Below are positions 1 through 64,000 of a DNA stretch of 64,000 bases, piece after piece. The notes below the pieces were generated by a model. The model searched no databases. It had not been told where the DNA came from and saw only the letters and a list, made by a program, of their open reading frames with translations. The number at the start of each line of letters is the position of its first letter. The stretch's first letter is position 1. The DNA is from Plumapathes pennacea. Its lineage: Eukaryota; Cnidaria; Anthozoa; Antipatharia; Myriopathidae. The position numbers and the translations under genes were made by a program. The stretch is from assembly GCA_964036295.1 (NCBI GenBank), contig OZ038463.1, positions 248,001-312,000 on the forward strand. Reading direction: 5' to 3'.

Positions 1-135
1 TTGGTCAAATATTCACCTTTATACAAACTATCAGTCCACTCCGTCTAAATATCAAGTGTACATCGAACAAACAAGATGTTCAGCTAAAAAGGAAAAATAT
101 TTTAGAGAGTGAGACAACCTTCTTTTGTTCTTTAG

Positions 136-503
136 GTTTGCACAAGCAACGGGAAGTGCCAGTGCGACATTGGGTATGACCCTGAAACAGCGTGTGCTTT
201 GGGTAAGATATTAGCTCAATTGATTTAACTATTATTATTATTATTTTTTTTAACTTTTCTGTGGTTTTAAAACGACAAAAGATATTATAGAAACCTGTTA
301 AATTCGTATTATTTTATAAGCTGCTACGCCTCGTAATGGACAATGGGGTACATGGTCAAAATGGTCGGTCTGCAACAAAGGCTGCAATGGCGGGAAAAGG
401 ATGCGGCATCGCTTCTGTGACAACCCATTCCCGCGCTATGGCGGAGCCGACTGCGCAGGTCGTAAAAAAGAGGAAGAGACCTGCAACACAGAGGCGTGTC
501 CGG
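136..503 (+). CDS. Gene A: EGF-like tail and first TSP1 exon
   Basis: Exon 136-202 encodes VCTSNGKCQCDIGYD and ends in phase 1 before GTAAGA. Exon 321-503 encodes a thrombospondin type 1 repeat with WGTWSKW, the C-N-K-G-C pair, KRMRHRFC and the closing CNTEAC, giving the six cysteines expected of a TSP1 domain. TSP1 repeats commonly bind glycosaminoglycans or matrix and can be C-mannosylated on the WxxW tryptophans; both roles are family knowledge, not shown here. The correct frame runs across the whole exon; the longer open frame starting at 336 is an out-of-frame shadow. Confidence 0.85.
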
Positions 504-3500
504 GTAAGAAGAGGAAAAGAACTGTCTCACTTTGTTCCTAGTAGATTATACGTTTGATTAGAGCTGCAACACAGAGGCTTGTCCTGGTAAGAAGAGGACT
601 AGAACGGTCTTAATTTGCTTCTGTAGATTAAGCGATTGTTTCTAGAATAGTGCCAACGTACGTAGTATAGTTATATCTAATTATTATCAAATAGAACAGC
701 TTCAAGCGTGCTCTGTTCAGAAATAAAGCAGGCAGCAAGTTACGAGAGCACGAAAGAAGTGTCGAGAGAACTTCCCTACTTCTTGAGTGCTCTCGGCACT
801 TGCTAAGTGCTTTATTTCTTGAACGGAGCACACTTGAAACTGTTCTACTTGTTTTATAACAGAACTTCTCCAATCTTACAAAAAACTGTTTTTATTCATC
901 AAAAATGTTAGAATGCTAGCAGCGATGAATAAACAGATTCTCCTAAACGGCTCGGCGGTCCGAATTACCAAGTCAGTCCAGTTTCGCTTCAACTTTTCAA
1001 CCAGCCCTTCTGTTCTATAAAATTAGACAACATCTCACAAGTAAAGCTTAGTTTATTATATGGCTTCAAAGTTTTACATCAAAACAAACATCGAACAGCA
1101 CTTTGTCTCCAAACAATTTACGCGCGTACGCATGCACTGACTCAGCGTTTACACTAATTAGTGACCACAGCTTCTCAATTTTTCAAACTTATACAATACT
1201 TGAGAGAAATAAACATTTGACTCACCGGATGAATTGAGTTGAGCTTGCATATTTGAAGTACAAGCCCAAAATTTGCCGGTTTGGTTCAGCGAAAAAAGTC
1301 ACTCGGTATAAAACCCATCACTTGATCATTCCGTACTAGCCGGTGCCTTTCGCTTAAAGCTAAGAACTACACGTGAGTTTTTCTTTGAAAGAGTGACGTA
1401 AGCGTGCATTAAATCTTATAAAGCACGTGCTTTATACTCTGAGTGAGCACGCTTTTCAGCCAATCATAGCGCGGCTTATATCGTGACTATGTTATAAACA
1501 ATGGTAATAGGACTGGTAATAGTCCGATTTGGTCTGTAATTACACAAGTGACTACGATATTGCAATCACTGGTGTGATTACAGACCGACATCGGACGACA
1601 TGATTTTTTATTACAAATTAATCGTAGATATTACAATTTCTGAGAATACAGAAGGATTGTATGGCTTCGGTGTCCAAGAAGTACTTCATCGTCGATTGAT
1701 CTTAACACGGGCGTACACACACTCGGTCTTTGTAAATACAATGATAATCACTTGTTCGTAGTCATGTAGTTTTCCAATTTTATCAACTTAAAATACTTGA
1801 GAGAAGGAAGAAACAAGGGATATTACATGGCCGCGCGGAGATACGAATTTTATCTCCAAGTGTTGATAATATCTCGAACGAGTGAGAGATATTATCAACA
1901 CGAGAAGATAAATATCGTATCTTCAAGCGGCCATGTAATGACATTCTCGCCGCCGGTCATATAATTTGATAAACCAAAAGAGAAAATTGAAGTTGATCAC
2001 TCCACGGCGGCTTTTATAATGGATAATATTTCATGCCCCTCCCCCAGCAGTAGTTTTTGACATTTTGATGACCTAATGAGATGGGCCGAACGGCTTGATC
2101 GCCCATCGTCCAAGGCGCCGACATAAAAGCTATTTGCATTTTGCAAATAGCTTCAAAAATTAAGTTTCCATAACTTACTCTACGGACCACTATGGACCAA
2201 CAAATAAGCCTTTTGCGAGATGCCTGTTGCCTCTGCTTGAAAGCGAGGCCTAGTGCGAAACCTTTGTTATGAAAATAGTTTTACTCACACATGTTCATTT
2301 TAGCAAATCAAACTATAATAAAGGTTTGGCCTCGCTTTGAAACAGAGGAAGCAGGCATCCCTCAAATAGAGTACGCTTACGAGAGTGGCCGCAAGGGACA
2401 GCCTTGACTACATTGACCAATCAGAGCATGCGTATACTATCTTTGCCATAATAATCATCTTTGTCACAGCTCAGCAATTGAAACATTTTTAGTCGAGTCT
2501 AAAATCGATCTCTTTCGTTTCTTCATACACCATTACCACACTAACTTTGCTTTGGTTTAAGTCGGTATTTCATGTCGCCATACACGACAAATTGCCAAGA
2601 TCAGAAACATGGACCTACCTTCCCGTTGGATTTTATTGTTATACGTTTGATTCTTGAACATTGCGACTGCACGTAGTAGTATCTTTATTTATTTCATTTG
2701 GAAATGGCCTGCTTATGAACTGACTTAGCGAGTGTTAATTTTATATAAGGTGATGAAGTTATGATTCCCGTATTATCAAGAATCAACAAGGAAGTTGTTA
2801 GTCGAGTAAGGTTTTATAACTTACTCTACGGACTCACGAAAGCAAGGTTAATAAGATATTTCTTTGGTTTTAGTCGGTATTTCATGTCGCCATACACGAC
2901 AAATTGCAAAGACCAGAAACATGGACCTACCAGACGGTGTTTACACAATAAATCCAACCGGAAACAACCCCATGCTGGCCTACTGTGATATGACACGTGA
3001 TGGAGGAGGCTGGACGCTATTGGTTACAAGTCACACCAACACGTGGACTTCAAAGAACGTCCTTCTACGAAACAAGGACAAGCCTCAACTTAAAGATGAT
3101 TACTCCATATTGAGTCACGCAGACAGCATCAAGGACAATTTAAGTGTTGAGGGAGGTACATTTGAGTACAGACTAGAAGCAGATACGCTGGGTGAGTAAT
3201 GGATAATCTTAGACAGCATTCGGCGACTGTAATGCTCATCCGTCTAAATTATCTGCAAAATTATTTGCAAAACACCATTAATGACAATGAAATACTTGCG
3301 ATTCTCTCAAGTTTTCCCTCCTCCAATGGATATATCGACATTTGCGAAATAAAATTGTTTTAACAGCGTAGGATCGAGTGATAAAAGCTGCCGCTATTAT
3401 CCTCTTCCAAACATCGCGTTAAGTTTCCTTTCCACTTTAGGTTGAAATTAGGTGCACTACGGTTGTTTAGCCTATCAACGTCCAGTTCAACTCCATAATA

Positions 3501-6500
3501 TATACTGAACAAATCAAATAATCTAAAATGATCAAATATTTAATAGCTGAACATCTTGTTCTAGCTCAAGACATGTACTTCCTAAAAATGGCATCAACCT
3601 TAAGCCGACATAACCCAGGATTAAAATCATTAAGCTTCGAGTAACCAGATACAGACGTTCTTAATACCTACATCCTACGTTTTAATGCCATTTATATTTA
3701 TTAAAAACAGTAACTACATATGATTTTAGATGCCAGCCTAAATAAAGAAGTAACGTCTCATCAACAAAATTTACAAAAGAAAGTGTTTTTTTTTTCTGTT
3801 AGTGACAGAAAGAAAGCATGAGTCATCATGTGTGAAACGATACTATGATTCATCATGCGGTATAATTCCTTCTATCTTTTCTGAAGGTCACTGGGGCGGT
3901 GTGTGGAAGGCCCTGAGAGGATACTCGTTTGTGTCAACGGACAACACCCAGACTGATGTGGAGCAGATAAAAAAGTTTGACGAGTGGACCCATCACGACG
4001 GTGGCTTAGAGAACAGAATGCCGTGGGTCGCTAAGGCGAGACTCACAACTTCCTCAGACGCTTTCAAGGATTGGTGGGGATCTATAACTGGTAAGTATTG
4101 GTTTTGTCGAGTACATCGGTCTTACAGCGAACTTGAAGTGGCGGTACCACAAAAATTAAATATTCGTTTTGTGGCCAAATATTCGCATTCTATAGTGCAT
4201 CGGAGTCCAAGATCAAAAAGTGATTATGCCACTAGTTTGTGCTTGCGGCAGAAAGAGATAAGTGCCAAACAAAGATTGATAATCATTGGTAATCACGTAT
4301 CCATTGCTCAGCTATGCCGTACAATTTAATTTCCAGGAGACGACAAAAAATATCACCCGGCTCCATGGATGAGGGGGCATCTCACTCCTTTACAAGTAGA
4401 CCGTGTTTGGTATTGGATGAGAGAGGGGCATTTTGCCGCGCTGCACTCTTGTATGCACACTCAAATGAGAGGTTTTCTGTTGGCCACACCGCCAAAAGGT
4501 ACACGAAGCTGATCGTTCTGTTTAGTTTTACAGTTGACTTGTCTGCAGAATAAACAAATCAAGCGATAGCCAGTTACGCTCAAATTACACAATAATTGCT
4601 CGATGTACACGTGTTTGTTCATTGGTGGTTTAACAGACGGAGTGTACACAATCAACCCAACGGGACGGAAAGAAGTGAAGACCTACTGCGACATGACAAC
4701 CAATGGGGGAGGCTGGACTTTGGTTGCCACGAGCAAAACGCACAGCGGATGGAGCAAAGAGAACGTGAAGGAAAGAAATGTGGACAATCCGTCACTTAAC
4801 GGAGACTTCTCTATTCTTGGGAACATTGATGCAATAAAAAGTGCAGACACGTCTAAGGTGCTAAACATTGTTCAGCTGCTCAATGTTTTCGTATGTTTTT
4901 TATAGTAGGTTATTTCACAGGCAGCAAAGATACGTATTATCACGTGCAGAGTGACTAAATTAGGGAAATGTTGCAGAATGGAATTTCGCTCCGTTTTGCG
5001 AGGAGTACGGAATATCTTATATACAGAAAAAAACCACAATTAAGTGTGCAATAATAACAGTTATTATTATAATTATAATATAAGTTCTAATACCTTTTTA
5101 TCCAAGACGACATGATTTGCTAGCAAAGAAAATGTTTTGCGTATTTTGGTCATCTCGACAGGAGTTTTTCCAGTATATGATTGAAGCTGACGGAAGAGCC
5201 CGCTGGGGAGGAGTCTGGGAAGCTCCCCGGGGTCACAGCTTCCTGTCCACGTCTAAACAGGCCAGGAGCGTGATAGTGAAGAAGTTTGATAGCTGGGACG
5301 ATTCTAATAACTTGGCCAACAGCATGCCGAGACTTACTGTGTCCAGTGGAATGTTCCTTAGTGCTTCCTCGTCCCTCGCAGATCCGTCTGGTTCTATTAT
5401 TTATAACAATGAGAACAAGGGCACTTATCTTAGAGAAAAACCCAACCCGAAAGTAGTCAGGTATTGGATGAGAGAAGGAACCAGGTAAGGTTGCCAGCAA
5501 ATGTTACATCGGTATAATTATATTTCCATACGCTATATATTGTTTCCACGCCAGGCTCTCATATGGCACTTGTTTCTATTGACGTCTGTTCTTTGGAGAG
5601 GAAAACGAAAAAATACAAACGAATGTAAAATTTATAGTAACATATAACGTGGCTAAGGATTTGAACTCGGGCCTACCGTGCTGCAAATTTATCTTGTGTT
5701 TAGAGTGGGACTTGAACCTAGATTTTAAGTCTAACGCCCTAACCACTCGAACACGCCGCCTTTTTTGCATGTTTTATTTTTTATCTAGATCTGTAGTCAG
5801 TAAAAAGTTCCAACCACTCGGCCTCGCTGCCTCTTTTGCATGTTTTATTCCTTATCTAGATCTGTATTCAGTAAAGAGTTCTAACCGCTCGGCCTCGCTG
5901 CCTCGCATGTTTTATTCTTTATGTAGATCTGTATTCAGTAAAGAGTTCTAATCATGTGTGACTTTCTCTTTAGGCGATCCTGTAATGACATTAAGTTACA
6001 TGGGGTAAGAGCTGGAAAAACTTATAAGGACGGTTTTCATATGATCCAGACATCAGACAAGTCCCAGTACCTCCCGGTCTATTGCGACATGACGACCGAC
6101 GTTGGCGGATTTACATTACTCGTTACCAGTGTTCACAACAAGTGGACTCGCGCCCAGGTTCTCCGCAGGTGATGACTCAAAATACAATTTGATCAATAAA
6201 ATTCTTACCATAAACAAGTGAATAGGTATACTTTGTTTTTTATGTAGTTTAGAAAGTGAAATCGATGTGCGTTGCAAATCGAGTATCAAGAAGACCAGAC
6301 ATTTGCAGTAGAGCAGTAATTCAGATACTAAAAGGAGTAGATACAAAGTTAGTGAGGAAAGACGAAACGATCGTGATAATATATAAAGCTGTATAGCAGT
6401 AAGGTGGCCATTTTCAACCTGTTGGATTCTCTAGAACTTCAGGATTATTATGGTCTGTTGCAGGAATAAACTCAAACCGTCCTTGGCCGCAGACTATTCT

Positions 6501-8163
6501 ATCCTGGAGTTGGCTGACTTTATTAAGTCGCTTAGCAACGGAAACACATTCAAGTACATGCTGGACGCCAATCAAAGAAGGCACTGGGGAGGAATCTTTG
6601 AAGCGCCCATTTCCTACAGGTGAGATATATTCACGATATATAGAACTGATTCCAATTTTTGCATTCTGGAAGCTTAGAAAAAATGCGTCATTTAGCATTA
6701 ACGACGACTCCTCTTGCGCTTGCTTTAAGGCGAAGTAGTAAGGTCAACATTTTCTTGCAACTTGTCGGGCAACAAAGTTGCGTAGCAAGTTGCGGCCTGT
6801 TGTTGCACGTATTACTAACTTCGCACGCAACTTGTTCTGCAACAAAATAAATATATCTTGCCGGCTTTTATGAGGACAATTCGTGTTTTACAGATTTTTC
6901 TTTTCTTTTTCTTTTTTAGTTTTGTGGCAACAAAGAACGACCAGACCAATGTGAACCTCAACAAAAAGTTTGACATATGGACTCACTCCTACTATAACGG
7001 CCTGCCCAAAAGGATGCCATGGGTGGTCACATCAGGACCAAATAACAAGGTTCTTCTTACCACCTGTGAACGACCTGACGAAATCTACAACTCGGGAACC
7101 ATTATATTGCGAGGAGATTGGATAAGGAGCGGAATGAAGAACCCTGGAGCGATATGGTACTGGATCAACGAGGATGACTGTGATGCTGATAGGAGAGCAG
7201 GTAACGTATTCATTTTTTAACCCTTAAGACACGTCTACTCGAATGGAAGGATGCACATAAATCTGCAAGTTTTTACTGGTTTCTAGCCGACTCGCAAGCA
7301 AAAGTAATTTTTAAAAACAATCAAGCATGAATTACAAATATGTTTTGAGAAGCAACTGTTTGATAGGTAATCGCATGATTTCTCGTGCAATTTACGAGTG
7401 CTTATTTATTCGAAAATTGCACGAGAAATCATGTGATTACTTGTTAATAACATGCATACAATACTTTACGTCGCGCAATTTTATTCAATTTCGTTACAAT
7501 TCACAAGTGTCTCAATAACTTTGTTTTCTCGCAAACAGAATCGGAATCGTCCTGGGAATGAAAACATGCCCTTTTGTTTTGTTTGGCTTCGCAAATACGC
7601 GCGCCAGCTGTTGTCAATTTTTAATTTCAAATTTCTTCACTGTTAATTTCACATTTCTGTACTGTTAATTTCACATTTTTGCACTGTTTGGGATAAATTG
7701 ACGTGCGCTCAGCTAATCAGAATGCAGAAATTATTGTATGCATGTTATTAACTGATGAATTAACTAGAAGTGCCATAAATTCAACATCTAAACATCCAAG
7801 CCATCAGAGGAAATAACATTTGGAGATAGTGAAGCCTGGTCAGTTACTACAGTATTGTTAAATAGTTGCGTTGTGAAACCGTATACCTAGCGTGTTGCGG
7901 GGAAGGGGACTGGTGCTAGCGCGGTTGAATTGGGACGTGTACTAGCATTTCCTTGGTGACGTTTTCCCGCAGTGAACGGATGTCTGACACAATGGAGTAA
8001 CTGGGAACCTTGCGACAAGTCGTGTCAAACAGGCAAAGAAAAGCGGCAGAGAACATGCACCCAACCTAAACCAAGATGCGGTGGAAAGCAGTGCGACCCA
8101 ATGTTGAAGACTGTTGAAGAACGAGCAGGTACGAAGAAATATTATCTGTGCATGATTGAGTAG
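136..8163 (+). CDS. Gene A: 3' half of a secreted ADAM-like multidomain gene (EGF end, TSP1, 3 FReD, TSP1)
   Basis: Eleven coding exons are visible: 136-202, 321-503, 2874-3191, 3887-4090, 4337-4498, 4637-4857, 5162-5484, 5974-6168, 6464-6619, 6920-7200 and 7973-8163. All join in frame with GT/AG borders and contain no stop for about 766 residues. Domain order is EGF tail, TSP1, three fibrinogen-related units, TSP1. Intron phases match gene B exon by exon, so the two genes are tandem paralogues. The protease half must lie left of the window: the intron at 1-135 matches the gene B intron after the first EGF exon (35465-35625). No frameshift or lost splice site was seen, so this copy looks functional. 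The predicted product is extracellular. Exon E (5162-5484) is nine bases shorter than in the other copies. The function of the FReD block is unknown. Confidence 0.8.
562..600 (+). pseudogene. Relic duplicate of the TSP1 exon 3' end
   Basis: Shortly after the real TSP1 donor the sequence again reads as the exon end (codons for SCNTEACPG) followed by GTAAGA. The same relic occurs at the matching place in gene B (36179-36210), so it predates the split of the two copies. It has no usable acceptor and is probably a frozen local duplication of the exon-donor junction. Confidence 0.6.
692..847. repeat. Foldback MITE, ends TAGAACAG/CTGTTCTA
   Basis: The two halves are near-perfect reverse complements: the left arm starts TAGAACAGCTTCAAG and the right arm ends CTTGAAACTGTTCTA, with arms of about 70 bases around a short loop. 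A partial relative is present near 53093-53141 (CTTCTTTCGTGCTTTCG, then GTGCTTTATTTCTTT). It has no coding capacity, so it is a non-autonomous element. Confidence 0.7.
1522..1596. repeat. Short inverted repeat, ends GTCCGA/TCGGAC
   Basis: Left arm GTCCGATTTGGTCTGTAAT pairs with right arm ATTACAGACCGACATCGGAC, leaving a loop of about 30 bases. It is probably a foldback element of another family. Confidence 0.55.
1822..1939. repeat. Foldback MITE, ends ATTACATGGCCG/CGGCCATGTAAT
   Basis: This is a 118-base near-palindrome. Left arm ATTACATGGCCGCGCGGAGA is matched by a right arm ending GCGGCCATGTAAT, and the inner arms share the GTTGATAATATCTC / GAGATATTATCAAC block. No target duplication is clear. 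Confidence 0.7.
2213..2368. repeat. Foldback element around GATGCCTGTTGCCTCTG
   Basis: The left arm (GATGCCTGTTGCCTCTG, then GAAAGCGAGGCC) is complementary to the right arm (GGCCTCGCTTTGAAAC, then AGAGGAAGCAGGCATC). A smaller hairpin, AGCTATTTGCA / TGCAAATAGCT, lies just upstream near 2129-2153. Confidence 0.6.
2560..2625 (+). pseudogene. Truncated copy of FReD exon A start
   Basis: The acceptor region and the first codons of the true exon at 2874 (GTCGGTATTTCATGTCGCC through ATGGACCTACC) appear here as well, then break off after about 60 bases. The following intron sequence resembles that before exon A in gene B. This is a local rearrangement that left a decoy exon start about 300 bases upstream of the real one. 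Confidence 0.65.
2874..4498 (+). CDS. Gene A: fibrinogen-related unit 1 (exons A, B, C)
   Basis: Exon A (2874-3191) begins VGISCRHTRQIA and carries the fibrinogen-type entry motif DLPDGVYTINPTG, then YCDMTRDGGGWTLLV. Exon B (3887-4090) carries HWGGVWKA and ENRMPWV. Exon C (4337-4498) carries WMRGHLTPLQ and VWYWMRE. All three exons are phase 1 to phase 1. The DG-x-YxI-x-P and YCDM-x-x-x-GGGWT signatures are those of fibrinogen C-terminal/intelectin-like domains; the rest is diverged, so the ligand is unknown. Exon C carries one more codon than in the other copies. Confidence 0.8.
4637..5484 (+). CDS. Gene A: fibrinogen-related unit 2 (exons D, E)
   Basis: Exon D (4637-4857) opens directly on DGVYTINPTGRKEVKTYCDM and ends phase 0 after TSK. 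Exon E (5162-5484) starts EFFQYMIEADGRARWGGVWE and closes KPNPKVVRYWMREGTR in phase 2. The unit has one intron fewer than unit 1 and a different intron position, which suggests an old internal domain duplication. Exon D lacks the two extra codons present in genes B and C. Confidence 0.8.
5640..5766 (-). repeat. tRNA-Leu-like SINE fragment
   Basis: Read on the minus strand, the head resembles a leucine tRNA: a GAGTGGTTAGGGCGTTAGAC A-box region, an anticodon-stem-like ACTTAAAATCT, and a B-box-like GGTTCAAGTCC. A tail of non-tRNA sequence follows. The A box is degraded here (GTTCGAG instead of GGCCGAG). The homologous intron of unit C carries a related copy (about 49020-49140). Confidence 0.55.
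5750..5950. repeat. Tandem repeats of the SINE head (about 65 bp unit)
   Basis: The block AACCACTCGGCCTCGCTGCC plus TTTGCATGTTTTATTCTTTATCTAGATCTGTATTCAGTAAAGAGTT-like sequence recurs about three times. The repeated part is the reverse complement of the tRNA-like SINE head. Shorter versions lie in gene B (about 40940-41035) and unit C (about 49105-49252). Confidence 0.55.
5974..7200 (+). CDS. Gene A: fibrinogen-related unit 3 (exons F, G, H)
   Basis: Exon F (5974-6168) carries SCNDIKLHGVRAG, YKDGFHMIQ and VYCDMTTDVGGFTLLV. Exon G (6464-6619) carries LNADYSILEL-like and HWGGIFEAP motifs. Exon H (6920-7200) carries FVATKNDQTNVN, KRMPWVVTSG, LTTCERPDE and IWYWINEDD. Phases are 2, 2, 1. The GGGWT motif is changed to GGFTLL, so this unit differs from units 1 and 2 in the conserved core. 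Confidence 0.8.
7366..7442. repeat. Inverted repeat GGTAATCGCATGATTTCTCG
   Basis: Two arms of about 32 bases (GCATGATTTCTCGTGCAATTT and AAATTGCACGAGAAATCATG) fold around a short AT-rich loop. It directly abuts the TIR-bounded element at 7443-7752. Confidence 0.6.
7443..7752. repeat. MITE-like element with 20-bp TIRs GTTAATAACATGCATACAAT
   Basis: The sequence at 7443-7463 recurs as its reverse complement at 7732-7752. The roughly 270 internal bases contain repeated TTCACATTTCTGTACTG / TTCACATTTTTGCACTG segments and no reading frame of note. Confidence 0.5.
7973..8163 (+). CDS. Gene A: terminal TSP1 exon
   Basis: The exon enters in phase 1 and encodes LTQWSNWEPCDKSC, then KRQRTCTQPKPRCGG and KTVEERAG, then reads past an embedded GTACGA donor into TKKYYLCMIE and a TAG stop. 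Unspliced, the terminal Cys supplies the sixth cysteine of the TSP1 fold. If the donor at 8129 is used with the AG at 8256, the next codon is TGA, which would leave five cysteines. The donor is conserved in all three copies. Confidence 0.75.
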
Positions 8164-8378
8164 CCAGCTTGTCTTAGAAGTTATTTGTACATGTAGTTCT
8201 AGATGGATATCTACATGTTCGGGCTATGTATAGATGGTGCATTTCTATATTTTCAGGATGACCTACAAAATGACCCTGATCGACAGGCCAGCACTGAACC
8301 AGGATATTAGAGATCGAGTGGGCTTTAGGAGCTTGCCATAAAGTAAAAGAATGTTTCTTGTATTGAAGCAGGCATACA

Positions 8379-8384
8379 AATAAA
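8379..8384 (+). terminator. Poly(A) signal AATAAA of gene A
   Basis: AATAAA lies 216 bases after the stop codon, and the same position carries AATAAA in gene B (43006) and unit C (51152) within otherwise similar 3' sequence. Confidence 0.6.
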
Positions 8385-9239
8385 ATAATCACGCATATAA
8401 ACGTTTTGTTTTCGTTGGTTGATGAAATATGATGATATCTTGCCACTGAAACACCAATAGTTCTTTCAGTGCGTTGAGTGCTCAGGCTTTCCCTTTTAGG
8501 AGGGGAAGTAAAATTTAAAGATGATCATAACATTGCTAACATTTATTAAACATGCCGGGTAGTATAATCTCCCTGATAGATAATAGGCCAATTTGCCAAA
8601 TTTGTGTGTGAGAGAACGCTGTGTTCAGGAAGTCTCACTGGTTATAACTTCCAAAGCCAAGAACTGACTTCTACTCTGTCAAGCCGGGAAGTCTCTTTCC
8701 CATCAGGCGCAAAATTACGGAACTCATTAGATAACAATGCAAAATCTGCAGAGAGTTTGTTGAGTTTTAAACGGATCAAAGTCTCAAGGTTTAAAAATAT
8801 ACACTTATTATTGTCTCAATTTTTAGAATTACTGAAGCAGTCGATTAAGTTAGGGAAGTTAATTTTAAGCATTAAGGGTAGTTGAGCGGTTAGCGCGGTT
8901 ATATGTTAGGTCTGGTGGAGCTGTGCAAGGGGAATACTTTTAAATTGAGGATACGTTTTTCCCACGCCCTGCGTGGATACTAATCTGAACACCATGTCGT
9001 TTTTTAATGTTTTTCGTTCACGGGGCGACCTTCCCGCGCAGCGGGGTTTTCTGGGTAAAACACTGGAACAAAATCACGTCCCCGCGCAGCGGAGTTTGCT
9101 GGGTAAAACATCAGAACAGAATCACGCGCGGGGTATGCTGGGTAGAACACTCTAACCTGTTTCCAGGCTTATTCCTCTGCGACCCCAAATCTCACGTTTT
9201 AATGTTTTTCGTTCGTGGGGTGACGCTCTTGCCGAAGAA
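8385..9239. repeat. Spacer with a short GC-rich tandem repeat
   Basis: No gene was seen. From about 9000 to 9150 a unit of about 55 bases (CCGCGCAGCGGGGTTTTCTG, then GGTAAAACACTGGAACA) repeats three times with decay. The phrase TTTTTAATGTTTTTCGTTC occurs on both sides (9000, 9200). Confidence 0.4.
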
Positions 9240-9830
9240 GTAAATACGGCAAGTATGAAACAAGCAAAGAGTAAACGACCACTCTTACGAGAAGAAACAA
9301 GTTCGTCTTCAAAAAACGAAGAGAACAAGCGAGACTAAGACAAATTCGTGAGACAAGCCAGGAGCGGTGTATCCGTCTCGAGCGCAGACGGCAAACAGCC
9401 ACCCGACAAAAACAACAGCAACTTTCGGAACAAGACAGTGCTGTCGCTGCCAAAAAAGAGAAGCAACGGTATGACCGAGAGCGTTACCAGCAGAAACGAG
9501 CTTAGGAGACAACCCAGGAAAGAGAGCAGCGCATTGTAGCTGATCGGGAGCATCATAGGCAGAAGCGGGCCTAAGAAACAACTCAGGCAAAAGAACAGCG
9601 CGTGAAAGCCGCTCGACAACGAGCTACTTCCCAACGCCACAATGAAACGAATGCACAACGGGCCCGCAGGCTTCAGGCTCAAAATGAGGCCAACAATCGA
9701 CGCCGTGAGCAACATTCGTCTCTTGTCGAAGAACGGCGCTTCAAGAGGCAACAATACCTGCATAGCCGTGGATGGGCTAACCCTGACAACCAGGCTCTGC
9801 ACGAACAGCAGGAGGACAGAAAATAGCTAA
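9240..9830 (+). pseudogene. Degenerate Helitron-like N-terminal coding remnant
   Basis: The + strand encodes arginine/glutamine-rich repeats of the kind RLERRRQTATRQKQQQ, ETTQEREQR and NETNAQRARRLQAQNEANNR, interrupted by in-frame stops near 9502 and 9571 and frame changes. Repeated basic 'ET-x-x-QR-x-x-RL-x-x-RR' segments are typical of the N-terminal part of Helitron replicase/helicase proteins in animals. No Rep or helicase domain follows, so this is a fragment. Related remnants lie at 15289-15545, 51820-52085 and 52972-53074. Confidence 0.4.
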
Positions 9831-11614
9831 AATAGTGCTTGAAGGCCAGCCGATAGCTGCAAGGGGCAGGTAAGACACATCTATTTACTTTGTTTATTCA
9901 ACTCGTCCGTTATAAATTGCTTCGAGCTTATCGGACATTTTGTGGCCGCGATAAAACTTTGCTGTTGTGATGCTATAAATTTTCACGACTGAAAACTGTT
10001 TTGACCGTTTGAGTCTTGACAGTTAAATTAACTTCCAGTGTCATAAAGTGCAGAGGTTAATTTGCCACTTGACGACTTGCTTTATAGACAAAATTACAAC
10101 ATATATATCACTCAAACAGAAGAATTTGGCGTTTCTTTGCATTTGATTAGAGAGAACTGTGCTTATTAAAATTGCAGCACTAGAAACCATTTCAGTTTAT
10201 TCAAAGAACAGATCAAAATATTTGTCCTCTGTGAAATTATACAGTGCAAAAACTTGCAAAGGTGAAAGCATACGGTACATGAGAGCTCTAAGCAATGTCA
10301 TACACAATTGATTCTTGGGCGTGGGGCCTCTGCGAATATCGTATTTCTAGTAGAATTTATATTTGCACTGAATAGTAGGACCAGTAGAGTAGTAGTAGTT
10401 AGGTTATGGTTATGCTTTTAAATGTGAAATAAGCTAATGCTATCACCCTGTTTCAGACCTGTGTATCTCAAATATTTGCACCTATTTCAAGCCAAATAAC
10501 CACATATATCCCCTCGCTCTGTAGTGAGTTTTCGGAAAGCGGGGTTCTTGTTTATTTTCCGCTTGGAGGCTATTTTAAAATCTTTTTTTACAAACCACGG
10601 TTGTTATAGCGACGTCTCCAGTCAGCTGCTAAAAAAAATCTTCGTCGCACGGAAGTCTGGTTTAATAGTTCAGACAATGTGCACAGTCTTCACTAGACAC
10701 TAGCTGAACTCCAAAATTCAGAGACAACTTTTACACTCACCTACAGAATACTCCCGAGATTTGAAGCCAAGAAAGTTGCAAAGTTAACATTAACTAGGAA
10801 TACGATAATTGCAGTCCCCTCGCTCTGTAGTGGGTTTTTCGGATTCTTGTTTATTTTCCACTTGCAGATTATTTGAAAATATTTTTATTCCTCTCCACTA
10901 GGCATTGGGTGGTGTATTATTGACTACTGGCTGTCCAGATTTGCCTCCTGCCAGGCTACATTTGAGTGCTACTTCTTGCAAAAGGTTGTGTTTACAGTCC
11001 AAATGTGTGTTCAAAGATGTCCAAGGTGTCTTGCTTCCGAATTAAGGTGTCGTGTCTCTCTCGCGAATCCACGTTCCGATCTGGATTACTGTCTGTCTGT
11101 CTGTCCTTGAGTTGGCAAAAACAACGAGGTAAGGTTACCGCACAAATATCTAATTTTCATTCGTCAAGCCGAACTTGACGACAAACTGACAGCAAGTCGT
11201 CGGTCCGAATGACTCGGGAAAGCTAAAGATGAAGTACCGATCAAATAGAATCTTTAGAATCTCCTCCCCCTTCCCCGGACATCCCACCTTCGATCATGTT
11301 AACGGTGGTCAAATTAGTCAAACGACCCCTTCCCCCCCCCCCCCCCCCCCCCCCCTCTCTCTCTCTCTGCCCTGCCGGGGACCGCTCTCATAACTTTAGG
11401 TGGGGCTTGCCGCATAGTTCTCAGGCTTTACCCTATTTCAGGGCAAAATATACTTCGATTTGTCATTCCTGTTTTAAACATGTGTTCCAAAGTGTGTACC
11501 ATATATCAGACTAGATAGCGAAACTTTCAGACCACCAAGACAAAACTTATACCCCACCTTGGACTAAAATGCTTGGAAACGATTCTTTGTGGCGGCAGAT
11601 ACCGTTATGCCTTG
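9831..11614. other. Intergenic spacer, no gene seen
   Basis: Contains a pair of related segments at 10516 and 10816 (CCCCTCGCTCTGTAGTG, then TTCTTGTTTATTTTCC) about 300 bases apart, and a poly(C) tract with (CT)n at 11331-11368. Nothing coding is supported. Confidence 0.4.
11331..11368. repeat. Poly(C)-(CT)n tract
   Basis: About 22 consecutive C residues are followed by (CT)n. This is a simple repeat; the local length is likely unreliable in an assembly. Confidence 0.85.
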
Positions 11615-12680
11615 CTAACAAATTCTGTTTTGATAAAGATAGCATTTATTTAAATCAACAACTGAGTGACTTTTACCTGCCATTGTACTACAGTTAGTAA
11701 ACAGAACTCTTTGTACCTGGCTGACGAAAACACATAAAACCTGCGTTTTCCCTCGGACGTCTGCACGCAGGCTAATGTTTACCTGCCGTTGCTCAAAGAA
11801 TAGTAAGCAGAAGTCTTGAACCGGTCATTATTTAGTAAAGGAATCATAACAAACAAAACTTGTTCTGATAAGATTCAAGGGTAGCATTCAGCTCGGATCC
11901 ATCGTCCGGTTTGCAGTTCTTCACCCTTATTACTGTCTGTCTGAGTGTAAAGCAAAGCGGTAAGTTTGCTTTTTGACAGTGCATTAGTTTTCATGTGTTT
12001 GTGTACGACGGTACACGCCTTTTTAGCGAAACGTACCATTTTTAGCCATTTTGTTGCTATTTTGTCAGTCGACGCGTTTCGTGAGTATTTTGTAACTTGG
12101 TGGCTAATAAATTCCTCTTGTAGTTGTTAGTAGAGTTTCAAATTTGAAAACATTCAAACCCCAGTCTTTTTATAAGTTTAAGTTATTTCAAATAACAGAC
12201 ATCTTTTCCTGCAACAGACAGTACAAAACATTGTCCGTTTTATAATGGAGCCTATAATTTAGACAGTTGTTCTAGATCTGCACTTTGTGTAAAGACATTG
12301 ATAATAGCGCGGTGAAATTGAAAGAAAACGCTTATTCTTACCAAATTTTTGTGATGTACTTATATTTGTCTGTTTTATAAGATTCTAAGTCTTGTGGAAG
12401 TTCATTAAACATTTAACGAACACAAGTTCTTTCTCCTGCAACTTCAAAAAGGCTGGAAGTGAAAGACTGTCAAAACCTCTAAGGTTGTTCATTTTATCAA
12501 GCCGTTGACTTGAAGTTATATGGTTCGGTTCGACTCAATTACAGTTAGATCTACAGTTTTTGACTTTTACCGCTGCCTGTGCATTTTGTATTTCCACATA
12601 TGAGGTAAAAAAAAATACGACAAAATAATATATTCCCTTTGCGTTTTCCATCGTTAAATAATCTTTATTATCGCAACGTT
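11615..12680. repeat. Upstream segment duplicated at 54730-55800
   Basis: Shared stretches include TAGCATTTATTTAAATCAAC, CCTCGGACGTCTGCAC, CCTGCCGTTGCTCAA and GATAAGATTCAAGG in the same order and orientation. It ends about 125 bases before the start codon of gene B, so it includes that gene's promoter-proximal DNA. A third, partial copy lies at about 53240-53480. Confidence 0.7.
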
Positions 12681-12762
12681 CTGATTTTTCAAATAATCAC
12701 AACTTCCGTAGGTACCTTATATCAACAGAAGTTAAAACCAGTCCTGTACAAGGTGTTCTGAC

Positions 12763-12772
12763 TATATTTATA
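12763..12772 (+). promoter_or_regulatory. Possible TATA element of gene B
   Basis: TATATTTATA lies 33-42 bases before the ATG at 12805. If it directs initiation about 30 bases downstream, the 5' UTR would be very short. This rests on position and sequence alone. Confidence 0.3.
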
Positions 12773-12804
12773 ACGCTTGAACCATACACCGGGCCACATT
12801 TGGG

Positions 12805-13232
12805 ATGCAGAACCCACTCACTTCAAGGTATTTATTCTATTTGTGGATATTTCAAACCTTGGTCGGTTTGAATTATCTAAGTTCGGTTAACCGTTGTTAA
12901 GATCCAAATGTTACACATATAGTAAATGTTTAATATGCGGTGATCAACAAAATGCTTGTAGCTGGTTTTAAGTTGCTACAAAACGTGCGACCTGAAAGGA
13001 TACTCAACAGGGTGGCTGGGTTAGTATACAAGATTATGCCATTTGTGGTGGACGCAGATCTTCGCAATATACAGGAGTACGATGATTTAATTGCTTTTCA
13101 TTTTTCCTAATCATATATGCTTCTTAACTTGAAAGTTTTGAAACAATTGCTTGTTAAGGTCATCCCTGCAGTCAAAGAAGTGTCAAGGTATCCTCATTTG
13201 TGTGGCTGTCTTGGCAGCATTCTCCGTAGGAG
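12805..13232 (+). CDS. Gene B exons 1-2: start and signal peptide
   Basis: Exon 1 (12805-12827) gives MQNPLTS and ends phase 2 before GTATTT. Exon 2 (13159-13232) follows TTGTTAAG and encodes SLQSKK, then the hydrophobic run GILICVAVLAAFSVG, ending phase 1 before GTACGC. The phases fit each other and exon 3 exactly, and the product has the n-region and h-region of a secretory signal. No in-frame ATG exists inside exon 2, which is why exon 1 was chosen. A transcript could place the start elsewhere. Confidence 0.6.
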
Positions 13233-16200
13233 GTACGCAAGCTACTCTGTCCTTTGTTTCTCAGTTCACATAAAGTTCTGTTCTGAGGCAAAATTAATAG
13301 AATCATTGTTTGCGCTACAGACACAAGGAGAGTGAGAAAGATACTGAGGAATATTAACAGAGGGACAGGTTGAGAAATTAATGGCAGAGGCAAAGCAGGA
13401 TAGGATCGAGGAGAAGATCTGACCGGTTTAAAGTGTGTTTTTGAGCAAAAAGCTTTTGAGATGGGGCTTACCAAAACGCCAATTTCTGAGGCTGAGAACT
13501 CAATTTCAAAACATATTGACCCTTTTCCGTTAACCGACCTGGTTCCACCCCTGTAAAGGCAGTCAGACGGCAAAAAGCAAAGTTATCCTCACATACTCAG
13601 TCTACTGAGGGTTAGTTTAGCAGCATTCTCGGGCAACAAAACTCGATTGCCCCCTCTTGATTGGGGTTTTATTTTCGAGGTAAACGCAAACTGCTTTGGC
13701 GAGTTCTTATTGGTTTGGTCAGTCTTACAGTCATCTGTGATTGGCTATGATTACTTTGACTTTAATTTGGGACGAAAGTCACGCGGGAACCATTTTATAG
13801 ATCATCAAGTTTCTGAAACAGTGGACATATAATTCTCACCTCTTCCACAGTCTTTTACATGCACTTTCCGCTCCACGTCTCTCATGCCGATGGGAGTGAC
13901 ATTGAAACGGTATTTCCCGTGAGGCTTCATGAGGGGAGGACCAAAAGAGACGTTTCCACGGCGACCAAGGTTACAACACTTTCCTTATTGTGGTGTTGCT
14001 ATGGCAATTTTTATTATGACGCCTTTTCCTTGTGCTGCTTTTTTACTGTCTTTGCTTGACTTTAATTGTATTGTAAAAAACAATTCTAAACAAGAAAAAT
14101 ATACTTGTATAAACTAGTAAGAAATAGTGTTGACTATTAGTATTGAAAAGATCAGTTTTTACATGTAACAAGTAACTGCTTCTGTTGAAAGTTTTGCATA
14201 TCGTTTCTCTTCAGGATGGGCACGTCGATGAAACATCATTCCTTGTTAAAATTAAAAACAAAGACCTGATCCTTGATGTAAAGAGGAACAAGTACGTTTA
14301 ACTCCTTCTTCAGGTTGCAGTTAGCACTATACTTTGTATAAGCCTGTTTGCAATAGCGTCGTGTTTTGAACTCGAGTGTAAAGATTCCTTCAATCTTGAT
14401 ATAATATTGGTTCATGAATTGATTTGAGATCTATGGCAAATACATCAATCTTTTGACTGCGGTGTCTGTACGTACTCATGCGTAACCAGAGCCATTTGTA
14501 TCACATCAAGAAAAAGTCATTGGGTCGGCTAATTTTTAAGATAGGTTTAATTTTATAACAGGTTATGATGACTCGTATACCGACCACATTTCTTTTGGAA
14601 ATTAAAAACGGATTTTAAAAAATAATTTTGAGCTGACAGGTGACTGGATGTCGGGCTGATGCGCATGTTCAAGAAACATTTCAAAAAGGAAAAAAAAGAA
14701 AGAGAGAAAGAGGAAAGGAAACAAATATCCGATCACCGTATTTTACGGAGGTCTCACTAGTAATTTTATAATAGGTTATGATGCATCAGTATATATTAAT
14801 GCCATTTTTTGTCTTCGGCAGAGTTCTACTGTCTCCATCGTTTGTCGTCAGATCCTTTGGCCATGATAACTCTGAAATCTTACATAAGGTATATTCTTTA
14901 CAAATGGAGTTTCTTTGCAATTGAAATCGATACCGACTTGTTTTATGTTCTCTTTATTGTTAATGTCGATCATGTTTGCAAAGATGTTGAATTTTCTGCT
15001 TGAAAGTTTCCCAAATTAATCTTTATAAGCTATTCTTAGTAGTAAATAAATAAATTTAGATATTAGTTTCTCAGCGTTTATCCCCGAGCGTAAGCGATAG
15101 TAATAATCACGACGCCAATGCAGTAGTATCACCTTATTTGGAGACTCCAAGCGGGTCACCATCTCGAAATTTAATGTTGTCAGTCAGGCTGTCTGTTAGG
15201 CGTACGACCTTTTAGGCAAGGTGCCTAAGCAATGACGTAATAATTATCGATTAGCGTCTCCACCAGTGGTTAATTTTACTGACAACAATTGTACGTAAAT
15301 GCGTTTACGAAAATGAATTTGAAAACTGGAAAAGTTGAAATAGAATGGTCTCGCGAAGCTCGTCTTCAAAAGAGAAGGGAACAGGCACGGGCAAGGCAAA
15401 ATCGTGAAACGATCAAACAACGCCAAACACGTATAGAGAAAAGACGACAAACATGTTATAACCGACAGCATCATGAACAGAAGCGTGCCGAAGAAACGGC
15501 TCCGCAAAGGGAACAGGGCTTGAAAGCAAATCGGGAGCTTCAGACGCCGTTTTGTGTTAAACTCAGATACTTAATCAGAAAGGAAAAGCAACAAAGGTCA
15601 GTCAGTGGAAATCGAACAATCGCCGTGACAAATATATTCTATCCCGTATCTTGTAACGATCACTTCAAGAATGTATTAAAACCTGCATGCTGATCATTTT
15701 CCCTCAAAGTATTGTTTTAATACGCTTCTGTCGCCAGTTTCGGCTACCGTATCAGCTCAGAGCAATCGGAACTTAGTCTTGAATGATTTAGTTAGATGTC
15801 TTTATTTCTTTCAAGACTAAAACTGTAAGAAATGCTGTAATCTGACACGCGGTGATTGCAGCGAGAATCGTTCACAAGCCCTTTGAAGTGTGACTAGGTC
15901 TGAAGCCCGTGTATAATTTGAAGTAAACCGTTCAAGTTTTGCTTTGATTCTGGGAGAAATCATGTTGTTTTGAGCAGGTTCACATACAAAACAACTTGAG
16001 CTCATTAAATATGCATGCCTGAGTTTAGTGAATGCAACCCAGAGTAAAAAAAAATCGCACAGGAAGGTTAGCCTATTTAATTGTACTGCCTATGAATTCA
16101 AAATTGGAAAATCAGAGTTCCTTTTTCTCCCGTACTACGGCGGCCGACCAACTACAAAATTTTAGTATTAAATTTTGAGAATGTGCTTGACAGACTGTAT

Positions 16201-16776
16201 GGATTAATTTGGCGTGCCGACCGTGGGAAATACTTACGGCGTCACGCAATCGACTCTTTTTTCAACGCAAAAGTATAACACACACCATTCCTTTTCTCCT
16301 TCTTTTGCGTGTGGCACTTGGCTTCAAAGAAAAGATTGCGTCACCATTTCGGTAAAACAAAGGCTGCCCTTGCTGAGCAGTACCAAAGTAAAAGTCTAAT
16401 CAATGACAGAGCGAGGGGGTATCTGCGATTATCGTATTTCTAGTAAACCACATTGTTTTTTCATTTTTTTCTCTAAAGGATCCAGTAGATCACTGTTATT
16501 ATCACGGACAAGTGCGAGGTTCACCGGCCTCCAATGTGGTCTTATCCACATGTTCAGGTCTCAAGTAAGTCACGTGGTTGTCGTGATACAGCATTATTAA
16601 TCCAGTAATCTTGTAGTGGGTGAAGCTATATGCTCTGGTTGTTAGTATTTCGTACACAACGTTGTGCTATAATATGTATGGAAAATATTGGTAGGTTATT
16701 ATTATTATCGTTATTATCATTATTATTATTATTATTATCATTATTATTATTATTATTATTAATATTAATATTATTA

Positions 16777-16843
<67 letters not shown>

Positions 16844-19800
16844 CATTATTATCATTATCATTAATATTATCATTATTGGACTGGTCTTCTTTTTATTGTT
16901 TTCCCTTATTTCCGTGTAATATGACTCAGAGGAGTAATTGACGACGGAGAAGCAGTGTACAACATTGAACCGCATTTGGAGCACAAGGTGAGATAGGCGG
17001 TGTCATAGTTGTGGAAGCATTTCAAAGACTAATGCATAGAAAAAAATTGAATTAACAAACTTCTCAGGACATAGAAGACTAATGCAGTTTTTATATTGTG
17101 ACGAACACCGCTCAATTGTCGTTTGACGATTTAATTCTCCCACTATGATGTGTTTAAGTAGCGCAAGACTACATAATATAAGGCAATAACGGTAAAAAGA
17201 AAGCATAGTCTGGTTCCGAGCTGTTGTGAGGAACATATTAGAGCAGTTGGAGCATCAAGTTCGCTGTGGAAAAGGCTTTCATTGAATACAAATGTTATAC
17301 ATTAAGCTTTTAAAATATATCCTTTAATTTTATTTTGCCTACGTTAATAAACCTTTAGAGTTTTGCTGTATTTTTTTTGAGAGGCTTCCAATACGTGGTT
17401 GGTACAACTTCGTATATTTAACGTTCCTTTGTTCTGACAAAGGCCAGCTAAGTGTTAGAGCTCTCGAGAGGTCACTGGACCAACACATTTATTTTGGCGT
17501 TGCCCACACCCAAGCGGCCTTTCGTTTGGGATATCTATTTTAAAACCGTTTATGCAGCACTTACCTCACAAATAGATGGACTGAACGTTTTGTTAATTTT
17601 TAGAGGTCAGTCGCCTGTCACCGTGCTCACTGCGCATGTAACTGAAGGTTAAATAACTTGTTATCTCTGTAACAGGTCACTGCGCATGTACCTGAAGGTT
17701 TAATAGCTCGTTATCTCTGTAACAGCTCACTGCGCATGTACCCGAGGGTTAAATAGCTTGTTATCTCTGTAACAGTTCACTGCGCGTGTACCTGAAGGTT
17801 AAATAGCTTGTTATCTCTGTAGGTGGTCACTGCGCATGCACCTAAAGGTTGAATAACTTGTTACCTCTGTAACTGGTCACCGCGCATGCACCTGAAGGTT
17901 GAATAGTTTGTTATTTGTAATAGATTACCGGAATTATTTTCATGTTACTTGTAATTTAAGTTCAGTGTGTACACTTGCATGTTGTTTACCCATATTACAT
18001 GTTATTTATATTTTCAAGGAACCCCGTGCACATAGACTGTATCTAGCAAGAAACCGTAATTCACATGATGGCCACGACGGCAAACTATGCGGTGAGTTGA
18101 ATACAGTGAAACTCCTTTAATACGGCCACCATCGGAAAATAAAGATCTGGCCGTAAAGATTGGTTTTCAGATGAGAAAAATGACTGAGTGTTTGTTCCGC
18201 GGGACAAAATAAAATTAGATATATCAACGAGGTGACTGTAACAACGGGACAACGGGGTGTCCGTAAGCCAATAATGTAATAAAAACGGAATCTAATGGAT
18301 ACTTTTCTAATCAAATAATGATTTACCCTTTAAACATTTTATTGTGTTGATTTAGTCATTTGCTTTCTGATTATTGTAGGTAATGACGATGAATACTCCT
18401 TTCATGAAAGTGATATTCGAAGCGAAGATAATTCACAAAGGGTAATTATTATCTGAATTTAAGCTTGCTAGGATCATAATTATTTTAGGACTCTTAAATT
18501 ATGGCCGTTTATCAATATTTTCCAGCTTACCTTTACATCACAATCTTTGATGCCGTTATATTCTTTTAGTTTCGCGGAAGGATTGCAGGTGTCGACGACA
18601 TTTATCTGCCATACCTTACGACATCGGAAACTCGATACACCGAAACCATTTTTGCTGTGGACCAGGCATTGGTAACAAACAGTTATGAATTGTTAATAAG
18701 AGAGTAGAAGTATTCAACAGGAGATATTTATGAATGAATGTTTTAGATGTCCGGGCCTTTGATAGCATATAGTTTAGTAGAAGCGCCAAACATAGTTAGC
18801 GAGAGTATATATTATTGGTGTAGTTGTAACCTAGTAATGGTAGCAACAACACTTTCAGAAACCTTTTTACTATACTGCTGGTATTGGGAAATAAGCGGAT
18901 TCAGGTCCGCCAACCCAGACCGCTCGACCACAAAGCTCAACCATCAAGTCAGTAAAAGTGGCAGTAGTAGTAGTAAAAGAAAAACTATTGTATATGTTGT
19001 GTACCAATATAACTTGACTTTTTCAACTTCGACGTATATTGGCAGATCACGCAATATATCACGTGTCCAGTAAATGTTCTTTGCACGAGCATAAAACCAT
19101 ATACAAATGGATAAGTATAATGCTGTTGCTGAAAGATGGTGATTCTATTTCTCTTTCATAGTATTTGCATTACAAGAATGACACTAAGGACATCAAGAAT
19201 CGTGTGATAAATCTTGCGAATGCAGTTGATCGGGTATGTACTCAGTTTTTCTTGAAACGTAAGTCCATCTTGTGTTTACACCCGGCTCTACTTCACTCCT
19301 GTAATTTGAAATAACAGTCAGATTAGGTTGAAATTCCTCAATAGTAATCATCCTGTGAAATAGGGAGGAAGTGTGACGAAATGCTGACTTGTGACAGTTT
19401 TTTAAAGTGGAGCCCCGCCTTTATGTCACCCCGTTATTGCGTGACGGTTTTTTACAGTGAGACCCGCCTTTATGGTCACCCCGTTATTGCGTGACGGTTT
19501 TTTACAGTGAGACCCGCCTTTATGGTCACCCTGTTATTATGTGACGGATTTTACAGTGGAACCCGCCCTTATGGTCAGTCCGTTATTACGGCCACTTTGA
19601 TTTTGTTCTACGGAACGAACGCCCAGTCATTTTCTTATCTGAAAACCCAATTAATACGGTGGCCAGCCCGTTAATACGGCCGGATTCGGTGACCCATATT
19701 AACGGGATTCCACTGTATTACGTTTATTTTTACGCGGTTTGTTGTAAGGTTTATTTAGGAGGTTATACACAGTTGCAGAACAATGCTTAGTTACTTAGAG

Positions 19801-22800
19801 AAAATCTGTCCATTTCAATTGTTAATACTATATTAAGTATAAAGTAGCTATTTGTGTGGAAACGGGAACATCAGTAATCTCTTCTTTTTGTCTATTTGCT
19901 TACTTTGTTTGTTAGGCGTACCAAAGGATAAACATAAGAATTGTTATCAAGGCAATTGACATTTGGAGCAATGGGGATCCATTCAAACGAGAGTCTGCTG
20001 GGAAGGGTGGTTCTCACGATCTTCGCAACTTTACTGCCTACAGAAATAAGGAGTATTTCAAAAAATTTGGTGTTCACGATAATGCACAGCTGCTAAGGTA
20101 TGATGCATTAATAATGTTATATAGCATTTAATAAATAACTTGACCGTATAGATGTGGATAATTAGAATGCATAGATATAGCGGCTAAAAATACTAAATTG
20201 CGGGAATAATAAACATACTGACGTTTATTTTTAACCTACAAGTACGATGTTTGCTGATGTCTGCTTGCGAGCGTATCGTGAGTGTGTATGGCGTCGTCAA
20301 AACACAACACCCAAAAGTAACCAGTAAGAAGTTAGTGATGTATTCTTACACCGGTCTCGTATTCATGTCTTTTTAGTTTCAGTAGTTGGTCAGGAGGAGG
20401 AAAGCATATATTGGGGAGAGCACATATTAACAGTATGTGCGGCTCGAACTCTGCAGGTGTAAATGCGGTAAGTGTTATGTTCATCCCACTTATGACAGTT
20501 CTTAAGAGAGCATTGCTCTTGTAGTCTGTAGTCAGGTGATGTTGCTTTCCTGAGTGAAGAATATTATTATGATTGTAGTCATAGAGTTGATTGCGTGCTG
20601 TTGTGGAATACATTTTTAACTGATATTTTTATGGAGCTCTGCTAGTTAATGCTAAAATCTATTTCGTGGTATTTATGATGCTATGAATATAATAGTATTA
20701 TGCCAACATAAAAAAAAGAGCTTTAAAGCTAGTACCACAAGTACCACAAAGAACGAGATAACATTTTGGCAACTAAGAAAAAAAGAGAAAACAAGCACCT
20801 GCGGTTAATTTTATTAGTAACAGTAATTCATTGCTTGCGGCTGTGGCGGGCTTAAATTTGCAAATTCTTTTATTTTTCCTTTTTTTTTCTGGGTCGATAA
20901 TCAGCACACTGTCATTGGTTCAAATTGTCACATGACATGCGATGACGTACACTGACTTCGCGAACAACTTGAGATGTGGGCTATTGAATTATTCGTTACT
21001 TGTGTGTTAAAGTCAACTGCATTCCATCCAAACTCAACACCATTTGATTCTGTGGAAATGCACGGATAAACTGGATTTTAGGGAATGATTTTGGCTTGCG
21101 TTCCTAAGTTCACCGCGGAAATTTGATGGATTCGATTATTTGGTGGATAGCGCTACGGGATTGCAAATAACTCTGTTGCCGTTAATTATTTAGTCCCGAC
21201 GAAACGAAACTAACTTACTTCGTGCAACGTTGCGTGCAACAAAAAAAAAAATACTGCTACACAAGCTCTGACTGTGCAGTTTTTTAGCAACTTGTCATGC
21301 AGTGGTGTTGAAATTCAAATTGTAACAGGGCCTTTAGGCAAATTTTAGCACATATTTGATAAACATCAGTCATAAGAAGCCTGAACTATTTTTGAAATAC
21401 TGAAGGCTATTTTTTAAATCTTCGTAAATTTTTAAAAACATTTTCACGCCAGCACGAAAAACAGAGTGATCCAGTAGTATGCCCCATTTATAGGTTGTAA
21501 CTCTCGTTTTTGGGATTGTCTTATATTTCTGGGGAAAAATACCGCTTGAAATAGCCACCATTTTGGATGACACCATATTGAATTACTAGTGAATTTACAC
21601 CGGGTTGAAGGCAAAAGAAGTTCAAACATATCAATTCAACAAAAAGTGTGTCTGAGGAAGTGTTTCATCCTCTCCCGGTGTGACTCGGCGTGTACGTTCG
21701 AGGGTTTATGTACTTTACTTTAGCGTAAAAGAGGAACCTGAACTTTTGGACCCAAAATATAATAGTGGCTCTGCATAAACCATTAAATCAGACAATGAGA
21801 TATTCGTAAATAAGTTGTGATATATCATACTTTGTACGATCGAATGTATTTGGGCAAAAACCCGAATTATTTCGTTACTTTGCAGTGGCAAAAAGACAAA
21901 ATATTTGGTCCATATGGAACAGTAGGCCATGAAATGGGTCACAACTTTGGATTTTCACATGACGAAGGTAATGCCATGCTAACCTATATCTAGAAATACA
22001 ATATTTAACAATTTTCTACTCGGGCTTGCCGAATATGGAATGATAAATAACCAACGAGGCGCCACGCCATCGCTTTTCTTGCCCGCCATGTGCGACGTTT
22101 GTGATGCTGCTTGAAACTGACAACTGGCTGTGCTGAAAGAGAACTGAAGCTGGGGATGCTTGAACATTAGCAAGGAATATTGAAGAAGAAACCTTTATTT
22201 ACTTCTGTGAGGGCAGAGTCGGCGGTGATGAAAAACTGTTTACATAGGGGAGGCGAACCGAAGAAATTGATCGATTAATGGTTGCTCGTATAGACTTCAG
22301 CGGTGCCGTTTGTTCCCTTTGCTGATGTGTTAAAAAGCACTTGAGGCACTTGAGGCCTTTATTTCCTCTTTGCTCATTCTTCAATTATTGTTGTACATTT
22401 GTCTCACCCGGGACTTGCAAGTCACTCTGAAAAGGTCGCGAATTCTGAAATTGTGGTACTTGGTTTCCCTGGTCGGTGATGTGAATGGTCCAGTTCGTCG
22501 GGGAGACTCGGTTGTTGTGATGTCGCCTTTTCTAGTGGCTCGCTTGTGTTCAATTCTAGTGTTCAGAGTCAAGTGGAGAGGTTTGATTCGTCAAACGGTG
22601 GGGTTTATGTCAGAGTTTCACGAACTTAAACAACAAAACAACGTCCAATTATTACACTCCAACAGAGCTCCAGAAAAGCCTTATTACTAACACTGGAAAA
22701 ATATACCCTTTTACCCTTTTACACAGTATGCAATTATGGTTAGCATACATTTTAGACGTAATTTACACCATAAGCCACACATGGTTTTCATAATGTCTAA

Positions 22801-23655
22801 TTATTCTTATATACTCTCTACTCTTTACATAATTTGTAAATGGGTAGACTGCATTTAAATGTCAATTTGCTAGCACAGAGTGCCCGTTGTACACAGTGTG
22901 TAAAAAGGTAGAATTTCCCAGTGATGTTTAGACAAACTCCTGTGTCTTGCATTATGTGAAATACTTTAAAGTCATATAGTAGTTGCAGCTCAAGTTGTTT
23001 AAATTTGGCACGGGTACTGTTTAGACGCCTTTACCATCTCCTTGTCCCTTAAATTTGATCTCAAACAGCACTGTTTAGACGCCTATACCATCTTCTTTTC
23101 CCTTGTATTTGATCTCAAACACTTTTGCCTTGATTGTGTTATATTTTTGCTCGCGACAGGGAAATGCAGATGTTTAACACTAAGAGGATGCTTTATGCCG
23201 CCCAGCATATATGACATGTAAGCATTAATAAACGAACATGACTTAAAAATACTTATCAAAAGTGAGTTTGACTTTGAAACTGAACTGTGTTTGTTTCTTT
23301 GCTGTGTAGGGCAGCGGTTCCCGGGTTCTCTAACTGTAGTATGGAGTCCTTAAAGAAGCTAAGCGACACGTGTCTCTACAACGTGCCGAAAAAGGTAGTT
23401 AAATTAGCTCACAATGAGTTTATATTTTTGTTGCATAAGCGTCACTACATGTGTAAATAGATAGTCACATTGGGGTGTTTTGAAGTCTTGTAATGCAATT
23501 GTCCTTGAACAATCAGACTCTTGCAAAGTAATGTCTTATATTATAACACCCTTTTTTACTTGTATCTACTGTATCCCATATTCGCACATGTTATGCTGTT
23601 TCTATGCTGCTGATGCTTTTTGTCATAGTTGAAACATCAGTTATGTTAATTAATC

Positions 23656-23687
<32 letters not shown>

Positions 23688-26600
23688 TACAATTTGGTGC
23701 ATGAAACCCCCAATTAATGGAATATTCATTTATAGGAAACATTATAATTCGCTTGCAATTTCAGCTTAGCCAATCATCGGTAAACAAGAGTGAAGTTTCA
23801 ATTCACCAATCAAGACTATGACAATAATCGTCATCAAACGACAATTTTTAGTTTTTAGTGCTTTAAATTTGTGAAATATTCAAATTTTTACTGAAGCTAT
23901 CTGGGCATCCATGTTATTATTTCCACAGTTTATAATCTTTATGATTAATTCGTAAGAAGTAAACCGCGGTCGTGCAATGTGTTACCTCTCATTAGAAACC
24001 AATAGAAAAGTGCTAACCCTTTAATGATTCATTTGTTTAAGTCTGAGAACTCGTGGTGTGGCAATGGAATCCGTGAAGGAAACGAAGAATGTGACTGTGG
24101 AACACCTGAGGTAGGCTTGTCAGTGATGGTTTACTCTCTTTTCTTTTATCGCTTGATTCTATTTAATGTTTGTCTAGGACTTCTATCGTTTATTTTCTGT
24201 TTTTGTTTTTGTTTTTTTTTTTTGGTGGTATTTCTGGATTTACAATAAATCGCTTTAAGCAATATAGCGCTACAAAATCGTTGATGTTTGAAAAAAGATA
24301 AAGAAAGAGCGATGTATAAGAAGTTTGCATTTGTAATTTGTTTCCAGATGTGTGAGAAGAAAGACAAGTGTTGTGAACCTTATAATTGTACTCTTAAACC
24401 AATGACACAGTGTAGCGATCTTCACCATACTTGCTGTAAAGACTGCTTGGTAAGCAATGCCATCCTGACATTTGCATCATTTAACCGACATGCTGCTCTT
24501 GTACGATTAAATCACTGGGAGCCCTAGATATTAAACAACTGAAAGTATGGATATTTACCAACAACAAAGGTGAATTATAAACACAAAATCTCGAGTCGAT
24601 AATCGCTGATGTGACCATTGCCAAAAATGTAAGCAAAATCATTTGCATTGCCTACACTGACATGTTTGAGAAAATATAATAACGTACATTCCATGCACTA
24701 TAAATCACAAACGAATTGATTTGGAATTTAGAATTGATTTGATTCCAATGTAATTTTGAATTTTTTTGTTCGATTTTAGCCTCTCTGCCGTTATATTTTT
24801 CTTTTTGACTCTTCCTTTTTGAAGACGAACGTAAGAAGTCTTTTCACTTGGACTGCTCCGGTTAAACTGCACCCGTTATAGGTCTTGATCACTTCCTTTA
24901 AAGCCTGGTTTCCATATAATCGTCTCTGCATTTCCGGTCGTCTCCGACGCAAGGATAGAACATGGTTCTATCGGGACGATCAAGTCGCTTCTGACATAAG
25001 GATCGTTTGAAACAATCGCAAGAGTGTTTCTATATAATCTTCCCAATCGCTTGACAAAAAATTCTGCGACAGAGACGATCCTTACGTCAGAGACGATTAT
25101 ATGGAAACCAGGCTTAAGACAAGATTTGTCTTTCCCATGAGACTTTCTTTGGCGTTTGTTGTTGTCAAGCTTATTTGTTTTAAAGTTTCATCCATTTTCA
25201 ATGCTAACTAACCAACCCACCCGACCCCTCCCACCCCTAATTATAAGGTGGTAGAGCTTCAACATTTTCTTTGTTTACATGATGCGCCTTTCAGATAAAG
25301 CTACAATCAAATGCAAAAGTAGTTGAGACACTGTGCATATTTTGAGCAATTTATCGGCTTTTAAGTTTTGTTCATTTCTGCCCCCCTCCCCCCGTCTCAA
25401 TGTTGTTCGGGCCTGAAATCTCGTTGTGCGATATTGGATACTCAACATTGAAACGGGGGAGGGGGGGGGGGAAGATGCTATCACATGAAATCCAGATGAG
25501 AGTGAGGGAATAGAAGAGAAGAATGGGTCTTTTTCTGCGAGTGTCTCAACCATTTTGCATTTGATTGTAGTATTAGTATATGTAGTAGGACTACATGCTG
25601 TCCAATTTGGAAATAATTGGATGAGAAAAATTCCGAGGACTGCCAAAATTGGACGAGATCGCAGGCCGAGTCCAATTTGGCAGTCAGAGGAATTTTTTGA
25701 ATTCAATTATTTCCAAATTGGATAAGTATGTAGTCCTGTTATGTGTTAATTATATTGCACACGAGGAAATAAATAATAATTTGCTCAACAGAATTGCTCT
25801 CTACATCCTGGCTTTTGGCACACTCGACAGAATTGCTCTACTGCACGTCCTTTCTCTTGACCTCATCATAGAATTTAGTCAGTACGGTGTCCACTACTTC
25901 AACAGGAATATATGTCAAACAAGTCTCGTTCTTCCCCGCGCGCAAGTTTGCACTCGTTGAAAACATTTAGCCATGTTGACGTGCTTTTCTTGGCGTTTTT
26001 GATTTGATTTTCTTCAGTCATCTTCTTCAAATCCCCTTCCGACATATTTGGAAACCTGCTAGTTTTCAACTTCCCACTAAAATAATTGTAAAACATCCCA
26101 AAGAAACTTCAAGCTCTGACATCTTTGTAAAATACTCATTTCGGTTTTGCTGCGTGTACACGTCAACATTGAACACAGGCGTGCGCTGATTGGCTCAATT
26201 TTTATTTTCATTGTTTTCTAAGCATCTTCATTGGCTGAGTCCAACTGTCCAAATTATTCTCAAATGGATACGCGAGTTTTTCTGGAGAAAAATCCTATGT
26301 AAAACTATCCAAATTAATCCTTAATTGGACAGTTTGGAAAATTGAGAAATAATGCAGTGGCTGCTTCTTTGGGATTTCGAGTTTACAATAGAATTATATT
26401 TATTATTTACCGAAAATACGATATTCGCAGATGTTGTACCCTCGCCTTTCAGGTCAGAAACAATGTTTTTTAACCTGATCGACTTTCATACGCTTTTTTC
26501 TACCGTGAGTTGTTTCAATCTCTGCCATGTATTTTATAAAAATCTTTTTAATTTATCTTTACAGTACAAAAAGCAAGGAAGTTTGTGTCGCGGTGTGATG

Positions 26601-29600
26601 ACAGATTGCGATGTTCCGGATTATTGCACAGGAAATTCTCGAGATGTGAGTATAAAGGCTAAATAGGCAGACTTTTATCCATTCACGAAAAACGTTTCCC
26701 ACCAGTTTTTATGTCAAGCTCGACTTTCTTGAAACTGTCTAGAGATGGATTTTCCCGTAAGAAGGAGTCAGAGGTATTCTTGCTCCTTCTTGTTTTGCTA
26801 ATTGTCCGCTTTATTCTTTTATAACAGTTAAATGAAGCTATTTTATAAAATGAGTATATATGATATTACGCGCGTTCTGATTGGCAAAATAGCCGTGTAA
26901 TATGAGAGTTTATTATATAGACACGAGTGTTTTATTGAAAAATATACCGTGCGTAAAATCCATACGAAACTACATCCGGGACCCGAGTGGCATATTTTCC
27001 ATATCCTCACTAGTGAGGATATCGTTGGCATCATTTCCAGCTTTTGCACGGTTGTTCGTGCAATTTCTCGTAAAACACTCTTGTCTAATATAATAAAAAG
27101 AAAACTAAACGGCGGCTTGAAGATATGGATTTTATTTTCTCGTGGTAAAAACAATATTTTACAACATTTTATCACTCGAAAATAAAATCTCTCTCTCTCA
27201 TACATATCACTCTTTTTTTCCCACTAGTGTCCAGAAGATTTGTATATTCAAGATGGTTATCCTTGCAACAATACCATGGCGGTAAGTATATTTTTTCGTA
27301 TAGTATTCTCTTTATATATCAATCATAACTTACCACAACTCACTAGTTTCTCGCTCTCTGATTGGTCAAATAACCGTGGTAAATAAGAGTCCAGACAACG
27401 ATGCTGACGCAAGCAGACCACGGCAAACCAGTGGCAATTTGATATAGATAATGAAAATTTGCAGGAATACGAAGAATGAAGAAAGTTCACAAAGCATTAC
27501 CCTAGTAATATTCTGATCAACGCAACTTCTACATAGTAAAACTGAAATCACTCTAATATTTTAGGAAACAATTAGGATAACTCTGTTCCTCTCAACTCTA
27601 GTTAATTCAAGCCAACAACGACACATCTACCGTTGTCACCAGCAAACTTCATCCCCCTTTCGAGGCTCGATATGTGCGAATCAACCCCCAGTATTATCAC
27701 GAACATATGTGCGCAAGGACAGAGCTGTATGGCTGTAGTCCTAATCAAGGTACGATAGTAAAAACGCATTCCGCGCTATTTGATATTTTACCGTTAAACA
27801 AAGACAAAATATGGTTTGAGGTTGATTTATTTTGTATACTGTAACAACGTGTACATTTTGCTTTAATTTTCAAACCAAGCAAGTCCCTACTTTCCGAGTC
27901 GTCTCGTGTGGATTGGTGGACACTGCATCACACCAGAAGGTGGCTCATGCTCGGTGCGGGACGGAAGCAAGCTTATTTTCATTAAAAAAGGAGACTGTGA
28001 TGAAGACTACATGAAGTTCCGTTTCGACGAAAATAAAATTCTTCGACATCACTGTAGCGGAAAGATGGTGTGTCCTGAAAATGGCGCGACCAACAACGGA
28101 GCAAAGCTGATAGTAAGCAGCAGTTGTACAGAAGAAGACTCCAAGTTTGAAAAGACAGCGGGTATAGTTTTTTTTTTGTATTATTTTATTAGCTTTGCCA
28201 TGTTTGATACAAAGGAAATGTAGGAAGTAAAATCTAAATAATAACAAATAAAGACTATGACAGAGTTACCGCGGCAAAATAGTCAATTACTGTGGTCCGC
28301 GATCCTAAATAGTTAAAACGAGCGAAGCTGACATTAAGCAGCAGTTGTACAACAGAAAACTCCAAGTTCGAAAATACAGCGGGTATGGTACTTTTATTCA
28401 TTTTAAAGTTGTTCTTTCTTCGGCAACTTAAACGCGGCCTAATTAAGTTAAGCCTTTTATGTTTAAAGTTTAAGCCAACAATGGTCTGGTTTGTTGTTTA
28501 GAGAGCACGGAATCTTGCAAATTAGTCGGACTAACCCAATTTTCATTATAGAGTTTATTAGCTTTAGTTTTTTTAGTTTAGTTTTTTTTTCTAATGGTGT
28601 TGGTTTGTAATGGCTATCTCAACAGGAAAATCTTTGAAACATACCAAAACAGGAAAATGCGTCCATGTGGATAGCGACAGGGCGGTGATCTGGACCGGTT
28701 GTGATGAGTTTAGATTAATAATAGAATTTAAAGATCATGGTAAGTGTCTTAAGATTTGCGCTAAAAACTAAGAAAACGCAGCATCAAATTGTTTCTGAAT
28801 ACAAATTATACTTTAGCCCTCGGACGTACAAGCCGGGGTGGATGGTTGCTATATTGATATATTTTGAAGCTCTCTCACCTTTATTACGCAGCCTGGTATA
28901 AATTATTTAAGATACGGCTAATTTGGTGGCTTTTATGGTCCAATGAGGTTCTAATGGGGGTCGATGAGTTCACTAATATGGCATTAATTCCAAACGCTAT
29001 ATTTTTTCTCTAAACGTTAACAAACCAAATAAGAAGTAGTTATGACCTATAAATTTCACGATTTTTTAAAAATAGCTTGCAGCGTTTCAAAAATATATCA
29101 GGTCAGTTTGTGACCGATGTTTATCAAATATGTACTAATTGTAGCCGAAAAAGATACCGCACAGCTGCTGAAAAACCCAACAGCCACCCCCTTCTCCCAA
29201 TTTTTGTACGTTTCAGAGTCAACCTTTTACAGCCGGTAATTTTACGGTTTTTTCTGCAGGCGCCATGTTAATATAGCTCAAATTGATTGCTCATTGAGCA
29301 CATTAACATTGCGGCACAAAATAAACCACTTTCTCGGCCAATTTTTGGTTAAATACATTTTTGCTCCATTTCAGGCTGCGTGTTTCCGTTAGGACTTGAA
29401 AATGGCAAGATCCCCGACAACCAAATTACCATGACCTCTTGGCTCAAATCTGACCCCCAATATCGTGCCCGACTCCACGGCAAATACTGGTGTTCCCAAA
29501 AAAAAAAGAGTGACAAGAGTGAATACTTACAGATTGACATTGGAGAGGTACGAAATGTTACGGGAAAAGCAATATTTAACTTTTCTCGTCCAATATCTTC

Positions 29601-32600
29601 ATGAAAGTATAAGCCATAATTATTTTTCTGATGAGAAGATTTCAGCAGTCTTAGGACTGTAGTTTGCATTCACGTTAAGTTTTCGTTCCTACTAGGATTT
29701 CTTGCAAAATGCCAAAAGCATTGTTTAATAGCTGCAGTTGTAAAACGTATGTTATAAAAATTGCGTTTATATGTTTGTTATATCATGATAAAGGGACCTA
29801 TTATTTTAATGATGAACTAAAAATATTTCAAGATGAAAAATTTAACATAACATGTTTGAACCTGCTCACAGTTCATGGCCTTCGCTAACCACAGGAGCCT
29901 CGTGGTCACTAATTAAAAATCAATACTGCAACTGCTAATAAGATGTGAAAACTAACGACCAATAGACTTCACTTCAGAACAACAGAAAAGAAGCCAAACC
30001 TTTCAACGGAAAAATACTCAATCCTGATGTTGATAAAGCAATTTTACACTGAGATACTGAATGCTGCTAGAAGTGGTTTGTACAGCCAGGCACTGCATAT
30101 ATTTGCTTCAATCACTAAATTCTATTATAGTTTTTGAATCGATAAATATAGTAAACATGTATAGTGCATAACTTCTGAGAAACGTTTTGATAATATATCA
30201 CATGCGAAGCACTAATGCATTTGAGATTAAAACATTAAAAACCCTAAACATGGCACCCTAGATCAAGAGAATCACACAAGTTGCCATGCAAGGAGCAGGG
30301 AGCAGGAAAGCCTGGGTGACTGCGTACCACTTATACTACAGTCAAGATGGTGAGATATGGACTGCTTATTCCGAGAGCGGGGACAGTGTTCACTCAAATG
30401 TAAGTACAGATTGGCGACGTATCCTGGTATAATGCAAACTTATAGGGACCACACAAGTCTTTAGCAAACCTGTGTAATTAGTTCAAGCCTGAAGTTTAAA
30501 TTTTTTTTCTTTGTATCCAAAATCGAATAGCCTAAGAAAACTTGGTAATAAGGCACACAATCATTATAGTTCTCGCTTATGTATTTTTTCCTTATATATT
30601 TTACTCTCATCCAAGCAATACCTACCAACTCTCCTCCATCAATATGAATACTTACTTTAAAAGATGCAGTACTTACTAATTTGTTTCCTCAATAATCTCT
30701 TTCCCAGGCCAACTGTTATCGTGGGAAATGTAGCGAAACACGTGACACGCAATGTCGAGACCTTTGGGGAACGAGTGAGTAAAACAGCAGTGGGTGAGGA
30801 AGAAAGGGAAGGTAGACAAGGTGTACAGAATAACTAACGGCAAAGAAGTAATCGAAAATGGTTCGTTTAAAAAAATTATAATTGCCAAAAGAGGGTGCGA
30901 TATTTGGTGTATCAGTTTTATGGTCGGAAATCTTGGACTGAATAGGTTGCGAGATTTTAAGTATATAGTACACTAAAACCGCAGGAAAATATTTCAGTAT
31001 TTTATCACAGAATCTTGAATTTACTTCACATGTAACTGTACTGTATTTATTTAGTTACTTCGCCTGATTAAGTGAAATAAGCGGGCTAAAACGCGGAGAC
31101 ACCTCGACAGTTATATTAGTGTGGATCCGGTAAACATAAAAAAATACTAAATACTCAAAACTAGATGTTACTTTAAATGCTAAAAGCTCTAAGACTAACA
31201 ACATAATACGATGCTAAATGCTACTATTTCTAAATTGCTAATTGTTGTAAGAGCTAGAAACAACACGTGATAGATAGGAGCGACTTGTTTGATAGGAGCA
31301 AACTGTTTGAGAGTCAACTGTTTGTGTCTGAGGTTACGCGGGAGGGAATTCTAGTGGCTCCAGTGACAAAGTAGCGTTGAAAGGTGACAAAAGTAGCAGA
31401 TTTGTCGGCGTTCCATTGTAGCATTTTTAATCAGTATATTTTTATTCTGTTTCCTGACCAGAGTTTGGGTATTGGTCGAGGGTCTAGGGTCAAGGGTCAA
31501 GGGTCGAGGGTCGACAAAAAATATAAAAAAATAAAATAAAATAAAATACCGGGTTGACAAACAGACAGACCTATTCATTCCTTTTATTTGTGGCTAAATT
31601 CTCATTATCACAGTTTGAACGCGCTAATCTTACCTTGTAATGAAACCCCATCGCTTTGCGCAATAACTAAAATCATGACATGATTGAGTCTGATGTGAGT
31701 TACAGAGATTCGTAAAAATGGCCCCAAATCTGTTGCCAACCTTTCCGTATTTAATTATCGTACATTACCGGTATTTCTGGAGTGTTGTAACGCACTAATT
31801 GTTTTAGTCAAAGAACAGTTAAGCACCGATAGAAACAGCGGTTTCTATGCCCAGATGGATCCTACCTAAAAGTGAACCCTCGTCGATGGCATTGCAGCAA
31901 CACTCTGTTTAGTTGGTCTAGTCAAGCTGTCGCACTTCACTGGCATTCGGAGCTGTCCCCTCACCCTTATGAGATTGTGCTTTTGCCATCCAACGTGAAA
32001 AAGAGGTTATTACACGGGAAGGAGTGCAATACGGTGGAATATTTTTAAGAGTCGGTTTTATTTCATCGAGCCTGATTCAGGCGAGAAAAAATAAAACTGA
32101 CGAGTAAAAATACAGCCGTATTGCACGAATTTTCGTGTAAGAAATTGTTTATTATACGACAAACGAAGCAGGGCAAACGTTCTCGCCGCGCGCAAAATGG
32201 AGCAATTTAATTACACGTTCGTAAACTTTGCTTGCGAAAATTGATCACGTAAGCTAATAAACCAGTTGATCTGGTTCCTAACGAGTGCAGTACACTCCCA
32301 TCTTTGCACTCGTTTTGGCCCGTATTTGCACTCGAAAATGTGAAGTCGTGTAATAAATACGTCTTATTCGATGGTTTCCGAATTAAATTTTATGCAATAT
32401 TCGGACAACTTTTCTTCACGCTGCTTCACTAATTGCACATGATTTGCACATGGTTTCACTATTTGCTCTAATAGCCCACTGCAGTTTCTGTAACACATGA
32501 ATCTTTGAAGTAGGGGACGACACGCAGTCTTTTTATTTCAGGATTCGTCATTTCCATGTCTTTGTACTTATTTATAAAATGGTTTTTTAACCAATCAGAG

Positions 32601-35600
32601 CGCGCGTAGTATCATAGTTATTTTATAAATATATATATATTACACGACTTCACATTTTCGAGTGCAAATACGGGCCAAAAAGAGTGCAAAGATGGGAGCG
32701 TATTGCACTCGTCAGGAACCAGATCAACTGGTTTATTAGCTTACGTGATCAATTTTCGCAAGCAAAGCTTACGAACGCGTCATTTTTTTGTTCCATTTTG
32801 CGCGTGGCGAGAACGTTTGCCCTGCTTCGTTTGTCGTATAATAAACAATTTATTACACGAAAAGTCGTGCAATACGGCTGTATTTTTACTCGTCAGTTTT
32901 ATTTTTTCTCGCCTGAAGCAGGCTCGAAAAAATAAAACCGACTCGTAAAAATACTCCGCCGTATTGCACTCCTTCCCGTGTAATAACCTCTTTTTATTAA
33001 TAGGTCTGTCTGTCTGTCTGTCAAGCGGTTATTTTTTTTATTTCTTATATTTTTTGTCGACCCTCGACTATTAGCCCTTGATCCTCGACCCTCGACTAGT
33101 ACCCAAACTCTCCTGACCATCTCAAAGTTTACAAAAATGACCATGAACATTCAGAAAAGTGCCTATTAAGAGCTTTATCATTTGACATCCAAAGCTCAAT
33201 ACTGCTTAAAAAACTTAGTTTTGCAATGTCGCATATTATCAATAACTTATTTTTGTATGGTATAGCTGCTCACGACGGCGCGAATGATTGCTACAATACA
33301 CTAAACACCAATGGTAATAGACATGGAACCTGCGATCCAGTCACTCCAGGGACACAGTGTGCTACAAAGTAAGTATAATCTGTTTGGAATACTGCAGTTT
33401 TATTCTCTCATAGCATTTATTATTTTCATTTTAAGCATTTCTCGCGTATATTGAGATTTTGCGAGAGCTGTCCTTTCTATTGCAATTGTTCCAAACACTC
33501 GTGCATGCACGTATAATAATTTTGTCGTCAATAAATGTTTGATTGATCCGATTTAGCATTCTTATTTTTCAATTTATTAATATCAATTGTAACTTACAAA
33601 AATATTTTCTATTTATTTTAGGGACGCGTTTTGTGGACAGCTGCAATGTATGGACGCTAAAGCCAAGCCAGCCTTTATTGATTTTGGCAGGAGTTACAGT
33701 AAGATTACTGTAGGCGGGAAACAATGCAGGTATCCTGTCGAAATTTTTATTTTTGGTTAATACAATTCAAACACGACTGGGACTGGCATAGTGTTAAAAT
33801 ATGTTGTACATATCTGTCTTAAAAATACAATATAATTTATGTTCTTTGAGTCCAATGTGATTAGCATGTGACAGTTTGCTCGTATGATTTGATGCCAGTG
33901 CCGCAATCTTGAAAGACACTGATGCTGTTGGTCAGGGGATGGTACGAGAAGGAACAAAGTGTGGAGACGGAAAGGTAATTTTCCTCCTGACCCCTTCGAG
34001 TACCACTGGTCACTTAGATTTCTTTATTGGCTCTCCATGGTGTGTAGAATTTGTATTTCAAGAATTAGATCGTCAAGACTCACCAGTGATTTGTTCTTTT
34101 CATGAGATTAATGTTTGTACCCGGCATAGGGCATTTTTCTTGTAGTTTTGTTGTTGTGGTAATTTTTAATGGCTTGAAAAATTGCAATTGAGCACACTGT
34201 TGTTTGTGTGGGTGGAGAGGTTTACGAATGACTGCAGTCTAAAGTAACTACAGCTAGCGCCAATCACAGAGACTGTAAGTCAGAGACTGTAAAGAGGTTA
34301 TTACACGGGAAGGAGTGCAATACGGCGGAGTATTTTTAAGAGGCGGTTTTATTTTTTCGAGCCTGCCTTCAGGCGAGAAAAAATAAAACTGACGAATAAA
34401 AATACAGCCGTATTGCACGACTTTTCGTGTAATAAATTGTTTATTTTACAATAACACGTCAGTTTCTCGCTTTGTGATTGGCTAATTTTCATTATCAATA
34501 AGAGGACAGACACATAAAATCGAGTGCTGACGACGGTGATTTGGACGGAGAAGGTGAATTCAGCTTCAATTTTACCTCAGTTCTTGCAAAAGCGACATTC
34601 GGCATTTGAAGTAGAGAACCAGAAGTGTTCAGAGGCGAATTTCCTTGAGCTTTGTCTTGAAATTGTCGAGAAAACCGCAGCAGAAAAGCGTCTAGTTTCA
34701 TTTCTTTCCAACTTCTTTGACAAAATTTTATTTTTGCACGCGCGAAATGCTCACGTCAAACTGTCACTTTTTGGCCAATGAAATGTCTTGAATTTTAACC
34801 TGGACCAATTAGAAGGCGGGAAAAGTTGTTGACAATTTGTTAATTACACGACAAACGAAGCAGGGCAAACATTCTCGCCGCGCGCAAAATGGAACAAAAA
34901 ATGACGCGTTCGTAAACTTTGCTTGCGAAAGCTGATCACGTAAGCTAATGAACCAGTTGATCTGGTTCCTGACGAGTGCAATACGCTCCCATCTTTGCAC
35001 TCGTTTTGGCCCGTATTTGCACTCGAAAATGTGAAGTCGTGTAATAAAAGAGAATATTTTAACTAGACAGAAGCAAAAGTAATTTGCGACTGGTGAAGAA
35101 AGAGACCAATCAGTAGTGCGAGACAGCGCCATGACCACGTGTGCTTGCTTAGTACGTTAAACAGCGGCAAAACCAAAGCCTTCACACGATTGCTTTCCAC
35201 AGTGCTTTTTAAACTAATCCGGGCGCGGCTTGTATCTTAGCTACGTGCGAACCACGTGTTCACATTCAGTGATCGTTGATTGTGCTGTTGTATTCAAACT
35301 TCGCAGACCACAAAAATAGGACAAGAAAGACCACAAATGTGTGAATACTAACCTTGTAGTCATGTCAAACGCAGATGTGCAAGAACTACAAGTGCGAGAC
35401 ATTCTTGGACCTCAACATCAGGTCATGTCCTAAAGTGAACGGCAAGGAATGTGCAGGACGAGGGGTAAGCAACCGGAATCTGCTTTAGTCAAATATTCAC
35501 CTTTTGACGAACTATCAGTCCACTCTGTCTGAGTGGACATCGAAGTGGACATCGAACAAACATGTTTATCTGAAAAACAAAATCGAGTCTTTCATGGAGT

Positions 35601-38600
35601 AATACAAGCGTCTTCTGTTCTTCAGGTTTGCAGAAACGACGGGAAGTGCCACTGCTACAATGGGTATGACCCTGATACGGCATGTGCTTCGGGTAAGATA
35701 TTAGTACAACACATTTTTAAAATGTTTCTATTTGACAAAAAGTGCAATGAACTAACAAAAAATAATGTAAATTTTTATGTATCTCTGCTCCATGAACCGA
35801 TGGCAAATAACACGTATAACCAGATTATTGATAAGACAAACTTTTCTGCGGCTTTAAAACGACAAAAGTTATAATAAAAACCTTTTTCATATTTGATCTA
35901 ACGGAAACGGTGTACATTGGTCTTATTCTTAAAGCTCCTACGCCTCGTGATGGACAGTGGGGTACATGGTCAAAATGGTCGGTCTGCACCAAAGGCTGCA
36001 ATGGCGGGAAAAGGACGCGGCATCGCTTCTGTGACAACCCGTTCCCGCGCTATGGTGGAGCCGACTGCGCAGGTCGTAAAAAGGAGGAAGAAAGCTGCAA
36101 CACAGAGGCGTGTCCGGGTAAGAAAAGGACAAAAACGGTATTAATTTGTTGTTTCTAGTAGATTATATGTTTGATTCTAGAGCTGCAACACAGAGGCTTG
36201 TCCGGGTAAGAACAGGATAAAAACGTTCTCAATTTGTTTCTAGTAGATTATTTGTTTGATTCTTGAATAGTGCGACCGTACGTAGTAATATCTTTGTTTA
36301 ACTCATTTGGAAATAGTTTGCTTATTGACTGACTTAGCGAGTATCGATAATTCAAAAAGGAAGTTATTAGTCTGAATAAGTTACCGCAACTTATTGTACG
36401 GACCACGAAAACGAGATTAATAAAATATTTCTTTGGTTTTAGTCGGTATTTCATGTCGCCATACACGACAAATTGCGAAGAGCAAAAACATGGATCTACC
36501 AGACGGTGTTTACACAATAAATCCAACCGGAAACAACCCAATGCAGGCCTACTGTGATATGACACGTGACGGAGGAGGTTGGACGCTATTGGTCACAAGT
36601 CACACCAACACGTGGACGTCCAGTAACGTCCTTCTAAGAAACATGGAAACACCTCAACTGAAGAATGATTACTCCATATTGAGCCACGCCGACAGCATCA
36701 AGGACAATATAAATGTTGAGGGAGGTACATTTGAGTACAGACTAGAAGCAGATACACCAGGCGAGTAATGTATTATCTCAGACAGCAATCGGCGACTGTA
36801 AGATTTAACCGTCCAAAATATTAGCAAAATTATTTGCGAAACACCATTAATAATAATCAAATACTTGAAATGCAATACTCACAGGTTTTTCCTTCTCCAA
36901 ATGGTTTGAGTTACTTAGCTTTATTACTCCCGATGGATCTATTTACTTTTGATAAATATAAAATATATAAACATCGCGAGATCTAGTGATAGAGATCCGA
37001 ACATCGTGTTAATTTTCGCTTGCACTTTAGGTTTTGTACTTTAGAATTAGATGAACTTCGGTTGTTTATAATAAACAAATCAAATATCCTAAAATTTGAA
37101 AACCTTGTTTTAGTTCAAGATACAGGTTTTCCTTGTTTAAAGCGAACGCGAATTAAGCGCCCCGACATAATCTAGGATTAGCCTAATCAAGCGTTGGGTA
37201 CCCGAATATAACCAATATTTGTCTAATCAAACTTTGAGCACCTGGATATAACCAGGGTTAGCATGATCAAGCTTTGAGTACCCAGATATAACCAGGATCA
37301 GCCTAATCAAGTTTTGAGTAACCGGATACGGTTTTTATTACCTAGATTTTACATTTCATTGGCAGCTATATTTATGGAAACCATAAGAAACCGTGACCGT
37401 CTCTTTCATGTGACATAAAAAAAAGTATCTGAGTGCCTGCATGTTCAAATATATATTGTTGAATCATCGAGAATTAGAAGAAGAATCATCTCGGGGTTAC
37501 TACGATTAATCTTGCGGTTTTACCAAGTCTAAATAATTTTATCTTTTCTAAAAGGTCACTGGGGCGGTGTGTGGAGGGCTCCGAATAGATACTCGTTTGT
37601 GTCTAAGGACAACACCCAGACTGGTGTGACGCTGATAAAAAAGTTTGACGAATGGACCTATCACGACAGCGGCCTAGAAAACAGAATGCCGTGGGTCGCC
37701 AAGGCGAGGCTGACAACATCCTCAAACGCTTTAAGTAATTGGTGGGGAACTATAACTGGTACGTATTGTTTTTTTTTTTAAATACATCAGTCTTAAAGCA
37801 AAAGCGTAAAAAAGTGCCAGTACCACAAAAATAAGATATATTTTTGCGGCCAAAAATATTAATTCGCACACTTTAGCGTATCGGAGTCAAATACTCAAAA
37901 AGGGATCAAGTGCACTAGCTTGTACTGACAGAAAGAGATAAAGTCGTAGCCCCTTGGGCGAAAAAACCCGACAGAGGTCAGCTCTACTTACGGATGCCTC
38001 TACGAGACCCCGTCTAAATTCTCGCTCGGTTAAACAGATGTATTTACACATTCTCGTAAGCGGGCAATTTCAGTTACGGACGATTTCTCTGCTTTCCAAG
38101 AGTGTCCGCTTTCTGGAGCTTCAACCGTATGTTGCCAAGCATAGCTTGGTAATCACGACTGTATCCAGGGACATGCATTCTTTACTCGTCAACGACAATC
38201 TATTGTTAAGCTGTGCCGTACAATTCAATTTGCAGGAGACGACAAAAAATATCACCCGGCTCCATGGATGAGTGGGCATCTCACTCCCTCACAAGTAGAT
38301 CGTATTTGGTATTGGATGAGAGAAGGTTACTCCGGGTTTCGCTCTTGTATGCACGCTCAAACGAGAGGCTTGCCGTTGGCCACACCGCCAACAGGTACAC
38401 ACGCCAATATAATGATTGTTCTGTTTAGTTTTACGGTTGATTCGTTTGCAGAAAAAAACACAGCAAGCAATAGTTAGTTACCCTCAACTTAACCAATAAT
38501 CGCTTGATGTACATGTGTTTGGTTATTGGCTGTTTATACAGACGGAGTGTACACAATCAACCCAACCGGACAAATGGGGAAAGAAGTGAAGACCTATTGC

Positions 38601-39125
38601 GACATGACAACCAACGGGGGAGGTTGGACTTTGGTTGCCACGAGCAAAACGCACATCGGATGGAGCAGCGAGAATGTGAAGGAAAGAAATGTGGACAATC
38701 CGTCACTTAACGGAGACTTCTCTATTCTTGGGAGCATTGATGCAATAAAAGATGCAGACACGTCTAAGGTGCAAAAAAATTGATCATCTGCTCAATAGGG
38801 CCCGGTCACACTAGAAAGTTTAGTCGATAATAACTCAGCATCGAGAGCAATACGACAGCTTCTTTAATGTCTACTAGCAATTTGATGACAAAGACTTCTG
38901 GTGACAAGCGCTGTTTGCACTTCACTTGATGCAAATGTCGATAAAATCAATGATGGTAAAATTACGAGAACGACCAGAGCCTTTATTCTACATGCAGTTT
39001 AAAAAATCGTATTAGCACGTGCAGAGTGACTAAAACTGCGAAATGTTGTAGAGTGGAATTTCGGTCTCCGTTTTTTAAGAATTATTGGAATTTGTTAAAA
39101 ACAGAACAAAACTGCGAATAAGTGT

Positions 39126-39204
<79 letters not shown>

Positions 39205-42200
39205 GTTTTGTCGCGTGAAAACTCGACAGATGCTGGGATTGAAGTTTGGTGTGGCAAGTGTCCGCACGCACCATATGAATTGTTGAATAAGCAATCTCTG
39301 GACTAGACCGAGACTCCCAAGAGTGATCAACTTCAATTTTCTCTTTCAATTTCTCACCGGAAAAAAATATTATACAGTATGGGGAACTTGGCTTTTGATT
39401 TACTCAAATGAACCTGATTAAACTATAAGTTATAATCACAACACTCGTACATTTGCTTCAAAAGGATGAGAGAATCTACATTTTGAGTTTGGGAGTAATT
39501 GCGTGACTTATCTCATTTCATGCATAATTGTTTTGACAGTTTGACTTCGAACATTTGTTTCTAATCACAGGCCACGATTAATCTAGCCTGCACTTCAATA
39601 CTTACCTGTTTTTCGTCTTTCAAATTGCGTTTCTTCTAGCAGGCTTTCTAAATTTCCAGTCGGCCTGTTTCATTTCAGAGCTATTATCACCGCGGTTTTG
39701 ATGAATTCATGGTTGTTTGACGAGCATATGTTAAAGCTGAAAAACCCAGCCGGGAGCCACTTCAGCTTGTCGAAATGGTATCGTTTGATTATGTTTGCTT
39801 TCCTTCGCTTAGTTTTAACCAACTGGACAAAGAAAAATGCGAAAGTGAATACAATGAACAAAAACCACAAGGGCGCAAGTACATGTCAACAAAAATCTCA
39901 CGTTACATACTTTGAAACTCAGCCAAGAAAAGAAAGGCTTCCACGCCGCTTGCACGTGAACATTATCCAATCAGAATATAGGATTTTTGCTTACACGTCA
40001 ATCGAACTTTTAATAATAATTTTTTTATCCAAAACGACATGATACGCCAGCAATGAAATGTTCTGCGTACTTTGTTCATCTCGACAGGAGTTTTTCCAGT
40101 ACATGATTGAAGCTGACGGAAGAGCGCGCTGGGGAGGAATCTGGGAAGCTCCTCGGGGTCACAGTTTCCTGTCCACGTCTAACCAGGACAGGAAGGTGAA
40201 GATAGTGAAGAAGTTTGATAGTTGGGACGATTCTAACAACCTGGCCAACAGCATGCCGAGACTTGCTGTGTCAAATGATGTCTTCCTTGGTGCTGCCTCG
40301 TCCTTCGTAGATCCGCCTGGTTCCATTATCTATAATGATGTTGGAGTGAACAAGGTCACTTATCTCAGAGAGAAACCCAATCCTACAGTAGTCAGGTATT
40401 GGGTGAGAGAAGGAACCAGGTAAGATTGCCAGCAAGCGTTACGTCAATATGATTTTATTTCCACACACGGCTCAGTAAATAGGACACAACGCGCATAACG
40501 CGTGGCTGTGTAATATAGCCTCATACAAAGCACGCGGGAAGTTGGAAAAACACGGGAGTAGCGTAGAAAAGCCACGAAGCCTGCTCATAATAATAACGTC
40601 TGTAAAACATTAAGGAGCACCCATTAGAGGTGTACTGTTCCGCAAAATATGTGTTCCACACAGCATCCTTGTACTGGTAAGCGTTTTATATTTCCCCCAC
40701 TGCTGTCTGAGAAAAACAAACACAACAACAACAACAACAACAAAAACACCAATAAAGGGTCGCTGGCAAAATTGAGTCTTGCATAGGCTGCAAATAAAAC
40801 CTGATTTTCCCGAATGTTGCTTTTTGCCGCCAAACAATATATGTATTCTAAGCCTGCAAGCAGTTTAGTTTATTATTTCTGCTTGTTAAAAGTGGTTATC
40901 GGTTGCTGGGAGATTTTTCTAGAGAGTGTTCTGCTTGGTCTGCATTCAGTAAAGAGTTCTGACCACTCGGCCACGTTGCTTCCTTCGCATGCTTTATTCC
41001 GTAACTACATAGGTCTGTATTCAATAAAGAGTATTAATTATGTGTGACTTTCTCTTCAGGCGATCCTGTAATGACATCAAGTTGCACGGTAAAAGAGCTG
41101 GAAACACTTATAAAGACGGCTTCTATACAATTCAAATGTCAGACAAGTCCCAGTACCTCCCGGTCTATTGCGACATGACAACCGACATCGGCGGATTTAC
41201 ATTACTCGTTACCAGTGTCCACCAGAGCTGGACTCGCGCCCAGGTTCTCCGCAGGTGATTACGTAAAAATACAAGCTTGTCTAATAAAATATTTCTCAGA
41301 AATACCACCACTGATAGATATCAGTGATTAGACATTCTTTGCTTTTTTTTATAAACTGGGACGCGAAATCGATGTACACTGCAAATCGAATATCAACAAA
41401 AACCGAGAGCAATAAAACGCAGATACTGAAAAGAGTATATACCATAGCTAGTATAGTAGGACGAAACTACTTCGAAATTTTATAGAATTGTGTAAGATTA
41501 AGGTGGCCATTTTAAACTTATTTAACCGGTTTGATTCTCTGGATCTTCAAGGTTATTACGGTTTGTTGCAGGAATAAATTCAAACCGTCATTGAACGCAG
41601 ATTATTCTATCCTGGAGTTGGCTAACTCTATTAAGTCGCTTAGCAACGGAAACACTTTCAAGTACATGCTAGACGCCAATCAAAGAAAGCGCTGGGGAGG
41701 AATCTTTGAAGCGCCCATTTCCTACAGGTAAGAAATATCCACAATTAAGAATTGATTCTAATGTTCGCATTCTAAAAGTTCAGAAAAAATGCTTTATTTT
41801 AGCAATAACGACGACTCTTCTCGCGCTTGCTTTGGTAGTCTGATGGTAAAATATTTGCTTTTATAGTTTTGTGGCAACAAAAAACGATCAGACCAATGTA
41901 AACCTCAAAAGAAAGTTCGATGTATGGACACACTACTACTTGAACGGCCTACCCAAAAGGATGCCATGGGTGGTCACATCAGGACCAAACAACAAGGTTC
42001 TTCTTACCACCTGTGAACGCCCTGACGAAATCTACAACTCGGGAACCATTATATTAGATGGAGACTGGATTAGAAGCGGAATGAAGAACCCTAAAGCGAT
42101 CTGGTACTGGGTCAACGAGGACGACTGTGATGCTGATAGGAGAGCAGGTAAGGCTTTCATTTTGAGTTATCTTAAAACACGTTTTTCTTGAACAAAAGGC

Positions 42201-42809
42201 TGCACGTAAATCTGCAAGATTTGACTGGTTTCTCAGTCGACTCGCACGCGATAAACATTTTTGAAAAGCGACCAAGGATGGAGTGTATATTATTTAAGAA
42301 GCATTTTCTATATATGAAGGAGCTAGAAATGTCAAAAATTCAACCTTTGAGCATCCAATACAAAGGAGGAAATAATATATTGAGAGGTCAGTGAAATTTA
42401 TTGATCAGTGAACTAGAGGTCAGAAATTCAACACCTAAGAAGCCAAGCCATAAGAGGAATAACATATTTGGAGATTAATGAAACCTGGTCAGGTACTACG
42501 GTATTGTCAAATAGTTGCGCCTTGAAACAGCATGGCTTGCGTGGTGCGGGAAAGAGGACTGGTGCAAGCGCAGTTGAATTGGGACGTGTACTAGCATTTC
42601 CTTGGTGACGTTTTCTCGTAGTGAGCGGAGGTCTGACACAATGGAGTAACTGGGCACCTTGCGACAAGTCGTGCCAACCAGGCAAAGAAAAGCGGCAGAG
42701 AACATGCACCCAACCTAAGCCAAGATGCGGTGGAAACTGCGACCCAAGCTTGAAGACTGTTGAAGAACGAACAGGTACGAATAAATATTATCTACGCATG
42801 ATTGAGTAA
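12805..42809 (+). CDS. Gene B: secreted ADAM-type metalloproteinase with EGF, two TSP1 and three fibrinogen-related units
   Basis: Thirty-six coding exons join in frame with matching phases and sum to 4371 bases (1456 residues plus stop). Approximate residues: signal peptide 1-32, prodomain 33-213, catalytic domain 214-437, disintegrin 438-521, ADAM cysteine-rich 522-657, EGF-like 658-709, TSP1 710-770, FReD units 771-997, 998-1183 and 1184-1394, TSP1 1395-1456. M12B proteases cleave matrix or membrane proteins; here all zinc ligands and the catalytic Glu are present, and no transmembrane helix is seen, so a secreted active enzyme is predicted. ADAMs usually end in a membrane anchor and ADAMTS in TSP1 repeats; an ADAM-type disintegrin/Cys-rich core followed by TSP1 and fibrinogen-related units is a combination I do not recognise. 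The first two exons and the donor of exon 3 are the least certain parts. Confidence 0.8.
13851..18441 (+). CDS. Gene B exons 3-9: ADAM prodomain with cysteine switch
   Basis: Exons: 13851-13969, 14215-14291, 14822-14888, 16479-16564, 16930-16987, 18019-18091, 18380-18441. The reading includes ETVFPVRLHEGRTKRDVS, ETSFLVKIKNKDLILDVK, DHCYYHGQVRGSPASNVVLS and GVIDDGEAVYNIEP, which follow the order of M12B propeptides. GKLCGN (Cys about residue 192) occupies the place of the cysteine switch that ligates the active-site zinc in the latent form. No clear R-x-K/R-R furin site follows; a weak basic stretch (RFRGR) sits at the exon 9/10 junction. The exon 3 donor is GTTACA, a poor match to consensus. 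Confidence 0.75.
15289..15545 (+). pseudogene. Helitron-like N-terminal remnant in intron 5
   Basis: Reads LKTGKVEIEWSREARLQKRR, EQARARQNRETIKQRQTRIE and NRQHHEQKRAEETAPQREQ in one frame, the same basic repeat type as at 9240-9830. The preceding DNA (15100-15240, with GGAGACTCCAAGCGGGTC) matches that before the remnant at 51.4-51.9 kb, so these are copies of one dispersed element. There is no enzyme domain. Confidence 0.4.
16696..16878. repeat. (TTA)n microsatellite in intron 6
   Basis: About 180 bases of TTA units with occasional TCA and AAT interruptions. Long open frames on both strands here are poly-Leu/Ile translation of the repeat, not genes. Confidence 0.9.
17622..17930. repeat. 50-bp minisatellite, about 6 copies, in intron 7
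   Basis: TCACTGCGCATGTACCTGAA plus TTAAATAGCTTGTTATCTCTGTAACA-like sequence recurs with a strict 50-base period (landmark TGCGCATGTA at 17631, 17681, 17731, 17781, 17831, 17881). Units differ by a few substitutions. Confidence 0.85.
18104..18262. repeat. One-ended fragment of a CAGTG-A-ACTCC terminal repeat element
   Basis: Begins TA-CAGTGAAACTCCTTTAATA 12 bases after the exon 8 donor and contains the TTTTCAGATGAGAAAAATGA block shared with 19554-19715. The far terminus is missing. The end sequence resembles pogo/Tigger-type termini. Confidence 0.5.
18570..23394 (+). CDS. Gene B exons 10-16: M12B (reprolysin) catalytic domain
   Basis: Exons: 18570-18671, 19162-19233, 19916-20097, 20377-20467, 21886-21967, 23160-23217, 23310-23394. 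The zinc site HEMGHNFGFSHD lies at 21928-21963 (residues 377-388): three His ligands, the catalytic Glu and the ADAM-type final Asp. CFMPPS in exon 15 is in the Met-turn position and FSNCSMESL follows, as in ADAM proteins. The domain begins near DDIYLPYLTTSETRYTETIF. All residues needed for catalysis are present, so an active zinc endopeptidase is expected; its substrate cannot be read from sequence. Confidence 0.85.
19391..19553. repeat. 50-bp tandem repeat built from a transposon end
   Basis: Three full units and a partial one with landmarks GTGACGG at 19391, 19441, 19491 and 19541. Each unit contains TTTACAGTGAGACCCGCC and TTATGGTCACC, which is the left terminus of the MITE starting at 19554. 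Confidence 0.75.
19554..19715. mobile_element. TA-flanked MITE with CAGTGGAACCC / GGGATTCCACTG ends
   Basis: Left end TA-CAGTGGAACCCGCCCTTAT, right end ATATTAACGGGATTCCACTG-TA: terminal inverted repeats of about 25 bases with TA target dinucleotides, 162 bases in all. The ends resemble pogo/Tigger (Tc1-mariner superfamily) termini. It is non-coding. A decayed relative with an internal poly(A) is at 56190-56310. Confidence 0.65.
20468..21885. other. Gene B intron 13, no gene seen
   Basis: A GCAACGTTGCGTGCAACAAA motif near 21230 resembles repeated GCAAC/GTTGC motifs in gene A intron 6700-6850. No exon or RNA gene was recognised. Confidence 0.35.
23018..23122. repeat. Tandem duplication before exon 15
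   Basis: CTGTTTAGACGCCT, then TACCATCT and ATTTGATCTCAAAC occur twice, about 53 bases apart, close to the exon 15 acceptor at 23159. Confidence 0.6.
23658..23688. repeat. (TA)n microsatellite
   Basis: About 14 TA dinucleotides in intron 16. Confidence 0.85.
24042..26645 (+). CDS. Gene B exons 17-19: disintegrin domain
   Basis: Exons 24042-24110, 24348-24449 and 26565-26645, all phase 0. The cysteine pattern follows ADAM disintegrins: CGNGIREGNEECDCGTPE, CEKKDKCCEPYNC, CSDLHHTCCKDC, then GSLCRGVMTDCDVPDYCTGN. The loop carries TDCD at the position of the usual ECD motif and lacks RGD, so integrin binding of the RGD type is not predicted. The intron between exons 18 and 19 (24450-26564) is rich in foldbacks. 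Confidence 0.85.
24901..25115. mobile_element. MITE with 28-bp TIRs, possible TTAA target
   Basis: AAGCCTGGTTTCCATATAAT plus CGTCTCTG at the left is the reverse complement of the right end (CAGAGACGATTATATGGAAA, then CCAGGCTT). TTAA occurs at both edges allowing one base of offset, which suggests a piggyBac-like non-autonomous element. Interior also has partly complementary blocks. Confidence 0.65.
25381..25471. repeat. G/C-tract palindrome
   Basis: CCCCCCTCCCCCCGTCTCAA at the left mirrors TTGAAACGGGGGAGGGGGGG at the right, with a loop of about 40 bases. It could form a cruciform, and the G-run side could form a quadruplex. Confidence 0.7.
25588..25736. repeat. Foldback MITE, ends AGGACTACAT/ATGTAGTCCT
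   Basis: The arms share TCCAATTTGGAAATAATTGG / CCAATTATTTCCAAATTGGA-type sequence over about 65 bases. Related GTCCAA/TTGGAC blocks recur at 26230-26340. Confidence 0.65.
27228..33974 (+). CDS. Gene B exons 20-24: ADAM cysteine-rich domain
   Basis: Exons 27228-27281 (CPEDLYIQDGYPCNN), 30708-30774 (NCYRGKCSETRDTQCRDLWG), 33266-33368 (DCYNTLNTNGNRHGTC), 33622-33729 (DAFCGQLQC, then ITVGGKQC) and 33899-33974 (EGTKCGDGK). The order and spacing match ADAM Cys-rich domains, where this region contributes to substrate and adhesion contacts. Exon 20 joins exon 21 in phase 0 and yields the normal family sequence, so skipping the five-exon cassette between them restores a standard ADAM. The intron 30775-33265 contains a large inverted repeat. 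Confidence 0.85.
27602..30399 (+). CDS. Five-exon F5/8C plus trefoil-like cassette inside gene B intron 20, circularly permuted
   Basis: Exons with GT/AG borders: X1 27602-27749, X2 27880-28161, X3 28626-28739, X4 29375-29547, X5 30262-30399. X4 encodes a discoidin N-terminal part (DNQITMTSW, then EYLQIDIGE), X5 its middle (ITQVAMQGAG, then YYSQDGEIWTAY) and X1 its C-terminal third (HPPFEARYVRINP, then RTELYGC). X1 nevertheless precedes X4 and X5. X2 and X3 encode about 130 residues with three Cys-bearing repeats. Phases are 0-1, 1-1, 1-1, 1-0, 0-0: the block totals 855 bases, is open throughout and could be included in frame between exons 20 and 21. Whether it is spliced in, is a nested relic, or reflects misassembly is not decided by sequence. 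Confidence 0.65.
27880..28739 (+). CDS. Cassette exons X2-X3: Cys-containing threefold repeat, beta-trefoil-like
   Basis: Three related segments follow each other: GGHCITPEGGSCSVRDGSKL with FIKKGDCDEDYMKFRF, then ILRHHCSGKMVCPENG with LIVSSSCTEEDSKFE, then SLKHTKTGKCVHVDSDRAV with WTGCDEFRLIIEF. Each has the plan 'H-x-x-x-GKC-x-x-(P/V) ... C-x-E-x-x-x-F'. Threefold repeats of about 40 residues with such spacing suggest a ricin-type or related beta-trefoil carbohydrate-binding fold. The family assignment is inference. Confidence 0.5.
28317..28386 (+). pseudogene. Relic duplicate of exon X2 3' end
   Basis: GCGAAGCTGACATTAAGCAG through AATACAGCGGGTATGG repeats, with changes, the last 60 bases of exon X2 and its donor (28101-28166). 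It is the same kind of exon-end duplication as seen after the TSP1 exons. Confidence 0.65.
32007..32356 (+). mobile_element. MITE family TTATTACACG, copy 1
   Basis: Starts TTATTACACGGGAAGGAGTG, ends GAAGTCGTGTAATAA. The 10-base termini are inverted repeats. The interior has an inverted pair around TCGAGCCTGATTCAGGCGAG. About 350 bases, non-coding. Confidence 0.65.
32638..32986 (-). mobile_element. MITE family TTATTACACG, copy 2 (inverted)
   Basis: Reverse complement of copy 1 with about 90 percent identity by eye, including the CCAGATCAACTGGTTTATTA stretch. Confidence 0.65.
34298..35047 (+). mobile_element. MITE family TTATTACACG, copy 3, split by an insertion
   Basis: Same ends as copy 1, but the middle is interrupted by about 390 bases (roughly 34448-34840) between TGTTTATT and CGACAAACGAAGC. 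The inserted DNA is itself flanked by AATAACACG / TTAATTACACG-like motifs and could be another element of similar type. Confidence 0.6.
35375..36117 (+). CDS. Gene B exons 25-27: EGF-like domain and first TSP1
   Basis: Exons 35375-35464 (MCKNYKCETFLDL, then CPKVNGKECAGRG) and 35626-35692 (VCRNDGKCHCYNGYDPDTAC) form an EGF-like module of ADAM type. Exon 35935-36117 is a TSP1 repeat: WGTWSKWSVCTKGCNGGKRT, RHRFC, and SCNTEACPG. It has six cysteines and the WxxW motif. A relic of the exon end follows at 36179-36210. Confidence 0.85.
36443..38394 (+). CDS. Gene B exons 28-30: fibrinogen-related unit 1
   Basis: Exons 36443-36760, 37555-37758 and 38236-38394, all phase 1. Motifs DLPDGVYTINPTG, YCDMTRDGGGWTLLV, HWGGVWRAP, ENRMPWV and IWYWMRE are as in gene A. 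The first exon ends before GCGAGT rather than GT: the paralogues have GTGAGT and GTATGT at the same place, so gene B appears to use a GC-AG intron here. Confidence 0.8.
37165..37330. repeat. About 40-bp minisatellite, about 4 copies (gene B intron 28)
   Basis: Units of the form ATAACCAGGATTAGCCTAAT plus CAAGCTTTGAGTACCTGG, decayed. The homologous intron has about one unit in gene A (3606-3650) and about seven in unit C (44284-44575). Confidence 0.7.
38542..40419 (+). CDS. Gene B exons 31-32: fibrinogen-related unit 2
   Basis: Exons 38542-38768 (DGVYTINPTGQMGKEVKTYC, DMTTNGGGWTLVATS) and 40088-40419 (EFFQYMIEADGRARWGGIWE, NLANSMPRLAV, TVVRYWVREGTR). The junction is phase 0 and the exit phase 2. 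The intron between them contains an (AAT)n tract at 39128-39200 and, at 38977-38985, the empty site of the LINE found in unit C. Confidence 0.8.
39128..39200. repeat. (AAT)n microsatellite
   Basis: About 24 AAT units in gene B intron 31. Long poly-Ile/Leu/Tyr frames here are artefacts of the repeat. Confidence 0.9.
41060..42147 (+). CDS. Gene B exons 33-35: fibrinogen-related unit 3
   Basis: Exons 41060-41254 (SCNDIKLHGKRAG, YCDMTTDIGGFTLLV), 41572-41727 (LNADYSILELANSIKSL, RWGGIFEAP) and 41867-42147 (FVATKNDQTNVN, KRMPWVVTSGPNN, LTTCERPDE, IWYWVNEDDCD). Lengths 195, 156 and 281 are identical in all three copies, a sign of purifying constraint. Confidence 0.8.
42622..42809 (+). CDS. Gene B exon 36: terminal TSP1 and stop
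   Basis: LTQWSNWAPCDKSCQPGKEK, CTQPKPRCGGNC and KTVEERTG, then TNKYYLRMIE and TAA. The Cys present before the stop in the other two copies is Arg here, so this TSP1 has five cysteines if read to this stop. The embedded GTACGA donor (42775) leaves in phase 1, which would fit the FReD exon A acceptor at 43363. Confidence 0.7.
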
Positions 42810-43005
42810 TCAGCTTCTCTTGGAAGTTATTCATACTGTTTAGTTATTGATGGATTTCTACATGTTGGGGTCATGATATATTTCTTATACAGTATTTTCA
42901 GGATGACCTACAAAGTGACCATGATCTATAGGCAAGCACTGAAGCAAGACATTAGTTAGATTGCCATAAAGAAAAAGACTGTTCCTGTATTGATGCAAGC
43001 ATCAA

Positions 43006-43011
43006 AATAAA
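43006..43011 (+). terminator. Poly(A) signal AATAAA of gene B
   Basis: AATAAA about 200 bases after the stop, in sequence homologous to the 3' ends of the other copies. It lies before unit C, so cleavage here would exclude unit C from the transcript. Confidence 0.6.
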
Positions 43012-43363
43012 ATATTCATGCATCAAACCCTTTTTTCTTCGTTGGTTGATGAAAGATGGTGACGAAGATAATGAATATAGGCAATTTTATACCTTCTTCT
43101 GTGTCTTGGTCTACAGTCAAATTACGACAATGTATTTTTAGTTAGATTTCTTTCTCTGGTCTCTTTAGCACCACCTTTTTATCTCGTTTGGAAATGTCTG
43201 CTTATGAAGTGACATAGCGAGTATTAAGTTTAAATAATGGAATGAAGTTATGGCTCCCACATCATCAGAAATTCAACAGGGAAGTTATTAGTCTGAATAA
43301 GCTTCAATAACGTACTGTACGGATCAGGAAAACGAGGTTAATAAGATATTTCTTTGGTTTTAG

Positions 43364-45706
43364 TTGGTATTTCATGTCGCCATATACTACAAATTGCAAA
43401 TACGAGAAACATGGACCTATCAGACGGTGTATACTCAATAAACCCAACGGGAAACAACCCAATCCAGACCTACTGTGATATGTCACGTGATGGAGGAGGC
43501 TGGACGCTATTGGTCACAAGTCACACCAACACGTGGACTTCAAAGAACGTACTTCTAAGAAACAAGGACACGCCTCAACTAAAAAATGATTACTCCATAT
43601 TGAGCCACGCTGACAGCATCAAGGACAATGTTGAGGGAGATACATTTGAGTATAGACTAGAAGCAGATACGCTAGGTATGTAATGGATTGTCGGATCAGA
43701 CAGCGTTCGACGACTATAACGTTCATCCGTTCAAATTATTCGCGAAATTATTTGCGAAACACCATCAATAACAATCAGATACTTAAAATGCAATATTCAC
43801 AGGTTTTTCCTTCTCCAAATGGTTTTTAGTTACTTTGCTTTTTTGTTCCTGATGAAGAAATTTACTTCTGTGAATCATATACAATTTAAACATCGTATGA
43901 TTGAGTGATAGAGATCCAAACATTGTGTAAATTTTCACTTGCACTTTAAAGTTGTAATTAAGTAAACTTCGGTTGTTTAGCTTTACAACGTCCACTCATC
44001 CCCACGCTATACATTAACCCTTGGAAGGCCAAATTTTTTATCAAGAAATGACAAAAATTTAAGAGGGTCTCTAAAATGATCAATTAGTTAATAAGCTAAA
44101 CATCTTGTTTTCTTTTTAGCTCAAAGTACTGTTTGCCCTCGAATAGGCGCCCAACCCTAAACGCGAACTCAGAAATACGCGCCCATGTTCCAATAAGCGC
44201 CCATTCTCGAGTAAGCGCCCACCCTTGATTAAGCCCCCGTAGTCGAATAAGCACACACTCTCGATTAAATAATCGCCCAGTGTTTTGAGTACCTGCAAAT
44301 AACCAGGATTAGCCTAATCGATCTTTGAGTCCTGGATGTAACCAGGATTAGCCTAATCAAACTTTAAGTACCTGCATATAACCAGGATTAGCCTAATCGA
44401 TCTTTGAGTCCTGGATGTAACCAGGATTAGCCTAATCAAACTTTAAGTACCTGCATATAACCAGGATTAGCCTTATCGATCTTTGAGTACCTGGATATAA
44501 CCAGGATTAGCCTAATCAAGATTTAAATACCAGGATATAACCAGGATTAGCCTAATCAAGCTTAGAGTGAGCGGAAACTGTTCTTAATAACTATATCTTA
44601 CATTTTAATGCATATTTATGAAAACCATAATTAGAAACCGTGACTGCATATTATGACAACAGATGACATCTAATTATATATAACATCTCATCAACAACAT
44701 TTACAAAAGAAGTTTTTTTCTCTCACGTTACATAAAAAGACAGCATCTGAGTGCCTGCATGCTCAAACGCATGTTGTTGAATCATCAAGAAATAGAAGAA
44801 GAAACATCGCGGGTTAATACGATTTATCTTGCAGTTTTATCAAGTCTAAATCAGTTTATTTTTTCTAAAGGTCGCTGGGGTGGTGTGTGGAGGGCTCCGA
44901 GTAGATACTCGTTCGTGTCTAAGGACAACACCCAGACTGATGTGACGTTGATAAAAAAGTTTGACGAATGGACCTATCACGACAGCGGCCTAGAGAAAAG
45001 AATGCCGTGGGTCGCTCAGGCGAGGCTGACAACATCCTCAAACGCTTTCAGTAATTGGTGGGGAAGTGTAACTGGTACGTATCGTTTTTATTAAGTACAT
45101 CAGTTTTGAAGCGAACTTTCAGTGCCAGTCCTACGAAAATAGTATATCTATTTGCGGCCAAAAAATATTGATTCGCACACTTTAACGTATCGGAGTCAAA
45201 GACTCAAAAATGGATTATGCAACTAGCTTGTACTGGCAGAAAGCGATACAGTCGCAGTTCCTTGGGCGAAAAAACCCGACAGAGGTCAGCTCTACTTACG
45301 AATGCCTCTATGAGACCCCGTCTAAATTCTCGCTTGGTCAAACGTCTGTCATTATAGTACACATTCTCGTAAGCGGGAACTTACATTTACGGACACTTTT
45401 CTGCTTCCCAAGAGTGTCCGTATACGGGAGCTTGTCAACTGTATGTGCCAAACATAGATGGTAGTCGGGACTGTATCCAGGGACATGTATTTTTTCTTCG
45501 TTAACGACAATCAATTGTTAAGCTGTGACGTACAATTTAATTTGTAGGAGACGACAACAATTATCACCCGGCTCCATGGATGAAGAGCCGTCTCACTCCG
45601 TCACAAGTAGACCGTATTTGGTACTGGATGAGAGAGGGCTACTCCGGGTTTCGTTCTTGTATGCATGCTCAAATGAGAGGCTTGCCGTTGGCCACACCGC
45701 CAACAG
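43364..45706 (+). CDS. Unit C: fibrinogen-related unit 1 (exons A-C)
   Basis: 43364-43675 (DLSDGVYSINPTG, YCDMSRDGGGWTLLV; two codons fewer than in A and B), 44871-45074 (RWGGVWRAPSRYSF, EKRMPWV) and 45548-45706 (WMKSRLTPSQVDRIWYWMRE). Donors are GTATGT, GTACGT and GTACAC. Confidence 0.75.
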
Positions 45707-48700
45707 GTACACAACACCGTTAAGATGATCGTTCTGACTAGTTTTACAGTTAATTTGTCTGCAGAATAAACACTGCAAGCGATAGTTAGTTACCCTCAAC
45801 TTAACCAATGATCACTTGGTGTACATGTGTTTGTGTATTGGTTGTTTATACAGACGGAGTGTACACAATCAACCCAACGGGACAAATGGGGAAAGAAGTG
45901 AAGACCTACTGCGACATGACAACCAACGGGGGAGGTTGGACCTTGGTTGCCACAAGCAAAACGCACATCGGATGGAGCAGCGAGAATGTGAAGGAAAGAA
46001 ATGTGGACAATCCGTCACTTAACGGAGACTTTTCTATTCTTGGGAGCATTGATGCAATAAAAGATGCAGACACGTCTAAGGTACAAAAAATTGATCATCT
46101 GCTCAATAGGGCCCGGTCGCACTAGAGAAAGTTTAGTCGATAATAACTCAGCAACGAGAGCAATACGACAGGGCTTCTTCAATATTTGCTAACAGCTTGC
46201 TGACACAGATTTCTGGTGACAAGCGCTGTTTGCACTTCAAATGACGTAAATGTCGATATAATCAATGGCCTTAAAGTTATGAGTTCGACCGAAGCCTTTA
46301 AGGTTCTAAGGTTCTAAGGTTTTTATTTCCACTTATTTTTAGGGTATTTGTTTACAGAAACGATAATTCTAAGTCGATGATAAGTGGAGGAAGCATGCTA
46401 CAACCCATTATGGGTTTTTGGGCGCATGCTCCCTCGTACAAATTTTAATTACTAATGGCGTAGGTTACAAAATGAAATAAATAGGGTAATAAAGGTCTAT
46501 ACAATGAAGTAACACGTATTAAGTAGGTAATAGGATCTGTAAGTTAACAGGACTGAATATGTAGCTTTATAGGTATCGAAGAAAGTGTATACATAGGCTA
46601 TGGATATAGCTCTAGCTCTGCATTGTCTGAGAAATAATATGCTTCTTATAAAGACGTTTAAAAAGTTTTAGCGAAATACAGTTCTTTAAACCTATTGGAA
46701 CAGAATTCCATATTTTCGCAGAAGCGTATTTAATGCCAAATTTTCCATAGTTCAATTTTTGAAACGATAAGTAAAAATTCTTGTTTGATTTGGACCGAGT
46801 GCCGTAAGTATGAAGTGAGGTGAGATCCGTGAAATAACTGGAAAAAATGTCGGGCAGCTGATCTGCAGAGTATCGAAAAGCCAATTCTCCAAGTTGGAAA
46901 TCAACAATTTCATAGATGTTTAGAACTTCTAGTTTCTTAAAAATTGGTTTGCTCGCAGATCTCCTCTCACTGAAAGTAATAGCTCTTAGAGCTCTTTTTT
47001 GCAAAATATAAATAGGATTAAGTTTTGATTTGTAATTACTTCCCCAAATTAAAGTACAATAAGATATATATGGGTATATTAAATTGTAATAAAGATTCAG
47101 TAAAATATCCGCACTTAAATAATGCCTGGCTTTATAAAGAATGCCGATATTTTTTGATATTTTACGAGTAACGTATAAATCTATTTGTTTATTCCACGAA
47201 ATTTCCTCATCAACGATTACACCTAAGAACTTTGTGTGTGTTTCTTGTTTTATACACTCTCCTGCTAATTGAAGAGAAATATGAGGAAACTTCGTGGACA
47301 TATTAGATAATTTCTTTCTCGTACCGAAGAGAATGAACTTTGTTTTTGATAGGTTTACGCTAAACTTGTTGGCAAGGAGCCAATCATAAAGAGATCCTAG
47401 TTCCTTATTAAGAACTGAGACTAGCGTTTCAATCTTTTTATGTTTGTAAAGAAGATTCATGTCATCTGCATAAAGTAAAAGATGGATGGCTCTAGTTACA
47501 TACTGCGCGTCATTAACATAAATAAGAAAAAGGATCGGGCCAAGAATAGATCCTTGAGGGACGTCACAAGTGAGTGGCATCAAGTTAGAATCAGTCCCAT
47601 TCACATTAACAAACTGTTTTCGATTTTCTAGATAGCTTTGAAAAAGCTTGTTTAAAAGCCTTTATTCTACAGGCAATTTAGAAATCGTATCAGCACGTAC
47701 ACCGAGTGACTAACAATAGGGAAATGTTGCAGAGTGAAATTTCGCTCTCCGTTTTCTAAACATATTGGAATTTTTTATATACAGAAGAAAACCGCGAATA
47801 AGCGTGCAATAATAACTATAATTAAAACATTATTTGTGCAATACATGATACGCCAGCAATAAAGTATTCTGCAAACTTTGTTTATCTCGATAGGAGTTTT
47901 TCCAGTACATGATTGAAGCTGACGGAAGAGCGCGCTGGGGAGGAATCTGGGAAGCTCCTCGAGGTCACAGTTTCCTATCCACGTCTAACCAGGCCAGAAG
48001 CGTGAAGATAGTGAAGAGGTTTGATAGCTGGGCCGATTCTAACAGCCTGGCCAACAGCATGCCGAGGCTTGCTGTGCTAAATAATGTCTTCCTTAGTGCT
48101 GCCTTGTCCTCCGCAGATCTGTCTGGTTCCATTATCTATAACGATGTCAGAGTGAACAAGGTCACTTATCTCATAGAAAAGCCCAAACCGACAGTAGTCA
48201 GGTATTGGATGAGAGAAGGAACCAGGTAAGATTGCCAGCAAATGTTACTTCGCTATGAATTATTTCCACACCAGCCTGCCATCTATTTACACACGCGGCT
48301 TAGTAAATAAGACATATATAACGCGTTCCCGTGTAATATAACCTCATCTAAACACGCGGAAAATTAGGAGAACACGGGCGCAGCGTAGGTATAGCCACGA
48401 CGCCTGCTCTTAATACTAACGTCTGAAAAACATTGAGGAGCACCCATTGGAAGTGTGCTGTTCCACAACTATTATTTGTTCCACACGGCATCTTGTGCTA
48501 GCAGGCGTTTTATTTTTCATTCACTGCTGTCTGCAAAAAAAAAAAACAAAAAAAAAAAAAGAAGAAGAAAGAAACACTTATATCAGGCCGCTGGCAAAAT
48601 TTTGTCCCGCAAGCCTGCAAAAATGGACAGGTTTTTCGACTGTCGTTTTTCGCCGCCAAACAATTTATGTATTCTAGGCCTGCAAGCAGCACAGTATATT

Positions 48701-50903
48701 ATTCCCTGCCTGCTAAAAGTAGTTTTTATCGGTTGTTGGGAGATTTTTCCGCAGACTGTTCTGCTTTAAAATGGACACTTGGAAACTGCCTCTCTGGAAC
48801 AACTCTGTGTTGGCCAGCAAAAGAAAAGAAGCCAAAGAGAACTATTTGTTTTGGAAAGTTATCTATTGTATTTGTGCAAAAAGAAAAAAAAAAGTGCATT
48901 TAGTGTTGCCGTACAAAATTGGCGCGGACACTTAAAATGCAGAAACCAAATATCATAAACTGAACGCAATTGTTAAGAATCTCAGCTGGACGGAGACTAA
49001 CCAGTTGGTTATTTACATAACATGGCTGAGGATTTGAAATCGGGCCTACCGTGCTGCAAATTTATCTAGTGGTCAGAGTTGGATTTGATCCTATATTTTA
49101 AGTGTGCCGCCCTAACCACTTGGCCACGTTGCCTCCTTTGCATGTTTTATTTTTATCTAGATCTGTAGTCAGTAAAGAATTCCAACCACTCGGCCACGCT
49201 GCCTCCTTTGCTTTTTTTATCTTTTATCTGTATTCAGTAAAGAGTTCTAATCATGTGTGACTTTCTCTTTAGGCGATCCTGTAATGACATCAAGTTACAC
49301 GGAGTAAGAGCTGGAAAAACGTATAAGGACGGTTTTCATATGATTCAGATGTCAGACAAGTCCCAGTACCTCCCGGTCTATTGCGACATGACAACCGACG
49401 TTGGCGGATTTACATTACTCGTTACCAGTGTTCACAAGAGCTGGACTCGCGCCCAGGTTCTCAGCAGGTGATTACGTAAAAATACAATTTTTGCCCAATA
49501 AAGTATCACCAGTAATATATATTAGTGAATAGGCATCCCTTTGTTCTTGTATACTTTGGAACGTGAAATCGTGCACGTTGTAAATCGAGTATCAACAAAA
49601 ACCGATAGCAATAAATCGCTGATACTAAAATTAGTAGATTACATAGCTAGTGAGGAAAGACAAAAAACTACTGTGAAATCATATAATAGAACTGTCTAAT
49701 CTTAAGGTGGCCATCTTTGACTTGTCTGGAACTTTAAGGGTTATTATGGTTTGCCGCAGGAATAAATTCAAGCCGTCCTTGAACGCAGACTATTCTATCC
49801 TGGAGTTGGCTAACTCTATTAAGTCGCTTAGCAACGGAAACACTTTCAAGTACATGCTAGACGCCAATCAAAGAAAGCGTTGGGGAGGAATATTTGAAGC
49901 GCCCAATTCCTACAGGTGAGAAACATTCACATTTAAAAACTGATTCACAATTTCGCATTCTAGAAGTTTAGAAAAAATGCTTTATTTAGCAATGGAAACG
50001 ACCCCTCTGGCACTTGCTTTGGTAGTCTTACGGTAAAATATTTGTTTTTATAGTTTTGTGGCAACAAAAAACGATCAAACCAAAGTGAGCCTTACAAGAA
50101 AGTTCGATGTATGGACTCACTCCTACTATAACGGCCTGCCCAAAAGGATGCCATGGGTGGTCACATCAGGAACAAACAACAAAGTTCTTCTTACCACCTG
50201 TGAACGACCTGACGAAAGTTACAACTCGGGAACCATTATATTACGTGGAGATTGGATAAGGAGCGTAATGAAGAACCCTGAAGCGATCTGGTACTGGGTC
50301 AACGAGGACGACTGTGATGATGATAGGAGAGCAGGTAAAGCTTTCATTTTGAGTTATCTTAAATCACCTTTTTCTTTGAACAGAAGGTGCATGTAAATAT
50401 GCAAGGTTTAAATGGTTTCCTAGCTGAGTCGCACGCAAAAACAATTTTTGAAAAGCGAAGCATGTTTCTATGAATGAAGGAGCTAGAAGTGTCAGAAATT
50501 CAACCTTTGAGCATCCAAGCCAAAAGAGGAATTAATATATTTGGAGGTGAGTGAAACATGATCAGGTCCTGCCGTATTGTTAAATAACTGTGTTGTAAAA
50601 CCGCATGCCTTGCGTGTCGCAGAGGAGGCGAATTACTGCGAGCGGTGGAATGGGGAGAATGCATAGTCATCACTACGTGTACTAGCATTTCATTGGTGAC
50701 GTTTTCTTGTAGTGAACGGAGGTTTGACACAATGGAGTAACTGGGAACCTTGCGACAAGTCGTGTCAACCAGGAAAAGAAATGCGGCAGAGAACATGCAC
50801 CCAACCTAAGCCAAGATGCGGTGGAAATCACTGCGACCCAATGTTGAAGACTGTTGAAGAACGAACAGGTTCGAAGAAATATTATCTATGCATGATTGAG
50901 TAG
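43364..50903 (+). CDS. Unit C: duplicated 3' block (3 FReD + TSP1) without protease part
   Basis: Nine exons: 43364-43675, 44871-45074, 45548-45706, 45854-46080, 47894-48225, 49273-49467, 49760-49915, 50054-50334, 50713-50903. They are open throughout (685 codons including the stop) with the same phases as gene B. Homology to gene B begins in the intron before FReD exon A (about 43185 here, 36308 there), so no TSP1, EGF, protease or signal exon was copied. The first exon needs an upstream phase 1 donor. Possible partners are gene B's TSP1 (36117), FReD exon H (42147) or terminal TSP1 donor (42774). Unit C may be an alternative or additional 3' cassette of gene B, or a silent partial copy whose frames are still intact. 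Confidence 0.7.
44129..44282. repeat. Short tandem repeat AATAAGCGCCCA (about 22-25 bp unit)
   Basis: TCGAATAAGCGCCCA-like units recur about six times. The same intron in gene B has only a trace (GCGAATTAAGCGCCCCGACA near 37147). Confidence 0.6.
44284..44575. repeat. About 40-bp minisatellite, 7 copies, with an 80-bp higher-order period
   Basis: ACCAGGATTAGCCTAATC occurs at about 44302, 44341, 44381, 44420, 44460, 44500 and 44540. Neighbouring units alternate between CGATCTTTGAGTCCTGG and AAACTTTAAGTACCTGC types, so expansion proceeded partly by unit pairs. Confidence 0.8.
45854..48225 (+). CDS. Unit C: fibrinogen-related unit 2 (exons D, E)
   Basis: 45854-46080 (DGVYTINPTGQMGKEVKTYC, GGGWTLVATSKTH) and 47894-48225 (EFFQYMIEADGRARWGGIWE, TVVRYWMREGTR). 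Exon D is almost identical to the gene B exon, implying recent duplication or conversion. The intron is interrupted by a LINE (46301-47655). Confidence 0.75.
46301..47655 (-). mobile_element. 5'-truncated CR1/jockey-type LINE with 9-bp target duplication
   Basis: The 1355-base insert is flanked by AAGCCTTTA at 46292-46300 and 47656-47664. Gene B has the corresponding empty site GAGCCTTTA at 38977-38985. Read on the minus strand, the 3' end carries an 8-base tandem tail (TTAGAACC units, seen as GGTTCTAA on the + strand) of the sort typical of CR1/L2-like elements, and the 5' part is truncated within the reverse transcriptase. Confidence 0.85.
46612..47657 (-). pseudogene. Non-LTR reverse transcriptase, C-terminal part
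   Basis: The frame is open from the 5' truncation (KLFQSYLENRKQFVNVNGTD) to a stop at 46612. It contains the RT motifs VPQGSILGPILFLIYVND, the catalytic LLYADDMNLL, and NLSKTKFILFGT, followed by thumb-like and connector sequence up to IWNSVPIGLKN and a C-terminal RLYKKHIISQ. It lacks the N-terminal RT blocks and the endonuclease, so it cannot be autonomous. It has no internal stop, which indicates a young insertion. Confidence 0.85.
49020..49252 (-). repeat. tRNA-Leu-like SINE copy with repeated heads in unit C
   Basis: On the minus strand GGCAACGTGGCCAAGTGGTT, then AGGGCGGCAC and a B-box-like stretch ATCAAATCC resemble the gene A copy at 5640-5766. A second head (GGCAGCGTGGCCGAGTGGTT) lies at about 49182-49203. 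Confidence 0.5.
49273..50903 (+). CDS. Unit C: fibrinogen-related unit 3 and terminal TSP1
   Basis: 49273-49467 (SCNDIKLHGVRAG, CDMTTDVGGFTLLV), 49760-49915 (NADYSILELANSIKSL, RWGGIFEAP), 50054-50334 (KRMPWVVTSGTNN, LTTCERPDESYN) and 50713-50903 (LTQWSNWEPCDKSC, CTQPKPRCGGNHC, KTVEERTG, SKKYYLCMIE, TAG). The pre-stop Cys is retained as in gene A. Confidence 0.75.
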
Positions 50904-50967
50904 CCAGCTTGTCTTGGAAGTTATGTATACTGTTTTGTTATGGATAGATTTCTACACGTTCGGGTCT

Positions 50968-51045
50968 ATATTTTTATATTTTAAAACTATATTTTCTATA
51001 TTTTAACTATATTTCCTATATTTTAACTATATTTCATATATTTTC
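50968..51045. repeat. About 20-bp tandem repeat TATATTTTAACTATATTTCC
   Basis: Four to five units in the 3' UTR-like region, ending in TTTTCAGGATGA, the conserved AG that precedes an in-frame TGA in all copies. Confidence 0.7.
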
Positions 51046-51151
51046 AGGATGACTTACGAAATGACCATGATCGACAGGCCAGCACTGAACCAAGATATTA
51101 GTTAGATTGGCATAAAGTAAAAGACTGTTCTTGTTTTGAAGCAGGCATAGA

Positions 51152-51157
51152 AATAAA
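51152..51157 (+). terminator. Poly(A) signal AATAAA of unit C
   Basis: At the position homologous to the AATAAA of genes A and B, about 250 bases after the stop. Confidence 0.55.
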
Positions 51158-51819
51158 AAAGTCTTGCGGCAAAACCTTTGTCTCCGTTGATTGATGTAGG
51201 ATTGGTGACAAAGATGATGACTATAAATTATGTCACTTTCTTTTCTGTCCTCAACTACAGTCAAATTACGGCGATATATTTCTTGGTTAGATTTATTTCT
51301 CTAGTCTTCTTTGCACCGCCAGCACCAGGGAAATGTCTTGCCATTATAACATCACAGTTACTTCAGCATTTTGAGTGCTCCAGTTTCTTTTTATAGATTG
51401 AGGGATTAACATTTCAAGATGACTATCTCCGAGCTCCGCGAGAGTAATAATCACGACGCTAATGGTGTAGTATCGCGCTGTTTGGAGACTCCAAGCGGGT
51501 CGCCATCTCGAATTTAGGGCGGGTTCCATTTGACCATCGGTCATTCCGGAATTGTGGAAAAAAGAGGACAACTTCGAGAGGTTGTCCACAATTTCCGAAA
51601 ATTTATTACCGAAACCTTGCGGTTCCATTTGATTTTTCCCGGAATTTCCGGGTTTCTTGGTCAAATCGAAAGCGCACTTTATGTTCGTCAGTCTGTCTGA
51701 CGTACGACCTCAAGGCGCGGTGGTGCTGCACGCTGCACTTTTACTGACACCCCGAATAAGGAAAGTGCACGACAGAAAGAAAAGCGATTTGAACGAAGCA
51801 ACAATATTGTACTGCATTC

Positions 51820-52085
51820 ACGAAAATGAAGTTGAAAACTGGAAAACTGAAAACACAACAGTCTCGCAAAGCTTGTCTTCAAAAGAGAAGGGAACAGGGA
51901 CGGGCAAGGCGGAATCGTAAAAAATTAAACAGAGCAAATCCGACTCCAGAAAAGACGACAAAGAGGAAACGACTTCTCAAAGAGAAATGCGCATGAATGC
52001 CGATCAAAAGTGGCATTGAACAGAAGCGATGACACAGACAACTCTGCAAAGAGAACACTGCATGAAAGCGAATCGGCCTTCTTCT
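51820..52085 (+). pseudogene. Helitron-like remnant, third copy
   Basis: GAAGTTGAAAACTGGAAAAC, CTTCAAAAGAGAAGGGAACA and GGACGGGCAAGGCGGAATCG parallel the remnant at 15304-15400, but frames are broken soon after. Confidence 0.4.
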
Positions 52086-52314
52086 TTGCAATTTAAACAA
52101 ATGAACATTTTCTGCGTAACAGCTGTAATAGTGTTGCTATGTACCAGTGTCGAACGTGAAATACCGGACAGAAACGTATATATAATTTGTTCCCAACAGT
52201 AAAATCTGAAATCTAAATTTGCGAAAATTTCTTCCCGCGAAACGCAAAAAAATCAGCAATCCGCGAAATTAAACTCCCGCGAAAATTTCCTGCCACACGG
52301 TATATATATATAAA

Positions 52315-52465
52315 CTCCTCCCAGGTCACAGAAATTCTGCATCTCCCAAACTCTTCCCAGGTCACAGAAATTCTGCATCCCCCAAACTCTTCCCAAGCCG
52401 CAGGAATTCTGCAGCCCCCAAACTCCTTCCAGGCCACAGAAATTCTGCGGCCCCTAACAGTTCTA
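52315..52465. repeat. About 38-bp minisatellite CCAGGTCACAGAAATTCTGC
   Basis: Four units of CCCAAACTCTTCCCAGGTCACAG-type sequence, between the two 520-bp direct repeats. Confidence 0.7.
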
Positions 52466-54729
52466 AGGATGCAAAAATTCAGCAGCCCTAAACTTGAGAC
52501 AATATGTGACCCCCTAACCCCTTCCCTAGGCTGCAAAAATTCTACAGAAGATATATTCCTTGGTTAGATTTCTTTCTCTGGTCTTCTTCGCACCGCCAGC
52601 ACCAGGCAAATGTCTTGCCATTAAAACATCACAGTTACTTCAGCATTTTGAGTGCTCCAGTTTCTTTTTTTTAGATTACGGGATTAACATTTCAAGATGA
52701 CTATCTCCGAGCTTCGCGAGGGTAACAATCACGACGCTAATGGTGTAATATCGCGCTGTTTGGAGACTCCAAGCGGGTCGCCATCTCGAACTTAGGGCGC
52801 GTTCCATTTGACCATCGGTCATTCCGGAATTGTCGAAAAAATAGGACAACCTCGAGAGGTTGTCCACAATTTCCGAAAATTTCTTATCGAAAACTTGTGG
52901 TTCCATTTGATTTTTCCCGGAATTTCCGGGTTTATTTTTGGTCAAATCGAAAGCGCACTTTATGTTCGTCAATCTGTCTGACGTACGACCTCAAGGCGCG
53001 TTGGTGCTGCACGCTGCACTTTTACTGACACTCCGAATAAGGACAGTGCATGACAGAAAGAAAAGCGATTTGAATATATATATTCTCCCTACACTTCTTT
53101 CGTGCTTTCGTCACTTGCTGACGCGTGCTTTATTTCTTTAATAGTGATTAAGTGGTTAAACCACAATTCCGCCAATTCACAACATACATACTTTATTACG
53201 GGAATAATTTGCCGCTATGCCTGGCTAACGAAAACACGTAAAGGGCCTTTTTTTATAAAGCTAGCATAAATTTTAATCAACAATTGAGTGACTTTTACCT
53301 GCCATTGCAATACAACTAGCAAGCAGAAGTCTTGAACCCTCTGTGCCTGACTAAATGAAAACACATAAAAGACCTGCGTTGTCCTAACCCTTAGCCTAAC
53401 TTTAACAAACACATGCTAACTTTTACCTGCATTTGGGCAAACACTAGTAAGACTAATAAGCAGAAGTCTTACATATTCATGTTTTCTGGGATGATTGACT
53501 TAGTCTTCATGGTGACATTGAATTAGAACCGAAAACAAGGCAAGATATTTTGGCTTCGGAAATGCCTAAAGCTTGAAAAGGTTTTTTGCTTTGTAGACTC
53601 GTAAAAGTTTCACCTTAATATCAAGAGCTGGGCTTTTTGCATTCTAGGAGACAACACGAACTAAGACTGATTTAAAATGTACCTTTTATTATGGCATAAA
53701 TTGTGAAGAAACATCGAAAACTACAGTATAGAAATAATAACATATAGCTCGTACGCAATACAAAAATATTAGAAAAAAGAAACTATTGTTTTATCAAGCA
53801 TGTAAACTGTAACCTAATCATTACCTTAGCCCTAAAGCCTATGCCAAACGGTACTGCCAACTCATGCCAACTTTGCGAGCTGGCTCGAGTTGGCCATCGA
53901 GTTGACCATCGAGTTGGCATGAGCTGGTTCAGTTCGAGCTCAAATTTTAGCCAACTTGAACCAAGTCAAGTCAAGGTCAACGCAAGGTGATTGCAGTGTA
54001 GCATTTTTTATTGCATTAAATGGTTCCTTGCAACTTGGCTTGAGTTAGCTCGGCCTGGGAGTGCTGGTTGTTACATTTCAACAATATTTGCTAAATATTC
54101 AGTTAACAAGAATGGTTTACTGGCGATGTTAAGTCTTTCCTCAGTGAGTTTCAATCGCAAGAGGGGAAGCTGCTCCCAAGTAGGTAAACGCTTAACCTGT
54201 AGACCACGGTGGTCGATAGAAAACCCTCCTGGGTCACTAATTCGAGTGTTAAAAACGCAACCAGCACACAGGTACCGTTTGCACCTGCTCAAATGAACTT
54301 TGTTCTAAGCGACGACAGAAGTCTACTCTGTTGGTTCACATGTTTAAAACCAATTTGTATGTTTTGTGGAGAGATAAGCTTAGTTTGTTCAGTTTACTGT
54401 CATATAGTGTACCTAACATAATTTCTGAGAGAAGAAACATGCATCCTTGTAAATTTATTTTTTCTTTCATTGACGAAGTATTTGACGAAGGTGGCCGCCG
54501 TGAATAAAGTCTCCACATTGTAGGCCGGTGAATTGTTTGGAAAACTTGTCTATGGCAATTGGGTTAACTGATAGCCATTATGCAGTGTTAGTTTACTGAT
54601 TCTCGACCACCTTAATCTCGATCGTGGATCACATACAATTGTCCAGTTTGTAGTCAGTGAGTTTCGTCTTCTCTGCGCTCTTACCCATGAAAAGGTTTAC
54701 GCGAATAATTAGGTGCTACGCCTGGCTAA

Positions 54730-55800
54730 AAAAGGACTGTTTTGATAAAGCTAGCATTTATTTAAATCAACAACTGAGTTACTTATACCTGCCATTGTAC
54801 TACACTTAGTAAGCAGAAATCTCTGTACCAGCTGACGAAAAAACGTAAAAACCTGCCTTGTCCCTCGGACGTCTGCACACAGGCCAACGTTTACCTGCCG
54901 TTGCTCAAGGACTACTAAGCAGAAGTCTTGAACCAATCATCATTTAGTCAAAGGAATCATAACAAACAAACAAAACCTATTCTGATAAGATTCAAGGTGG
55001 TCGTTTGAAGTCGCATTCAGCTCGGATCCATCGTCCTGTTTGAAGTTCTTCACCCTTATTTCTGTCTGTCTGAGTGTAAAGCAAAGCGGTAAGTGTGCTT
55101 TGTGACAGCGCATTAGTTTTCATTCGTTTGTGTAAGACGGTACACGCCTTCTTAGCGGACTGTCCCACTTTTGGCCATCTTTGTTGCTGCTTAATCGAAG
55201 GTTTGATCACTCGACGCGTTCTATGAGTATTTTGTAACTTGGTGGCTCCATGCATAAATTTATCTTGTAGTTGATTGTAAAGTTTCAAATTTGGAAATAT
55301 AGGATATAGAATATAGAATATACAAACAACTAACTTTTTTAAAAAGTTTATGTTTTATACCTGGATCTAAAATTAAGACAGTTATTCTAGATCCACATTT
55401 CTGGAAATACAATGATCATAACGCGGTGAAATTAATATTAAGAAAAAAAGCATTATTTTTTTACCAAAATTAAGAAGCGGAGTTATCTTGTCAGTTTTGT
55501 AAGATTCTAAGTCTTGTTGAAAGTTACCTAACGAACACCAGCTATTTCTCTTGCAACTTCAAGAAGAATGGAAATGAATGATTATCAAAACTGTGAAGGT
55601 TACTCATAGGGGTGAAGCTGTCACGAAGAATATTCAGCCGGTGATTTGAAGTTATATACGCTTGGTTCGACTTATTTACCGTTAGATCTAGAAATGTCGA
55701 CTTTATCACTGCCTGTGCATTCTATATTTCCACATACGAGGAACCAAGACTTACGACAAATAGAATCCCCTCGAGTCTCCCATCGTTAAATATTTAACAA
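54730..55800. repeat. Second copy of the gene B upstream segment
   Basis: Collinear with 11615-12680. By analogy a gene start would be expected near 55.9 kb, but neither the exon 1 sequence nor a signal-peptide exon is found there. It appears to be an orphaned 5' flank left by an incomplete duplication or later loss. Confidence 0.65.
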
Positions 55801-56185
55801 TTATTCGCCTATGTGGAGGTGATTAGCAGTGGCTATAGTATATACAACACAAATTTAATATCTAGCCTCCATTTCCCCCCCCCGACAAACTGTGGGCAAA
55901 GAATTGAGGCGATATTTACTGATTACGTGCGAGACCGATTTGCAACCGAAAACAACGCGAGAGTTCTGACTGATTTGTGCAATTGTGCCGGAGACATTTC
56001 TTCCAATATAGTTTTATTGCAGCTTTCTTTGTGTCGTCCGGTACAGTTGTTTCGTTTACTTTAAACAATTCTGCTTCGGTAACAGCAGCAAAACAGGCGC
56101 CATTTTGTTTCAAACCGGTCGGTGAATAGTCCGTCTTGCTATTCCGAGAGTGAATAACCAATCAGAGCACTATTCACAAAACTGT

Positions 56186-56228
56186 TACACTACATGGAAC
56201 CCCGTTAACACGACCACCAACGGGCCAG

Positions 56229-56263
<35 letters not shown>

Positions 56264-56310
56264 TTGTAGTAACGGGTAGTCGTATTAAAAGGTAGGGTCA
56301 AATTTTGTAG
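56186..56310. repeat. Decayed TIR element with internal poly(A)
   Basis: TACATGGAACCCCGTTAACA, then a run of more than 30 A, then AGTAACGGGTAGTCGTATTA. It resembles the CAGTGGAACCC-ended family of 19554-19715. Confidence 0.45.
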
Positions 56311-57644
56311 CTGGCCTCTTTCAAATGACGTCATATCAGGTATGATAAAATTTCACTTCTCTGTTGACTGTTTGTGAGCATCCGGAACGCAGATGCAAGT
56401 TATTGCAACGGAACTACGAGTTTCTAAAACAGGAACAAAATGGTACAAATTTCTTGTTTCGAAACAAAGTATTCGACGAGCTCTCCTGCTCTTACATGAG
56501 ACTATCAATAGCCAGCAAATCAACTTTCAACCAGTTTGATAAAAAGCTATAAGCTTCGACTGACTTCTCCTGAGTTCATGCCAATGTTGTTGTGTTTGAT
56601 AAATTGCTTTGGAGAGTTCGTTTGCTGTTTTTGAGTTCCCCTTTGACTTCAGAAAAGTCGAAAAGTATCGCTTACTATTCATTTTCAACAATGTGCCATT
56701 GTTTCCTAAGTTTTAATTTCTTTGTCAATGATTGGTCCTTAAGAGCGGCTCTCTGTAAATATCGAGAATCGGGCGCCAAATGCCAAATGCCAAATGCCAA
56801 ATTTCGAAATTTATTTCATTTTACCCAAAGAACCTCTTTGGTAAACTGTCTTCGAAAATAATATTCAAAAGTTCAACTGCCTTTTTTCGTTTTGACAAAA
56901 TCGCGGTAAGTCTAAAATGCCCTCTGGACCCCTCGAACCGACACGAAAATGGTGCACATTTAACAAGCTCGTGTAATAAAACGGTAAACAATCTGGTCAT
57001 TGCAACTCATCAGTAATTCAAAGTACCTCTTCGTCTTTTTAAAGTACCTAAAATAATTATGGAAACTTGAGCTTGTGATAGTGTTTCGATTTTTCAAAAA
57101 GACCAAGGTAAAACCTCCGAGCGGCAGGTCAAATTTTAGCCAATTTTAATTTCACCAGGAACATTTGGTATGTGTTGTTTAAGCAAAAACTCAACGTCAA
57201 CTGAACTAATAAGCACTGAAATTTCTTGTTTCAAAAGGTTTACGGCGGCCCGCAAAAGGCCTCGCGTTGAGAAACATAAACAGTAAGGGTAGTTTGACAC
57301 AATCGGTACTGGTTGCGGGAAATGGCTTCGGCTAAAACGAAGCATTAAACAGGTACACAGAAGAGAAATTTATCAAACGACACTTAGAATCTTGATTTGC
57401 TCTATTTTATTCCATTGTGTGACTTAGAGTGTCATTTTCGCAGAAAACGGATCAGATTACATTTTCCGGAACTCAAAAAATTCAGAAAATTTCAACCGTA
57501 CTACTGCAGTAAAAGCACGCGTACATTACCAAATATTTCCATTACAAGCCATAAGGATTACTAGATGGAATTAAATCAAAACCAAAAGCACGATTTTCAG
57601 ACAGACCTGCATAAGTTGTACAAAATATACCACTTATCGATAGT
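56311..57644. other. Spacer, no gene seen
   Basis: Only a short (ATGCCAA)n repeat near 56771-56805 stands out. Open frames are short and lack recognisable motifs. Confidence 0.4.
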
Positions 57645-57866
57645 AGGCATAACATCTACTTTTAGCAACAGCTGGCCGTAATATGTGCTTGTACTCAGAA
57701 TCCTTGCTTTTCTATTGAAAAGAGCTTATTATATGAACACACGATAGCTCTTTAACAGAAAATTGATGTTTTCGTGACCAATTCAATGTCCCGCAACCCA
57801 AATGGTGGTGGGAAATTGACATTTGCTTAAGCAATATTGCTGTCACCGTGAAATGGTTTGATGGGG
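57645..57866 (+). repeat. Left arm of an inverted repeat pair around the Ty3 region
   Basis: Contains CAGCTGGCCGTAATA, GAATCCTTGCTTT, AACACACGATAGCTCTTTAA and CACCGTGAAATGGTTTG. The reverse complement of 63766-63981 has the same blocks in the same order with substitutions and small gaps. Confidence 0.65.
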
Positions 57867-57967
57867 GTTTGATCACTCGTTAAACCTTCGCTGTTAAGTT
57901 GAATTATGATCGTCAACTTCAAGTGAAATCGTATAGTTGTGTCTTGCGGTTCCGCCACATATTAGGA

Positions 57968-58235
57968 CCATGTATACGGGAGAAAATACGCCGCGGCTTA
58001 CATAAGACTTGAAGACCACACATAAATGGCACAATCCACACGTTCACGGCTAAGACAAGCCGCAGCAGTTTCCTGGCCTAGGGATTTCGAGCTGTTCTTA
58101 TCTAAGCCGCAGCTTATACCTTGGACGTGAAACCGCGAATCATTTATACGAGCAGTTCGCGTCTTGTGTAAACCGTAATAATATAAATGGGTCTGCACGT
58201 CTCACGTAAGCCGCAGCTTATTTTCTCTCGCATGG
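57968..58235. mobile_element. MITE with TIRs CCATGTATACGGGAGAAAAT / ATTTTCTCTCGCATGG
   Basis: The left terminus CCATGTATACGGGAGAAAAT with GCCGCGGCTTAC is matched inverted by GTAAGCCGCAGCTTATTTTC with TCTCGCATGG. Inner TAAGCCGCAGC motifs repeat. Non-coding, about 268 bases. Confidence 0.6.
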
Positions 58236-59180
58236 ACGGCCCTATCGTCTCTTTTTTGCCAAGTATTCGTACAACGGTTTCATCACGTTTATGCCTGCTC
58301 ATTTAGATATGTTTTCGACTTTTTCCGTAAATAACTAGTACACCTTTGGCTAATCATCCTCGGTGAATGTTTTGAAGTATTTGAAGCACTTCAATCTGAT
58401 CTTCGACAGGCATTCGCAGTAAAGATTTTTGGAGAGTGAGTGCAGTGAGCGAGTGCAGCTGACCTATTTCTTCAGCCAGTATTCGCTTTAGTCTCATATT
58501 AGAAAAAAGAAAAAAAAAAGAAAAACTACAGCTGATCTGTAATACACGATGTAGATTCATAATGAAGCAATTCATTCCAGTGTGAGTACTGATTGACGGC
58601 AGCAGTGAAAGAGACAACTCGAGAACATTGCAGATGCAACGTGCACTATTTACACGTGCGCGTCCAACCAGACATTCAGTTCTGTAATATCTTAAAGTCT
58701 GTTTGGAGGCTTGTAAGCTCCAAGGGATGGGAGCACTTTGTATATGATGGGCTATACGGGACAGGGAGGCTCTGCCTCAATGGGCGGGCTCCTTTTAATC
58801 AAGCCTCAGGTCATAACTAAATGTGGTACTTTAAAGGGTCGGTAAGAAAGTCTGAACAAAACAAAAAAAAATGTATTGGCATCTTCTAGAAGTTATAAAA
58901 GTCATGCCTCCATTGCATTTGTAAATACCGCGTTGCTGAGTTGTCGCTTGCGGTTTTTCTAGACTTCTTCCTGTTCAAAGGCATGAAAGGTTGGGGGTTG
59001 GGGGCAAAATGTTTATAACTGGAAAAGGGTCACTTTTTCGACCCAGGATGATAAGGGGTTGAAAGTCTCGGCGGAACCTCTCCGTATCAAATTTATGATG
59101 CGAGTATCTCTCCCTCTAACCTGTGTTTTAAATCCAAATATTCCCTTGAGTCTTGTTGCTGGTGCATACAGAAACGGCTC
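58236..59180. other. Spacer left of the Ty3 element, no supported gene
   Basis: A minus-strand frame at 58354-58617 ends in a helix-like stretch (ILAEEIGQLHSLTALTLQ), but it has no recognisable family or splice partner and is not called. Confidence 0.3.
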
Positions 59181-59185
59181 AGTAG

Positions 59186-59291
59186 TGTCATGTTCTTGAA
59201 GCAATGAATAACAGAGAAACAAGATGGCGGAACAGTAACATAATGATTTATTCACACGTGGTGGTCAGCGGTAAAGACCGCAGACCTAACA
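59186..59291 (-). repeat. 3' LTR (106 bp)
   Basis: Base-for-base identical to 63439-63544 by eye; TG...CA ends. Confidence 0.92.
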
Positions 59292-59369
59292 CCCTCCCAC
59301 TTAGATTACAAACTCTCAAATAAAACAAAACAACAACACAGTTACAAATCTGTTCATTCAACAGTGTCT

Positions 59370-62300
59370 TTAACATTGTTCAATCAACCACTGAGGTGGT
59401 CGCACGACTCTGCCAGATCTTCTGGGAGTGGCATCACGGGCCTGTGTGTGGTCAGTGCAACTCTTGTTCTCCTGTGCTATTGGAGTGCCAATATTTGTGG
59501 GAGGTTCTGGTGTTGCTATGGGGGGGTTTCCTTCAGGTGGGTTGGTGCTATGTGAAGAATTCCCCGAAGATGTGTTTGGGACCCCGTCATCAAGGGGCGG
59601 TGATACGACATCACACGGATCATCCTCCATAGTGATAGTTTGATCAGGACTTGGGTTGTGTTTTAGGAGATGATCCGCATGTCGCTTCCAGGTCCTACCA
59701 TCTTGGAGATCTAGAGTGTACGAGTAGGGTGCTGTCCTCTCGAGGATAGTGGCAGGTTGCCACTTCTGGACAGATCTGAAGTCTCTTGCAAGCACTGTTT
59801 GACCTGGAGAAAACTCTCTCAATTTGGTGTGTTGATCATGATAGGATTTCATCTTGGATTGCTTGTTAACGATTTGAGAGGCTAGATCTGGTTTCAACAA
59901 GGTCAGTCTGGTTCTCAGGTCACGCTGAAGGAAGAGTTGGGATGGAGTGGAATCTGTCGTGGCATGCGGTGTGCTGCGGTACTTTAACAGGAAGTTCTGG
60001 ATTTGCCACTGCAGCTGGCTGGGGGACTTGGGTGCTGAAGTAATTAAGAAATTCTTAAAGGTCTGCACAAAGCGTTCAGCCTGTCCATTCGAAGACGGAT
60101 GGTATGGTGCTACCAGGACTCGCTGAATTCCATTTAGTTTCAGGAACATGCTGTACTCTTCTGACTGGAATGGAGGGCCATTGTCACTGACTACTCTTTC
60201 TGGAAGACCGAATCTGGCAAAAATGGTACGCAGTGCATTTGTTGTGGCTTCCGCCGTGGTTGTTGTCATTGGGCCAATGACTTCTGGCCACTTTGAGTGA
60301 GCATCTACTACAACTAGGTAGTGTTTCCCTTGATGAGTAGCAAAGTCAACATGTATCCTCTGCCATGGTCTGGTGGGCCAAACCCAGGGGGATAATGGAA
60401 CACGTGGTGGGTTGTTGCGGGTTTTGACACAGTGGTGACAGTTGCGCACAGATTCCTCGATGTCGTTGTCAAGGTTGGGCCACCAGAAATGGCTGCGAGC
60501 AAGTGCCTTCATTCTTGCCATACCTGAGTGAGTGTCATGAAGCTCGGCAAGGAGTTGATTGCGAAGAGGGGGTGGTATGATCACTCGTCGGCCCCACATC
60601 GCGCATCCACTTTCCACAGAGAGCTCATTCTTTCTGGAAACATATGGTTTGAGGGCTGGATCTGCAATTCCTGCTTGTGGCCACCCAGCTTGGGTCAGAC
60701 ATAGTACCTTGGATAAGGTTGGGTCATTGGCTGTTGCACGTGCAATGTTCACAGAGGAGACTGGTAGCTTGTCGAACTGCCAATCGGAGACTTGGAACAG
60801 AATGTTTTCGGCGCTAGCATCGACGCTGTAGGGTAGGGGTAGTCTGGACAGGGCATCTGCCTTGACTATGTCTGTTGAGCTTCGGTACTTGATGTCATAG
60901 TTGTATGATGATAGCAGTAGGAACCAGCGTTGCAGGCGAGCCGCTGCAAGGACAGGAGTTGCTGAGTCCGGGGCTAGGATTTTCAGTAAGGGCTGATGGT
61001 CTGTATACAAGGTGAATCGTCGCCCATACAGGTATGTATAAAACTTTGTCACGCCAAAGATGATAGCCAAGCCTTCCTTATGAATTTGGCTATAGTTCTT
61101 CTCCGCTGCATTCAGTGAGCGGGAGGCATAAGCAATTGGTCTTTCGTGACCATCTGGGAATCTGTGAGAGATGACTGCACCAATGCCATATTGACTGGCA
61201 TCACATTCCAGTATTACTGGTTTCTTGGGATCAAAGTGGACCAGTACCTTGGAGGATGTGAGGGAGTCCTTTGCGGCTTGGAAAGCTTGTTGGCAGCCTT
61301 GTGTCCAATTCCATGGTTGATTCTTTCGCAGGAGCTGATTCAATGGGTAAAGTGTAGTACTCAGGTTGGGGATGAACTTCCCATGATAGTTGACCACTCC
61401 GAGGAAAGATCTCAACTGGGTGACGTTCTGAGGTGTGGGTGCATCTTTGATGGCCTGAACCTTCTCCTCTGTGGGTGAGATTCCTTCCGGTGTCAGAATG
61501 GTGCCCATGTACGTGATAGAGGTTTGCATGAACTTACACTTCTCCAGTTTGAGCCTCAGACCGTATTCATCCAAACGCTGTAGCACAGAGTCGAGGTTCT
61601 GCAGGTGGTTGTCATCGTCACTGCCACTGATGAGAATATCATCTTGAATGCAAGCGACATAGTCAAGTCCCTGAAGAATGATGTCCATACTTCGCTGGAA
61701 GATGGCAGGGGATGAGGCAATTCCAAAAGGGAGACGCTTGTACCTGTAAAGGCCACGATGGGTATTGATGGTTACAAACTCTTGGCTCTGGGGGTCCAAG
61801 GGCATTTGCTGATATGCGCTTGTGAGATCCAACTTGGTGTAGCGTTGTCCACCGGCTAACTTGCGGAAAACATCCTCTGGTAGAGGAACAGGATACTGTG
61901 GGACGTGGAGTGACGGGTTAACTGTCACTGAGTAATCTCCGCATGAGCGCGTTGTTCCATCACTTTTGGGAATGTGAACCATGGGGGTTGCCCAATCACT
62001 GTATTGCACCTTCTCAATGATGTCTTCTCTTTCGAGGCGGTCATATTCGTCCTCAACTGCCTTCTGGAGAGCGTAGGGTACGGGGCGGGCCTTGCAGAAC
62101 TTGGGTTTTGCATTGTCCTTTAACTCAAGCTTGGCTGTGATTCCCTTCATGCTGCCTAGGCCTGGTTTGAATACATTGGGGTGTCGCTGGATGGTGGTCT
62201 GCAATTTCTGTTTTATGGTTTCTGGGATGTCTGGGTGAGAGATGTCCACCTTCAAGATGCGAGTCCAGTTGAGTCGTATGGTGTGTAGCCAATTCCTGCC

Positions 62301-62860
62301 TAGGAGAGAAGGCCCAGTTCCCTGTACTACAATAAGGGGGAGGCTTGCTCGTTGGTCCTCGTAATGGACATCAGCCTGAAACTGACCACAAACTTCAATT
62401 TGGCTGCCAGTGTAGGTGTGCAGTTGAGTACTACATCGAGTCAGAGGAGAAGAGGAAAAATACTTCTTGTGGGTCTCATTGGAGATTATCGAGACACCTG
62501 CACCGGTGTCAACTTCCATCAACAGTTCCTTCCCCTGAACCTTGATAGGTATGGTAATACTACCCTTGCTTGAACCAAGAGTGTGCATGGAGACTGAGAA
62601 AGGGTCAGCTTGTGAGGGGTCTTCATCTGCTTCTGCTACCACCTTCACTGACTTAGGAGTGGACTTGCAAACACGGGAGAGGTGTCCATATTTTCCACAG
62701 GAATGGCAGGTAACGGTTCGGTACTTACAATTTCCTCGTTTGTGTCCCTCTTTGCCGCAACTCAGACATGTCCGGCAGAACTGTCGTGGCGGTGAGCGTG
62801 TGTATGCTCTTGCTTTTGAGGACAGGAAGACTGCGAGGGTATCTCACGAGGTTGACGTAT
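59370..62860 (-). CDS. Ty3 Pol: zinc knuckles, protease, RT, RNase H, integrase
   Basis: The frame is open with no stop over more than 1092 codons (to 62648 and further upstream to about 62860). Upstream of codon 1 of the long frame two CCHC knuckles are encoded (CLSCGKEGHKRGNC and CHSCGKYGHLSRVC). Counting from 62648: protease DTGAG at 47-51; RT about 190-385 with KLDLTSAYQQ and the catalytic box CIQDDILI (336-337); RNase H about 475-600 with Asp 483 and Asp 550; integrase HHCC about 704-740; catalytic core Asp 768, Asp 822, Glu 858; a C-terminal GPY/F-like region (GQTVLARDF, YTLDLQDGRTWKRHADHLLK). All catalytic residues are present. Confidence 0.92.
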
Positions 62861-63412
62861 AGCGTAGACGCCCGGTGATGGATTCAGGTCAGCAATGTCT
62901 CGTTCAGCTGCTTCACGATTGAGTGCGACCTGGAGGGCTGCGTTGAAGTCATGATCTTCGGCGAGAAGTTTCTTCTGGATTTCGGTACTTCGAAGACCAC
63001 AAACGAAACGATCGCGAAGGGCTTGCGGAAGATATTCTCCAAACTCGCAAGTGGCAGCCAATCGCTTAAGTGTGGCTGCGAAGTCGGACACACTCTCGTT
63101 GTCGGTTTGTTTGCGATTGTGAAAACGGTAGCGTTCTGCTATAACGAGTTTCTTAGGGGCAAAGTGAGACGTCAGTATATCTCTCAATTCTTTGTACGTC
63201 TTCGACGAAGGTAGTGCAGGGGAGCAAAGATCGGAGAGCGTATCGTATGCTGTGGCTCCGATCACTGAGATCAGGATGGCACGTCTGCGGGGCTTGTCCT
63301 CGGTGTCGGGTGGAATGCTGTTTGCTACGAAATATTGCTCCAAACGCTCGATGTAGCGTTTGATGTTGTGGGAATGGATGTCGAATTCTTCGATTTTCCC
63401 CAAAGAAGGCAT
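62762..63412 (-). CDS. Ty3 Gag (capsid part)
   Basis: A 216-residue frame starting MPSLGKIEEFDIHSHNIKRY contains a retrotransposon gag domain (YFVANSIPPDTEDKPRRRAI and SDFAATLKRLAATCEFGEYL). It ends in TGA at 62762, just before the nucleocapsid knuckles, which lie in the Pol frame. A -1 shift (or an indel) in the CCTCAAAAGCAAGAG neighbourhood near 62820 is needed to fuse capsid with nucleocapsid. The start ATG lies about 25 bases inside the 5' LTR boundary. Confidence 0.85.
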   Translation of the reverse strand: MPSLGKIEEFDIHSHNIKRYIERLEQYFVANSIPPDTEDKPRRRAILISVIGATAYDTLSDLCSPALPSSKTYKELRDILTSHFAPKKLVIAERYRFHNRKQTDNESVSDFAATLKRLAATCEFGEYLPQALRDRFVCGLRSTEIQKKLLAEDHDFNAALQVALNREAAERDIADLNPSPGVYAIRQPREIPSQSSCPQKQEHTHAHRHDSSAGHV

Positions 63413-63438
63413 AGCGTTTTATCCTCGTCGCCAAATTA

Positions 63439-63544
63439 TGTCATGTTCTTGAAGCAATGAATAACAGAGAAACAAGATGGCGGAACAGTAACATAATGAT
63501 TTATTCACACGTGGTGGTCAGCGGTAAAGACCGCAGACCTAACA
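63439..63544 (-). repeat. 5' LTR (106 bp)
   Basis: Identical to the 3' LTR. At 106 bases it leaves little room for promoter and polyadenylation signals. Confidence 0.92.
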
Positions 63545-63765
63545 AGTAGATCCTAACGTTTAGTAGACGGCATCCTCTGGCTGAATTATTTCCGACAGCA
63601 CTAATATGGAAGCAAATTGAATACTGGTTAGAACTCGGTCACGTGCTGGTTTGTTTTGCTTGCAGAGATGTTCTCTGGCGGATTTGCAAGACACGACTAT
63701 ACAATTTCCGATCAAACCGCAGTTCACAAACCAATTCAACTGCAAAGGTTTTAAAGTCGAGAAAG

Positions 63766-63981
63766 GCAAACCATTTCACGGTAACACTTGCTAAGGCGAA
63801 TGTTGATTACATTTACCACCAACATTTTTCGGGACATTTAATAGTCACGGAAACGGCATCGAATTTCTGTTAAAGGGCTATCGTGTGTTAAAATGACAAG
63901 CTCTTTCCAATTGGAAAGCAAGGATTTTGAGTTACAACTACGTATTACGGTTAGCTGGTGTTGACAAATTAGATCTTATGT
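63766..63981 (-). repeat. Right arm of the inverted repeat pair
   Basis: Complement of 57645-57866 (shared blocks include CTGTTAAAGGGCTATCGTGT and AGCAAGGATTTTGAG). The homology may continue past the right edge of the window. No gene was seen in 63550-64000. Confidence 0.6.
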
Positions 63982-64000
63982 TCACTCGCGGTAAGTGGTT

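What the first reader, a model, noticed from the sequence alone, without database searches (positions are those of the whole stretch)
27602..30399. Circularly permuted discoidin-trefoil exon cassette nested in an ADAM intron, phase 0 at both ends
Three exons that make one F5/8C domain occur in the order C-terminal (X1), then two trefoil-like exons, then N-terminal (X4) and middle (X5). Exon phases show X5 fits X1 (0/0) and X1 fits X2 (1/1), as if the block were a circle or a slice of a tandem F5/8C-trefoil array cut in the intron between the middle and C-terminal exons. The whole block is open, 855 bases, phase 0 to phase 0, in an intron of phase 0 in sense orientation. Possible origins: reintegration of an extrachromosomal DNA circle, excision from a larger array, or an assembly swap. 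If spliced in, it would split the ADAM Cys-rich domain with a lectin-like insert; if skipped, a normal ADAM results.
Basis: partly seen in the sequence, partly recalled or inferred. Interest (0 to 1): 0.9.

Follow-up and report, generated by a model that had tools for sequence, protein, structure and literature searches.

The report
Permuted lectin-like insert inside coral protease
A family of coral and sea-anemone ADAM-type metalloprotease genes carries, in the middle of one protein domain, a discoidin domain with its two halves in swapped order and a lectin-type trefoil domain stitched between them; the arrangement is shared across genes and species and is not an assembly error.

Summary
Exons X1-X5 (27602-30399) are open, canonically spliced, 855 nt, phase 0 to phase 0, inside a phase-0 ADAM intron. 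X4+X5+X1 rebuild one F5/8C domain: in 9 of 9 cassettes tested X1 covers profile positions 103/105-147 and X4-X5 1-100/102. X2+X3 form one beta-trefoil closest to mytilectin-type lectins.

It is not an oddity of this locus. The same order, between the same ADAM exons, stands at 12 complete loci plus one divergent locus on five contigs of this genome, and in 11 of 40 homologous proteins found, from seven named sea-anemone and stony-coral species. Misassembly, a separate nested gene and a recent insertion are rejected; the cassette is an old coding part of the protease.

AlphaFold2 folds a relative's permuted F5/8C as one compact domain (pLDDT 83.4, pTM 0.81). Best reading: a one-unit slice of a tandem F5/8C-trefoil array entered an ADAM Cys-rich loop, like the 'swaposin' insert of plant aspartic proteases. 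The donor array was not found; RNA and ligand could not be tested.

The parts
13895..23400 (+). Host gene, 5' part: propeptide and metalloprotease exons (HEMGHNFGFSHD near 21934)
   Evidence: tblastn with P0013, P0015, P0012, P0016; reading frames
24051..26645 (+). Host gene: disintegrin exons and A0, ending ...YCTGNSRD
   Evidence: tblastn
27228..27281 (+). A1, first exon of the ADAM Cys-rich domain (CPEDLYIQDGYPCNNTMA), phase 0 end
27602..27749 (+). X1: C-terminal third of the F5/8C domain, ending ELYGC; enters in phase 0, leaves in phase 1
   Evidence: HMM 104-147
27880..28161 (+). X2: beta-trefoil repeats 1 and 2
28626..28739 (+). X3: beta-trefoil repeat 3
29375..29547 (+). X4: N-terminal part of the F5/8C domain, beginning GCVFPLG
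30262..30399 (+). X5: middle part of the F5/8C domain, leaves in phase 0
   Evidence: X4-X5 = HMM 1-100
30708..30774 (+). A2: continuation of the ADAM Cys-rich domain (ANCYRGKCSETRDTQCRDLWGT)
33265..35694 (+). Rest of the Cys-rich domain and EGF-like exons
35937..42734 (+). TSP1 (35937-36116), three intelectin-like modules, and a second TSP1 (42612-42734)
   Evidence: same order ADAM-TSP1-intelectin in P0013

Best explanation
The block is a normal coding part of a family of ADAM-like metalloproteases, so far seen only in hexacorals. It encodes a circularly permuted F5/8C (discoidin) domain: the C-terminal exon comes first, and the natural C- and N-termini are bridged by a mytilectin-like beta-trefoil. 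The whole block is inserted in a loop of the ADAM cysteine-rich domain, between DGxPC and CYxGKC. The new termini lie at the X5/X1 exon border, so chain entry and exit should lie close together, as a loop insertion needs. The natural end cysteines (X1 ...GC, X4 C..PLG) would pin the base of the trefoil. Most likely origin: one repeat unit (X1-X2-X3-X4-X5) of a tandem F5/8C-trefoil array, cut twice in the same phase-0 intron (linearly or as an excised circle), landed in a phase-0 ADAM intron before stony corals and sea anemones split. Shown: gene structure, recurrence in genes and species, complementarity of the halves, compact predicted fold. Inferred: splicing in this species, the disulfide, single origin, array origin, and a role as glycan- or surface-targeting exosite of a secreted protease.
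Against: No RNA was examined; the relatives are database gene models, and several lack an exon (A1 in P0001, P0016, P0027; X3 in P0016; X2-X3 in P0020; X5 in P0029, not detected). No natural-order F5/8C-trefoil array was found, though lists were capped. Cassette dN/dS among C2 paralogues is 0.51-0.75, against 0.15-0.24 for the ADAM flanks in five of six pairs and 0.69 in the sixth, so constraint on the insert is modest. The AF2 model of P0012 is poor outside the cassette (mean pLDDT 54.1, pTM 0.34), so the packing of insert and host is untested. Foldseek found no match at E<=0.001 for the permuted F5/8C model. Trees are mostly unresolved, so a single origin rests on the shared insertion site. 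In the window's own copy the HPxGG stretch of trefoil repeat 3 is lost.
Confidence: 0.82

Rival explanations
1. Origin in situ: an F5/8C-trefoil unit entered the ADAM intron in natural order, was tandemly duplicated there, and the outer parts were lost, leaving the permuted unit.
For: Tandem duplication of these exons happens: P0027 holds tandem cassette pieces with a natural X4-X5-X1 junction, and the window has a duplicated X2 tail.
Against: None of the 13 loci keeps a natural-order unit. P0027 also contains an internal A2 and may be a joined model of neighbouring genes.
Confidence: 0.2
2. Alternative cassette: the block is a regulated exon set, skipped in some transcripts to give an ordinary ADAM.
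For: A1-A2 joining also keeps the frame. The donor after A1 is GC, a weaker kind, in 3 of 4 paralogues. P0013 is labelled isoform X2.
Against: 11 of 40 homologues include cassette exons; no cassette-skipping model of a cassette-bearing gene was seen, but isoforms were not searched for as such.
Confidence: 0.2
3. The halves do not form one domain in one chain: X1 pairs with X4-X5 of a partner molecule (swapped dimer), or stays unpaired.
For: Permuted order with a 133-residue trefoil between X1 and X4; no experimental structure.
Against: AF2 places X1 (pLDDT 82-90) with X4-X5 in one chain, pTM 0.81, on the trefoil-free form; end cysteines kept in 12 of 12 rows.
Confidence: 0.08
4. Assembly swap, recent circle reintegration, or a separate nested gene.
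For: The order is unusual; the window alone could not exclude it.
Against: 13 loci on five contigs and seven named species share order and site.
Confidence: 0.01

Closest known systems
Swaposin (plant-specific insert of aspartic proteinases)
   Same: A circularly permuted domain inserted within a protease, explained by a tandem array of the domain (PMC3320104, passages).
   Different: Animal ADAM host, beta-sandwich F5/8C instead of helical saposin, and a second domain (trefoil) between the swapped halves; cut points coincide with phase-0 introns that are still present.
F5/8 type C (discoidin) domain, PF00754
   Same: X4-X5-X1 matches the whole profile region 13-127; best solved relatives are factor V, neuropilin-2 and factor VIII domains.
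   Different: Order C-terminal third, then N-terminal two thirds.
Mytilectin / R-type beta-trefoil lectins (MytiLec, Mitsuba-1, SaroL-1)
   Different: Cysteine-rich, split in two exons, part of an ADAM. A survey of mytilectins contains no 'discoidin' or 'metallopro...' in its main text (PMC10744619, passages).
ADAM / snake-venom-type metalloprotease-disintegrin-cysteine-rich proteins
   Same: Propeptide, HExGHNxGxxHD protease, disintegrin and Cys-rich domains.
   Different: Cys-rich domain split by a 285-residue insert; gene continues into TSP1 and intelectin-like modules.
C-terminal domain of bacterial galactanase BT0290 (6eon, residues 634-779)
   Different: Bacterial; 14% identity; no evidence of common descent of the permutation.

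Membership tests
F5/8 type C domain | Sequence matches the family profile above its curated cut-off | tested here: met
   93.0 bits rejoined, 79.3 bits in genomic order; cut-off 28.2
F5/8 type C domain | Natural N-to-C order of the domain | tested here: not met
   X1 (C-terminal) precedes X4-X5 in 9 of 9 cassettes tested; it is a permuted derivative
F5/8 type C domain | End cysteines at both natural termini | tested here: met
   12 of 12 rows; the disulfide itself is recalled from known structures, not tested
Swaposin-type insertion of a permuted domain in a protease | Permuted domain within a protease chain | tested here: met
   Window and 7 relatives with ADAM on both sides
Swaposin-type insertion of a permuted domain in a protease | Known tandem array of the same unit as source | tested here: inconclusive
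   F5/8C arrays are common in this genome; none with the trefoil seen in capped lists
Swaposin-type insertion of a permuted domain in a protease | Saposin fold | tested here: not met
   F5/8C fold instead; so it works like swaposin but is not a swaposin
Mytilectin / R-type beta-trefoil | Beta-trefoil fold | tested here: met
Mytilectin / R-type beta-trefoil | Ricin_B_lectin Pfam cut-off | tested here: not met
   17.7 bits against cut-off 29
Mytilectin / R-type beta-trefoil | Galactose binding | not testable with these tools
   HPxGG in repeat 3 kept in some relatives, lost in the window; motif meaning recalled
ADAM | Zinc-binding HExGH motif, disintegrin and Cys-rich domains | tested here: met
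ADAM | Uninterrupted Cys-rich domain | tested here: not met
   Split by the cassette between A1 and A2

The most novel reading that the evidence does not exclude
A doubly nested, circularly permuted module (ADAM Cys-rich domain containing a permuted F5/8C containing a mytilectin-like trefoil) arose once by cutting one repeat out of an array at two homologous phase-0 introns, was kept throughout hexacoral history, and has diversified in a gene family as a fast-changing targeting surface of secreted proteases: an animal counterpart of swaposin whose cut points can still be read in the genome.
Probability: 0.55. Interest if true: 0.75.

Novelty: new variant of a known kind. Interest (0 to 1): 0.62.

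Why it matters
Natural circular permutations whose genetic mechanism can still be read are few. Here phase-0 introns stand at both cut points, paralogues and a cassette-free ADAM sit in the same genome, and a Pocillopora gene model shows tandem pieces in which the natural order is restored. That makes 'permutation by slicing a repeat array through introns' testable. It also suggests that a Cys-rich protease domain can take a 285-residue permuted, trefoil-bearing insert in a loop, which bears on protein design and on how cnidarian proteases gain recognition surfaces.

Tried and rejected
Donor array: trefoil hits away from ADAM loci (C3:3.08M, C2:24.15M, C3:17.8M, C8:6.77-6.79M) have no X1 or X4 hit nearby in the printed lists, of which only the best 150 candidates were scored; inconclusive. 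Many other weak trefoil hits lie 10-15 kb beyond A2 and fit a second, C-terminal trefoil like that at the end of P0016.

Second copy in the window: tblastn of the block against the 64 kb found no second X1, X4 or X5, only a copy of the X2 tail.

Dating and species: cassette and ADAM trees are mostly unresolved; the window's species was not determined.

HMM test: three of the cassette proteins (P0001, P0002, P0029) were left out because X5 or most of X1 is missing.

Literature: seven searches bearing on the matter listed nothing on a permuted discoidin or on this ADAM insert; only the top rows of each list were shown (15 of 24, 15 of 49, 10 of 14 and 10 of 49), and only open-access text is held. 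One search, on BT0290, listed no paper holding that name among its 8 shown of 102. Of PMC3320104, PMC6626399, PMC13114784 and PMC10744619 I saw passages only.

Full report

THE HOST. tblastn with relatives outlines a gene from about 13.9 to 42.7 kb: propeptide, metalloprotease with HEMGHNFGFSHD, disintegrin, Cys-rich, [cassette], rest of Cys-rich and EGF-like, TSP1, three intelectin-like modules, TSP1. Its exact ends are not settled. The Actinia relative P0013 (1241 aa) runs from propeptide to intelectin-like module in this order, cassette included. Against solved ADAM structures the cassette sits between DGxPC and CYxGKC of the Cys-rich domain.

IT IS NOT AN ACCIDENT OF THIS LOCUS. The window is C2:248001-312000 of a 290 Mb genome in 24 contigs. 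Searches of that genome with the trefoil, X1, X4, A0-A2 and X5, and reading of C2 stretches, gave 12 loci with A0, X1, X2, X4, X5 and A2 all in this order, plus one divergent locus (C5:25.714-25.717M) without a detected X5: five in a row on C2, three on C8, two on C5 besides the divergent one, one on C3, one on C1 (order checked). X3 was detected at 7 of the 12 and A1 at 9 of the 12; both are short or fast-changing. The X1, X2, X4 and X5 matches have no stop inside at any of the 12. In four C2 paralogues read in full, the splice sites and phases of the cassette exons are kept; three of the four have a GC instead of a GT donor after A1, the window being the exception. Between these four, the cassette has dN/dS 0.51-0.75; the short ADAM flanks (A0+A1+A2) have 0.15-0.24 in five of six pairs and 0.69 in the sixth. 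Frames are kept, but the insert mostly changes faster than its host.

OTHER SPECIES. Three protein searches gave 40 different proteins. Eleven carry cassette exons in the permuted order next to ADAM sequence: P0001 Exaiptasia diaphana, P0002 Orbicella faveolata, P0012, P0015 and P0029 Desmophyllum pertusum, P0013 Actinia tenebrosa, P0014 and P0020 Actinostola sp., P0016 and P0027 Pocillopora damicornis, P0026 P. verrucosa. Seven of these (P0012, P0013, P0015, P0016, P0026, P0027, P0029) have ADAM on both sides. Exons missing from some models end on the window's exon borders (A1 in P0001, P0016, P0027; X3 in P0016; X2-X3 in P0020), so the exon structure looks shared. P0027 contains tandem pieces in which X5 is followed by X1, the natural order, but also an internal A2, so it may be a joined model of neighbouring genes. 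Cassette-free relatives exist: P0028, source unnamed, with ADAM, TSP1 and intelectin-like parts and A1-A2 contiguous, and C4:18009703-18009894 in this genome, with contiguous A0-A1-A2 in an 856-residue open frame. P0030 and P0036 leave no room for an insert either (which printed 17 of the 40 proteins).

HOW IT PROBABLY WORKS AND AROSE. In a natural F5/8C domain the two ends lie together, joined by a cysteine pair (recalled). Here the trefoil fills the gap between those ends and the chain is opened at the X5/X1 border, giving two new ends that should be close to each other. That is what is needed to sit in a loop of another domain. The simplest source is an array ...X4-X5-X1-X2-X3-X4-X5-X1... 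from which one unit was taken through two copies of the same phase-0 intron and placed in a phase-0 ADAM intron. A linear slice and an excised circle give the same product and cannot be told apart here. The natural-order donor was not found. Function is inferred: a lectin-type trefoil, F5/8C and intelectin-like modules on a metalloprotease suggest targeting to glycans or surfaces, and the faster change of the insert fits a recognition role. In the window's own trefoil the HPxGG stretch of repeat 3 is lost, so sugar binding by this copy is doubtful.

COMPARISON. The closest precedent is swaposin, a permuted saposin inserted in plant aspartic proteases and explained through a tandem array (PMC3320104, passages). 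The present case differs in kingdom, fold and in the second domain between the halves. A recent survey tells domain insertion from circular permutation as separate phenomena (PMC13114784, passages); here both occur together. Seven literature searches bearing on it listed nothing on this arrangement.

VERDICT. Observation confirmed. This is a shared, exonic, circularly permuted and doubly nested module: a new variant of a known kind.

Noticed in passing
window 28320-28398: An 85% identical copy of the last 79 bp region of X2 (28099-28177) lies in the X2-X3 intron, with a GT after the same frame; a fresh partial tandem duplication. Not seen at the other C2 paralogues.
   Followed up: partly
C2:235040, C2:341502, C2:397474 (paralogues); window 27282: The donor after A1 is GC in three of four paralogues and GT in the window. 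This may explain why several gene models of relatives leave A1 out.
   Followed up: partly
window 30262-30399 and C2:240042-240179: X5 is 98% identical in protein and dS 0.037 between the window gene and its upstream paralogue, while X4 and X3 differ far more; possible gene conversion.
   Followed up: no
G000 C4:18009703-18009894 (L051): A cassette-free ADAM whose A0-A1-A2 region is uninterrupted in an 856-residue open frame: possibly an intron-poor gene or retrocopy.
   Followed up: partly
window 136-8103 and 43363-50843: Tail of the upstream paralogue (EGF-like, TSP1, three intelectin-like modules, TSP1) and a further intelectin-like triplet plus TSP1 without an ADAM part directly before it.
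   Followed up: partly
window 59373-63418 (-) and 46615-47661 (-): Long open frames that look like a retroelement with gag/zinc-knuckle/protease-type sequence (1157 and 218 residues) and a reverse-transcriptase-like frame of 349 residues; described only.
   Followed up: no
G000, e.g. C2:13.75-14.6M, C2:36.05-36.3M, C5:21.47-21.6M, C11:1.22-1.25M: Large tandem clusters of F5/8C domains: 172 matches reported, 150 of 1239 first-look candidates scored.
   Followed up: no
G000, 10-15 kb beyond A2 of the C1, C3, C5 and C8 loci: Weak trefoil hits that fit a second, C-terminal trefoil in these genes, as at the end of P0016; none seen in the window.
   Followed up: no
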